Of a DNA stretch of 64,000 nt, positions 1-64,000 are shown piece after piece. Within the stretch, counting starts at the first letter, position 1. Each line of letters starts with the position of its first letter. The stretch lies in the NCBI RefSeq assembly GCF_037975245.1, contig NC_092577.1, forward strand, positions 11,846,013 to 11,910,012, read 5' to 3'. The position numbers and the translations under genes were made by a program. Origin of the DNA: Apostichopus japonicus. Lineage: Eukaryota; Echinodermata; Holothuroidea; Aspidochirotida; Stichopodidae. The notes under the pieces were generated by a model. That model ran no database searches. It was not told where the DNA came from and saw nothing but the letters and a program-made list of their open reading frames with translations.

Positions 1-3000
1 TTGTGTCCCTGTACACGGGGATCTTCATTACACAGATCATGTGTATGGTGTTGTGAGAGATATTACCATGTCATTTGATAAAGAATTGTTATGAGGTTTC
101 ATGGATGGATAATCGTTGACGACAAGAAACAAGTATGTGCGGCCATTTGTAAATATAGTTGCGCAGACATTATTGTATACGTAAAAGGGGATTCAGGTGC
201 CGATGGACATAGGGAAACATCACCCCTATTTACAAATGGCGAAATGTTTCAATTAACAAATTTTTTTATCCAGTCATCTTTGCTAGTTACAGGGCTACTG
301 CCAAATTTGGAGGATAAAGCGATCTGTTAAAATTCAGTGTTGTATTTTACGGTAGAATACCGGCAGCACTAAAACGTAATACAATAAAGTTCGTGAAAAA
401 CGGGTGCAACTTTTTTTAACTTGTACTTTTAAACTGTGAACTCAAGTAGTTTAGAATTCCGTTTAAGTAAACGGTAAACAGTAAACGTTTCCTACTGTTG
501 CTGTTTTACTTGGAAACCCATTTCGTGTACACACCGCAACTTTCCAGCGTGTAGCTATGTTATGATATAAATACAAATGGCATGCCACATAAATATTTCG
601 ACAACATTTTTCCATTTAAAATTTTTAAAATTTGTATTTTGCTAGTGTTGTCATGATTAATCCAGGAAACATCATTTCTTTCATAAATGTATTTCGCTGG
701 TGAAAAATATTATTCATGTTTTACAATGTAAACTTTGATCCACAGCTGTTGTGTATTATCAAGATTATCCGTCTGACTGATGGCTAGCAATAGTATCTTG
801 TGTAGGCTATTATAAACTTACGCTTAACTTGTAGTTACAACTTAATATCGGAGTCATTGGCAGTAGCCTGGGTGATCATGCCCTACCCGCCCCCACCAAC
901 CCCCCAAAAACACAGAAATATCGAATGAAACGAGAATGGTAAAGAAATTGGCAAAGTAAAATATGTAGAAAATAAATATTAATTCTTGGTTGGCGACTTG
1001 TTGTTATAGCAGCGCGTGATATAGTACTCATTAGGTTTCTTCTTTAGTCATGTTAGCAAAGAGCAACATTACTCTGAACATTTTAAATTTGATTCATTGA
1101 ATGACACTTTAAACCAACACTCCGCACATCATGCGAACTTGTTTGTCGTCATTAATATAACACCTCCAGTTGGGTCAATTAATAAAGATATATGGCATAT
1201 CTGTGTGTATAGTAAAGGCTTCATAATTGACGCACCCCCGTAATTGACGCACCTTCAATTGTTAATAGCAACGATACATCAGGCCACCTAAACTTTTTGC
1301 AGTCAAGCAGAATCACATATTTCATGAGTATGAATCCATTTCAGCTATTTGCTGACCAAATTGTGGTATTTTTAAAGCTTTTTAACACCCTCCACCCAGT
1401 TTTGCAAGTCTTTTGGGCATTTGGAAATTTTACACCCTAAAAATAACCAACATTACCTCAATATGATAACACTACTCTCTGGGACCTGACCTGTCTGAGC
1501 TTAGAGGCTCAGAGCATAGCAAACAGCATCTAAAGTCAATGGATTTAGACTAAGGCCTACACTACAGTTAGCTTACCGAAGAATGTGTCAACTTAGGGGT
1601 ATGAAAGAACTTGACACGGCAGACATTTTGTGGTCAAATTCTGCTCGATTGTACAGTGCATAAGCACAGGACCTTAAATATTTTGAGATCATAACATTTC
1701 TGAGGAACAACACATATGAAAAACACATACAGTTGAGTGATTTGGATTTTTCCTTGATAGACATCGTTATTCAAATCCTTAAGTGCGTCATTTATGAGCC
1801 CACCATGCTACCTACCCACACGTACTGCTCTGCTCCTGTGAATGATCGATATTGTTATTATATCAAAGGCCATAGCCATTTTGAGAATTGAGACAGGCGT
1901 TAAATTTCCCCTCCCGATGTCCATACACCTTCGTGCAGGTCACTGCATAAGTTAAGAGTTTACCATTTAACTTCCATTTTAGCATTATACGCAAGTTTTT
2001 CATATCATAACCCAAATATAACTCACCCTCCTTTTATATCTAGTCTCTGCCCGAAAAGAGGCTTCCATTAAAGAAAAATGTAATTCCCGTTTTAAGAAAA
2101 TCTTTAAACACAATGTTTGGAGTGGATTAGCGTTTTACCACTATTTACTCAATATTATTCAAAATTAACCACAGTGCTAGCTATTTATGCCGTTAAAAGA
2201 GATGGTTTATGAACGATTAATATACTAAATGAATTATATGCAACCTACATCATTTTACCCTGAAAGGAATATGATAATAATGGTCACTTACTTCATGTTT
2301 TCAAAATTAACAGTCATTGGGTTGATGCAAATCTTGCTTTGATCTTGTTTATCACGTATATATTGTACACAAACCCCACAGCAGACTGGCTATACCCGTC
2401 AAATGAAGGCTCACTGTCCCATGTAAGTTCAGTATGACTGCAGTTTCGTTTCATCGTCAATTTAGTGACTGTTAATTGTGGTTTCCCTCGTAAAACATTT
2501 GATTACATTCAACCCTCAATATGTCTTTTACTAGATAGATGTGATGTTGAATTAGCCTAGAACACTTCGAACGTTGTTATAATTATGTTTTGAAATTAAA
2601 CTTTACTTATTTAAATCTAAAAAAGTACTTAAATTATAGTCAAATTTGGACTTTTACTGAAGTTTCGATTTTCAGAAGTTACCAGATTCATTCGGTTGAC
2701 ATTTTATTAGAAATCACTGATTTTCAATTCATTAAAATGCGGAAATTGTTCTGCACCATCATGATTGAAATGTATATGTTTAGTATGACAGCTGCAGGAA
2801 GAACAAACATCAACCCCACCCTAGTCAACTCAATAACGCGCTACAGTATAGTATACGGCCCTTACAATGAACCCAATATACAGACTCCCAACGAGGAAGT
2901 TATTACTGGCCGATCACTTGCATAGATCTAACGATTTCTGTTTCATGGCAAATGACCAATTGCAGACATTAAAATAATATGTCGGAGTGAATGTTCACTT

Positions 3001-3003
3001 ACC
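1..3003 (-). other. Upstream flank and inferred 5'-UTR intron of a TRIM copy (A) off the left edge
   Basis: This stretch is homologous to the DNA just upstream of the other TRIM copies; bases 1-110, for example, match 7301-7400. No coding exon is present. On the minus strand a consensus donor, AG|GTAAGTG, sits with its last exon base at 3003. The same donor occurs at the same place in flanks B, C, D and E. I infer that an untranslated first exon ends here and that the rest is an intron leading to a coding exon left of base 1. Relative to flank D it carries an inserted element at 1217-1801. A short palindrome (CCGTTTA-AG-TAAACGG) lies at 459-474 and is shared with flank B. Confidence 0.6.
1217..1801. 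mobile_element. Candidate non-autonomous DNA transposon (MITE-like)
   Basis: This segment of about 585 bp is absent from the matching place in flank D (near 28735), where homology runs almost directly across. Its ends are imperfect inverted repeats: GGCTTCATAATTGACGCAC at the left and the reverse complement of GGGCTCATAAATGACGCAC at the right, 16 of 19 matching by eye. A second TAATTGACGCACC lies just inside the left end. No coding capacity is seen. I could not identify a clear target-site duplication, so the superfamily is unassigned. Confidence 0.45.
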
Positions 3004-4440
3004 TTATTCTATCGTAAAGATCTCACGCATGGGTTGATGTCAAAAATAATTTGATACAAGACAAAATAACAACACCCGCAACGAAACACAGATTTACTAT
3101 CTTTTTAATTGTATGAATCACCGGTATCATGGTTACATGGGGTTATACTATGTAGGTATTCAAGTATAATACAATCAACACGCCCTGTAGTGACTTACTA
3201 CAACGTAATCACTGAGGTCAGGATCTAATGAAGTTGTCAAGGTAGAGGGGAATTCCTGAAAAAAGGGACAATATCCAAGGTCAGCAGGGCGTGTCACGGA
3301 TCAACGATTTTTCATAGTCTATTTACCGATTGTATGGAAATCTTTTGGTAACGTCGACGTGCTAAATGTTAACTTAATCCCTTAACTACTTCGGTCTATT
3401 CTAAGCCCACTGATATTCATATTATTAACACTTTAATAGTTTTCACCCACATAATCTCAAGAGTTCTATCGTTTACAGCCAATGCCTTAGACTTAACACA
3501 ATTGCTCCCACCCACGTGATTTTGAAAACCAAGTATCCATTTTAACTGGTTATTTCTTAAACGTCGGATATACATCGTCATGGAATACAGCAAATTCCTG
3601 TTTGGTCAAGCTGAACAATATTTAAATAAGCAAAACTGCAGGAAGGTAGGGTGACATATGAAAACTAGAAGTGCTGTGTTGCTTAAACAGACATTACAGT
3701 AAATTAAAGTAAGATGTAAACTAGGCCAATGAGAGAATCAACCTGGGCAATTAACCTTGATCCAAACTAGTGTGGGTGCAAAATTGATAAGTAAATTTAC
3801 ACAAACAAGCTGTCAATTTGATTATTTTAATTAAGTTTGGCCTAATAAACAGTGTAGACTTAAAGCAGATTTAAAGGTATTGTTGTAAAGTAATGTTAGC
3901 ACTTCACAGAAGTATGAAATAAATGTAGCACCTTCATAAGGTACTATGGAGTGATGTTCATGGAAGCGAATTTTATTTCTAAATCAAACATACCAACTTC
4001 ATGAATATTACATGAAGTATATTCACAAACTATACTGCTTGCATTAAATTTGTTTTGCAGAAAATGGATTTGATAATGAATCTTTTGCCTTTTGCAAGAG
4101 TGTGACATAAAACTTTTGATTCCAAACATGGGATAAAGATTAAATTCTTGAAGAAGTACCGCATGATAGTCAACTTCATTTTGGGGGGTAGGGTGAGAGG
4201 TCGTGATTTTGTATTTCTTTTTATCAGCCTGGTTTAACTGTTCCCAAAATAGACCATACACGTATTATGGGGTGGGGTAGGGGCAATTAGATATTTCAAG
4301 CTACAAGCTACAAGCTGTAAAAAAGGATACCTACACCTGCTGCAAGTGGAATCAATGGACTGTTCTGTCATTTAAAACTAATTCAATACATATCGACTAC
4401 TACTTCAACTGAACTTGTTTGTTCAGAGGAAGGATGTAGG
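3004..4440. other. Spacer between copies A and B, no gene seen
   Basis: The first 350 bases continue the flank shared with 9600-9960, 19460-19800, 30990-31330 and 42145-42390, where the promoters of the copies should lie. The rest is AT-rich and seems unique. The ORFs present are short and have no recognisable protein character. Confidence 0.4.
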
Positions 4441-4846
4441 GTGCAGGATTGCTTTAGTGTATTTATTACAAAAATATCTGTACCTTGATTATAACATTCT
4501 AGTCATTGCTTTAGTTTACATTCTAGGGGACCTCTCCTCCATACACGCATTATTCTCGCAGGCAACTTGGACGTGTAAAAGAGTGAACTGCCCTCACTAT
4601 GTGAAATATCTCAACCAGGGAACTACTTACAGCCAACTGCTGAATTATATAAATGAATATAGTTCATACTCATGTTGTTTTTGGATATTATTTGTTGGAA
4701 AGGAAATAATCAAACAAACAAAATAAATCAAACGTTTGTTATAGAAAATGTAGAAATCGTATTTCTCGATGAAAACAAATCTGAATTTAGTTTAAATGCA
4801 CCTTCTAAGGTTCTGTCTAATTATACGATTAAATATATACCTTAAT
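4441..4846 (-). other. 3' flank/3'-UTR of TRIM copy B
   Basis: This block is shared with the 3' flanks of copies C, D and E. A minus-strand AATAAA lies at 4462-4467, about 380 nt past the stop codon. The equivalent site is ATTAAA at 24036-24041 in copy D and at 38131-38136 in copy E. It may be the poly(A) signal. Confidence 0.35.
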
Positions 4847-7030
4847 CTATATCACTACAAGACCGTATGTGTACAGCTTTCCTGAAGTCGATGTTGATAA
4901 TACAAGGTTTTCGGTCCCATTCTTTTCTAGCGTTGTCACACAGCTAGCGTTATCATCTACTCTCAGTGTCAATAGCTGTCGACCATCCTGACTGTATTGT
5001 ACCAGGATGCATACCCGCTGATATAACATGCGTGTACACCATAACATGTATATGAACTCGTTCTTGTCTGTGCAGACACTGCGAGGACTCCACTTGCATC
5101 CATCAATATCTGGTGTGGTGAATTCATACATTAGCTTACTCAGTGATTCCTTCATGGTGACTGCATATGCTCTATCATTGCAACAGACAATAATATTACC
5201 TCTATGTGCAGTGATATCAAAAGCCCTATCGACTACATCTGGAAGGGTAATCACGTGACTGTAAATCAACTGATCAGTAAATACATACACATCTCTGCTG
5301 TTAGTACCGACAATAATATGACTTTTTACAGGATCAATCGTTACACAACTCGGTTGCCGATTAAATTGCCACTTGGTAACGACGTCACCAATGTGCTTCA
5401 TGCTAGATGCACCATCACGTACATCGTAAATTCCGATGTTGCCAGAGGTACAAACTGTTATTACTTTGAACTCTGATAAAGGGCAGCAAGAACACCATGC
5501 AAAAGACTTGATCGTAGCATACTTGAGCAGATCCTGCCGTTGTATTTCTCCTTTCCTGTTGACCACAATGATGTGCAAGAACCCAGTTGTCATACCAGTT
5601 ACGACGATGTTGCCATTTCCGCTGCTGGTAATACCAGAGATCCAACTATGCCTACCTTTGATTCCTGCAATATCAACCACTGACTCTTCATGCTGAGCAA
5701 TCGTTACGTTGTCTTTAAAAACATCCGTTATATCACTGATAAAGAAATCAGATACAGATTCTAACTCTGGATATTCTTTTTTCAATTCGTCTATCAGAGT
5801 TTCACATGCTGCTCTAATATCAGGAATACACTGAGCGTCTGTCCAATCGTCTTTAGCAGCAAGAATAGATGAGGTCGTTGATGTAAAGTTCTCGTATCGT
5901 TTGATAATCGTGTGACAATAATCTGACATTTTTTTCAGCTCATCTTTATTTGTTTTTACACGCAAATCTTTGGTTGTCATTAATTCCTTTAGGCAGAAAT
6001 TTAAGCTATCAAGTTTGCTAATGAGTGCGCACTCAGTTTTATCACATTTCTGATTAAACTCCTCGTATTCGTCGTTATATTGTTTTTTCACTGTTTTCCT
6101 AATTTTATCATATTTCCCTCTCACTTGGTTTAATTCCTCTTCTAAATTAATGTTTATCTGACCATCTTTATCTCTTCTTCTGCTTTCTATATCCTTTAAG
6201 CCTCTTTTTCGTAATTCAGTACATGCATCAAGTTTATCATTAATCTTCTGCGTCTGGTTCAGGTGCTGATTTATCAACTTATGTGTCTTTTTCTTGGCAT
6301 TTTCGTTCAACTTGTGCATAGTAGTTTCAATTTTGTTTGGTAAGTCGTATAGTTTGTCTTTGTGTTTGTTTAGTTCCGCAAGTTTTGGTGTCAAGACTTC
6401 TCTTTCACGTTTTGCTAGTTCAGATACGTCTTGTAGGTCATGACCTTTGTGTTTACTATATATACAGACTATGCATACTGGTACCTGTCGGCACGTACAG
6501 CAACATAACTTTGCTTCTTTTGTCTTGTGTATGTGGCACCTGGGATTTTCCGTAAGTGTCGTTAGTTTCTCCAGCGTAAGGTTCCTGGCCTCAATAGTAT
6601 CCAATTTCAGAATATGAGTTTGGTGTTCTGTGAACATTTTATTTTTCACGTGAACCTTGTAACATTTATCACATAAAAAGTCTCTACACTTAAAGCAGTA
6701 TGCAAGCACTTTTGTATTTTCTGAACAACTCACACATTGTTTGACGGTTTCATTTTCAAACAATTTTTGCAAGTTTACAAACTCAATCATACTCATCATT
6801 TGAAAGTCAGTCTTGAAATCATCTACTCCATTTTCCGGTATGACATAATCCTGTTGACAAAATGGACATTTAACCGTCCTATCTTGACTGGCTTGAATAG
6901 CTGTATTTAAGCAATCCCTGCAATATCGATGAAGACATGGTAACATCTTTGGTTCTCTAAATTGCTTCAAACAAACAGCACACAGAAAGAAGTTCTCTGC
7001 CAGGTCTTTGAGAGGAAATGTCGAAGCCAT
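4847..7030 (-). CDS. TRIM-like RING/B-box/coiled-coil/beta-propeller protein (copy B, intact)
   Basis: This is a complete 727-residue ORF in one exon. The RING finger is C3HC4 (C17, C20, C32, H34, C37, C40, C55, C58). The first B-box-like zinc site includes C99, C102, C112, C115, C120, C123 and H127. The second spans about 165-200 (C165, H168, C186, C189, H194, H197). Residues 205-390 are charged and heptad-like, as expected of the TRIM coiled coil. Residues 445-727 form repeated beta-strand blocks of an NHL/WD-like propeller; there is no SPRY domain. RING-TRIM proteins are E3 ubiquitin ligases that dimerise through the coiled coil and bind targets through the C-terminal domain. The ATG is chosen because MAS..PLKDLAENFFLC is shared by all paralogues and a splice acceptor lies just upstream. 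The ligand is unknown; innate immune sensing is possible but not shown. Confidence 0.93.
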   Translation of the reverse strand: MASTFPLKDLAENFFLCAVCLKQFREPKMLPCLHRYCRDCLNTAIQASQDRTVKCPFCQQDYVIPENGVDDFKTDFQMMSMIEFVNLQKLFENETVKQCVSCSENTKVLAYCFKCRDFLCDKCYKVHVKNKMFTEHQTHILKLDTIEARNLTLEKLTTLTENPRCHIHKTKEAKLCCCTCRQVPVCIVCIYSKHKGHDLQDVSELAKREREVLTPKLAELNKHKDKLYDLPNKIETTMHKLNENAKKKTHKLINQHLNQTQKINDKLDACTELRKRGLKDIESRRRDKDGQININLEEELNQVRGKYDKIRKTVKKQYNDEYEEFNQKCDKTECALISKLDSLNFCLKELMTTKDLRVKTNKDELKKMSDYCHTIIKRYENFTSTTSSILAAKDDWTDAQCIPDIRAACETLIDELKKEYPELESVSDFFISDITDVFKDNVTIAQHEESVVDIAGIKGRHSWISGITSSGNGNIVVTGMTTGFLHIIVVNRKGEIQRQDLLKYATIKSFAWCSCCPLSEFKVITVCTSGNIGIYDVRDGASSMKHIGDVVTKWQFNRQPSCVTIDPVKSHIIVGTNSRDVYVFTDQLIYSHVITLPDVVDRAFDITAHRGNIIVCCNDRAYAVTMKESLSKLMYEFTTPDIDGCKWSPRSVCTDKNEFIYMLWCTRMLYQRVCILVQYSQDGRQLLTLRVDDNASCVTTLEKNGTENLVLSTSTSGKLYTYGLVVI

Positions 7031-9596
7031 ACGTCCGGTTCACGAGACTGCAATTTAATTTTTCAAATAATATAGAATTTAACACACAATTGCTGTATTA
7101 TTCCTCTTCTAATTACTAACATGCGTTTTATTTTGCCAAAAACTTTAAGGAAAGAGAAACATGAAAGAATTTTTTATGTTGCTCTAGCTGTATTACGTCA
7201 AAAGTCTTAGAAATTTGTGTTGGTAATTTCAGATCTTTCGTGGGTACAAATAACTACTATTTGACAAAAACTGTTAGCACCCCAAGTTGCAGAACCCCCA
7301 TCGTGTCCCTATACACGGGGATCTACATTACACAGATCATGTGTATGGTGTTGTGGAAGATATTACCATGTCATTTGATAAAGAATTGTTATGAGAAAGA
7401 AAGAAAGAAAGAAAGTCGCTGACGACAAGAAACAAATATGTGCAGCATTTTTTAAATGAAGTTGCAAAGTCATTATTGTAAATAAAAAAAGGGGGATTCA
7501 GGTGCCGATGGACATAGGGAAGCATCACCAGTATTTACGAATAGCGAAATGTCTCAATTCTAATGATATTATTTTATCCATTCATATTTGCTAGTTTTAG
7601 GGCTACTTCCAAATTTTGAGGATAATGCGATCTGTTAAAATTCAGTGTTGTATATTACGGTAGAATACCGGCAGCACTGAAAGGTAATAAAATAAAGTTC
7701 GTGAAAAACGGGTGTAACTTTTTAACTTGAACTTTTAAACCGTGAAACAAGTGGTTTAGAATTCCGTTTAAGTAAACGGTAAACAGTAAACGTTTCCTAC
7801 TGTTGCTGTTTTACTTGGAAACCCATTTCGTGTAATTACCGCAACTTTCCAGCGTCTTACACCAACTTATTAGGCGACCAAGGTGTAGGTGTAATGATTT
7901 TGTAAGAGCTAAGTCAACTCTATATAAAATGTGTGTATTTGTGATAATATTGAACGCGGTCACCTTAATTTTGGCACATACAACACAGTTTTCAAGCAGT
8001 AAAGATATTTTTTTATATCAAATGCAATATTTTTAGCAGTCTGGATGAATAATAATACATATAAGATGTGCATACTGTAGCACCGAAAGCACATAAAGAG
8101 GACGTAGCCCACAAACTTTTGGTAACACTTCATAATGAATATACAAATGTTTGTGTCCGGATAGGCGGTAACTGATACTAAATGGTACTTAAGTGTAGTT
8201 CTTCTCACACACAGCTTAAATAATTGGTATCATATTCTTAATAAACATTATGTTATTGTTTATTCTCATTATCATTCTGGCAATAATGGTGAACGTTAAT
8301 CGACGGTGTTATTGTAATTTTACTTCAATAACGGCTTTTATTTTAAAGAACGGACAGTTAATGTTAATTAACAATGCACATGTTTTATAACATTGATCTG
8401 TTAGTTTAGCAATGAAACATTGTTATCATATATATACAAACGACATGCCACATTAACATTTCGTCAACAGTTTTCCTTTTACTTGAAATTTTCATTTTGC
8501 TAGTGTAGCCATGATTAATCCAGGCAACAACATTTCTTTCATAAATGTATTCCGCTTGTTAACAGTATTATTGATGTTTTAAAATATAAGCTTTGATCCA
8601 CAGCTGTTGTGTATTATCAAGATTATCCGTCTGACTGATGGCTAGCAACAGTATCTTGTGTAGGCTATTATAAAATTACGCTTGCCTTACACATATATTT
8701 AGGAGCCAGTGGCATTAGCCTGGGTGATCTTGCCCTACCCCTCCCCCCCCCCCCAACAGAAATATCGAATGAAACGAGGATGGAAAATAAACTGGCAGAG
8801 CAAAAAATCCATGTTTATACCCGTTTGCGCACGTCGCTACGTAACTTATCATTAACTTCGAATTCATCATTATAAGCAGGTTATTTGTATCGTACATCTA
8901 GTATAGCTTAAACCCCTTTTATATCTAGTTTCTACCCAAAAAAGATACCTGCATTAAAAAAGTGAAGTTCCCGTGGTAAGAAAATCTTAAAACACAATGT
9001 TTGGAGTGGACTATCGTTTTACCAATATTTGTTCAATGTTAATCGAATGAACGGCACTACTAGCTATTTATGCCGTTAAAAGAGAACGTTTCATGAACGA
9101 TTAATATGCTAAATGAATTATATTCAACCTACATCATTTAACACTGAAAGGCATATAATAAAATGTTCACTTAGTTTCATCTTTCCAAAATTAATAGTCA
9201 TTGGGTTGATGCAAATCTTGCTTTGATTTTGTTGATCACGTATATATTGTACACAAACCTCAAAGCAGACTGGATATACCCGTCGAATGAAGGCTCACTG
9301 TCCAATGTACTTACAGTATGACTGTAGTCTCGTTTCATCGTCTACCGTGAACAACTTGGTGACTTTTCATTGTGTTTTATCTCGTAAAACATTTGATTCT
9401 ATTCAACCCTCAATATGTCTTTAACTAGATAGATGTGATGTTGAATTAAATGCCTAAAACAATTAAAACGTTGTTACAATTATGTTTTGAAATGAAACTT
9501 TGCCTACTTCAATCCAAGAAAGGTACTTAAATTATATTTAAATTTGAACTTTTACTGAAGTTTCGATTTCAGTATATTGGTGTCTGTTCACTTACC
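7031..9596 (-). other. 5'-UTR remnant and inferred intron of TRIM copy B (intron 7048-9595)
   Basis: On the minus strand the acceptor TTGCAG ends at 7048 and leaves 17 nt of 5'-UTR before the ATG. The matching donor AG|GTAAGTGA has its last exon base at 9596. Both sites are conserved in position in copies C, D and E. The inferred intron of 2548 bp holds no coding sequence. It contains the GAAA array at 7395-7415, a 12-base C run at 8743-8754, and the palindrome shared with flank A at 7764-7779. Confidence 0.6.
7395..7415. repeat. (GAAA)n microsatellite
   Basis: About five GAAA units, absent from the homologous site near base 95 of flank A. It is therefore a recent local expansion. Confidence 0.85.
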
Positions 9597-12500
9597 TATT
9601 TCTATCGTAAAGACCGCACACAAAGGTTGATGTCAAAAATGGTGTGCTTCAAAACAAAATAACAACAACTGCAACGAAACACAGTTTATAATCATCTTAA
9701 TTGTATGAATCACCGGTATCATGTTTACATGAGGTTATACTGTACTGTGTGGGTATTCAAGTGTAATATAATTAACACGCCATGTAGTGACGTACTACAA
9801 ATAAATCACTGAGTTCAGGATCTAATGAAGTTGTCAACATAAAGGTGAATTCCTGGAAAAGGGGACAATATCCAAGGTCAGTAGGCCGTGTCACGAATCA
9901 GCGATTTTTCATAGTCTATTTACAGATTGTATAGAAACTTTCACGTATCGTCGACGTGCTAAATGTTGACTTAGTTTGAAAAGGTTATATTCTGTAAAGA
10001 GGTATTATTGGTTAATATTTAGAAGGGAATATTTTATGACCTAATAACAAAATGATTGTGTACCAAATTTCGCCAGGCTAACATTTGCACCAAAGGAATG
10101 GGTTTGGCTTCATTGCATAATTTCAGACAAAATTTGAAAAATTATTATTTTGTTCTGTAATGCGTAGATGCTTCACACTGAATAATTATAACATTATAAT
10201 TCTGCTTAGATTTGAAAAACGTTCGTCTTCCAAAGCAGGCTGCGTGATAGAATGAATAACTAGTCCGCACAAATTTCGTTAGCCGGGGGTGGGGGAGGAG
10301 AGGGAGGAATACGGTTCAGTCGGGGGATTTGTTGCATTTCCGCCGGGGAAGGAAAGTACTAACACGCATGTACCTTCACTCCAACCTCCCAATGAAACCT
10401 CAAGTATTTATTAGCAAATGATGCATTTGGGGCTACTTCTATAGGCATAACATACAGTCTAAATATGCCTCAAAATACAAACTTTGACGTCTAAATTCCA
10501 CTGTTTCTTCACATTTACAAACCCTCCTAGAATTACTACGACTCATTAGGAACTAGCAACTATTTAACGCGGCGTAATTATAACTCTGTGGTACAACAGG
10601 GCACACAATTGATAATCGCTGTACACAGTTCGCAGCACAGTTAAATGTACTGTAGCAAAAGTCAACATAAGAGTAGAACGATGGAACTATTATGTTACCG
10701 TAGAACCATTTCAGTACGGTTTTGCCGAACTGAAATAACAGTTGACAAGATTTTAAAATGCGAAATAATAATGTACAAATACTTAGTATACATTACTAAT
10801 AATTATTAAGCATATTGCGGGGATCGCGTCTCAGTTTTGATATAAATGGACATCATGCTGGATGCAGTCTGAGATTCCACTGAATGATTGCGCTGATCAC
10901 AATCTCAATTACATTTATATTAGATGAAACACTTTTTGTGGAAATATTATTTGCCATCGCGTGACAAGGCGGATGGTATTAATACCTATGCCATTTAGAA
11001 TAAAGCTACAAACGAGAGCTGAATCCTCCCACATCTTCGGAAAGTTTGTTGGAAAATAGGGTCAAAGCAACAGACGTACTCTTATACAAATAGGAGACAA
11101 AGTTACAAAGCCGCGAGAGAGCACTGACTGACGGGTAAGTTAGAGAATCTGAAAAAAGGAAATAATTTTTTACAAAATCTATCTTTGAAGTTTCAAATGT
11201 ATGATTTTTAGACATATAGGAATCCCTGCACCGACGTAAGGTCGTCTGTAAAGGAAATATATGAGTCGAAAACACATTAAAGCTTTAATGTGGCAATATG
11301 TAGTGTTATCGATTGGCTGAGTCGTAAGGCTACGACAATACTAATTCAAACGCTGTCACTTCGGCTTGGTCGTTCATCGTGCCCATCAGAACTGATTATG
11401 TGAGGGCTATATCATATTCATATAAAGTTGAAGTACAGAGTATATGTTCCAGACTTGATATGAATTAATATCAACATGATATGTTGAACGAATATAGAAG
11501 AGTGCGATAAAGGGAGTGAATAAAGGAAGAATAACCACATAGGAACAAAACCATTACTTTACTACTAATAAGATTAGACTGTAAAGGTTAACTTGCTTTT
11601 GGAAGTGGAAGTTGAAGTTAAACCTATGGCGGACATCAGCTGGACAGGTCTTCCTTGCACGTGGTCTACAATAAGCCCATGATACTTTCTTTCCTCAAGT
11701 TTCAAGATGACAGAGCTGATCGCAGTATGTTAATTTCTATGCATTCACTTATCTAACGATGCTCTCCCCGACAATGCTGGAATTACACAAAAGGGAGCCA
11801 ATCAGTCAAATGATATATATATTTTTATTTCGTGTACCTCATAATCCGTCTATAATATGTTTAAAAAATTTAAAAATAAATTAGAAATTTAATTCTAACC
11901 GTCACCTCGAAATGTACAATGTTAATGGATATTGAAAAGAAGATTTTTTAAAAACTTTCTTTATCAAAGGTAATAATGTGTGGAAAAAAAATAGTGGAAT
12001 TTCTGAAATAAACCTGGTCACAATTCGCGACAAAAATTGAATGTTTGAGATTAAGCAGTCAAACCTTTGACATGAAATGTTGCATTTTCCAATATACGAT
12101 TTGGGATACTGTAGTAAGAATGATACCCGAACCCAATGATTTTCATGCCACTTTGTAGATAGTGGCACAGAGGATCAAAGAAAAGCAGGAGAGTAAACAA
12201 AGTACTGTACTCGCTTAATGCACTTTATTAATAACTTTCACCAAACATTGATTGAGGAACATTCAAGACGTAAAGGATTGTTTTTCTATTATGATTTAAA
12301 ACCTGTTAATGATATATAAAAGCACTTAAATGAGTATTAAGTTTGTATTAGCTAGTTTAACGTAACATTTTCTCTGTCTATTTCTAGATACATATCACAG
12401 AAAGAGGGCTCTTCATTTACACCAATGGCATCGACAGCTGAATTTAGGATTTAGGGAAGAGATGCAACGAAAGCTGACGAGAGGGTTTAATATAGATTAC

Positions 12501-14160
12501 GTCGCGACTGAGTAATTTTGGATAAGACCAACTATTCCTTTAAGTTCATCTTCTATCGCTTCTATAGTATATAGAATAGAATATAAGGGCTTCTTCCAAA
12601 TGTTGATCAAACAAGCTGTTTGATGCCCACAGCATATGTCAAAACGAGACGTTTGGTAGTTGTCTTTATATATTCTCTAAACTACATTTTATCGTCTCTA
12701 ATGTTCGGTGTTTTCCAAGTAAGAAACAATAGCCTTTGCCAACATATAATTTCACAAGGATTACAATACATGGTATATGCAAATACAAGAAAAGTATTCA
12801 CCGTGGTCTACCTTTTCAATGAAGGCTAGTCTCAGTGACTATTTCTATTGTAATGTCCCGCTAGTATGTAGACATATGTCTACAATTGTGTAATAGCGTT
12901 AAATAAATAAAGCCAGAACAATTGTCTTTGCAATAACCTATGACCTATTCCCGCTGTCTAGTTACTTGCACGTCAATCACTGAAACTTGAAAAAAATCCG
13001 ACGTATCCTGTTTGGGACCTGAGCTAGGAAACAATCCTTGACTAAGTAGCCATGTAGTACTGTAATAGTAAGCGATCGCGTGCATCTTATGCATTGAACA
13101 TATACATGTGACACGATATCACGTACGTATGTAAATTTCTGTCGATCATATGTGTTGCTAGAAACTACAGTCTCCTTTGCTTACTAAAAAGTTTTATATT
13201 TCTTATATAGTTTAATTACAACAATATTGAAGAATATAGAAAACTGTGCTGAAAAATCAAATCGCTCAAATGCTGCTAAAATTCAGAAAATACACTTTTG
13301 AATCGCAAATGATTTATACAACAAAATGCTTTAAGTTACACAATAACACCATCGATGCATTTGTTCTCATATCAGCCCAACGCAACGCAAAACGTAAACA
13401 AGGTATTATTTTAGCGTATTAAATTAGCTGGTTTTGTTTTCAGGCAAAGTTATTCTACCACCACAGAATTAGGGAAATAAAAATATATCAGTATTAAAGT
13501 CACCCATGAGAATAAAAAAATTTAAACTTTAATCTCACTGTTTATTTGAATATCCTGATACTTTCTTTGATTCCGTTAATTTAGTAATTTAGAAGACATT
13601 GTTCATATATGACATTTATCTTTAGATTGGCATGGCCAATGAGAACGGGAGATCTTAAGTAAGGATAAAAACAACATAACGAAGTATATCGAGACTAGAA
13701 ACGGAGTAACCATGAAGAAGGAGAAGAGAGCTTACAAACCTCTACTTTTGTTTTGTTTTGTTAACGTAACGATGTAACGAGTTTGTACTCGCGACCTTCA
13801 AAATACATAGAACTAAGTCAACAAACACTAGGGTTACTAGCTTTGATAAACATTTTTTCTAGTATCCTGTATATACCGTTACTGCACTGTTTTTGTATGT
13901 CTATGTATATGCGAAATATATTTAATTCAAGTTTCAAGTCAATTTTAAATCAAATCAAATCAAGTCACATGTCATTTCGTTGTATATAGCACATTCAATC
14001 AACGCATATTAATATGAAAAGCTATGCTTATTTTTGGTTCCCCCTACCATTCAGTTACTGTATCAATTTCTTTATGTTGTTACTTTCACATTATTTGTAA
14101 TTGTATTTTACGTATATTTTTGCTTTCGAATTGGTAGAAATAAATAACAAAATATGGTGG
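9597..14160. other. Spacer between copies B and C, no gene seen
   Basis: From 9597 to about 10550 the sequence matches the promoter-side flanks of the other copies, including a G-rich patch near 10284-10305. From there to 14160 it is AT-rich and appears unique in the window. A perfect 16-bp palindrome (GTAGACATATGTCTAC) lies at 12868-12883. The ORFs are short, in both orientations, and look random. Confidence 0.4.
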
Positions 14161-15366
14161 TCCGGTTTTACAGCAGTTATCTTATAGATTGGACAGGACT
14201 TGGCTTTATTGTAACAAGACATATAAGACAATTATATACTTACATAACAGTCAAACATTAAACATGTTAATAAATTACTGTTGTCTGACGGCAGCAATTA
14301 GCCCTGCGGTCATGCATATTTCTGTGCCATGAAGGACGGTTGGATGGTATCGGGGAGTAGATTTCACCTGTTGTAAAACTTTAAACTGCCATGTATATGA
14401 ATCAATGCATAATACAACATAACTGAAAAGCTCACTGCACATTCTATCAAAAAGCTTAAACACACTGCATTCGGTATACCCATAAAAGAAGGAATAAGAA
14501 ATAAAGACATTAAATTTAGTGTTAAATGGAGTAACGTGGGTATTACGAATCAAGTGTAAGAACACTCAAACCATATCCTCGCGAACAAATTTAGAATATC
14601 ATAAAATCAAAACATCAATGATGCAAAGTCTTTAGCATAATCTTTTTTCTCATCGCCGTATTATCTGTGGGTCATATCAAACTCCATCAAATGCACATGA
14701 TAATAAGTTTATGCCGTGGTAAATTAAAATATGGTATAATATAGATATAGATATAGGAAAGGCGTCATCATCACTCCAAAATTCGACACAAGCTGACCGG
14801 TGTCCATGCCTATATACATCGATGCTTTTCAATCATTAGTTTGCATTATTTTTTATGGTGGTATCAAATAATGTGGCTATGATGTACCGGTTAAGTACAA
14901 CAAGCCCAATCAGCTGTGTATCGTAACAATCGCCTTAATGTATCCCTGTAATCAATACAGAAATATCTGTATCTCGATTAGTAAATTCTAGTCACTGCCA
15001 TAGTTTACATTCCAGCGGACCTCTCTTCCACACACGGACTATTCTCGCAGACAACTTGGACGTGTACAAGAGTTAAAAGATCTCACTTTGTGAAATATCT
15101 TTAACAGGGAGCTACTACTTTAACCTCACTGCTTACAACCAGCTATTGAAATACACAATGTGTAATATATTTCATACCCTTACATTTTTAAATATTATCT
15201 GTTGGAAAGAAAAAAAAACATAAATAATCAAACAAATAAAATAATAAAACGTTTGTTATAGCCTGAAAATGTAAGAGTCGTATTTCTCGATGAAAAAAAA
15301 ATTCTGAAGTTAGTTTAAATGCACCTATGGTTCTTCCTTATAATACGTTGAAATAGCTACCTTTAT
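14161..15366 (-). other. 3' flank of TRIM copy C
   Basis: Homologous to the 3' flanks of D (22780-24434) and E (36640-38493), and to the shorter flank of B. It marks the downstream limit of the duplicated unit. No gene was found here. Confidence 0.5.
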
Positions 15367-17532
15367 CTACGTCACTACTAGACCGTGCGTGTACATTTTC
15401 CCTGAAGTCGATGTTGCTAATAAAAGTTTTTCCGTCCCATCCTTTTCTATCGTTGTCACACAGCTAGCGTCATTATCTACTCTTCTTGTCAATACCTGTC
15501 GACGATCCTGACTGTATTGTACCAGGATACAACTCCGCTGATGTGAGATGTATGTACACCATAACATATATATGAACTCGTTCTTGTCTATGCAGACACT
15601 GCGAGGAACCCAGTTGCATCCATCAATATCTGGTTTGGTGAATTTATAAAATAGTTTATTCTCTGATTCCTACGTGGTGAATGCATATGCGTTATCACTA
15701 TAGTAGCAACATACAAGGAGATAACCTCTGTGTACTGTGATATCCAAAGCCATATCGAATTCATCTGGTAGGGTAATCTTGTGACTGTAAATCAACTGAT
15801 CAGTATATACATACACATATCTGCTGCTGGTACCTACAATAATATGATTATTCACAGGATCAGTAGTTACACAAGTCACACACCTAGTAATGAACTTAAG
15901 AGTTTTCTTCTCGCTAAGTGCACCATCACGCACATCGTAAATGCCGATGATTTCAGACTTACCAACTATCATAACTTTGAACTCTGATAACAGACATACA
16001 TTGCGAATGCCCTTATAACTCTTTGGGTTATCCTGGCGTTGTATTTCCCCTTTCCTGTTGACCACAGTGATGTGCGAGTACCTTGAAGATGCCATGCCAG
16101 TTATGACGATATTGCCGTCTCCGCTGCTTGTAATACCATTAATCGACCAATGCTTTGCTTTGATTCCTGCAATATCAACTACTGACTCTTCATGCTGAGC
16201 AATCGTAACGTTTTCTTTAAAATCATCTGTAATATCACTGATAAAGAAATCAGATAAAGATTCTAACTCTGGATAGTCTTTTTTCAATTCTTCTATCAGA
16301 GGTTCACATGCAACTCTTATGTCAGGGATACACTGAGCATCTGTCCAATCGTCCTTAGAAGCAAGAATAGATGAGGTCGTTGCTGTAAAGTTCACGTATC
16401 GTTGAATAATTGTGTCATGATAATCTGACATTTGTTTCAGTTTATCTTTATTTTGCTGAACACCCAGGTCTTTTGTTGTTATTAAATCCTTTAGGAAGAC
16501 ATTTAAGCTATCAAGTTTGAAAATGAGTGCGTCCTCAGTTTTATCACATTTCAGATTAAACTCCTCGTATTCGTCGTCATATTGTCTTTTCAAATTATTC
16601 TCAATTTGATCATACTTATCTCTAACTTTGCATAATTCAATTTCCAAGTTAATAGTCATCTGACCTTCTTTATTTCTTCTTCTGCTTTCTATTTCCTCTA
16701 AGCCTCTTGTTCGTATTTTAGTACATTCTTTAAGTTTACCAATAATCTCTTGTGTCTGTTTCTTGTGCTGATTTATTAACTTGTGTGTCTTTTTCTCGGC
16801 ATTTTCGTTCAGCTTCTGCGTCGTAGTTTTAATTTTGTTTGGTAAGTCGTATAGTTTGTCTCTGTGTTTGTTTAGTTCAGCAAGTTTTGCTTCCAAAACT
16901 TCTCTTTCACTATTTGCTAGTTCAGATACGTCTTGAAGGTCATGACCTTTGTGTTTACTATATATACATTCTATGCATACTGGTACATATCGGCACGTAG
17001 AGCAACATAACTTTGCCTCTTTTTTCATGTGTATGTGGCACCTGGGAGCTTCCGTAAGTGTCGATAGTTTCTCCAGTGTTAGGTTCCTGGCTTCAACATT
17101 ATCCAATTTCAGAATATGAGTTTGGTGATCTGTAAACATTTGACCGTTCACGTGAACATTGTAACATGGATCACATAAGAAGTTTCTACACTTAAAGCAG
17201 TATACAGACACTTTTGTATTTTCTGAACAACTCACACATTGTTTTACATTCTCATCTTCAAACAATTTTTGCAAGTTTACAAACTCAAGCATACGCTTCA
17301 TATGAAAGTCAGTCTTGAAATCATCAACTCCATTTTCTGGTATGACATAATCCTGTTGACATAATGGACATTTAACCGTCCCATCATGGCTGGCTTGAAT
17401 AACTGTTTTTAAGCAATCCCTGCAATATCGATGAAGACATGGTAACAGCTTCGGTTCTTTAAATTGACCCAAGCAAACAGAACAAAGAAAGAAGTTCTCT
17501 GCCAGGTCTTTGAGAGGAAATGTCGAAGCCAT
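15367..17532 (-). pseudogene. TRIM-like gene copy C with one internal stop codon
   Basis: The reading frame encodes the same architecture as copy B: RING with C17, C20, C32, H34, C37, C40, C55 and C58, two B-boxes, coiled coil and propeller. It is open for 620 residues and then meets TAG at about 15671-15673. Paralogues read V-T-M-E-E-S-E at this point; here it is A-F-T-T-stop-E-S-E. After the stop the frame continues cleanly to the normal C-terminus at 15367 (about 100 more residues). A single nonsense change is therefore the only visible defect. The product would keep the RING, B-boxes and coiled coil and lose the last part of the propeller. It may be a young pseudogene, a truncated functional allele, or a null allele segregating in the population. 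The start is set by homology to copies B and D. Confidence 0.9.
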
Positions 17533-19457
17533 AGGTCTGGTTCACGGGACTCTGCAATCTTTAAAGAAATTAACCAAACATTGTTTCATATTGTAATTAC
17601 ATTACTGAATATGCGTTTACATTTGCCAAGAACTTGACGTTAAGAAATATATTAAACTATTTTTTTTTAAATTTGCTTTAGATGTATTATGCCAAAAGTC
17701 ATGTAAATTTGTGTTAGGAACTCAGTTCTTTCGTGGGTGCAAATACTTTATTTTGGCCGAAACTGTCAGCACCTCAAGTTGCCAAGCCCATCACCCTGTC
17801 CCTGTGCACGGGGATCTTCATTACGCAGAGCATATGTACGTGTTGCCATTTTGATAGAGGGATCTGCATTATGAAATCACAAACGAAACACCATTTGTAA
17901 ATGAAGTTGCAACGAGGCTGTTGTACGTTAAAAAGGGGATTCGTGGTCCGATGGACATAGGTAAACATCACCATCCTCAATGTATTGAAATATTCCACTT
18001 TTTGTGATATTATTTGTATTATTCTTGACGGTAGAATACCGGCAGTTAAAGCGTATGCTCGAAGATGTAAATTAAAAGCAAAAAACGGATGCATCGTTTC
18101 TTGACTGGCACTTTTAGGACGTGAATTCACGTCGTTTAGAATTCCATTTTAGAACATTAAACGTTTCCTGTTGCAACCATGTTCTTTTTTTAGCAAATTA
18201 ATCTGATATATTGCTTTATTACTCGGCAACCCTTTTTTTAAGTACCGCAACTGTCCAGCGTGTAACATCAAGTAATTAGGCGAATCGGAGTAGGAGTATT
18301 ATCTAAGAACTAAGTCAAGTATATATAAATAATATGTGTATTTGAGAGCCTTCAAGCAATATAGATATTCTTTTATATCAAATACAGTATTTCTAACAGT
18401 CTAGATGAATAATGAGACACATTATATGTACATACCTAAGCACCGACATCACATAAAGAGGACGTACCTCACAAACCAATTTGGGTAACACTTTATGAAT
18501 ATTCAAATTTAAGTGTCCCGATGTAAAGTAATTGATACAAGATGGAAAAAAAAGTGTAATTGTTATTACACACAGGTTAAATTATGGGTATCAAGGCATT
18601 ATAGACAGTTTTTTCTTAATAAACATTATGCAAATTTAAGTACATTCTCACTGTTATTTTGCCACTGATGGTGAATGTTCTTTTAAGATGTTATAGTAAG
18701 TGTACTTCAATCAGCTCTATCCAATCTTCAACATTTTATACTCTAAGGTATATAATGATATTTTCACTTACTCACATCTTTCCAAAATGATTAGTCTTTG
18801 AGTTAATGCAAATCTTGCTTTGATTTTGTTTATCACGTACAAAAAACCCACAGCAGACTGGCTATACCAAATATATATCAAAAAGAATACTCACTGCCCC
18901 ATTTACTTACATTATGACTGTAGTTCAGTTTCATCGTCTTCTGAGCAACGTTTGGTGACTGTTAGTTGGGTTTGCCCTCGTAAAACATTTGATTCTATTC
19001 AACCCTCAATATTTCTTTAACCAGATAGATGTGATGTTGAATTAGCCTAGAACACTTCCAAGTTTGTTCCAATTATGTTTCGAAGTAAAATTTTGCCCAC
19101 ATATGATCAACTCAAGAAAGGAACTTCAAGGAATTCAAATTTGGACTTAAAATGAAGTTTCAATTATTAGTAGTTACCAGATTCATTCTGTTGACAATTT
19201 ATTAGGAATTTTTGAAAAAAACAACTGTTCTGAACCTTTTAGTATGGCAGCTGCAGGCTGTACAAATTTAACAGAAGCCGGTGTCTAGTCATTCCATAAC
19301 GCGCTACAAAATAGAATACGGCCGTTACAATGGAACCCAATGTACATACTCCCAGTGAGGATCTACTTGCTAGCGAGTATAACGAACGATTTCTGTTTAA
19401 TAGCAAATGGCCAATAGAAGACATTTAAAAACATATTGGAGTGAATGCTCACTTACC
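17533..19457 (-). other. 5'-UTR remnant and inferred intron of TRIM copy C (intron 17552-19456)
   Basis: The minus-strand acceptor ATTGCAG ends at 17552, leaving 19 nt of 5'-UTR before the ATG. The donor AG|GTAAGTGA has its last exon base at 19457. The inferred intron is 1905 bp, shorter than in B and D because several blocks are missing. No coding sequence was found. Confidence 0.6.
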
Positions 19458-20215
19458 TAATTCTATCGTAAAGACCTCAAAGGTTGATGTCTAAACTAAT
19501 GTGCTTCATAACAAAATAACTGCAACAAAACACAGTTAACCATCATTTTTCTTGTATGAATTACCGGCATCACGTTTCACATGACGTTATACTGTACTCA
19601 GTGTGTGCAAGTATAGTACAATTCAATACGTCCTGTAGTGACGTGTTACAAAGTAACCACTGAGGTCAAGGGGTCTAAAGAAGGTGCAACATAGAGGGGA
19701 ATTCCTGCAAATACAAAAGAGCGTGCCACGGATCAATGATTTTTCATTGTCTATTTACCGATTGTATGGGAATTTTCACGTATCGTCGACGTGTTAAATG
19801 TTCACCTCAGTAAAAATAGGATATATTATGTAAAGAAGTATTATTGTTTTACTTAATAGAAGGGGTATGTTATGATTGAAATCCAAATGACTTTGTACCA
19901 AATTTAACTAGTTTAACATTTGTACCTAAGGAATGGGTTGCCCTCTTTGCATAATGTTCAGAAAAATAATTGCAAAAGTATTAACTTTTCCCGAAAAGCA
20001 TACATGGGGAGGATACGGTTCAGTCGAGGTATCTTTTGCATTTCTGGCAGGGAAGAATAAAAAAACTACGCATGTACTTTTCCGCCAACCTCCCATTGAA
20101 AAATTGAAGTATTTATTAGCAAAATGATGCGCATTGGGCTACTTCTATTGACATTACATATATTTTACCTGTGCCTCAGAATGCTCCATTGACGTCTAAA
20201 TTCCAATTTTCTTTC

Positions 20216-20240
20216 GGGGGGAGAGAGGGGGGGGGGGGGG
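20216..20240. repeat. G-rich tract, G-quadruplex-prone
   Basis: A run of five G, then GAGAGA, then 14 consecutive G. The homologous positions in the other units are also G-rich (near 10284, 31560 and 43806) but differ in length. Confidence 0.7.
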
Positions 20241-21004
20241 TTCATGTCGCTGTTTTAATCAGTCGGGTAAATTTTGAGTTTATATTTATCTATTTGGCAC
20301 AATCTTGCCTCATAATGCACCACTTGACGTTAAGAACTGAATCAATTACTTTCACAAAAGTGCAGCCTTATACACGAAATAGTCGGGGGAAGTTTTATTA
20401 TCCCTCCCAACTCCCCACCTTTGAAATCCTGTCCACGCCACTGTAATTAGCGAACCTCAACTTGTTTTCTTGAGGCCATCAACTAATAATCTTAGCTATT
20501 AAGCTTACCATGATAGATTAAATGTGGTCATGTTTGAAATATCTTCCTTGGGATGATGCAAATGTTACATAGGTCACCTCTATTAACGCATGCGATTGTA
20601 ACACCTTGCCCTTTTTCACTAAGTCCATATTCAAAATAGTCAGGGACGTGCATATTTCAGCCCAGAGTTTGGACAATGTAAGCCCACATCATTTTAATCT
20701 ATACTATATGGAATTGTTACCCACAGCTTCTTTATATTTGGCTCGGACTGAGAAGATGTCCCAAATAAACTTTAAGCCATTTCAAAACATTTTCAAACTG
20801 TCCGTACTTATTGTATCAATCAACCAGAACAAACTAAAAAAAATATCCTAATAAACACATGACGATGATCACACAGTGACAGTCTCGGTAAAATAGGACT
20901 GAGGTTGAGAACGGATCAGCCGTTTGATTGTTTGGTTTTTCATGCCCAGGTTCTTTCTTGGGTGACTTTGCTTCAAACCTGTTTTTATGCTGGGTGTAAG
21001 CAGG

Positions 21005-21300
21005 AAGTTCGGTTTTTGGTTTTTGGTATAAAAAGAATCCAAAAACTAAACTCTAGGGTTAGAAGGTATTTTTATAAACTCAACTTTTATGACTGCAAAT
21101 GACCTTTGACCTCATGATGTTATTGAAATCTTAACCCCTAGTTTATGTCACAATTTCACCAAATCTGGTGAAAAGAAGCAGTAAAGGATCTGCGAGGAGA
21201 ATCATAACATAGAAAAAATATTACTAACTGACCAACGGACAGACAAACGCATTACCATGACAACAGCTCAACTAGTGCAAAAAGTGCTGTATACCTGAAA
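21005..21300. repeat. Interspersed-repeat-like segment with a perfect DR1 motif
   Basis: Contains TGACCTTTGACCT at 21100-21112, two AGGTCA half-sites in direct repeat with a one-base spacer, followed by a GGACAGACAAACG-type stretch. It interrupts homology with the other units, which suggests an inserted repeat. I could not define the ends. Confidence 0.3.
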
Positions 21301-21496
21301 GGGAAAACAATTATGTCCCATTCTCGAACCCCTGCCTCACTGTCCGGAAATGAAAAGAAAATAATAAAACATATAAAATTAATCAAAATTTGATATAGAA
21401 AATAAATTCATATTTCTTGATGAATTAATTTCTGTATTTAAAGTGAGTGCACCTTGAATTTGTAAGGTTGCTTCAAAAAATGATTTAAATAATTTC

Positions 21497-21672
21497 CTAC
21501 CTCTGCGTCACTACTAGACCGTACGTGTGCAACTCCCCATCCCCCTTCCTCTCTTTACCCCTATATTCTCTCTTAAATAGAAAATTCTCTTCTAATGTCA
21601 CACAGCAAACGTTATAATCTACTATTCTTGTTGTGAGTAACTGTCCGCCATTATGACTGTATTATTTTTTTT
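21497..21672 (-). pseudogene. TRIM-like 3'-end fragment
   Basis: Matches the last codons and start of the 3' flank of copy G (51290-51440), including ACTACTAGACCGTACGTG. It covers only the final 50 or so codons of the propeller, has several small indels, and then breaks off. Confidence 0.65.
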
Positions 21673-21676
21673 CAAA

Positions 21677-22084
21677 GTATCCTCGGAAACATTTTCAATA
21701 AGAGTAACAAGTGTGATCTATTACTCGTTACAACAACCATTTACTATTTAAAATAAAGAAGGTTCATTTTCTAATTTACTGACAGGGGATATAATACCTC
21801 AACCTGTCTTTAATAGAAAAAACAAAATAAAACAACAAATAGAATATTTTACATGTTTCTACAGACAGACGTTACATCTTAAGAGTAATAAAGAGGATGG
21901 TCGTGTCTGATGAGACTAGTAATCATGAATAATGCTTCACATATACAGAACAGAGCAGAAAGTGTCATTGAAGGCAGAAGTGTAAAGCTAAATATAATGA
22001 GATATCCTTAAATCAGTGTTGATGTCACTTTATGAATACAGGTGGAATCATCCATTACATTATATGCTCAACAGAGCTACGTCT
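21677..22084. repeat. Recent duplicate of 34428-34849
   Basis: A non-coding direct duplication. From about 21875 onward it differs from 34640-34850 at only a few positions by eye. The match continues into the TRIM fragment at 22085 and its partner at 34850, so the whole block of about 700 bp moved or was converted as one piece. Confidence 0.75.
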
Positions 22085-22485
22085 TAGTTACTACTAGACC
22101 GTACGTGTAAAGCTTACACGAAGTATTTTTTGCAAGTTTGTCCTCCCTTTTCTTTTCTATCGATGTCAGACATCAAACGTTCTCGTCTACTGGCCGGTCT
22201 TCCTGACTGTACTGTACCATTCGGCCATCCTGAGTGTACTCTACCATGGAACCTCTATCGCGACGATCGACGTCTGCACCACATAACATGTAGATGAACT
22301 CGTTCTTGTCTGTGCAGACACTGTGAGGAATCCAGTCGCATTAATGGAGGTATGGTTTAGTGAATTCATACAGAGATAGCAAAAGCCACATCGATTACAT
22401 ATAGCTGATTAAACATGTGACCGTATATCAGATCATCAGTAAGTACATACACATCTCTTCTGTTAGTACCAACAATAGTATCTTT
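22085..22485 (-). pseudogene. TRIM-like propeller fragment
   Basis: Carries the C-terminal propeller codons of the family, including the equivalent of TNRRDVYVLTDDLIYGH. About 110 bp is missing near 22372, where paralogues encode MEESESKLMYEF. A duplicated stretch near 22185-22235 breaks the frame. There is no RING, B-box or coiled coil. Its sister is the fragment at 34850-35480. Confidence 0.75.
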
Positions 22486-24434
22486 TGCACTGTACATTAC
22501 GATAAGATGAATCAGTGTGGTCATGTGACGTATGTGCATTGTTTTGTCGATCTTATGCCTTTTTGGAAAGTACATTTTCTTTTGAACAATTGTTCCGAAA
22601 ATCAAATCGCCCATGTGATATCAAGGGTTCACATGTCTTTTTATTATACTGGTTTTGAGCTACGGTTTAACACATGGTTAACTTTTACATAAATATGTTT
22701 CTGTTTTCTGCTACATGATATGTAGCAGCGTTGATAGCAGGTCATCTTTTATGAAATCGTGTCACGCCAAAAGCGTTTTATAGCACATAAAATCAAATTG
22801 AACAGCAATTCACATAATTCGTACCATATAGAGGGGTTTTGCCTGTTCTCAAAGTTGAAACTAACATGGATATGAATCAATTCATAATACAACATTACTG
22901 TATAACTCACTGCACATTCTAGGACAAAGCTTACACACTCTGCATGCGTCATAACTATAAAAGAAGGAATAATAATTTAAGACATCAAATTAAGTGTTAA
23001 AGGAGGTAACTAAGGTCAAAGGAATCATTTCTAAGAACACTCAAACCATATCCCTGCGAAGAAATATAGAATATCATAAAATCAAAACATCAAAGATGCA
23101 AAGTCTTCAGCTTAATCTTCTCTCTCATCTCTCTATTGTTTTGAGGCCAACACTCCATCAAATGCACATTTTAATAAGTTTATACCGTGATAGTAAATTA
23201 AAATATGGTATTAAATAAGTATAGATATATGAAGAGGAGTCATTCGACACAAGCTGACCAACACAGCTAAAACGCTTCCCTTAATCTAACGACGTGTAAA
23301 AACAACTCCCCAACCCCATTGTCCGTCTTCTTTAATCTTAAAAATTAAATCAACAATTACATGAAATGCAATAAACGCTCAAGTTACCAACAGAACGAAG
23401 TTCCGTTTGCTCTTTGTAATAGCATCAACATATTTCTGCTCAACGTCATGATGATTCACAACTATGAAATAAAATTTAACTTAGGAAATGCCAGAAATTG
23501 TGTGTATACATCAAGACAATGTACTAATTTATATAACACTAATGATTAGCTGATTGGTTTAACTTAGTGTTTTGTGTGTATCGAGTACTGTGAATTGTTG
23601 TTGTGTGTATTAAGAATTACGGAGGTGCAGTTTGCAGTGTATAAGAGGTATGTACAACAGTGCTCTTTTTCAATAATAAGTTTAAATAAGTTTTTATGTC
23701 TGTATCAGATACTGCGGGTATCGTGTATAGGTGTAGGTACAATCGGCGGTGTCCATGCCAATATACATCGATGCATTTTCAATCATTAGTTTGCATTATT
23801 TTTATCTGGGTATCAAATACGTTGGCTATGAAGTACCGGATTAGTACAACAAGCCCAATCAGCTGTGTATAATAACAATCGTTTTAATGCAGAAGAAAAT
23901 ACCCGTGAATACCATAAAGATATGGCAGATGATTAATATGTTTTAATATAATTGATAAACTGATTGACTTGGAGTTAATTATGTTGAATTTGTCATTATT
24001 TCAATAATTTATTATTGCTTTAGTGTATCCCTGTATTTAATAAAGTAATGTATCTGTACATTCTAGTCACTGCTTTAGTTTACATTCTAGGAGACCTCTC
24101 CTCCATTCACGGATTATTCTCGCAGACAACGTGGACGTGTAGAAGATTGAAATGCTCTCACTAAGTGAAACATCTCAACCAGGGAACTGCTAATTTAAGC
24201 TCACTACTTACAACCAGCTGCTGAAATATAAAAAATGAATATAATTCAAACTCGTGTTGCTTTTGGATATTATCTGTTGGAAAGGAAATAAGAAGCAGAA
24301 ATATTCAAACAGATACAAATATGAACGTTTGTTATAGAAATGCAATAGTCGTATTTCTCGATGAAAACATTTCTGAATTTAGTTTAAATGCACCTTATAA
24401 GGTTTCTCTAGTTACACTCTTAAATATTCTTAAT
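22486..24434 (-). other. 3' flank of TRIM copy D
   Basis: From about 22780 this is homologous to 14370-15366 and 36890-38493. A possible ATTAAA poly(A) signal on the minus strand lies at 24036-24041, about 400 nt past the stop of copy D. No other gene was seen. Confidence 0.45.
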
Positions 24435-26627
24435 CTACGTCACTACTAGACCGTACGTGCACATTTTCCCTGAAGTCGATGTTGCTAATAAAAGTTTTTC
24501 CGTTCCATCCCTTTCTAGCGTTGTCACACAGCTAGCGTCATTATCTACTCTTCGTGTCAATATCTGTCGACCATCCTGACTGTATTGTACCAGGATACAT
24601 CTCCGCTGATGTGAGGTGCCTGTAAACCATAACATGTATATGAACTCGTTCTTGTCTATGCAGACACTGTGAGAACTCCAGTCGTATCCACCGAGGTCTG
24701 GTTTGGTGAATTCATACATTAGCTTACTCTCTGATTCCTCCATGGTGACTGCATATGCTTTATCACTATAGTAGCAACATACAAGGAGATAACCTCTGTG
24801 TACAGTGATATCCAAAGCTCCATCGATTACATCTGGTAGGGTAATCATGTGACTGTAAATCAGCTTATCAGTAAATACATACACATCTCTGCTGTTAGTA
24901 CCAACAATAATATGACTCGTCACAGAATCAGTCGTTACACACTTCACGTACCGATCAAATGGCCACTTGGTAATGACATCACGAATTTTCTTCTTGCTAA
25001 ATGCACCCTCACGTACATCGTAAATGCCGATGTTGTCAGAGCTACACACTGTTATAACTTTGAACTCTGATAAAGAACAGCAATAACGCCATGCATTGAA
25101 CATGCCCAAATCATTCTTAAGCTTATCTTGCCGTTGTATTTCCCCTTTCCTGTTGACCACAGTGATGTGCGAGTACCCTGTAGATGCCCTACCAGTCATG
25201 ACGATGTGGCCATCTCCGCTGCTTGTAATACCACTGATCGACCAATGCGTAGCTTTGATTCCTGCAATATCAACAATTGACTCTTTATGCTGAGCAATCG
25301 TGACATTGTCTTTAAAAACATCCGTTATATCACTGATAAAGAAATCAGATAAAGATTCTAACTCTGGAAAGTCTTTTTTCATTTCTGCCATCAGAGGTTC
25401 ACAGGCTGCTCTAATATCAGGAATACACTGAACGTCTGTCCAATTGTTTTTAGAAGCAAGAATAGATGAGGTCGTTGCTGTAAAGTTCACGTATCGTTGA
25501 AAAATCGTGTCATAGTAATCTGACATTTGTTTCAGTTTATCTTTATTTTGCTGAACACGCAGGTCTTTTGCTGTTATTAAATCCTTTAAGGAAACATTTA
25601 AGATATCAAGTTTTGTAATGAGTGGGCCCTCAGTTTCATCACATTTATGATTAAACTCTTCCTTCTCGTCGTCATATTGTCTTTTCACTTTCTTCCTGAT
25701 TTTATCATATTTCTCTCTTACTTGGCTTAATTCCTTTTCCAAATTCATTGTAATGCGACCGTCTTTATCTCTTCTTCTGCTTTCTATATCCTCTAAACCT
25801 CTTTTTCGTACTTCAGTTCTTTCGTCAAGTTTATATTTAATCTTCTGCGTCTGTTTTTTGTGCTGATTTATCAACTTGTGTGTCTTTTTCTCGGCATTTT
25901 CGTTCAGCTTCTGCGTGGTAGTTTGAATTTTGTTTGCTAAGTCGTTTAGTTTGTCATTGTGCTTGTTTAGTTCAGCAAGTTTTGGTTTCAAAAATTCCCT
26001 TTCACTATTAGCTAGTTCAGATACGTCTTGTACGTCATGACCTTTGTGTTTACTATATATACAGACTATGCATACTGGTACATGTCGGCACGTACAGCAA
26101 CATAACTGTGCTTTATTGTTTATGTGTATGTGGCACCTGGGATCTTCCGTAAGTGTCGATAGTTTCTCCAGTGTTAGGCTCCTGGTCTCAACATTATCCA
26201 ATTTCAAAATGTGAGTTTGGTGTTCTGTAAACATTTTACTGTTCACGTGAACCATGTAACATGGATCACATAAGAAGTCTCTACACTTAAAACAGTATGC
26301 AAACACTTTTGTATTTTCTGAACAGCTCACACATTTCTTGACATTTTCATTTTCAAACAATTTTTGCAAGTTTACAAACTCAAGCATACTCTTCATATGA
26401 AAGTCGGTCTTGAAATCATCTACCCCATTTTCTGGTATGACATAACCCTGTTTACATAATGGACATTTAACCTTCCCATCTTGGCTCGTTTGAATAACTG
26501 TTTTTAAGCAATCCCTGCAAAATCGATGAAGACATGGTAACAGCTTCGGTTCTTTAAATTGATCCAAACAAACAGAACACAGAAAGAAGTTCTCTGCCAG
26601 GTCATTAAGTGGAGTTGTTGAGGCCAT
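24435..26627 (-). CDS. TRIM-like RING/B-box/coiled-coil/beta-propeller protein (copy D, intact)
   Basis: This is a complete 730-residue ORF in one exon, collinear with copy B. The RING residues C17, C20, C32, H34, C37, C40, C55 and C58 are all present. Two zinc-binding B-box-like modules follow (about 99-140 and 165-200), then a charged coiled coil (about 205-390) and an NHL/WD-like propeller (about 445-730). The predicted role is a cytoplasmic E3 ubiquitin ligase; the partner is unknown. It differs from B mostly in short propeller loops, for example the stretch after GEIQRQD and the one after YMLW. An acceptor 19 nt before the ATG and a donor at 30987 define an inferred 5'-UTR intron. Copies B and D are the only full-length intact members in the window. 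Confidence 0.93.
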   Translation of the reverse strand: MASTTPLNDLAENFFLCSVCLDQFKEPKLLPCLHRFCRDCLKTVIQTSQDGKVKCPLCKQGYVIPENGVDDFKTDFHMKSMLEFVNLQKLFENENVKKCVSCSENTKVFAYCFKCRDFLCDPCYMVHVNSKMFTEHQTHILKLDNVETRSLTLEKLSTLTEDPRCHIHINNKAQLCCCTCRHVPVCIVCIYSKHKGHDVQDVSELANSEREFLKPKLAELNKHNDKLNDLANKIQTTTQKLNENAEKKTHKLINQHKKQTQKIKYKLDERTEVRKRGLEDIESRRRDKDGRITMNLEKELSQVREKYDKIRKKVKRQYDDEKEEFNHKCDETEGPLITKLDILNVSLKDLITAKDLRVQQNKDKLKQMSDYYDTIFQRYVNFTATTSSILASKNNWTDVQCIPDIRAACEPLMAEMKKDFPELESLSDFFISDITDVFKDNVTIAQHKESIVDIAGIKATHWSISGITSSGDGHIVMTGRASTGYSHITVVNRKGEIQRQDKLKNDLGMFNAWRYCCSLSEFKVITVCSSDNIGIYDVREGAFSKKKIRDVITKWPFDRYVKCVTTDSVTSHIIVGTNSRDVYVFTDKLIYSHMITLPDVIDGALDITVHRGYLLVCCYYSDKAYAVTMEESESKLMYEFTKPDLGGYDWSSHSVCIDKNEFIYMLWFTGTSHQRRCILVQYSQDGRQILTRRVDNDASCVTTLERDGTEKLLLATSTSGKMCTYGLVVT

Positions 26628-27621
26628 AGATGTGGTTCACGGGACTCTGCAATTTTTTTCAAATGAAATAGAAATTGACAAATAACCTGTAACTTTCCTC
26701 TTGTCATTAAATCACTGACGTGCGTATAAACTTGCCAAGAACTTTACGTTAAGAAACACGTTATGCTATGTTTTACTTCCTTTAGTTATATTTTGCCAAA
26801 AGTAATGAAAATATATGTTGGAAACTCAGTTCTTTTGTGAGTACAAATAACTTTCTTTTGGCCAAAACCATCAGCACCTCAAGTTGCTGAAGCCCAACCA
26901 CTATGTGTACTGCGTTGTGGAAGACATGACCATGTCATTGTTTAAAAAATGTAATGAGGTTGTGTGGATGGTTAGTCGTTTGATGACACGATACAATATG
27001 TGTGGCCATTATAATAGAGTGATCTGCATTATGATAGCACAAACGAAACATCATTTGTAAATGAAGTTTCAATGGGATTATTAAAGGGGATTTAGGGGCC
27101 GATGGACTTAGAGAAACATCAGCCGTATTCATCAAAGGCGAAATTTTTCAATTCTTATTACATTATTTTACCCAGTTATTTTGCTAATTATAATAGAGTC
27201 ATCTGAATTATGATAACACAAACGTAACATCAAATTTTGAGGACAAATCGATCTGTTTAATAACAGTGTTGTAGTTTACGGTAGAATACCTAATTCAAGT
27301 CGTTTAAAATTCGGTTTAAAAACAGTAAACGTTTCCTACTCTAATCAGGTTTCCTTTTTCGCAAATTCTATTGCTTTATTGCAGGTGCTGAATTATTGGG
27401 CAACCCATTTCGTGTAAATACCGCAACTTTTCAGCGAGTAATACCAAATTATTAGGCGATCAAGTTATATAGGACTAATGAATGCTATGTAAGAGATAAG
27501 TCAACAATATATGTATGAGATAATATTGGCTGCTGTCACCTTCATTTTGGTAAAAACATCAACAGTTTTCAAGCAATAAAAATATGCTTTAATATCAAAT
27601 GCAATATTTCTTACAGTCTAG

Positions 27622-27748
27622 ATGAAAAATTATACATTTAAAATTTGAAAAATTCAAATAATTGAAATTATGAAATTGAACTAAAATTGAAAAGAAAACA
27701 GTAAAATTGAAATAAAATTAAAAATTGAAAAAATGAAAAATTATACAT
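27622..27748. repeat. AT-rich simple-sequence insertion flanked by a 16-bp direct repeat
   Basis: ATGAAAAATTATACAT occurs at 27622-27637 and again at 27733-27748. Between the two lie degenerate AAATTGAAA-type repeats that are missing from the other flanks. Slippage or a local tandem duplication explains it better than a transposon. Confidence 0.6.
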
Positions 27749-30474
27749 GATATGTGAATACCTCAGCACCGAAATCAAATAAAGAGGATGTAGCCCACAA
27801 ATGTTTGGTAACACTTCGTTATGAATAGACACATCTAAATTTCCCGATGTGCGGTAATTTACACAAATTGTAATAAAGTGTACATTTTCTCACACTTAAG
27901 TTATCAAGGGTATCAAGTCATTATAGACAGTTTATTGTTAATTAACATTAGGCAATTTTAAGTGCATTCTCACTGACATTTCTGCTACATATGATGAATG
28001 TTTATTTACGTTGTTATTGTAGTTTTACTTCAATAACGTCCTATTTACGACGTAAATTAAAAATGGCTGCACATGCTTTAAAATATTATCCCGTTATTTC
28101 AGCAATGAAACACTGTTATAATAAACGAACGGCCTGCCTCAATAATATGAAGTCAAAATATCTCCTTCACTTTACATTGTAATTTTCCAGTGTGCTCATG
28201 ATTTATCCAGGAAACATAATTTCTTTCATTAATGTATCCGCCTGAATAATTTTATCCATGTTTTACAAGATTAACGTTTGTCTACAGCTACTGTGTATTA
28301 TCAAGATTATCCGTCTATTTGATGGTTAGCAACAGTATCTTGTGTATTCATTACAAAATTACGCGTGCCTTGTGTAGTTACACCTATTAATATGTCGAAG
28401 TCAGTGGATGATCCTGCCCCTCCCATCCCCCAACACAAATACTGAACCCCAAAAACGAGAATGGTAAATAAATTGGCAAAGTAAAAATGTGTAGCCATGG
28501 TATATTTAATACTTGGTTGACAACTTGCTTTTATACCAGCGTGTGATATACTACCCATAAGGTTTCTTCTTTAGACATATTAAGTAAAGCACAACATTTC
28601 TCTGTACATGTTCAATTCAATTCATTGAATGACACTTCTAGTCAACGCTTCGCACATCATACTCACTTGATTGTCGTCATTAATATAGACAAAACATCTC
28701 AATTTGAGCTAATTAATAAAGATAAATAAGATACTTATGGGTACCTACCCGCATCTACTGCTATGCTCTTGTGAATGTTCGATATCGTTGTTATATACAT
28801 GGATACAGCCATTTTGTAAATTGAGACACGTGCTTCCTACACCCGCCAACCCCTCCCCACCCCCGGTCAAACATCCTTCAGAAAACATCATCCAAATTGC
28901 TCACATGTTACAACATACACACGTTTGTAATTTTAGATATCTTTAATAAGTTGTATCCTCCATATCTGTAATTAAACTCATATTTCTGAAATTTTTAATT
29001 CAATGTTAAAATGGTTTTACATACGCACGCCAAAGTGGTATACAACATATGAAGTTACAATAATGATAGCACCTTACATATAACCCGATATAGACACGCC
29101 ACTGTGCTAAAGAGGAAGGACTCCATTAAACACCATCATTTTTTCATGAAAATATCCACGTGTTAACACTATTATCCATGCATTGTACAGTATCAACTAG
29201 TCAACGCACAATTTCTGTATATAACAACTTAGTGTCTATAATATCCGTATATAGTGCATAATACCAACAGCACTGCTTCCGCTTAATGCAAACTGAATTT
29301 ACGCACCATATAATCTGTATACTGCTGTAGTGTCTTAAAAATCATCGTTATATACAGCTACAACTAAATTATCCATGTATTACAGCAATATATTTTTTTT
29401 ATTACTGATTGGAAGACATGAACTGTTTTTCTTGTTGCAATCAGAGTCTATCCCTTACCGTTAACTATTTATGTTCACGCTAATTGCACCACCCCCCATT
29501 CGAAAATGTAAGATCCCTTGATTGATTAACATGTAGGGGCTGAACCTTTATGGAAGGACCGAATGCGAATGAAGGATAAAGGAAGGAGAAGGATACATTA
29601 AGGATAAATGAAGGTATGCGGTACTTGGGTCATAAAAACATACTCTCATATGTAGGGCTGCTGGGGTTCCTTCCTCAGCAAAAGAAAACCCAATATACGT
29701 CTAATGGTATGTTGTGAGTCATATTAAGACTAAAAATAGGTCTATGTTTAGCTGTAAACATAAATGTTTGCTCAATAAAATACGGTCGAACATCATAGCA
29801 ATGGGCACACCCCTTCACGAACGTCACTGCATAAGTTGGAGTTAACGATTAACTCCTATTTTACCGTTATAAGCAGGTTATTTATACCAAACCCCTTTTA
29901 TAACTTTCACCTCTTTTATGTCTAGTTTCTACCCGAAAAGATGCTTGTAGTAGAAAATATGTAATTCCCGTTTATAGAAAATCTTGAACACACTGTTTGT
30001 ATGAACATTTTACCTATATTTACTCAATATTAATCACCTTGATCGCACTTCTAAATATGTTTTCTGCTAAAAGAGAACGTTTAATGAACGATTTACAGGC
30101 TAACTGAATTATATTCAACCTTCAGCATTTAATACTCAAAGGTATATAATTATAATTTCACCTACTCACATCTTTCCAAAATTATTAGTCTTTTCTGTTG
30201 ATACAAATCTTGTCTTGATTTTGTATATCACGTATATATTTTAAACAAACCCCACAGCAGACTGGTTATACCCTTCCAATGAAGGCTAACTGTCCCATGT
30301 AAGTACAGTATGACTGTAGTTTCGTTTCATCGTCTACCGTGTAAATTAAGTGACTGTTAATTGTGGTTTCCTTCGTAAAACATTTGGTCCTATTCAACCC
30401 TTAATGTCTTTAACCACATAGATGTGATGTTGCATTAGTCTAGAACACTTTAAAGTTCCTCCAATTATGTTTTG

Positions 30475-30590
30475 AAAGAAAATCCACTAGAGAGCCTTTG
30501 TAAGAGAGTGTGTAAAATTAATTTGGCCTGGCGTTTCGATTCTAGCAGAACCTTCTTCAGAGGCTAAATGAAGATTACACAATTATTGAA
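30475..30590 (-). mobile_element. Penelope-like element 3'-end fragment
   Basis: About 115 bp not present at the homologous sites of flanks B and C, where the sequence runs uninterrupted from ATTATGTTT to the following GAAATGAAAC. Read on the minus strand it contains CTGAAGAAGGTTCTGC and then ATCGAAACGCC, the pattern typical of 3' ends of Penelope-like retroelements. GAAA borders both sides and may be a short target duplication. Confidence 0.5.
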
Positions 30591-30987
30591 ATGAAACTTT
30601 TCCCAATGATGATCAATCAAAGAAAGGTACTAAAATTATATTCAAATTTGGACTAATACTGAAGTTACCAGATTCATTCTGTTGACATTCTATCAGAAAT
30701 TAGGGATTTTCAAGTCATCAAATTGAGGAAAACCGTTCTACACCATCATGATTGAAATATGTTTAATATGGCTGCTGCAGGCAGTTCAAACATAAACCCT
30801 AGTCTAGTAAAATTCCATAACGCGCTTCAATATTGAATACAATACAATGAATACAATGGAACCCAATGTAGAGACTGCCAATGAGCAAATACTTACTAGC
30901 CATTGCATATATCGAACGATTTTTATTTCATGGCAAATGGCCAATGGAAGACATTAACAAATATATTGCAGTAAATGCTCACTTACC

Positions 30988-32928
30988 TAATTTCTATCGT
31001 AAAGATCTCAAACAAAGGTTGGTGTCAAAACGAATGTGCTTCAAAACAAAATAACTGCAACATCTTTTTCTTGTATGAATAACCGGTGTCGCGTTTAACA
31101 TGATGCTATACTGTACGCTGTGTATATGCAAGTATAGTACAATAAAATACGGCCTGTAGCGACGTATTACAAAATAATCACCGAGGTCACGATCTGTAGA
31201 AGTTATCAACATAGAATTCCTGCGAAAACTAAAGAACGTGCCACGGAACAATGATTTTTCATAGTCAATTTACCGATTGTGTGAGAATTTTCACGTTTCG
31301 TCGACGTGTTACATTTTCATTTCAGTTTTCAAAGGTAATATTCTGTAAAGTATTATTGGTTAATATTTAAGAAGGGAACAGTTTATGATTTTAAAGCAAA
31401 TCTGCTGTGTACCAATTTTCTCCAGTTGAACATTTGCAGCAAAAAAATGGGTTTGCCTACTTTGCATAATTTCGGACAAAATTGCCAAATAAATACCATT
31501 TCCCGTAATGCTTTAAAGCTTCACGATGTTGCATATAACATTATAATTCTGCTTAGTTTTTGGGGGTGGGGGTTGTGGGGTTACGGTTCATTCGGGGGAT
31601 TTTCGCATCTCGGCCTGGGAAGAATTGGACTATACTACTACGTATTTACCTTCCCTCCAACCTCCCTTTGAAGCCTCAAAGTATGTATTAGCAAAACGAT
31701 GCCTTCAGGGCTACTTCTATTGACATAATTTTTAGTCTAAATATACCTCAGAATGCACCGTTTGACGTTTAAATTTCCATTTTCTTTCAGGATGAAAGGA
31801 GGGGTAAGGTGGAGGGGTTGAGGGGAAATTTAAAGTTGCTTTCATAATCATTCGGGGAATTTGAGTTGATTTTCATTTATTTAGCTCAATCTTGCCTCAG
31901 AATGCACCGTTTGACGTTAGGAACTGAATCAATTTCTTCCAAAAACGTTCATCCCTATACCCGAAACAGTCGAGGGAATTTGTATTCCTCCCTCCTAACT
32001 TCCCACCTTTGAAATCCTGTCCACGCCACTGTACTAAGCGAGCCTCATCTTGTTTTCTTGAGGTCATCAAATGAAAAGCTTAGCTTACAATGTTAGATTA
32101 ATGTTGCTCACGTTTTGAAAAAAAACCTTGGATGGTGCAGATGTTACATAGGTCACCTCTCTTAGCGCCTTGCCCCTTTTCACTAAGTCCATCTTCAACA
32201 ACAATCAGGGACGTGCATATTTCAGCCCAGAGTTTGGACAATATACACCTACAACATTCTATCTTTACTACATGGAATGGTTGCCCACAGCTTTTTTAAT
32301 GTGGCTCGTACTGAGAAGATGTCCCAAATAAACTTTAAGACATTTCAAAACATTTCCAAAATGTCCGTACCTGTTGTATCAATCAACCAGAACAAACTGA
32401 ATAACTTTATTCTAATACACACCTGACGATAATCACACAGTGACAGTCTCGTTGCAATGGGACTGACGTTGAAAACGGATCAGTCGTTTACTTGTTTGAT
32501 TTTTCGTGCCCAGGTTCTTTTTGAGTGACTTTTCTTCTAACGCTTTTGATGCTGCATGTAAGCAGGAAGTTCGGTTTTCGGTTGATTCTTTTTATAACGC
32601 GGTAATTTTAAAGATCACCAGTATTGCCCTTAAAATATGCAAGAAACTCAAATAATTTTCCACGTTTCTGTATTGTATTGCCTCTGTAAAATAGATACCC
32701 ATCCTGAAATATTGAATCATTTGTTAATCATATCAAAATAGCTAGGAAACATTTAGAGGATCAAAGCCTCTTGAGAAAGTACTTTTAAAACCTTCTACTT
32801 AATTTTGAGTTTGCCCAAATTTATGGACAATACTGATAACTTTAAATAATTTACAAAGGAAAATCCAGTTTGAAGTTAAATATAAGAATATGCTCATGTG
32901 TCCCATCTTCTGGGAGATTGTTTGTTTG

Positions 32929-32929
<1 letters not shown>
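30988..32929. other. Spacer upstream of copy D, no gene seen
   Basis: The first 1.6 kb matches 19458-20980 and parts of 43410-44270. It includes a G-rich stretch near 31560-31580. From about 32600 to 32929 the sequence is AT-rich and unmatched in the window. Confidence 0.4.

Positions 32930-32981
<52 letters not shown>
32930..32981. repeat. (TA)n microsatellite, left of the Penelope element
   Basis: About 26 uninterrupted AT units directly abutting the truncated 5' end of the retroelement. Confidence 0.95.
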
Positions 32982-32984
<3 letters not shown>

Positions 32985-33821
32985 ACGGGATATCTTAGTT
33001 CGAGCATCCTTTCGGGATGACACCCCATTAGGGGAAAGCAAAACAGAAACTACAGGATCATCGCCCTGTACACAAAATTGCAAAACGTGCTTACTTGTCG
33101 ATTCGACCGGGGCCTTTCAGAGCAACCAAACCAAACGCACGTTCCAAATTCGGCACAAAATTAACTGCCTATCCAAAAAAGTCATTTACCTCATCTACTG
33201 CAATATTTGTAACTTACAATACATTGGAGAGTCAAAAAACACTCTTAGAATGAGAATGACACAACATAGATCGGCGATCAAAACAAAAAAGATCTACCAA
33301 CCTGTTGCAAAACACTTCAATCTTCAAAATCATTCAATTGAGAATTTGCGTGTTATTGCCATTGACCAGAACGATTCTTGGACAGATAAATCTAGGAAAG
33401 CGAAAGAAAATTTCTGGGAACTAAACCTAAAGACCACGGCACCATTCGGTTTAAACATCAGAAACGATTTGCCGTTCCAGATAAACCAAAACAATTCCTT
33501 TACAATTACGACGGAATCGGATTAAAATAATCCGACGCGGATTAAAATAATCCGAATTTCTAAAACTTCTGAACAGAAATCAGTAAGTCGCTTTGCCCTT
33601 ACAACCATGCCGACATCTCCTCTATAAAACAGTTTCATTTCCTGCTACTCCTTGTCACTTTCGGTGATCATGCACTGAAGAAGATTTAGTTTTGCTCGAA
33701 AGCTCTGCAAAAACCAAACATTGGCTGTTTTACTTCCAATCACTTACCTAATTCAATTATTGTATCTCACTCGAGATCCAGCTTTTCTCTAAATGCAGCA
33801 TAGTTGTTTAACAGTTTTCCG

Positions 33822-33826
<5 letters not shown>
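32982..33826 (+). mobile_element. 5'-truncated Penelope-like retroelement
   Basis: The element keeps the C-terminal end of its ORF (to 33525) and a 3' tail that contains CTGAAGAAGATTTAG and CTCGAAAGCTCTGC, a typical Penelope 3'-end pattern. The reverse transcriptase domain is missing. It sits exactly between two (TA)n arrays, so it either landed in a TA repeat or carries TA repeats at its ends. Confidence 0.75.
32983..33525 (+). pseudogene. Penelope-like GIY-YIG endonuclease domain (truncated ORF)
   Basis: The reading frame starts inside the (TA)n array as Tyr-Ile repeats and then becomes LRDILVRASF, the conserved stretch after the thumb region of Penelope reverse transcriptases. A cysteine cluster (CTQNCKTC) follows, then the GIY-YIG core: VIYLIYC, QYIGES, and an arginine within LRMRMTQHR. 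The last part (KENFWELNL, about 40 residues before the end) carries the conserved Glu region. In intact elements this domain nicks target DNA. Here the N-terminal reverse transcriptase is lost, so the copy cannot move by itself, although this domain remains open. Confidence 0.8.

Positions 33827-33887
<61 letters not shown>
33827..33887. repeat. (TA)n microsatellite, right of the Penelope element
   Basis: About 30 TA units with one C interruption, running directly into the TRIM fragment at 33888. Confidence 0.95.
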
Positions 33888-34085
33888 TTACTCTGTGATT
33901 CCTCCATGGTGACTGCATATGGTCTATCACATGAGTTGCTACAGACCAGGAGACTACGTCTATGTACAGTGATATCATGCGATGCATCAATACAATCTAG
34001 TAGATGCGAACATGTGACTCTAAATGTCGATTTCATATCTCCAACTAGCTGTCATAATTTTAAGCTCAGATAACAGACAGCAGTA
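33888..34085 (-). pseudogene. TRIM-like propeller fragment
   Basis: Matches the propeller codons around 38770-38910 of copy E (A-Y-A-V-T-M-E-E-S and neighbours). It then skips about 170 bp and resumes at the SEFKVIT region near 34050. The left end is cut by the (TA)n array. It is non-functional. Confidence 0.7.
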
Positions 34086-34099
34086 ACGTCAACGTTTGG

Positions 34100-34116
34100 T
34101 GACGTCATTGACGTCA
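34100..34116. promoter_or_regulatory. Two consensus CRE palindromes in tandem
   Basis: TGACGTCA at 34100-34107 and again at 34109-34116, one base apart. This is the consensus CREB/ATF site. No promoter is evident beside it, so function is uncertain and chance is possible. Confidence 0.3.
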
Positions 34117-34427
34117 TTTTACACCTTTCCCAATCAAACCACTTCACTGAGTGAAAAACACTCCACAAACATCATTGTTGAACAAGTAATTTCACCTAAT
34201 TACCCAAATCACCATAGACTATTTTGGAGCTGAGGTTGAAACATTAAGTGCGTCTTTGCGTGTGTTTCTTAATATTCTGAAACCTATAAGCCACCCAGAC
34301 ATACCCGATTATTCACAATGAATGCAGGTGCATTAGTCTTACGCAGATCACGCATTATTTTTGGTTATTTTGGTTCGATCGTTTCGAAGAAGACAATCTG
34401 TGTTATTATTTTTTAAATACGAACAAC

Positions 34428-34849
34428 AAAGTATCCTCGCAAACATTTTCAATAAGATTAAAAAGTGTGATCTATTATTCGTTACAACAACCATTTACTA
34501 TTCAAAATAAAGTAGGTTCATATCCTAATTTCCTGACAGGAGATATAATACCTCAACCTGTCATTAATAGAAAACATAATAAAACAACAAATGGAATATT
34601 ACATATCTGATTCTACAGACAGACGTCACATCTTAAGAGTAATAAAGAGGATGGTCGTGTCTGAGGAGACTAGTAATCATGAATAATGCTTCACATATAC
34701 AGAACAGAGCAGAAAGTGTCATTGAAGGCAGAAGTGTAAAGCTAAATATAATGAGATATCCTTAAATCAGTGTTGATGTCACTTTATGAATACAGGTGGA
34801 ATCATTCATTCCATTATATGCTCAACAGAGCTACGTCTTAGTTACTACT
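34428..34849. repeat. Recent duplicate of 21677-22084
   Basis: The partner copy of the non-coding block at 21677, same orientation, about 12.75 kb away. Confidence 0.75.
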
Positions 34850-35480
34850 AGACCGTACGTGTAAAGCTTCCACGAAGTATTTGTTGCAAGTTTTTCCGCC
34901 CTATTCTTTTCTAGTGATGTCACACATCAAACGTTCTCGTCTACTGGTCTTCCTGATAGTACCTGTCGGCCATCCTGACTGTACTGTACCAGAATACCTC
35001 TATCGCGACGATCGACGTCTGCATCACATAACATGTAGATGAACTCGTTCTTGTCTCTGCAGACACTGTGAGGAATCCAGTCGCATCGGCAGAGATATGG
35101 TTTAGTGAATCCATACTTTAGCTTACTCTCTGATTCCATGGTGACCGTATATGCTCTATCACTACCGTTGCATCAGACAGTGAGATAACCTCTATGTAAA
35201 GTGATAGCAAAAGCCACATCGAATACATACAGCTGATTAAAGATGTGACTGTACTTCAGATCATCAGTAAGCACATACACGTTTCTTCTGTTAGTACCGA
35301 CAATAATATGATTATTCACATGATCAGTAGTTACACAACTCACGTACCGATCATATGGCCACCTTTTAATGACGTTACGAATGTTCTTCTTGCTATATGC
35401 ACATCACGTACATCGTAAATGCCGATGTCAGGCTTACAAACTCATCTAACTTTGACCTCTGATAAAGAACAGCAGTAACT
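34850..35480 (-). pseudogene. TRIM-like propeller fragment
   Basis: Covers roughly the last 200 codons of the propeller, from the SEFKV region to the end, with several frameshifts; the longest clean piece is 34927-35139. It is the sister of the fragment at 22085-22485 but lacks that fragment's 110-bp deletion. No RING, B-box or coiled coil is attached. Confidence 0.75.
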
Positions 35481-36640
35481 TTGAACTCATTCCTTTTTCT
35501 CATACGTAACTAAGTAGACTTTATCTCTAAGTAGAATTTTTATCTGACCCTCCGTCTCGTTACTTTCTGTTACACTACAACGCTTCGCTACAACGTGTTG
35601 AACTACTGTATCCTTGCCTACCATTCAGCTACATCAGTACTGCAAGTAAGTGACGACTTGAGGTCTAGGCTATTAATGTTGTTTTGGGGAATGCAGCTTT
35701 GTAAATAAACTCCAGTTTTAAGGTAAACGTCATGTCATGTTTTGAGGAATAACGTGTGAAAGAATCACTATCCTTATTTAAGACCTAACAGGTCTAGGTT
35801 AATTTTGTATTAATATGACTAGACCAAGACCATTTTATTTATATTGATAATTAACAAAAATGTGGCAACTTCCAAAGTAGACAATATGCATATCTTTACA
35901 GAGTTACTTAACGTTGGACAGGTGTTTTCCTTCACTTTTTAATCGATTCCATATAATTAAACATTTTAATAGTAGTTGAAGATTCCACATCAATTTAAAA
36001 TATCCTCAATAGGTAGTTCTTAGTTAATGTTAATTTTGAAATAATTAAAGTCCCTGGTCCTGCTTGCAAATATATAACCCTTCATTTAACAGTTAAATTA
36101 ACCCCAAAATATAAAATCAAAGAAGTCACCTTGCAAAAGGTAGGTATTATTGTAAACTACTTAAAAGCATCTACCACATTGATAGTGGAAGTTTCTCTTA
36201 TGTGTTAATATAAACCACACACGAATTGTGATGTTTATTTTAATTTTCTTTGCAATCATTGTTTTTTTCTCTCTGATCTCTCTGACATCTCTGACAAATC
36301 CTAACAATTGCAGTTCAGAAAGGTCGTTATACGATAAGCACCGGCACTCACCTCTGTTGCGCCCTATGCCAAGGAAACACGGCAGCTGACGCGTACCAGA
36401 GAAAAGAAAGGGTTTGTGTGTGAAAGATAGATATTGGTCATCTTTACTTTTAAAGATCCTACAATCACTAGAATTCACAGAGGAAAAAGATAACAAACAA
36501 CATTGTTTTTGAATGGTGATTACAACTTATCACAATGTATTATATCTTTTTTTCTATTAAATATATTTACGGTTAAAGTTCAACAAGGTATCTGTGTGAA
36601 GTAAGGGTGTTCCTTTTCAAGACGTGCAACAGTGAGCTCT
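35481..36640. other. Unmatched spacer, no gene seen
   Basis: AT-rich, without homology to the TRIM units that I can see. On the minus strand a strong donor-like site (CAGAG|GTGAGTG) lies near 36349-36359, within the most GC-rich patch of the region. A lone non-coding exon is possible but unsupported. Confidence 0.3.
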
Positions 36641-38493
36641 AGCTGCAATGCTTTGAGGCGAGAAAATTCTACAAGAGTGATGTTGTGGATCGGACAGAAT
36701 CTGAGCTTTATTGTAACACTTATAAGGCACTTCTATTTCTCTCAACATATACATACAGAACAGTCACACATGAAACATGATAAAAAAATATTTTTACATG
36801 ACGACAGCTTTTAGCTGTACGGTCATAAATAATCCTGTGCCATCAAGAAAGGAGTTGGTGGTGTGTGTCAGTGTGTGTAGGGGTGTGGGGGTTGCCTGTT
36901 CTTTTACTTTAAACTACCATGGATATGAATCAATGCACAATACAACATTACTGTATAACTCACTGCACATTATAGCACAAAGATTAAACAATCTGCATGC
37001 ATCATACTTATAAAAGAAGGAATTAGAATTTAAGACATTAAATTTAGTGTTAAAGGAACGAATATAGGTCATAGGAATCAAGTCTACGAACACTCAAACT
37101 TTATCCTTGCGAAAAAATATGGAATATCATGAAATCAAATTATCAATGATACAAAGCCTTCAGCTTAATCTTCTCTCTCATCGCCGTCTTGTTTGTGAGG
37201 TCACCACTCCATCAAATGCACATTTTAATAAGCTTATGCCGTGCTAGTTAGAAATAAATTAAAATATGATATAACAAAGGTATAGATATAGGAAAAAAGC
37301 GTCATTGTCACTCCAAAATATTCGACACAAGCTTTCCAATACAACTAAACCTATTTCCTCAATCTAACGACGTGTAACAACAACTCCCTAACCCCAATGT
37401 CCGTCCTCTTTAATCTTAAAAAATAAAAAATAAATAGAAAATGGATGAAATGCAATAAACAATAAAGTTACAAACTTAACGAAGTTCTTTTTGCTTTCTG
37501 TCAAAGCATCAACACATTTCTGCTCAACGTCATAATGATTCACATATATGTTATAAAAGTTAACTTAGTGAATGCCAGAAATTTTGTGTATACATCAAGA
37601 ACTACTGATAATATGTGCTGATTTAAATAATACTAATGATCAGCTGATTAGTTTAACTTAGTGTTGCGTGTATATCGAGTACTTTGAATTGTTTCTGTGT
37701 GCATTAAGAACCACGGAGGTGCAGTTAGAATTGTATAAGCGGTATGTACAACAGTGGTCTTTTTCAATAATAAGTATAAATAAGTTTTTGTGTCTCTATG
37801 AGATACTGCTGATGTCGTGTTTAGGTGAAGGTACAATCGGCGGTGTCCATGCCTATATAAATCGATGCATTTTCAATAATTAGCTTGCATTATTTGTTAT
37901 GTGGGTATCAAATACTTTGGCTATGATATACCGGTTTAGTACAAGCACAAACAGCTGTGTAAAGTAACACTCGTCTTAAAGCAGAAGATAATTCCCGTGG
38001 AGGCCAGAAAGAAAAGCCAGATGATGAATATGTTTTAATAGAATTGATAAACTGTCTGACTTTGAATTAATTATGAGCTGAATTTGTCATCATTTCAATT
38101 AATTTATCATTGTTTTAGTATATCCCTGTATTTAATGCAAACATATCTGTATCTCGATTAGTACATTCTAGTCCCTGCCATACTTCCGACGTGTAGAAGA
38201 GTGAAATGCTCTCACTATGTGAAATATCTCAACCATGGAACTACTACTTTAACTTCACTACTTAAAACCAGCTGCTTAAATATAGAAATGAATATAATTC
38301 ATACTCATGTTGTTTTTGGATATCATCCGTTGGAATGGAAATAGGAAGCAGAAATAACCAAACAAATATAATAATCAAACGTTTGTTATAGTAAATGTAA
38401 GAGTCGTATTTCTCGATGAACAAATTTATGAATTAAGTTTAAATGCACCTTCTAAGGTTCTGTCTAGTTATACGTTGAAATATTTTCCTTAAT
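36641..38493 (-). other. 3' flank of TRIM copy E
   Basis: Homologous to 14161-15366 and 22780-24434. A candidate ATTAAA poly(A) signal on the minus strand lies at 38131-38136, about 360 nt past the stop. Confidence 0.5.
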
Positions 38494-40678
38494 CTACGTC
38501 ACTACTAGACCGTATGTGTACAGCATTCTTGAAGCCGATGTTGCTAATAAAAGTTTTTCCGTCCCATCCTTTTCTAGCGTTGCCAAACAGTGAGCGTCAT
38601 CAGGTACTTTTCTTTTCAATAACTGTCGACCATCCTGACTGTATTGTACCAGCATACATCTCTCCTCATATGAACTCCATAACATGTATATGAAATCGTT
38701 CTTGTCTGTACAGACACTGTAAGAACTCCAGTCGCATCCTTCGAGATCTGGTTTGGTGAATGTATACATTAGTTTACTCTCTGATTCCTCCATGGTGACT
38801 GCATATGCTTTACCACTATTGTAGCAACAGACAAGGAGATTACCTCTATGCACAGTGATATCAAAAGCTCCATCGATTACATCTGGTAGGGTAATCTTGT
38901 GACTGTAAATTAACTGATCAGTAAATATATAAACATCTCTGCTGTTTGTACCGACAATAATATGATTCTTCACAGGATCAGTAGTTACACAACTCACGTA
39001 CTGATCAGATGGCCACCTAGTAATGACATCACGAATATTCTTCTTGCTATATGCACCATCACGTACATCGTAAATGCCGATGTTGTCAGACTTACCAACA
39101 GTTATAACTTTGAACTCTGATAACAGGCAGCAGCGACGATATACATTGAAAATGCCCCTATCATTCTTGAGCTTATTCTGCAGTTGTATTTCTCCTTTCA
39201 TGTTGACCACAGTGATGTGCGAGTACCCTTTAAGTGCCCTACCAGTTATGACGATATTGCCAACTCCGCTGCTTGTAATACCATTGATCCACCAACGTTT
39301 AGCTTTGATTTCTGCAACAACAACAACTGACTCTTCATACTGAGCAATCATGACGTTGTCTTTAAAAACATCAGTTAAATCACTGATAAAGAAATCAGAT
39401 AAAGATTCTAACTCTGGATATTCTTTTCCAATTTCTTCTATGAGAGGTTCACATGCTGCTCTAATATCAGGGATACACTGAGCGTATGTCCAATCGTCTT
39501 GAGAAGCAAGAATAGATGAGGTCGTTGCTGTAAAGTTCTCGTAAAGTTTGATAATCGTGTCACAATAATCTGACATTTCTTTCAGCTCATCTTTATTTGT
39601 TTTTAAACGCAAATCTTTGATTGTTATTAAATCCTTTAAGCAGACATTTAAGCTATCAAGTTTGCTAATGAGTGCTTGCTCAGTTTTATCACATTTCTGA
39701 TTAAATTCTTCGTAATCGTCGTCATATTGTCTTTTCACTTTTTTCCTAATTTTATCATATTTCTCTCTTACTTGGTTTAATTCCTCTTCTAAAGTAATGG
39801 TAATCTGATCGTCTTGATCTCTTCCTCTGCTTTCTATATCCTTTAAGCCTCTGTTTCGTACTTCCGTACATTCGTCAAGTTTATCATTAATCTTCTTCGT
39901 CTGTTTCTTGTGCTGATCTATCAACTTTTGTGTCTTTTTCTCGGCATTTTCGTTTAGCTTCTGCGTCGCAGTTTCAATTTTGTTTGGTAAGTCGTATAGT
40001 TTGTCTCTGTGCTTGTTTAGTTCCGCAAGTTTTGGTTTCAAAACTTTTCTTTCACGTTTTGCTAGTTCAGATACGTCTTGTAGGTCATGACCTTTGTGTT
40101 TACTATATATACAGACTATGCATGCTGGTACATGTCGGCAAGTACAGCAACATAGCTGTGCCTCTTTTTTTCATGTGTATATGGCACTTGGGATCTTCCG
40201 TAAGTGTCGATAGTTTTTCCAGTGTAAGGTTCCTGGCCACAACATTATCCAATTTCAAAATGTGAGTTTGGTGATCTGTAAACATTTTACTTTTCACGTG
40301 AACCATGTAACATGGATCACATAAGAAGTCTCTACACTTAAAGCAGTATGCAAACACTTTTGTATTTTCCGAACAACTCACACATTGTTTTACATTTTCA
40401 TTTTCAAACAAGTTTTGCAAATTTACAAACTCAAGCATACTCTTCATATGAAAGTCAGTCTTGAAATCATCTACCCCATCTTCTGGTATGACATAATCCT
40501 GTTGACATAATGGACATTTAACCGTCCCATCTTGGCTGGCTTGAATAACTCTTTTTAAGCAATCCCTGCAATATCGATGAAGACATGGTAACAGCTTAGG
40601 TTCTTTAAACTGATTTAAACAAACAGAACACAGAAAGAAGTTCTCTGTCAGGTCTCTGAGAGGAGTTGCCGAGGCCAT
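38494..40678 (-). pseudogene. TRIM-like gene copy E with one frameshift in a T-run
   Basis: The RING (same eight ligands as B), first B-box and the start of the second B-box are read from the ATG at 40678 in one frame. The rest of B-box 2, the coiled coil and the whole propeller are read in a second frame down to the stop at 38494. The shift falls in a run of T near 40164-40171: seven T here, six T in the same codons of copy C (about 17020). Apart from this single extra base the gene looks complete, with total length 728 codons plus one base. As written it would give about 190 residues with a RING and one full B-box. A sequencing or assembly error in the homopolymer is a real alternative. The frame also extends upstream to 40726, but the start is set by homology. 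Confidence 0.9.
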
Positions 40679-42143
40679 AGTCTGAATCACGGGATTCTGT
40701 ATCAAATAATATAAAAATTTACACATCAGTGATGTAATTTTCCTATTCTAATCAAATTATTATCGAGCGTTTAAATTTGCCAAGGACTTTACGTTAAGGG
40801 AAACATTTAAACTCGTTTTTTTTTCTCTTGTTTTATTATGCTTAAAGTAATTTGTTTGAAACTCAGTTCTTTCATGGATACAAATAATTTTCTTTTAGCC
40901 AAAACTGTCAGCACCTTAAGTTTAAGAATAACCACCCTGCACCTGTCCACGGGGATCTTTATAACACAGATCATGTGTACGTCGTTGTGGAAGACTTTAA
41001 GATGTCATTTGTAAACAAAAATTGTTATATGTTTTGTGGATGGATAGATATTGACGGCACGAAACAACTTTGTGTGACAATTTTAATAGAGTGATCTGCT
41101 TTATGATAGCATAAAACTAACATCATTTGTAAATGAAGTTGCAAGGAGATTATTGTCAGTTTTAAAAGGGATTTAGGGTCTGATGGTCATTGGGAAACAT
41201 CATCAGTCTTTACGAATCGCGAAGCTTTTCAATTCTTATGACATTATTTCCCCAGTTTCTCTTTGCTATTCAAAATACTTCCTTTCAGGATGAGGACAAA
41301 TAATGGGTACCAAGGCATTATAGACAGTTTATTCTTAAATAACATTATCCAAATTTCAGTTCATTCTCAATGTTATTTTGCTACCAATGGTGAATGTTTT
41401 TTTTGACGATGTTATGTTATTTTTACTACAACAAGTTATATTCAACCTTCAACATTTAATACAGATATATAATAATACTTTTCACTTACTTTCATTTTTG
41501 TAAATTGCTAAGTATTTGAGTTGATGCAAATCTTGCTTTGATTTTATTGATCACGTATTTATTGTACATAAACCCTACAGCAGACTGGCTATACCCGTCA
41601 AATGAAGAATCATGCACTGCCCCGTGTACTTAGTTGTGATTTCCCTCGTAAAACATTTGATTTTATTCAACCCTTCAATATGTCTTCAACCAGATAAATG
41701 TGAGGTAAGATTAGCCTAGAATACTTCAACGTTTGTTTCAATTATGTTTCGAAATGAAAGTTTGCCCACCTATGATCAACACAAGAAAGGTGCTTAAATT
41801 CAAATTTGGACTTATACTGTTTCAATTTTCAATAGTTACTAGATTCATTCAGTTGAGATTCTATTAGAAATCAATGATTTTCAATGCATCAAATTGCAGA
41901 AAGCTGTTCCGCACCATCATAATTGAAATGTTTTAGTATGACAGCTGCAGGCACTACAAACAGGAACCCTAGTCTAGTAAATTCCATAACGCGCTACAGT
42001 ATAGTAAACGGCCGTTACAATGGAACCCAACGTACAGACTCCCAATGAGGATCTACTTGCTAGCAAGTGCATATATCGAACGATTTCTGTTTCATGGCAA
42101 TGAAAGACATTAGAAAATATATTGGAGTGAATGCTCACTTACC
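40679..42143 (-). other. 5'-UTR remnant and inferred intron of TRIM copy E (intron 40697-42142)
   Basis: The acceptor ATACAG ends at 40697 and the donor AAG|GTAAGTGA has its last exon base at 42143, both on the minus strand. At 1446 bp it is the shortest intron of the series, because a long block between about 41300 and 41450 is missing relative to B and D. No coding sequence was seen. Confidence 0.6.
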
Positions 42144-42398
42144 TTATTCTATTCGTAAAGATCTCAAACACAGAGGCTGGTCTTAAAACTAATGCATGTG
42201 CCTCAAAACAAAATAACTGCAACAAAACACAGTTAACAATACTTTTTCTTGTATGAATTACCGGTGTCACGTTTCACATAACGTTATACTGTACTCTGTG
42301 TATGCAAGTATATTACAACTCAATACGGCCTGTAGCGACGTGTTACAAAATTATCACTGAGGTCACGATCAAAGTAAGTTATCAACATAGAGCGGAAA

Positions 42399-43368
42399 GC
42401 TAGTTTTTTATGCAGGTAGGTTCGTACTATTGTGTATATTGAATAGCCAATCACAGCCAAGTTCATTTTGACGTCATCAAATATGACAAGGAAAGCATGA
42501 AACACTTAATATTTAAAGTCGATAAGTTCAACCTGACGTGCTAGCCTGAGCATGAAACACTTAATATTTAAAGTCGATAAGTTCAACCTGACAAGCTAAC
42601 CTGATGCAACAACAATGCTGCAGTAATCTCTAGCGAAGCTATTCCTTTAGCTTTAGCCATACACCGACTAAATTTTTAGTTTTTTAATATGAAATCTGTG
42701 TTCTTTCCAAATTTTGGAAACCTGGTAAGAATTCTTTGCCACAAATTTCCTATCTTAGTGATCTTCTTAACGTATCTTTGTGCATACGAATTGTTCAGGG
42801 AGTAGTTTTGCGAAATTTGCAGTTGACACAAAGTATTATTACTTAGACAGTCATTGAAAATTGAAATAATAACAGACCTACAAATTGTATCATTTAAAGG
42901 CTACTAGGTTAGGCCTAATAATCATTATTCTAAGTTTTGCCTTCACAGCTTCAGTGACACACATTACAAAAGATCTAGCATTTATCTAAGAAAGAATCAG
43001 AGGAACATTTTTTCTTGTTGTATGTGATGTGTTGAAGACAATACTGTATTTGTATTGAGTTCACAGTAAAGGTTGCACTTGGGAAGTTATAAAAATGCGA
43101 AGAAATGAAAAAGATTTCTGAACAAAAAATGCTTGGTTTGGGAGAAAATAAAAGATAAAAACGAGCTAATGACAACAACAACAATTTTCGGCAGATGTGA
43201 GATTCGAGCTCACAATGCTCATACAGCATCAGATTGACATTGTTTACAAATCTTACTGCTTTAGAGCGAGTGACACGTGCATATTTGATGACGTCAAAAT
43301 GAACTTGGCTGTGATTGGCTATTCAATATACACAATGGTACGAACCTACCTGCATTAAAAAAACTCGC
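42399..43368. mobile_element. MULE-like non-autonomous transposon with long terminal inverted repeats
   Basis: The left 42399-42485 and right 43280-43368 ends are inverted copies of each other, near-identical over about 87 bp. The 9 bp on each side (GAGCGGAAA and GAGCGGGAA) look like a target duplication with one mismatch. The homologous empty site is visible near 19688-19710 in flank C and near 31210 in flank D. Long terminal repeats with a 9-bp duplication point to the Mutator superfamily. No transposase is present. Each terminal repeat contains the CRE palindrome TGACGTCA. Confidence 0.75.
42495..42592. repeat. Tandem direct repeat, about 43-bp copies at a 55-bp period
   Basis: Two near-perfect copies inside the MULE-like element, at 42495-42537 and 42550-42592. 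Confidence 0.85.
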
Positions 43369-44274
43369 GAGCGGGAATTCCTGCAAAAACAAAAAGGCTT
43401 GCCAAAGATCAATGATTTTTTTATTGTCTATTTACCGATTGTATGGGAATTTTCACGTATCGTCGACGTGTTATATGTTCATTTCAGATCGAAAAGGTGA
43501 TATTCTGTAAAGTATTATTGGTTAAAATTTTGGAAGGGAACATTTTATGATTTAAAATGCAAAACGATTGTGTTCAAAATGTCTCTAGTTAAAAATTTGC
43601 ACCAAAAGAACGGGTCTGCCTTCTTTGATAATTTCAGACAAAAGTTTCCAAATATGTACCTTTTCCCGTAATGCTTAAATGTTTCACACTGTTAAATTTA
43701 CCAAAATATAACATTATAATTCTGCTTAGTTTCTGAAAACTTTCGATTCCCAAAACAGGCTTGGTGAGAGGACGAATAATTAGTCCGCACAAATTTCGTT
43801 AGTCTGGGTTGGGGTGGGGGGGGGGTGGAACGGTTCAATCGGGAGATTTCGAATTTCGGCCTGGGAAGAATAGGACTACTAATACTACGTATTTACCTTC
43901 CCTCCCACCTCCCTTTGAAGCCCCAAAGTATTTATTAGCAAAACGATGTGTTCATGGCTTCTTCTATTGACATAACTTATAGTCTAAATATGCCTCAGAA
44001 TCTGAATCTATTTCTTCTACAAAAGCTCAGCCCAATCTGTAAAAAAGACGGGCTATATTTTTAGTCCCCCCTCCCAACTCCCCACCTTTGAAACGCCACG
44101 CCACTGTACTTAGCGAACCTCAACTTTTTTCATGAGGCCATCAACAAATGATCCTAGCTGCTAAGCTTACCATGATAGATTGAATGTTGCTGATGTTTTC
44201 AAAGATCTTTCTTGGGATGATGCAGATGTTACATGATACACTCCTATTAGCGCATGCGCTGTATTGCCTTGCCC
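43369..44274. other. Continuation of copy E upstream flank, no gene seen
   Basis: Matches 19690-20610 and 31210-32170. It ends abruptly at 44274, where a TRIM relic begins in place of the expected continuation. This marks an old deletion or recombination joint. Confidence 0.5.
43806..43828. repeat. G-rich tract, G-quadruplex-prone
   Basis: GGG, GGGG and a ten-base G run separated by T. It is the counterpart of the tract at 20216-20240. Confidence 0.7.
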
Positions 44275-45612
44275 AGATAACAGACGGCAGTAACTCTAAT
44301 GTAAGTTGATCATGCTCTTATCAGTATTGAACCGATCCTGTCGTTGTGTTTCACATTTTCTGTTGACCAGAGGGATGTGTAAGTACTCTTACGTTGTATT
44401 TTGAGTTATAACAGTCTGGTCATCTCCTCTGCTTGTAATACAAGTGAAATATCTACCGCATTGATTCCTGCAAAATCAACCACTGACTCTTTATGTTGAG
44501 CACTCGTAATGATGTCAGTAAACCCTTGTTACATCACTGATAACGTAAATCAGATAAATATTTTAAGCTTGGATATTCTTTTTGCATTCTTCTATCAGAG
44601 GTTCAAATAAGTCTTTATATCAGGGATACACTGAGCGTCTGTCCTTATAAGCTAGAATATATGAGTTCGTTGCTGTGAAGTGTTCGTACCTTTTAAGATC
44701 CTGTTCGCAATATTTTGTTATTTGTTTTAGTTCTTCAGTTCCATTACAAGCTGGTCTTTTGCTGTAATCAAATTTTGCTGTTGTCAAAAATAAAGAGTAT
44801 TTTTATTTTAGTAGTTAGCATCTAGAGTTCCAAGGTTTCTACAGAGTGCGCCCTCAGTTTCATCACATTTGTTTATAAACTCTTCAGACTTGTTGTCATA
44901 TTCTTGGTTTGCTGTTTTCCTGATTTTATCCCATTTTTTCTCACTTGGCTCAATTTCCCTTCCATATTAAGAGTTATCTGACCGTCGTTATCTCGTCTTC
45001 CGATTCTCTTCTTCTGATTTCATCTGAACCTCGTTTTCGTTCCGTAGTGCAATCCGCAAGTTTATCTTTAATCTTTTTTACCTGCTGCTTATGCTAATTT
45101 ATCAATCTTTCTTTTTTTTATGGCATTTTCATTCAGCTTTTGTGTATCTGTTTGTATATTCGTCGTATACTTTAACTTTGTATTTGATTAGTTCAGCAAG
45201 TTCTTGTTTCAGTAATTTTCTTTCACGTTCCGCTATTCCAGTGACGTATGTAGGTCATGACCTTTTGCTTATGATAAGTACACGTTTTGCACACTGGTAC
45301 AATACCGCAAGAACTGCAGCATGATTGTGCTCCTTTTGTTTGGCATGTGCATAGCACCTGGGATATTCCGTTACTGATAAATTTATCCAGAGTCAAATTA
45401 TTTGCTTCTCATTTGTCCAATCTTAGAATGTGGGTATGTGATATCTACACGTTTAACTGATGATGTGAACCTTGAAACATTGCACACACAAGTAATCTCT
45501 GCACTAAAAACAATCAGCTAAAACTTCTGTATTCTTGAAACAGCCTACACATTTTTGGATATTCAAAATACTTTTGCAATTGACCGAACATATGAAAGTC
45601 AGTCTTGATACA
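44275..45612 (-). pseudogene. Decayed TRIM-like relic (copy F)
   Basis: Homology starts in the middle of the propeller (the SEFKV region) and runs through the coiled coil and both B-boxes, ending just after the codons before B-box 1 (near 45610). The last 200 or so codons and the RING are absent. There are many frameshifts and small indels, and no ORF above about 75 residues survives. It is far more diverged than copies B to E and G and so represents an older duplicate. A solo LTR lies 180 bp beyond its end. Confidence 0.8.
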
Positions 45613-45793
45613 ATTAAAATTGCTGTTATGATTATAATTGTGCTTGTGGTTGTGCTTGTGATTGTGCCTGTGCTTATGCCATAGCGAAAGGTGGAGCGAT
45701 AGCGTGGATAATATTAAACAAATAGATTGAGTGTTCAAAGAAAAAAATAGAAAGGGGCGATTCCACTCTGCGTTTTTAAAGCGTAACTTGCTG

Positions 45794-46872
45794 TGTTACG
45801 AGGGCCCATTGTAGCCTAACGCTAGTCACTGCTAGTGAGGAACCTAATGTTATAATTAAAGTATTGAAATTGCCTACGTGATAAATCAGTATTTGAGAAA
45901 TTAGGTCGGGTTACCGTGTCAGAATGTTATAATACACGATTGTTCTGGTATATTCCTTATGATGACACGCTGGTCTCGGGTTAACGTCGGTTTACGTGAA
46001 ATCGCGTGTAAGCTGTGCAATCTTCGTGGATTCTCTGGAATGTTCGCGAGATATGCAAAGGACTTCCAAGAATAGAGAAACTGGGTCAAGTGCATCGAGA
46101 AAGATCTGGAGGATTCTTGACATGGCGAATCGTATATAAACCCGCCCAGATCGGAGTTTCTCAGTTTCTGAACGAATACAAGCGACGACACATATTATAC
46201 AATTCTACTATATATCGTCAGTGCTCAACTGCTAGTAGTTTCTGAAGGATTGAGATATCGATGCCAAGATTGATTCTGCACTTCCATTCAGAAGTTTGAA
46301 GAGGACTTTGCTGTGAAAGTACAGTTTTCCAGTCTTTATTTCGGAGAAGGTGAAGAATTTCTGTCTCCGTTGAGGAAGTTCGTTACGCCAGGAAATGGTG
46401 GCTATAAAGCTGATTTTGGACTGACTCTGGTAATATTTAGTCGGCGAGAAGTTCGACTTGTGCTTCACTCTATTGTGGCTGAAAGTCCGTCTTCTATTTT
46501 GGAGCATCGCCGGAAAGAAGGTGACTGCTGTTTCTGAGATCGCGAGAAAACTTCGTCGAGGACCAGTGAATTTCGCGGTACAACGGACCGAGAATCGTCG
46601 TCATCGAGGTCGTGGCCGCTGAGGGATATCGCCGTTGGAAGAGACCAGCGTGTTTTAAAGTGTATCCTATCTTGTTAAGTTTGTGAGTAATTTTCTATAT
46701 ATTTGTAATTACCATTTGTTGTTGTTGGTTAAAACTCTATTGTTCAATATAGTTTACGTTCTCATTCAAATTCTCTAGACTCGTCAATTTGTCTGTGTTC
46801 CTTACGGAAACGAACCCAGGCTTGTGTCTCGTTAAAATTAATTATCGAGACCTCTCTCATTCCAACGTAACA
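45794..46872 (+). mobile_element. Solo LTR of an LTR retrotransposon
   Basis: This 1079-bp segment starts TGTTACG and ends CGTAACA, a perfect 7-bp inverted repeat with the canonical TG...CA ends. It is bordered on both sides by GCTG (45790-45793 and 46873-46876), consistent with a 4-bp target duplication. It has a TATA box on the plus strand at 46133-46140. No internal gag or pol region is present, so recombination between two LTRs probably removed it. Base composition is higher in GC than the surroundings. Confidence 0.8.
46133..46140 (+). promoter_or_regulatory. TATA box of the solo LTR
   Basis: TATATAAA about 340 bp into the LTR, followed by a GC-richer stretch, as expected for the U3/R boundary. 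It could still drive transcription to the right. Confidence 0.5.
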
Positions 46873-46876
46873 GCTG

Positions 46877-48175
46877 ATAGTTCGTTATGCTCATACAGAC
46901 TGCTCTTCTGGTCACCTGAAGCTTCTGTCGTCTTTCCTTACATAGTTAAACGTTTTATCAAGTAATCACACTTTTGTTCTATTTTCCCTCTAATACTAGC
47001 AGAAGCAGCTTTAAAATGCTTTAACATGCATTCTACGTTGAAATGAAAATGTCGTCCAAAGTGACAGACCTATAGCTTGTCACGCGATGGCTTAACAATT
47101 CAATATAATTAGATTCTTACCCTGTAATTCACACAAATTGCTTATTTTAACGCAAGTCGGCTGCAGTTATTTGTTATTTGGAATGCATCACGATGAGCGT
47201 GTTTTTACTTTACCCCTATCATATATTAAACTCTATCATGATTTCTATCTGCGCAAGATTGTTGCACTACTCAAATTGCCGCAAAATCAATACTTGACAT
47301 TTAAAGCTCGAACTTATACCAATTATATTTTTACTTCTTAACCTATTCCAACGTGGTTATTCTTTTCTTGACTTAAATCACAACATCCTACTTCCATTAA
47401 CATTCATAATGAAGAATATTCAAAAAGGCAAGGGAATTGTTTCTGTGATTGAGAAGACAACTGAAAGAGGAACAATAACGATGATGCGTTTGCTTTCTTA
47501 TGTATTGGGTTCGATACTAACAAATGAACGGTCGTGTCGACATCATACACATGACAGTGGTAGTGAGGTGACCGTTATTGAATTTGTGACACTGCAATGA
47601 TTGTCTGACAAAATATCCATCCATTCAACATTTATTCCAATATAGCGCCATCAATTACGACTGTCATATCCAAGTAGGACTATCTGCTGATACATCCTCA
47701 AGGGTGATTCTAAAATACATAAAAATGGATGTAGTTAACTGCCTTGTTCTGTCTATATTTGCTTTGGAAAACAACACAATAAAACCATATTTTGATTTTA
47801 TTTTCAATGTGATAAATAGTCACTTAATGCATTTAAAAGTGAACGGAAGAAACAAGAGATAAGCTTAATATTTCCATTTGCTAGTATAGATTCTCAAATT
47901 AATACATCAATTTATGTTACGATTTTCGTAGAAACCTCTAATGAAAACAAGGATTATTGCGAAAAACTTACTTATGATCAATGAAAGGCATACTTTTTTT
48001 CAATGACACAACACTCCATATACCATAACGTCCTTTTTCGTAGTGTCGGAGGCAGTCGTGGTGCAAGTACAACGTTATGATGGGATTTTTAGGTCGTAAC
48101 ATCTCCACTCCTCATACCAACAACCGTTATCCTATACGCAATTTCTTACATAATTCACACTCATTTCGCCTTGAT
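46877..48175. other. Spacer, no gene seen
   Basis: AT-rich with only short random-looking ORFs. I see no repeat or gene signature. Confidence 0.4.
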
Positions 48176-48337
48176 CCGTCCGTCCGTCCGTCCGTCCGTC
48201 CGTCCGTCCGTCCGTCCGTCCGTCCGTCCGTCCGTCCGTCCGTCCGTCCGTCCGTCCGTCCGTCCGTCCGTCCGTCCGTCCGTCCGTCCGTCCGTCCGTC
48301 CGTCCGTCTATCTATCTATATATCTATCTATCTATCA
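48176..48337. repeat. (CCGT)n followed by (ATCT)n microsatellite
   Basis: About 33 uninterrupted CCGT units (48176-48308), then ATCT/TATC units with one slip (48309-48337). It is read as PSVR repeats in all plus frames, which is not a real protein. It abuts the 3' end of the antisense LINE at 48338. Confidence 0.95.
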
Positions 48338-48850
48338 TAGTGACACGACACAAGCTTTGCACAATTTACGATTGTCAGCTGTTCCTATGAGCTGGTTTAA
48401 GTCCATTCCAGTCCATGTGTTCATGTTGTCAATAAAGGGTTTTACCGGACAGCCTCTCCTTCGTACCCTATATGTCCCCCGTTGCAATACAGTGTTAGTC
48501 AGACTGTTTTTATTTAAGTTGTTTAATTACATGACCAAACCACTGAAGTTTCCTTCTCTTTACCACTGAAAGGAGGGGTTCCTGTTCCCCTATGAAACTC
48601 TCCATTATTTGACATACTTGCTTGTTCGTGGTGTGCGAAATGTAATGGATCTAGAGAAGTCTCCGGATACAGTTCATTTCAAAAGCATTTACTCGGCTTT
48701 TCCATTATCCGCATGTAAAGTCTACGTTTCGCATCCATACAGGAACACTTTTGTTACTGGCGCTCTCATGAAACCCATTCTTTGTGATGTTCTTACCACT
48801 CCAGAAGGTCTTCAGATTTGCCATTGAAGATGCTGCAACTGCGATTCTGA
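48338..48850 (-). mobile_element. 3' end of a non-LTR retrotransposon (LINE), decayed
   Basis: Read on the minus strand, pieces of the C-terminal region of a LINE reverse transcriptase are visible across several frames: FLYGCET, then KRRKLQWFGHV, then RRRGCPVKPFIDN, then WTGMDLNQL, ending in a stop codon at the very edge of the microsatellite. The near absence of a 3'-UTR and the tail of short tandem repeats fit RTE-like elements. At least three frame changes and several stops show it is dead. Confidence 0.7.
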
Positions 48851-48939
48851 TCTAATCTCTTGCACTGAATTTGCATCATCCATGATTGTTGCCCATAAAT
48901 ATTTGAACTGAGCCACTGGCTTTGAGCATGTGCTTTTAA

Positions 48940-49215
48940 CGTGCAAAGAAAACGGACACGGACCAAAGGTCAACAGAACCAAAAACAATTCCAGTCTGTA
49001 TAACAACCACCAAAATCCCAACTGAAACCCACAAACAGAAATCTCTCACTTACATATGTACGTAATGTAGCGTTTAACGTGAGGTGAAAAGCACACGGAC
49101 CAAAAGGCCAACGGAACCAAACCAAAATGCTCTACAGACCAGCCCCAAAAAGCCAACTCCAGACCACAAACACAGACCCCCCCCCCTCAACCCATATTAT
49201 GTAACGACCACACAA
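48940..49215. repeat. Diverged tandem duplication, period about 137 bp
   Basis: Two copies of a unit beginning CACGGACCAAA, at about 48956 and 49094, share a succession of A/C-rich words. No coding signal is present. Confidence 0.5.
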
Positions 49216-49233
49216 ACCACCCACACCTAACAT

Positions 49234-49500
49234 CTAACTCACTCCAAATTTCATCCGGGGAACGCCGTCCCGATAGTACATGACAGGCTTGCGCCAGCGT
49301 CTACGAAAGGCAGTGTCGGGAAGCCGTGCAAGGTCCGCCTCCATGCGCAATCTAATGTAACTTTGCACGAGGGGGACGACAGCTTCGGCCCTCCAGACGT
49401 CCCCATCAAAAACTAGGCGGCATCTGCAGTCTGACATGAGTCTGACATGTAATAAACCAGAGGAACTGTATATCGGATTATATTGATTGTATAGCAACAA
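49234..49500 (-). CDS. Unrecognised ORF, 88 residues, possible exon or element remnant
   Basis: This ORF is much richer in GC than its surroundings, and its residues look protein-like: alternating charged and hydrophobic residues, many Arg, and a C-terminal MKFGV. I do not recognise the family. It may be the last exon or the end of an ORF from an inserted element, since the LINE remnant and a tandem repeat lie just left of it. There is no start signal I can defend. Confidence 0.25.
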   Translation of the reverse strand: MLLYNQYNPIYSSSGLLHVRLMSDCRCRLVFDGDVWRAEAVVPLVQSYIRLRMEADLARLPDTAFRRRWRKPVMYYRDGVPRMKFGVS

Positions 49501-49569
49501 GTGTGAAGGGTGCTGGTTTACGAAAAGGGGTTACGAAACTTCGTTGTAAGGTTACGAAGCGGTTGAAAT

Positions 49570-49863
49570 TTAAAGATTTTGAAAAGCTTTCGTAAATTCT
49601 TTTGATAAAACCTCTGAATCCTGGTAGTTTACGAATGTTTCCCATTTTATCCAGTCATTTTTCCGCTCCAAGTTGTGCTCTATAGTTGCCACAGATAACT
49701 TGCAACACAAAGGACCAGTCACATTGCAACTTTCGCAACTTTTCGAGTGCTGGGCTGGACTGGACTCCTTGCTATTAGGTGCATCATCTTTCCATTTTAG
49801 CCTAGTTTCATATCGCCGTAAATAGGATCTTAATGAGTAATAAACCTGAAGATAATGTTGCAT
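49570..49863 (-). CDS. Unrecognised ORF, 97 residues
   Basis: An open frame with plausible protein composition (a Cys pair SCESC, a charged and aromatic C-terminus with NDWIKWETF). I see no homologue in the window and no family I can name. It could be a remnant exon or chance. Confidence 0.15.
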   Translation of the reverse strand: MQHYLQVYYSLRSYLRRYETRLKWKDDAPNSKESSPAQHSKSCESCNVTGPLCCKLSVATIEHNLERKNDWIKWETFVNYQDSEVLSKEFTKAFQNL

Positions 49864-51275
49864 TCCGTTCTTTGAAGGAAGGATATATCTTGTTCCATGT
49901 ATCCTTTTACCAATTCATTCACGCCATTTCATCTTATTTCAATAATACCATGGAAGTGTCAAACTAGTACACAAACGTCATTGTTGAACAATACAGAAAG
50001 TCATTCTACCTCATTACCAAACATAACAGAATATTTTGGATACATCATTAACGATATACGCCAACTGTATATTCTTTTATATAGAAGACTTAATAAATCA
50101 ATCAGAAACAATTATATATCGCTAATATCAACGAAAGTTGCTAAAGAGGCTTTACCATAGTAGCAGAGACTTACTTTGATTAACTGGGTTAAAACATTTT
50201 AACATGCGTCTAAGGATGTGTTCCTTGGTTTTGTCGAATGTATCCCATCCAGATATACCCGACTATTTAGCTCGAATACGGTTGCATTCGTCGCACACAA
50301 ATCACGCATTATTTTTAGTTTCAAAGAACGTTTCGACCATTTCCAAATTAAGCGACAAATTAAGTATTCTAGGACAAATAATAAGTAAGGTTGACAAATT
50401 GTATTTACTACTTGTTACAACAACCATTCATATCCTAATTAACTACCAGGAGACATAATACCTCAATATGTTTTAAAATAAACCCAAATAAAAACAATGA
50501 ACATTCAATACAAGCAGAACAAACGTAGGAGTGTATGCTAATAAGTAAATAATAATGTGCAGTAAATAGAAGTAAATGGAAAACAAATTAACCTCATCGA
50601 TACTAATATCATACTCGGTTCATATAACTACACACAACGATGTTCTTTTCAACAACGAATTTAAATTAATTATGTGTATAACAAATATTGAGTTCCGGTA
50701 TTTTTGTGTATCAAATAATACAATCAGTTATATATGCACAGTCAGATGTTCTTTACCATTAAGTAATTTGAATTAGGTATTGTGTGTACCAAGTACTGTG
50801 CGTATGATGTAACGGTTGGGAATAGTCAGTGGTGTTGTTGACTTTATTATGGTGTCTTTGTAAATATTTCGGTGAAACAAACTACTTCATGTCGCTATCA
50901 AATAAAAAATAGTTTAGTCCAACAGGCACAGTCACTATCAATTGTCTTATTCAATAAGATTTTACGCAAACAGGATATTTTTAATAGAATGCAGTGTTCG
51001 ACCACGGATGCCATAAGAAAAGGCAGAATATGAATATTAATTTACTCGATTTGATCAATTGACTGAATTGAACCAGTTATGATAAATTTAGGAGTATAAT
51101 TCATATTCATGTTGTTTATGGAGATTTTCTGTCTGAGAAGAAAATAACCAAAGAAATAAAATAAATCAAACATTGTAATACACAATAAAGAAATCATATT
51201 ACTGATTAATAATTTTTTGTATTAAAGGTTAGTGCATCTTATTAGGTTATGTTTAATAAAATGTTGATATATTTC
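49864..51275 (-). other. 3' flank of TRIM copy G
   Basis: From about 49970 it matches the block at 34150-34500. From about 50780 it weakly matches the 3' flanks of D and E. No gene was seen. Confidence 0.4.
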
Positions 51276-52606
51276 CTACGTGATATTGACATTTAGACCG
51301 TACGTGTACAGCTTCCCGGAAGTATATGTTGCAAGTACAAGTTTTTCCGACCAATCTTCTTCTAATGATGTCACACAGCGAACGTTCTCATCTACTGTTC
51401 TTGTTGTGAGTAAATGTCGGCCATCCTGACTGTACTGTACCAGGATACCTCTCTCAAAAAGACCACTGTCATCAACCCATAACATGTAGATGAATTCGTT
51501 TTTGTCTGTGCAGACACTGTGAAGACTCCAGTCGTATCCATCGTGATCTGGTTTGGTGAATTCATACATCAGCTTACTCTCTGATTCCTCCATGGTGACT
51601 GCATATGCTCTATCACTACCGTTGCAACAGACAAGGAGACAACCTCTATGTACAGTGATGTCAAAAGCCCCATCGATGACATCTGGTAGGGTTAACATGT
51701 GACTGTAATTCAACTGATCAGTAAATACATACACATCTCTGCTATTAGTACCGACAATAATATGACTCGTCACAGGATCAGTAGTTACACAACTCACGTA
51801 CTGATCAGATGGCCACCTAGTAATGACGTCACAAATGTTCTTCTTGCTAAATGCACCATCACGTACATCGTAAATTCCGATGTCAGACTTACAAGCTGTT
51901 ATAACTTTGAACTCTGATAAAGGACAGCAATAACACCATACAAAGTACTTGCTCGTATCATTCTTGATCTGATCCTGCCGTTGTATTTCTCCTTTCCTGT
52001 TGACCACAGTGATGTGCGAGTACCATTTAGATGCCCTACCAGTTATGACGATATTGCCATCTCCGCTGCTTGTAATACCTTTGATTGACCAAACTTTAGC
52101 TTTGATTCCTGCAATATCAACAACTGACTCTTCATGCTGAGCAAGCGTGACGTTGTCTTTGAAATCAGATAAATATTCTAACTCTGTATTTTCCTTTATC
52201 ATTTCTTCTATTAGAGGTTCACATGCTGCTCTAATATCAGGAATACACTGAGCGTGTGTCCAATCGTCCTTAGAAGCAAGAATAGATGAGGTCGTTGCTG
52301 TAAAGTTCTCGTATCGTTTGATAATCGTGTCACAATAATCTGACATTTCTTTCAGCTCATCTTTATTTTTTTTTACACGCAAATCTTTGGTTGTTATTAA
52401 ATCCCTTAAGCATACATTTAAGCTTTCAAGTTTGCTAATGAATGTGCTCTCAGTTTGATCACATTTCTGATTAAACTCTTCGTATGCGGTGTCATATTGT
52501 CTTTTCACATTTTTCCTGATTTTATCATATTTTTCTCTAACTTGGTTTAATTCCTCTTCTAAATTAATGGTAATCTGATCGCATTTATCTTTTCCTCCTC
52601 TCTCTA
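51276..52606 (-). pseudogene. TRIM-like gene copy G, 3' half only, split by a CACTA transposon
   Basis: An open frame covers the second half of the coiled coil and the whole propeller to the stop at 51276. It runs past the first usable start codon (52508) up to 52606 without interruption. At 52606/52607 homology to the paralogues stops in the codons that read I-E-S-R-R-R elsewhere, and CACTGTAAAAA begins. The RING, B-boxes and first half of the coiled coil should lie on the far side of the element, beyond 64000. Eight codons (FISDITDV in copies B and D) are cleanly deleted between SDF and KDN, near 52165. No other defect is visible in the 440 or so codons present, so the insertion is probably fairly young. 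Confidence 0.9.
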
Positions 52607-52619
52607 CACTGTAAAAACT
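52607..52619. repeat. Left terminus of the CACTA-like element
   Basis: CACTGTAAAAACT marks the exact base at which TRIM homology ends. The reverse complement is expected at the other end, outside the window. Confidence 0.7.
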
Positions 52620-52644
52620 AAAAGGGTTTATTTACCCCAAAATA

Positions 52645-53345
52645 GGGTAAATGTAAATCCTGCATGTGGACACAAAGTATGGGTATTTATAACCACATTT
52701 AGATGTGCATTTACCCTTTATTGTGTCGCTATGCAGGATTTACATTTACCCACTATTTGGTTTCTTTTACACAATTTAGGTGTGAATTTACCCATTATTG
52801 TGTTGCTATGCAGGATTTACATTTACCCACTTTTTGGTTACTTTTACACAATTTATTTGTAAGTTTACCCTTTATTGTGTTGCTATGCAGGATTTACATT
52901 TACCCACTATTTGGTTACTTTAACACAATTTAGGTGTGAATTTACCCATATTTGTGTTGCTATGCAGGATTTACATTTACCCACTATTTGGTTACTTTAA
53001 CACAATTTAGGTGTGAATTTACCCATATTTGTGTTGCTATGCAGGATTTACATTTACCCACTATTTGGTTACTTTAACACAATTTAGGTGTCGATTTACC
53101 CATATTTGTGTTGCTATGCAGGATTTACATTTACCCACTATTTGGTTACTTTAACACAACTTAGGTGTGAATTTGCCCATATTTGTGTTGCTATGCAGGA
53201 TTTACATTTACCCACTATTTGGTTACTTTGACACAATTTAGGTGTCAATTTACCATTATTTGAGTTGCTAAGCAAGACTCACATTTACCCACTATTTGGT
53301 TACTTTTAAACAATATAGGTGTAAATTTATGTCTTAGTTGTGTTG
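52645..53345. repeat. Subterminal 77-bp minisatellite with TTTACCC motifs
   Basis: The motif ATGCAGGATTTACATT recurs at 52731, 52808, 52885, 52962, 53039, 53116 and 53193, with a degenerate eighth copy at 53270; the spacing is exactly 77 bp throughout. Each unit carries two TTTACCC-type words. A single perfect inverted copy of the 21-base core lies at 52645-52665, before the array. Such subterminal repeats are binding sites for the accessory protein in plant CACTA elements; the same role here is inferred. Confidence 0.9.
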
Positions 53346-55503
53346 ATGTGTGGGATTATTCCATTAGATCTTTTGGTACTATTATGCTTAAGATGTACAA
53401 CTACCTCTTTGATGCTGCTGCACATAATTTACAATTATATTAAAGGTATTCTGTATTGGCCCAAAATTATAGCATGCTATAATTGCTAGATGTTTTCAAA
53501 GAATACTTTCCTGGAGGTCACTACCCTCCAATGGTTCACAGACATTCTACATTGAGCACACAAGATGACTGAATGTCTCAGTGAGAAAAATTTCCTCAAG
53601 AGTGGTAATAAAAACAGTTCAGAATTTTAAGCAAAGATGACCATATTTGGCCAACACAGCATACCTTCATTGGGCTACATAACACAATGCAATTTAATTG
53701 TGCAGATTCTTGAATTAATATAATGGGTAAGAATGTTAAATTAGGAGAAAACTAGAAACTTCAAACATGAATACTACACTGCATAAACGTGATATGAATA
53801 ATCAATGCAATAGCATGTTTATATCAATCTAGGAATATTCATGCATAATGTACAATATGGTGAAGCAACACTTAAAGTTGGTAACATATGTGTATACTAG
53901 TAAAACCTTGACTAAAAAATGTTACATTTACTAATGTATGATCACATTTTCTCAACAATTAGAAACTGCCACAACCCATTACTAGGCATGTCAGGTATTA
54001 AACCATGTAACAATTTTCATTTACATCGATGAATACATTTGTAAAATTAAGGTGTGCCAATCTTTTAACATTAACATAAATCTCTATTGACCACAAATAT
54101 TACTTTCAGGTTGTCTGTTATGATTATGCTGTATCACTGTCACCTTAAAAATCTGGTATCACTCAAAAAGTGCATTACTTTGGCATAACATTGGTAAAAA
54201 AGACCATAACTCCCACTTTTATAAAATGGCTCAGCAAAAAATTGAGAAACTTGGAGAATATTGGGATAAACAATAATAACTTACTAATAAAAACAATTTG
54301 TATGTAAACAACTAACTTTGCAAATCAATGCAGGTACATCAACATGCTTTTGTTTATGATCAAACCCATCAGTTCTCACTGACCATGAATGTTGCATCAA
54401 CACAATAATGGTTTACATGATAAGACCTGTATGTTACTAAGTTGTAAATTAATAACTCTAAAACATACCTTAACTCTAATGTATGATTAATTATACAGTT
54501 CTTAGTGCTTTAACATTTCATGTTGATTTATCTTGAATACAACAGTACACTCAAAAAGTTGCATTAGAGTGGTGCATGTTTATGTGCACCACCCCCACCC
54601 CACCAACCAAATTTTGTTGTGACAGAACAAGCCACAATATATGGAACTTTCTTGTCACTGATCTAATTGTTCCAGCAATTGTCTCCATGATTTTATTTAT
54701 ATGTGCATCAAGCATTACAAAGATTATCGATAACAACTTCCTGGTCTTGGTATAAATTGACAAAAACAAAATCAAATCGAGCAAAGATAGGGTGATGCTT
54801 AAGTTTAGGCCTATGATTGTGAATGATCACCATTAACCATCTGTGTTGAGTGTAACCGAGGCTAACTGAAGAAGACTAGCATACAATTAGTCTACACTAA
54901 GCTTGCTTCAACTAGGCTGAACGTTAAACCTTAATCACTATACCCCTCTATGTTTATTGTAGACCCCACAATTTATCACAAAATATTACTGTACACAATT
55001 TGCTATTCTTAATGCTCATCAATCTTGGTTTGAATGTATAAAAAATTTACTGGCTTAGATAATTTGCTTAATATCAACTAATTGCTGTTTGGCCTTCTTA
55101 TTACACCCAGTTCTAATTGTATTAACAGCTTATTATTGACTTTACTATATGACACCTTTTATAAAGTTGCATTAGTGTTCCAACTAAATTTTCGCCCCCA
55201 ACTTTGCTCTTCGTCATAACAAGGCATGTCACAGCACTTCAAACTTGTAGTTGCCCCTGATCTCACTGTTTCACCAATATTGTAATGTTTAGTATTATAT
55301 ATCATTTAAGTGTATTAAGAATTACCCAAATTATCATTTTACACATTATTTGTCTTGTAAAATTGTGCTAACAAACTAAATCCCTGAAAACAACACTATG
55401 CAAATCCAGCAAACAATCTGAAAAACATAACTAACAATAATTCTGGGTCAACAAATAACAGAAAAACAATAGAACTTGAAGAAAAGTCACAAAATGAAAT
55501 AAA
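53346..55503. other. Non-coding interior of the CACTA-like element
   Basis: AT-rich, no exon-like signal on either strand, lies between the array and the last exon of the accessory gene. It probably contains that gene's 3'-UTR. Confidence 0.45.
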
Positions 55504-58500
55504 TCATGCTTGAAGTTTTGCAATTAATGAAATGATCTTTTGAGGCAATTTCCCCTTGTCTTTGCATTGCAGCAGACCATTTTGCAGAAATGTCAGTGTT
55601 CCTTTTACTTTGCCGTTATACTGTATGTTGAAAACATAATATGTTGCCAGCAGGATTAGAACTGCCTCAGGGAAAGATGCTGCAGTACTGCATTTTTCGT
55701 TTTCTGCAATGATTGTTATGTTTGATGGGTCCAGCGGATCCCCAGTGTATGTTATGACCGGTGTGCTGATTTCAACATCCGAGCTAACCTATCAAACAAT
55801 GAAATAAATAGGATGATTTATTCCTGATAACACATTTTCAAAGGTAATCCAGCTTCTTCAGAATCACATACACTAAACTTGCATTTGATAATATTACTTG
55901 GGAGCTGATTTGAATAAGCATCATTTCTAGCTATAAATGAATATTGCGAATGTTTCTATAACTCAGGGTATATATAAACCAGAATGTCAAATAACTTAGT
56001 GATTCCTTGCCATTATGAAGCAACATTAGATGGCATATTTTCCAACTTCCACCGTGCTGACCTGATATCACCAGAAGTGCCATTGGCCTTAGAGTATCGA
56101 ATAATAGGTGCCTATATAAGAAGATTGAATTTGAAACCAACTATCATTTCTTCAGCGATCAACTTTATTAAGACTTGGCTCTAATTGAAGACAAGTGAAC
56201 TGTGACCTCCATACAAAACATTCGGGATTTGCTACTTACCAAATGCTACCTAAATTCAATTCATGATATGTGGTGGTAATTAAAGGGTTCAGGTTTTCAT
56301 GTTTGTTGACCTCAAATGACCTCTGACCACAATCAAAAACAGGAAGAACCACCTACTCACCAAGGGTTACCTTGTGTTATCTTTTAATTCAAAGAAAAAA
56401 TAGGGATCATCTGCTCACCAGGGCTATCTACATATTACTCTTGAAGTGCAAACCATCTTTCACTTCTTGAGGTATAGTGTTTACAAACCGAGGCCTCACA
56501 CACACCTCGATCAGCATTGCATAGATTTCTTTGGCCTTAGAAGGGTTATCGACATATTACTCTTTACATCTTTTGCAAGTTTACAAATAATACACCAACT
56601 AATGAAAGGGTTATTAAAATGGGAAGCTTACATCATCATCACTGTTTTATAAACAGAAAGTTGCGATCTTCTTTCAGGAAGCCAGGTAGTATCCAGAGAG
56701 CTGCGGTCCATGTAGCATCTGTAGCAGAAATAAACACTGAAGTTATTGTCTTCATTCAGTGTAAATGAATGTAAAATGTAACACAACAGTAAACAATTTC
56801 ATGCTGATTTCCTGAAAATAACATAATGATTTAGTAAGTTGATGTAGTGTATCAATGCAGTTTTATCTCTGCACTCTTAAAAATAACTACATTGAAGTGT
56901 TCCTTAATTAATGTTTTATTGCAGGATTCAGTAAACCATCTAATTCATCCAATGACGACACTGTTGCTACTTTGCCTCATATGGTCACAACTTGTCTCCT
57001 TGCTCAGATTATCCTGTATATATGAAACAGGATTGGCCACATTTTTCTTCATTATCTTGAAAGACCTTGGATTTTTTTTTAAGTTTTCAAACATCTGCCA
57101 TCAGTTTAACTAATTTATATTTTAAGAAGCTGACAAAATGCTTGTCTCAACTGAAACTGTTAAGACATATCTCCTAGTCTACATAATAGTAAACTTTCTT
57201 ATTATTTTTGGTAATTAACTCAGCACTTTGAGATGTTAACTTACCCCTTTTGTCTTTTTCTGTCAATTGCTGAATAAAGTTGTTGTATTCAACAAGGAAT
57301 CGAAGAGTGCCCTTTGAGTGATTTGTGTTGTAGGTGATGATCTTTGCTGCAATGTCATCAAGATTTTTGTAGAACATCTCCGACACTGCATCCCAACTGA
57401 TGATGGCTGAAAAATCTTCTATGATCTATGAATTAAGGTAATAAAAAGGATGATAATGACATTGTATTAATAAATAACTTTCAAACAGGAACTTTCAGCC
57501 AAGTATTCGTGTTAGATCATTAAGTCAGTAAAAGAATCTTGTTTTGGCAGTTATTCATGATTTTCTTCAGTCAAACCTCTATTTTAGTAGAAATTCTAAA
57601 CATTCAAATACTCTTACATATCATCCATGGTATTTAGATTCACCTACTTTTTTGAAAATCCCTGTCAAAGCTAACAATGTGTTTCTTCCATGGTAAATAA
57701 AACAGCTATGATTAGCTCACTTGGCAGGTTAATTTGTGGCAAAATGCACTCATGACCCTTTTCCTTGAACTTTGTCTACCTCAAATGATTCTTGAACTAA
57801 AAAAGGTAGGAATCATCTACTAACCAAATGCAATCAACATTCTAAGGGATTTTTAAGAAGCCAGTAACTGACAATTTTAACACTTATTGCACTGTGTTTC
57901 ATGAATATCAGCTATGATTTAAGGAAGCTTCCCTTCCTGAGAAATCCTGAGAGCAAGCTATGCAGCATGAACACAAGTTCATTCACCCTTACATACACAA
58001 GCCTTAACATTGGCTTATGATTTCGTCAAACCAACAATTTCCAGTGTAGAACATTATAATCATAAGTCTTAATAATTAGGAATCATATGTTTGAAATTAC
58101 CTGTTCTGCACAAAATAGAGTAGGAAATTTGCCTCTGATTTCTGCTATTGGTGGTTTCTCCTCAAGTACAAGTCTCCTTCTCTCTCCAAATGTCAGTGCC
58201 ATTAATGACTTAATTTTGTTCTTGTCTTGTTTTTTCTTTGTTGATTCCTTTTGTAGTTCCTTAATGTGCAGTTTGATAGTCTCCTCTGTTTCACCCTCAG
58301 GTAGAGTCCAATCAGCTCCGTCTTTTCGTTCTCCCTCGTCAGTTGTTGCATGTGTAGATGTCTTCCTCTTCTTCACAACTACATCCCTCGTCATGTGTCT
58401 CCTCTCATTTCTGAACTTATCTTTGAGTGCATTTTTCAATGCATCCTACAAAACCAAGATGCAAAAATGAATGGAAGCTGCAGTATGATGAGATAATCTG

Positions 58501-61500
58501 ATATCAATGTTACATATTCTGTTAAAATACCTTTCTTCAGTCTGGACTTGTAATTTAAAGAGCTATGAAATTGTGATGAACACTTGAACACAAAGTATAT
58601 TGTAATTTTGTTACAAGGTCTTAAAAACAGCTGAACAATTCAAATTAAACTTCAACACTATTGTTAGGTATAAAACTCGGCAACCTCACAATGTAATTTA
58701 TGCACATGTTTCATCATGTCACCTCACCCATTTTAAAGAGTAGACACCTTGATCTTACAAGCATGCACATCTGGACATTCATGTCAGATGCATGCACAAT
58801 GTGTACTGGTTCATGCATCTTCTCAGGTAGGCCAGTAAATTATATGAATATGTATGTATACATATATGTCACAGGAGGGGGCTAATGTGCAAACATCTGC
58901 ATGTATACAAGACCCCAGACTACAATATCCCCCCCTCCCCCACCCACCCTGTGCTGCAGCAGTTCAACCCTTGCATCCACCCAGTTAAGTTCCCTCAAAC
59001 TGAAAAGTACTTTTACAAACCAACAGCAAAATTAATCTATAGTGGATGTAAGATTTTGCCCTTGAAATGGCAGGAGAAACAATCTAGTTTTGAATGCCCC
59101 ATCATTTGATGTCTTTATTAAAAAGATCCAGCTGTACATAGTTCTTCACTAGCACCAGCTACTGGATATAAAAATGGCTTTTGACAATTAAGCAAATACA
59201 GTGAAAATAGTCTCCTGTCTACCTGAAAAGCACCAATTTGACTGATACCATTAGTAGTGGTAGTTTTGTACAAAGTAGTCGAAATTACACAATCTAGTCA
59301 GGTGCTTTTTATATGTACATATACGCCCACCTTCTAGATAATAAATGAAGAGCTTAATCATATACTTACATAAGGCTCACAGAATGGTAATTTGATTGCC
59401 AAGTTTGGAAAGGACTTTATGACTGCTTTAGCTGCTGTATTGTATTGATCTGTAGTAGGATACCTACAAAAAAGAATATCACTTTATAGTTGATTCACAT
59501 ACAGGGTTAGTGCCAGCTGTAAAATTTAGGAGGGGGGGGGGGCAATTACCCACTTAACCAACTCTTTTTGGGGGGATTTAGTATATTGGGGGAGCCTTTT
59601 TAAAATGTGGAGTGAAAGGAAAAGATGGTACTGTCTGGGGCTCCAAAAGCTCCAGTTTTTAACCTTCATATCAGCAGGACAGGGCTTGGTTGGGTGAGAC
59701 TCATACAGGCCCAATGATCTCCCATAATAGAAATTTCTTATGTTACGGGATACTGCGGACCATCTCTATAGTGGTCTCTTGTATCATTCTTGAAGATATA
59801 TTGTCTAAATTGTTTTGTTTTTACTATGTAATTCTTAATTCCTTGTTTTAGTCTGATGTTGATCTGGGATTGAAATAAACCTTACACACACAAACACCAA
59901 AAATTACATTTTTAAAATAATATCAACAACTTATTTTGCAACTTAATAATAACAGTGAAAAGTTCACCCATTTACCCACTAACCATCAAGTCCTGCTTGT
60001 ACTAAGTACCTTACCTAGCACCCCCATTCCCCCCAGACAGGCTGAGTCAGCTAAAAGGCTATGATTTTATATTTGAGGTCGCTGTCTGAGCTTGTTTGTT
60101 TTGGTAATGTGGATATCCCCATCTGAAGTTAAAATATCAACAGAACTTTAACAAAGTTGTAACCACATCATTCCAAGGTTCCACAATATTAAAATCTGTA
60201 GGTTATTGACACATGACGTCTTTATATGCAAAAAATCAAATGCGAAAATACAGGCTTCCAAAGGTGTTATTGTTCCAGGTTAAATAACACCACAATTTCA
60301 AAGATGGCATACTTACACATTGACATATTTCAAAGCTAGTAATTCTGAGATGTTGAAAAGTCAAGATTCCAAAGACTTGTGCATTATGCATGCGTATGAC
60401 ATTTGAAGGCAAAAATTTACACTGGTTTAGCATTAGTGATTGAAAAGACAAAATATTAATATTCAAATAGGGAAAGGTACTTACACAGTAAACAAACACA
60501 TTTTGTCAAATGTAGCTTGGATTACAGCAGATTTAATTCTGTTGCTGACAGGTCCCCCTTTTAATAGTTCTACCAAGATGTCTCTCCTAACATCATCTTG
60601 ATGCAGCTCAAACTTGTTTGGCCATGGCAAGAACTTTTCTTCTTCATGAAAACTATCAAGCATGCAAAAAGGGTAAACAAAACTTTATTAGCAAAATGTA
60701 TAGAATTAGCACTTTCAATAAAGTGACCCTAAACAAATTTTACATGAACAATACAGATTATACTTTGACACAGGTTGAACAGCTTGATTTTCACTACTTC
60801 AGCTGTAAGTTGTTGAACATGCATGTCAGTACTTAGCAAAATGTGACTTCATATTAAATGGCCTCTTCAAATAAGGGGCCTTGTACTGAACTTCTTTAGG
60901 GAATGTGTGGGACTTACTGTTAACCAACCAAGTTCCACCAACCCCCCACCCCCCATACCCTATTATATTGTAGTGATAGCTTAAAGAGAAAATGCAGTCA
61001 CCCTGATTTGAATTAGTATACTGTAGTATAATATTTCTATTATGGCTCTTCCTACTCATGTGACAATGTTTTTGTTACTGAATTGTTGAATTCATGCACC
61101 ATAACTCTTAGATTTGTCTTTTATATGCAATATTTATGTTCTAAAATGCCATAAAATATAATTGTAAGGTCAGCACCAGAAATTTGCAAGGTTTAGCTGA
61201 TATTGCAAATTAGTTTGGGGCAACTGCTTATTCCCTTAAATAAGCTCTTTTTTGCTTCTGTCAAGGTAGGATAATAATTCAAACATGAAATGTTACATGT
61301 CTTACCTGTCTGAAACATCACTGGTACAAGGTACATCTCTTTCATTTCCAGCCAATATAATGGTGTCATCTGAACTTGAAGAGCTTGTAAATGAACTGGC
61401 ACTGAGGCATGCAACTGACAAAGGAAAGGAGTGTCCAAAATATGTATTATAAATTATTTTTCTAATTTGCAAAACCCCAGGATGTAAAGATTAAATATGT

Positions 61501-62284
61501 GTTGCTCATAAGTACAAGAAACAAAATAACTGGATTTGCATTGCAATTTGCTACTTACTATTAAATCTTCAACTGCTAACCAATTTGATATTGATTAGCA
61601 CTTTCATTAGACAGTAATGCTTTTTGATTGATATTGCAAACTGTAAACTGTTACAATGAAAATTTGAAGTAGTATTCAACTTTGGCATACCAATTTGTCC
61701 CTTGCAGAATACCTTCAGACTGTGATAATTTCTTATCTTAAAGCTTCCCTGAAATTTCAAATATGAATACTATAGTGACTTCCTCCTGTCAAATATCCCA
61801 AAACTTTCCACTACTGTAGGGGGAAAGCCATGAGGAGAGGTTATGACAATGTACATACATTCATACAAGAATGTTTTATGTGCATATATTATCCTTGGAA
61901 CTACCCAAGTACCAATAAGTTCCAAATGGGGTTCACACATCATATTATGCCAATAAGGCTCCTTCATGAAATGGTAATAAACATGCTGCTGATAGGCAAA
62001 TTTTTCTGGACAACAATCTTTTTGCAATCGTGTACAAGAAGCATTTATACTTACCTTCATCTCTTTCACCAATCACATTCAGTTTAACTGCTTTATCTTC
62101 CATCTGCTCTTCTTCTATATCACCGTCAATGTCCACCCAGTCGTCAAAGTCTTTATCAAAGACCTGAAGCCGAAATTTCTTTATCCCAAATTGAGATTTG
62201 ATTTCTGGTTCTACATCACTTGCACTACATAAGAAAACCCTTTTTCTGGATCCATAAGTTACATGGTACCGTTTAAGTGCTTCA
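55504..62284 (-). CDS. Spliced transposon accessory gene, SAMD3-like (5' exon missing)
   Basis: Eight exons read in phase on the minus strand: 62055-62284, 61306-61414, 60485-60652, 59370-59463, 58101-58445, 57245-57425, 56643-56718 and 55504-55783 (TGA at 55504-55506). All but one donor match GTAAG or GTAA; the donor of the seventh exon (GTGATG at 56642) is weak and was chosen because it keeps the frame. The first exon encodes a PB1-like ubiquitin-fold stretch (TYGSRKRVFLC ... LQVFDKDFDDWVDI). Exons three and four contain FLPWPNKFELHQDDVRRDIL and YPTTDQYNTAAKAVIKSFP. Exon five ends with PPIAEIRGKFPTLF, and the last holds FPEAVLILLATYYVFNIQY. This order is that of the proteins named SAMD3-like in animal genomes. 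About 490 residues are covered; the start codon lies in an upstream exon I could not place. The likely role is binding the element's subterminal repeats or aiding transposition. Confidence 0.7.
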
Positions 62285-62392
62285 CTGAAGACACAAATAT
62301 ATAGAAACTAAAAAGTTGTTTCTTCTAACCTTTGAAGTTCAAAGTAACAATGATAAGGAATGAGATGCTCTATTTTAAGTATTAATGTTTCT

Positions 62393-64000
62393 CTAAACAA
62401 AGTACTTAAGTGTTACCATTCTCTGATTTTGATTTGTGTAAATTGATAAGGGTAAATGACAAGCAAAATCTTCATAAGCAAATATGACCCATTTTTGTTG
62501 AAAACACAATACATAGCTATGGAAATGTTGACTGTAACCAATAGTGCGCAAAACCATCAAAACAAAATACACTTTACCACCTTTGATAAAGATTGCATCT
62601 ATTTTGCCAAATTCATGCAACCTATTTTCTCTTGCCTCTAGAACCATGCAACAACCTTTTGCATACAATGAACTGTGTAATTCAACAAAAGCTAATGTAT
62701 GCACTTCTTCAATGCTTGGAAATTGACTTTTCAAAGCTCTCTGAATCCCATCACAAAACTGATGTAACTTTTGAATGTCCCCTCCTGAGTTGGATGTCAT
62801 TTTGTCATCCAAAAAATTCTGACCAGCTCCATAATAGCACATAAGTAATTGATGACGCCTTGCCAATGTCTTACACAAATTCCGCCTGTTTTTCTGCCTA
62901 TTGGCAATTTCTTTGAAATATGCATGTTTAGCTTCAAACCTCATTGTCCAGCAGTGAACAAGAGGTCCATATTTCAATATTGAACGAGGGTAATGCAATA
63001 AGTAATGACTTTTGGGTTTAATTCTATCTTCAGGAAAGAGCTCTTTCAGAGCAACCAGAAATCCATGCACCAAATATTCCAAGTATGCAACCATTTCACA
63101 TGGTATAGAGGGAGCAAATGTAATTTCACAAATATCCATAAGTGACAAAAATAGTTCCCAGTATTCATTTCCCTCTGGAATTGAGCTTCCTATGATTAAA
63201 GGCAATAATCTCATCAGGCACCATGTTTGAGATGCTGTTTGTTTGATTTTGAAACTTCCCAGGTTAGCAGTGGTATTGCAAGTTGGTTTGCTTTTCTGAT
63301 CACTTTTTCCAAAGGGAAAAAGTTTCAAAGCACTGTTAAAAGATTCCAAAGTGAAAAAGCCATCCTGAATAAATGTTGTCACAACCTTCGTCATTAATTC
63401 TGGAACAAGTCCTTCGAGCAAATCATGAGCTGGATCAGGTGGTAGACAACTGATTACATCAAAGTATTGCAAATCTGACAAAACAGATTTAGAAGCTACT
63501 CCATAAACATGCCTAAGACCTTGATTTTCCATAACTAACTGCACCTGATGTTTGTGACCAACACTTGTTCTTTCGATTAAACTGGATGAATCAAAATGAT
63601 CTTGAATGTCATTACTACTTGCCATGCAAAATCTACATATTCTACCAGCATGAAAATGTTGCTGAAAGCCTCCTAACTGATGTGCTGCCAAGTTATCCAT
63701 GGAAACCAAACTAATGCAACCCTTGAATGTAAACTCCTCCTGGTTTAAAGTTGTTATTGTCACCCCCTTACTTTCTAAGACTTTAACATCCTCAAGAAGC
63801 GGTTTGAGCACTTTCCCAAAGCCATACTGTTTTATTAATCTTGTACAGCAGAGGCAAACAAGCTGAATTGATGACAATTTTGACCGAAACTTTGGGGATA
63901 AATTTCCAAGAACAAAATAAAATGCAGCAACTTTGTAGCTGTTAGCTTTATTTCTAAGTGGGTTCACCACACCAAAATCATCATAATAAAAATGAACTTG
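62393..64000 (-). CDS. tnp2-like transposase of the CACTA-like element (N-terminus beyond the edge)
   Basis: The frame is open from the right edge to the stop at 62393, about 535 residues. It shows the motif series of animal tnp2-related transposases: YYDDFGVVNPL (63960-63990), LGNLSPKFRSKLSSIQL, DNLAAHQLGGF followed by a cysteine pair (CRFC), LPPDPAHDLLEGLVPEL, and near the C-terminal third HYPRSILKYGPL with WTMRFEAKHAYFK. The acidic residues in DDFG, DPAHD and FEAKH are candidates for the DDE catalytic triad; I cannot assign them with certainty. The enzyme would cut the CACTG ends and move the element. No stop or frameshift was seen, so this copy may be active or recently active. The distance to the accessory gene's first visible exon is only 108 bp, so the two transcripts may overlap or be alternatively spliced. 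Confidence 0.75.
   Translation of the reverse strand, partial: QVHFYYDDFGVVNPLRNKANSYKVAAFYFVLGNLSPKFRSKLSSIQLVCLCCTRLIKQYGFGKVLKPLLEDVKVLESKGVTITTLNQEEFTFKGCISLVSMDNLAAHQLGGFQQHFHAGRICRFCMASSNDIQDHFDSSSLIERTSVGHKHQVQLVMENQGLRHVYGVASKSVLSDLQYFDVISCLPPDPAHDLLEGLVPELMTKVVTTFIQDGFFTLESFNSALKLFPFGKSDQKSKPTCNTTANLGSFKIKQTASQTWCLMRLLPLIIGSSIPEGNEYWELFLSLMDICEITFAPSIPCEMVAYLEYLVHGFLVALKELFPEDRIKPKSHYLLHYPRSILKYGPLVHCWTMRFEAKHAYFKEIANRQKNRRNLCKTLARRHQLLMCYYGAGQNFLDDKMTSNSGGDIQKLHQFCDGIQRALKSQFPSIEEVHTLAFVELHSSLYAKGCCMVLEARENRLHEFGKIDAIFIKGGKVYFVLMVLRTIGYSQHFHSYVLCFQQKWVIFAYEDFACHLPLSIYTNQNQRMVTLKYFV

Follow-up and report, generated by a model that had tools for sequence, protein, structure and literature searches.

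A large CACTA-like transposon within the coding exon of a TRIM-type gene of the sea cucumber Apostichopus japonicus

A TRIM-type gene of Apostichopus japonicus (copy G of a tandem cluster) is split midway along its single long exon by a 15,247-bp CACTA-like DNA transposon; the boundaries of the element, the duplication at its target site, the reading frame restored by joining its flanks, its copy number and the near-identity of its copies can all be read directly from the assembly. The arrangement as a whole is very probably best explained by a recent cut-and-paste insertion into an intact gene. On this reading, a complete element would have entered a TA in the exon and duplicated it, presumably in a reaction catalysed by its family's own transposase, and the gene would since then make at most a 285-residue fragment (281 TRIM residues, four further residues and a stop). 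The element would belong to the CACTA/EnSpm-Mirage-Chapaev group, most likely to CACTA/EnSpm itself, and its family would have undergone a recent expansion to about 22 near-identical copies. Given how young the insertion appears to be, an uninterrupted allele probably still segregates. Disruption of a gene by a transposon is a well-known type of event and the kind of transposon is known, and the case appears to be a clear young knockout of a single gene. Its value lies in a precise, roughly datable natural knockout within a large tandem TRIM-type cluster. The CACTA-like animal family behind it is large, many of its transposase frames are intact and its copies are almost identical. These features make tests for the empty allele and for mobility straightforward.

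The interrupted exon and its two joints

The stretch of DNA that was analysed (the window, 64,000 nucleotides) corresponds to G000:C17:11846013-11910012, positions to the right of it are numbered from L009:1 (equal to 64001), and the assembly that was searched comprises 671,581,487 bases in 35 contigs. The 3' half of copy G, delimited by alignment to four paralogues (A, B, C, and E), is the coding exon downstream of the insertion and occupies 51276..52606 on the minus strand (442 residues and a stop); its open frame, 51276-52631, continues into the element. With all four paralogues as queries the left alignment ends exactly at 52606, so that the break and the start of the element at 52607 stand where the preliminary description had placed them, and same-strand alignment restarts at 67854 (L009:3854), the left and right alignments overlapping by two query bases at the joint. 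The RING/B-box half of the gene, which had been predicted beyond the window in the same orientation, follows directly after L009:3853, and its alignment reaches L009:4705 for A, B, and C and 4766 for E, because the E query begins further upstream. Identity between copy G and the four paralogues is 79-85% in the 3' half and 91-92% in the 5' half. The Pfam scan was run on paralogue C, to which the 5' half of G aligns at 91% DNA identity, and it found a RING above the cut-off (zf-C3HC4, E 1.5e-11) and a possible B-box, matched in two stretches at 17.3 bits and so below the cut-off of 24.1 (zf-B_box, E 0.0053); a coiled coil is presumed from composition.

The flanks at the two joints read CTCTCTA, element, TATGTCC, and TA alone is duplicated (left copy 52605..52606, right copy L009:3854-3855). 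The 3-bp CTA duplication that had been expected is thereby ruled out, TA being found instead both at this site and in all 12 young copies of the family read at both ends. When the element and one TA are removed, the joined flanks give 726 residues of open frame (723 from the first Met), and the rebuilt 36-base site differs from A and E by 6 substitutions and from C by 8, with no indel, and from B by 6 substitutions and 2 deletions in a fuzzy match. A misassembly that set a repeat beside half a gene at 52606 is conceivable insofar as some 22 near-identical element copies could mislead an assembler and two copies on the same contig (C7:7.12 Mb and C7:11.12 Mb) share identical 1-kb flanks; however, the two exon halves, the two termini and the 2-bp duplication agree base for base, the joined frame stays open, and 14 substitutions are private to the element in copy G among the 11 copies aligned. 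A false join is not expected to yield fitting halves, termini, duplication and private substitutions, which makes this reading barely credible. A second allele of the locus was not found in the assembly, where the 3' half, apart from its own locus, reaches no more than 85% among the matches listed.

It is also unlikely, if less so, that the gene was already dead and that the element landed in a pseudogene. Cluster copies B and E do have frame breaks, gene fragments lie nearby, and copy G has a private deletion, but the joined G frame holds no stop in 726 residues and the deletion keeps the frame. That deletion had been described as a single clean loss of 8 codons; in a MAFFT alignment to A, B, C, and E it is indeed in frame, yet it spans 9 codons and is accompanied elsewhere by a single-codon loss and a single-codon gain. 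The dN/dS values of copy G against its paralogues (A-G 0.59, C-G 0.45) are similar to that between A and C (0.56), which is consistent with earlier constraint on copy G and with the preferred reading of an insertion into an intact gene.

Termini, transposase and class of the element

The element extends from 52607 to L009:3853 (G000:C17:11913865), with 52607..64000 (plus strand) inside the window. It starts with CACTGTAAAAACT, the sole exact copy of this 13-mer on either strand of the window; with up to two mismatches there are 9 window matches against 4.58 expected, a number reached in 4 of 100 shuffles. The short terminal motif by itself would not be striking; the case rests on the interruption of the gene, on the opposite terminus and on the further copies of the element. 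At the left end, the terminal inverted repeat CACTGTAAAAACTAAAAGGGT (52607..52627, plus strand) is an imperfect inverse of the right end, whose reverse complement is CACTCTAAAAAATAAACGGGT. A search to the right of 52000 for the reverse-complemented 13-mer gave no match when at most one mismatch was allowed, and two mismatches brought up the true right end; an inverted terminus is thus present at the end of the element, as foreseen, but it is not the exact inverse that had been anticipated. The termini (CACTGTAAAAACT / CACTCTAAAAAAT) combine a CAC(T) start with short inverted repeats, as in CACTA/EnSpm elements, and the 24 terminal bases are identical in all 12 young copies for which both ends were read. 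Subterminal repeats, a further feature of these elements, occur at the left end, where a tandem-repeat scan within the window found an array of 8.2 copies of a 77-bp unit (52697..53329, plus strand); when the terminal 1.5 kb of the left and right ends were compared, the shared matches were all of 20 bp or less, with E 0.28 or worse. Asymmetric subterminal repeats are known in the soybean element Tgmt* (PMC2613891).

The transposase is a single 872-residue frame running from 62396 to L009:1011 on the minus strand, which is also that of the TRIM gene; the 535 residues inside the window (62396..64000) include all of the putative catalytic motifs. A Pfam search with an 843-residue sequence returned Transposase_21 (tnp2) alone, at E 6.8e-4 and 19.3 bits, below the cut-off of 28.6, and the match covers residues 297-436, including D315 and D410. 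The putative catalytic layout, assigned by eye on one sequence (P0001 numbering), is D315, D410, CX2C at 430 (20 residues after D410), HX3H at 640 and E664 (20 residues after the last H of HX3H). A D-D-C(2)C-H(3-4)H-E layout is described for the CACTA/EnSpm-Mirage-Chapaev group (PMC12730594), and because the putative layout matches this description, the motif layout of the transposase places the element in that group. Other comparisons of the transposase gave little. Solved structures returned one meaningless match (E 0.91) and none that was credible, NCBIfam nothing credible, and the structure model (mean pLDDT 33.9) was too poor for use or for a structural search. Relatives at 32-41% identity occur elsewhere in the genome, many with open frames; the loci compared for transposase relatives were copies of the same family only, none divergent enough for a conservation test.

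Within the group, the element is likely to be an EnSpm/CACTA element in the narrow sense. The CACTA-type identity proposed from the first terminus is supported by the termini, the 2-bp duplication, the motif layout and the subterminal array, although the Tnp2 match is below the cut-off. All 13 copies whose two ends were read, two of them sharing one site, have a target duplication of 2 bp, which falls within the 2-3 bp of CACTA/EnSpm elements, and animal CACTA elements with 2-bp duplications are in print (PMC1636069, PMC6004678). Membership of ESTA instead of EnSpm, suggested by the preference of the element for TA together with its weak Tnp2 match below the cut-off, is rather improbable but deserves some weight. 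ESTA takes its name from TA duplications, described in fungi (PMC12730594); here TA is duplicated at each of the 11 independent young insertion sites with both ends read, and the C(2)C and H(3-4)H motifs are common to both. Conversely, the Tnp2 match region holds both D315 and D410, 2-bp duplications are also on record for animal CACTA elements (PMC6004678, PMC1636069), and TA is not used without exception, since TG stands on both sides of an older copy and CA on the right of one young copy. ESTA, as described in PMC12730594, is fungal and accompanied by a TET/JBP gene; no TET/JBP domain was named by Pfam in five scanned element frames or the 843-residue transposase.

Among known elements, ENS1_Cis, a CACTA element of the tunicate Ciona savignyi (PMC6004678), resembles the likely CACTA/EnSpm element described here in its 5'-CAC..GTG-3' ends and in a 2-bp target duplication in an invertebrate. 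Similarly, SmTRC1 and other animal TRC elements are CACTA-related and carry a Transposase_21 domain, and SmTRC1 has 2-bp direct repeats beside its ends in 7 of 14 copies; unlike the present element, with its short and imperfect repeats, TRC ends start with CCC and SmTRC1 has a perfect 54-bp inverted repeat (PMC1636069). Tgmt*, a 20.5-kb CACTA element in soybean F3'H, is likewise large, putatively autonomous and within a gene, and has short imperfect terminal repeats and subterminal repeats, but it is a plant element inserted in an intron with a 3-bp duplication (ATA) (PMC2613891). No earlier report of the family was found in a limited literature search.

Five small frames of the element were traced across copies, and four of these were scanned with Pfam, none reaching the cut-off. 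A 120-residue frame at 61948..62307 (minus strand), a possible further exon, is stop-free over its whole length in 12 of 12 young copies examined and was not found in the older copy on C6. Another 120-residue frame at 58086..58445 (minus strand), possibly a further exon or a second protein, is present in 11 of 12 young copies examined, being absent from the shorter C7:7.29 Mb copy and from the older C6 copy. Neither of the two has a Pfam family at the cut-off or an NCBIfam family at E 1. A comparison with viral contigs gave no match.

Copies, age and a segregating allele

The left 456 bases of the element match at least 22 places in the genome at 97% or more, and the right 500 bases have 34 matches, of which at least 22 stand at 96% or more; pairing of the two by position gives 22 copies, these counts being lower bounds. 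Twenty copies measure about 13.9-16.4 kb, one about 19.9 kb and one 22.1 kb, and their ends are 96-100% alike. The other 12 right-end matches (83-95%, partly incomplete) appear to be older relics. Thirteen copies were read at both ends, comprising 12 young copies and an older one on C6. TA stands on both sides in 12 of 12 young copies, which count as 11 independent sites because the C7:7.12 Mb and C7:11.12 Mb copies have identical flanks, and TG stands on both sides of the older copy. The young copy at C16:30.9 Mb has CA on the right, its left side being known only from the start of the match, and in the other nine young copies the left-end match extends through TA in 8 of 9, the exception being C7:3.53 Mb. 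The base after TA is G or C at 10 of 11 independent sites, the copy in TRIM G (T) being the exception.

The copies at C7:7117577-7134828 and C7:11118831-11136004 differ at a single one of 15,174 aligned sites and agree completely over 1 kb of flank to the left and to the right; the pair would reflect either a segment duplicated recently or a single locus entered twice in the assembly. The 22-kb copy (C7:18457859-18481936) has roughly 7 kb of extra sequence towards its right end.

Disruption of exons does not appear to be a habit of the family, since among the 12 young copies only the joined flanks of the TRIM G copy restore a long frame (583 residues with 900 bp on each side), compared with 37-154 residues in the 11 other young copies and 106 in the older C6 copy (1 kb on each side).

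Age was considered in a full-length alignment of 11 of the 22 young copies (the TRIM G copy and ten others), in which differences from the TRIM G copy range from 27 of 13,892 to 97 of 14,828 aligned sites. None of the 14 private substitutions of the TRIM G copy falls in the transposase frame, and its tip branch is 0.0010. The small number of private substitutions supports a very young insertion, in agreement with the youth first proposed from the well-preserved half gene; part of these changes may go back to a source copy outside the alignment. Heterozygosity in A. japonicus is given as 1.59% by k-mers and about 0.73% by mapping (PMC5638244), several times above the tip branch; on that basis an allele without the insertion should, and probably does, still segregate.

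Consequences for the gene and its surroundings

From the ATG, the interrupted gene encodes 281 TRIM codons, followed by HSKK and an in-frame TAA contributed by the terminal repeat, and, unless this stop is avoided, the expected product is a fragment of no more than 285 residues that includes the RING and B-box region. The stop could be avoided if the element were spliced from the TRIM transcript like an intron and the gene still worked. The element end on the TRIM strand, TTTTTACAG followed by TG, resembles a 3' splice site; when 955 AG sites were crudely scored, it ranked 5th (tied in score with the 6th). On the other hand, the TAA occupies element bases 13-15 with no GT upstream of it in the element, which means that an internal donor cannot avoid the stop, and by simple arithmetic the best-scoring early donors also shift the frame. 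Judged on donors within the element, intron-like removal therefore seems highly unlikely, and truncation is the expected outcome.

The transposase frame is full length and stop-free in 16 of the 22 copies (868-872 residues, one match starting from residue 2), whereas one copy carries a single TAG and five are broken, so that present activity of the transposase would be no more than a possibility. Since the frame lies on the TRIM strand and the end of the element resembles a 3' splice site, transposase-TRIM fusion transcripts are possible, and if produced they would give the orphaned C-terminal half of TRIM a new promoter and start. A broader proposal, that this is a still-mobile animal CACTA-type element with a target preference near TA-G/C, which creates segregating knockouts and may also make such fusions, is speculative and, on the present sequence, improbable.

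The interrupted gene belongs to a TRIM cluster at C17:11069574-11986752, which contains the window and holds at least 45 matches to the G 3' half over about 0.92 Mb on both strands; 40 of 198 candidates were scored, and some matches are pieces of one copy. Other damaged or partial TRIM copies lie in the window at 15367-17541, 38494-40747, 22087-22481, 33887-35479 and 44306-45563; copies B and E are frame-broken, and other pieces are 68-83% alike to the queries. A 238-residue open frame occurs at 32809-33525, which by eye we take to resemble the GIY-YIG endonuclease end of a retroelement, and a perfect TCCG tandem array of 33.5 copies occupies 48175-48308.
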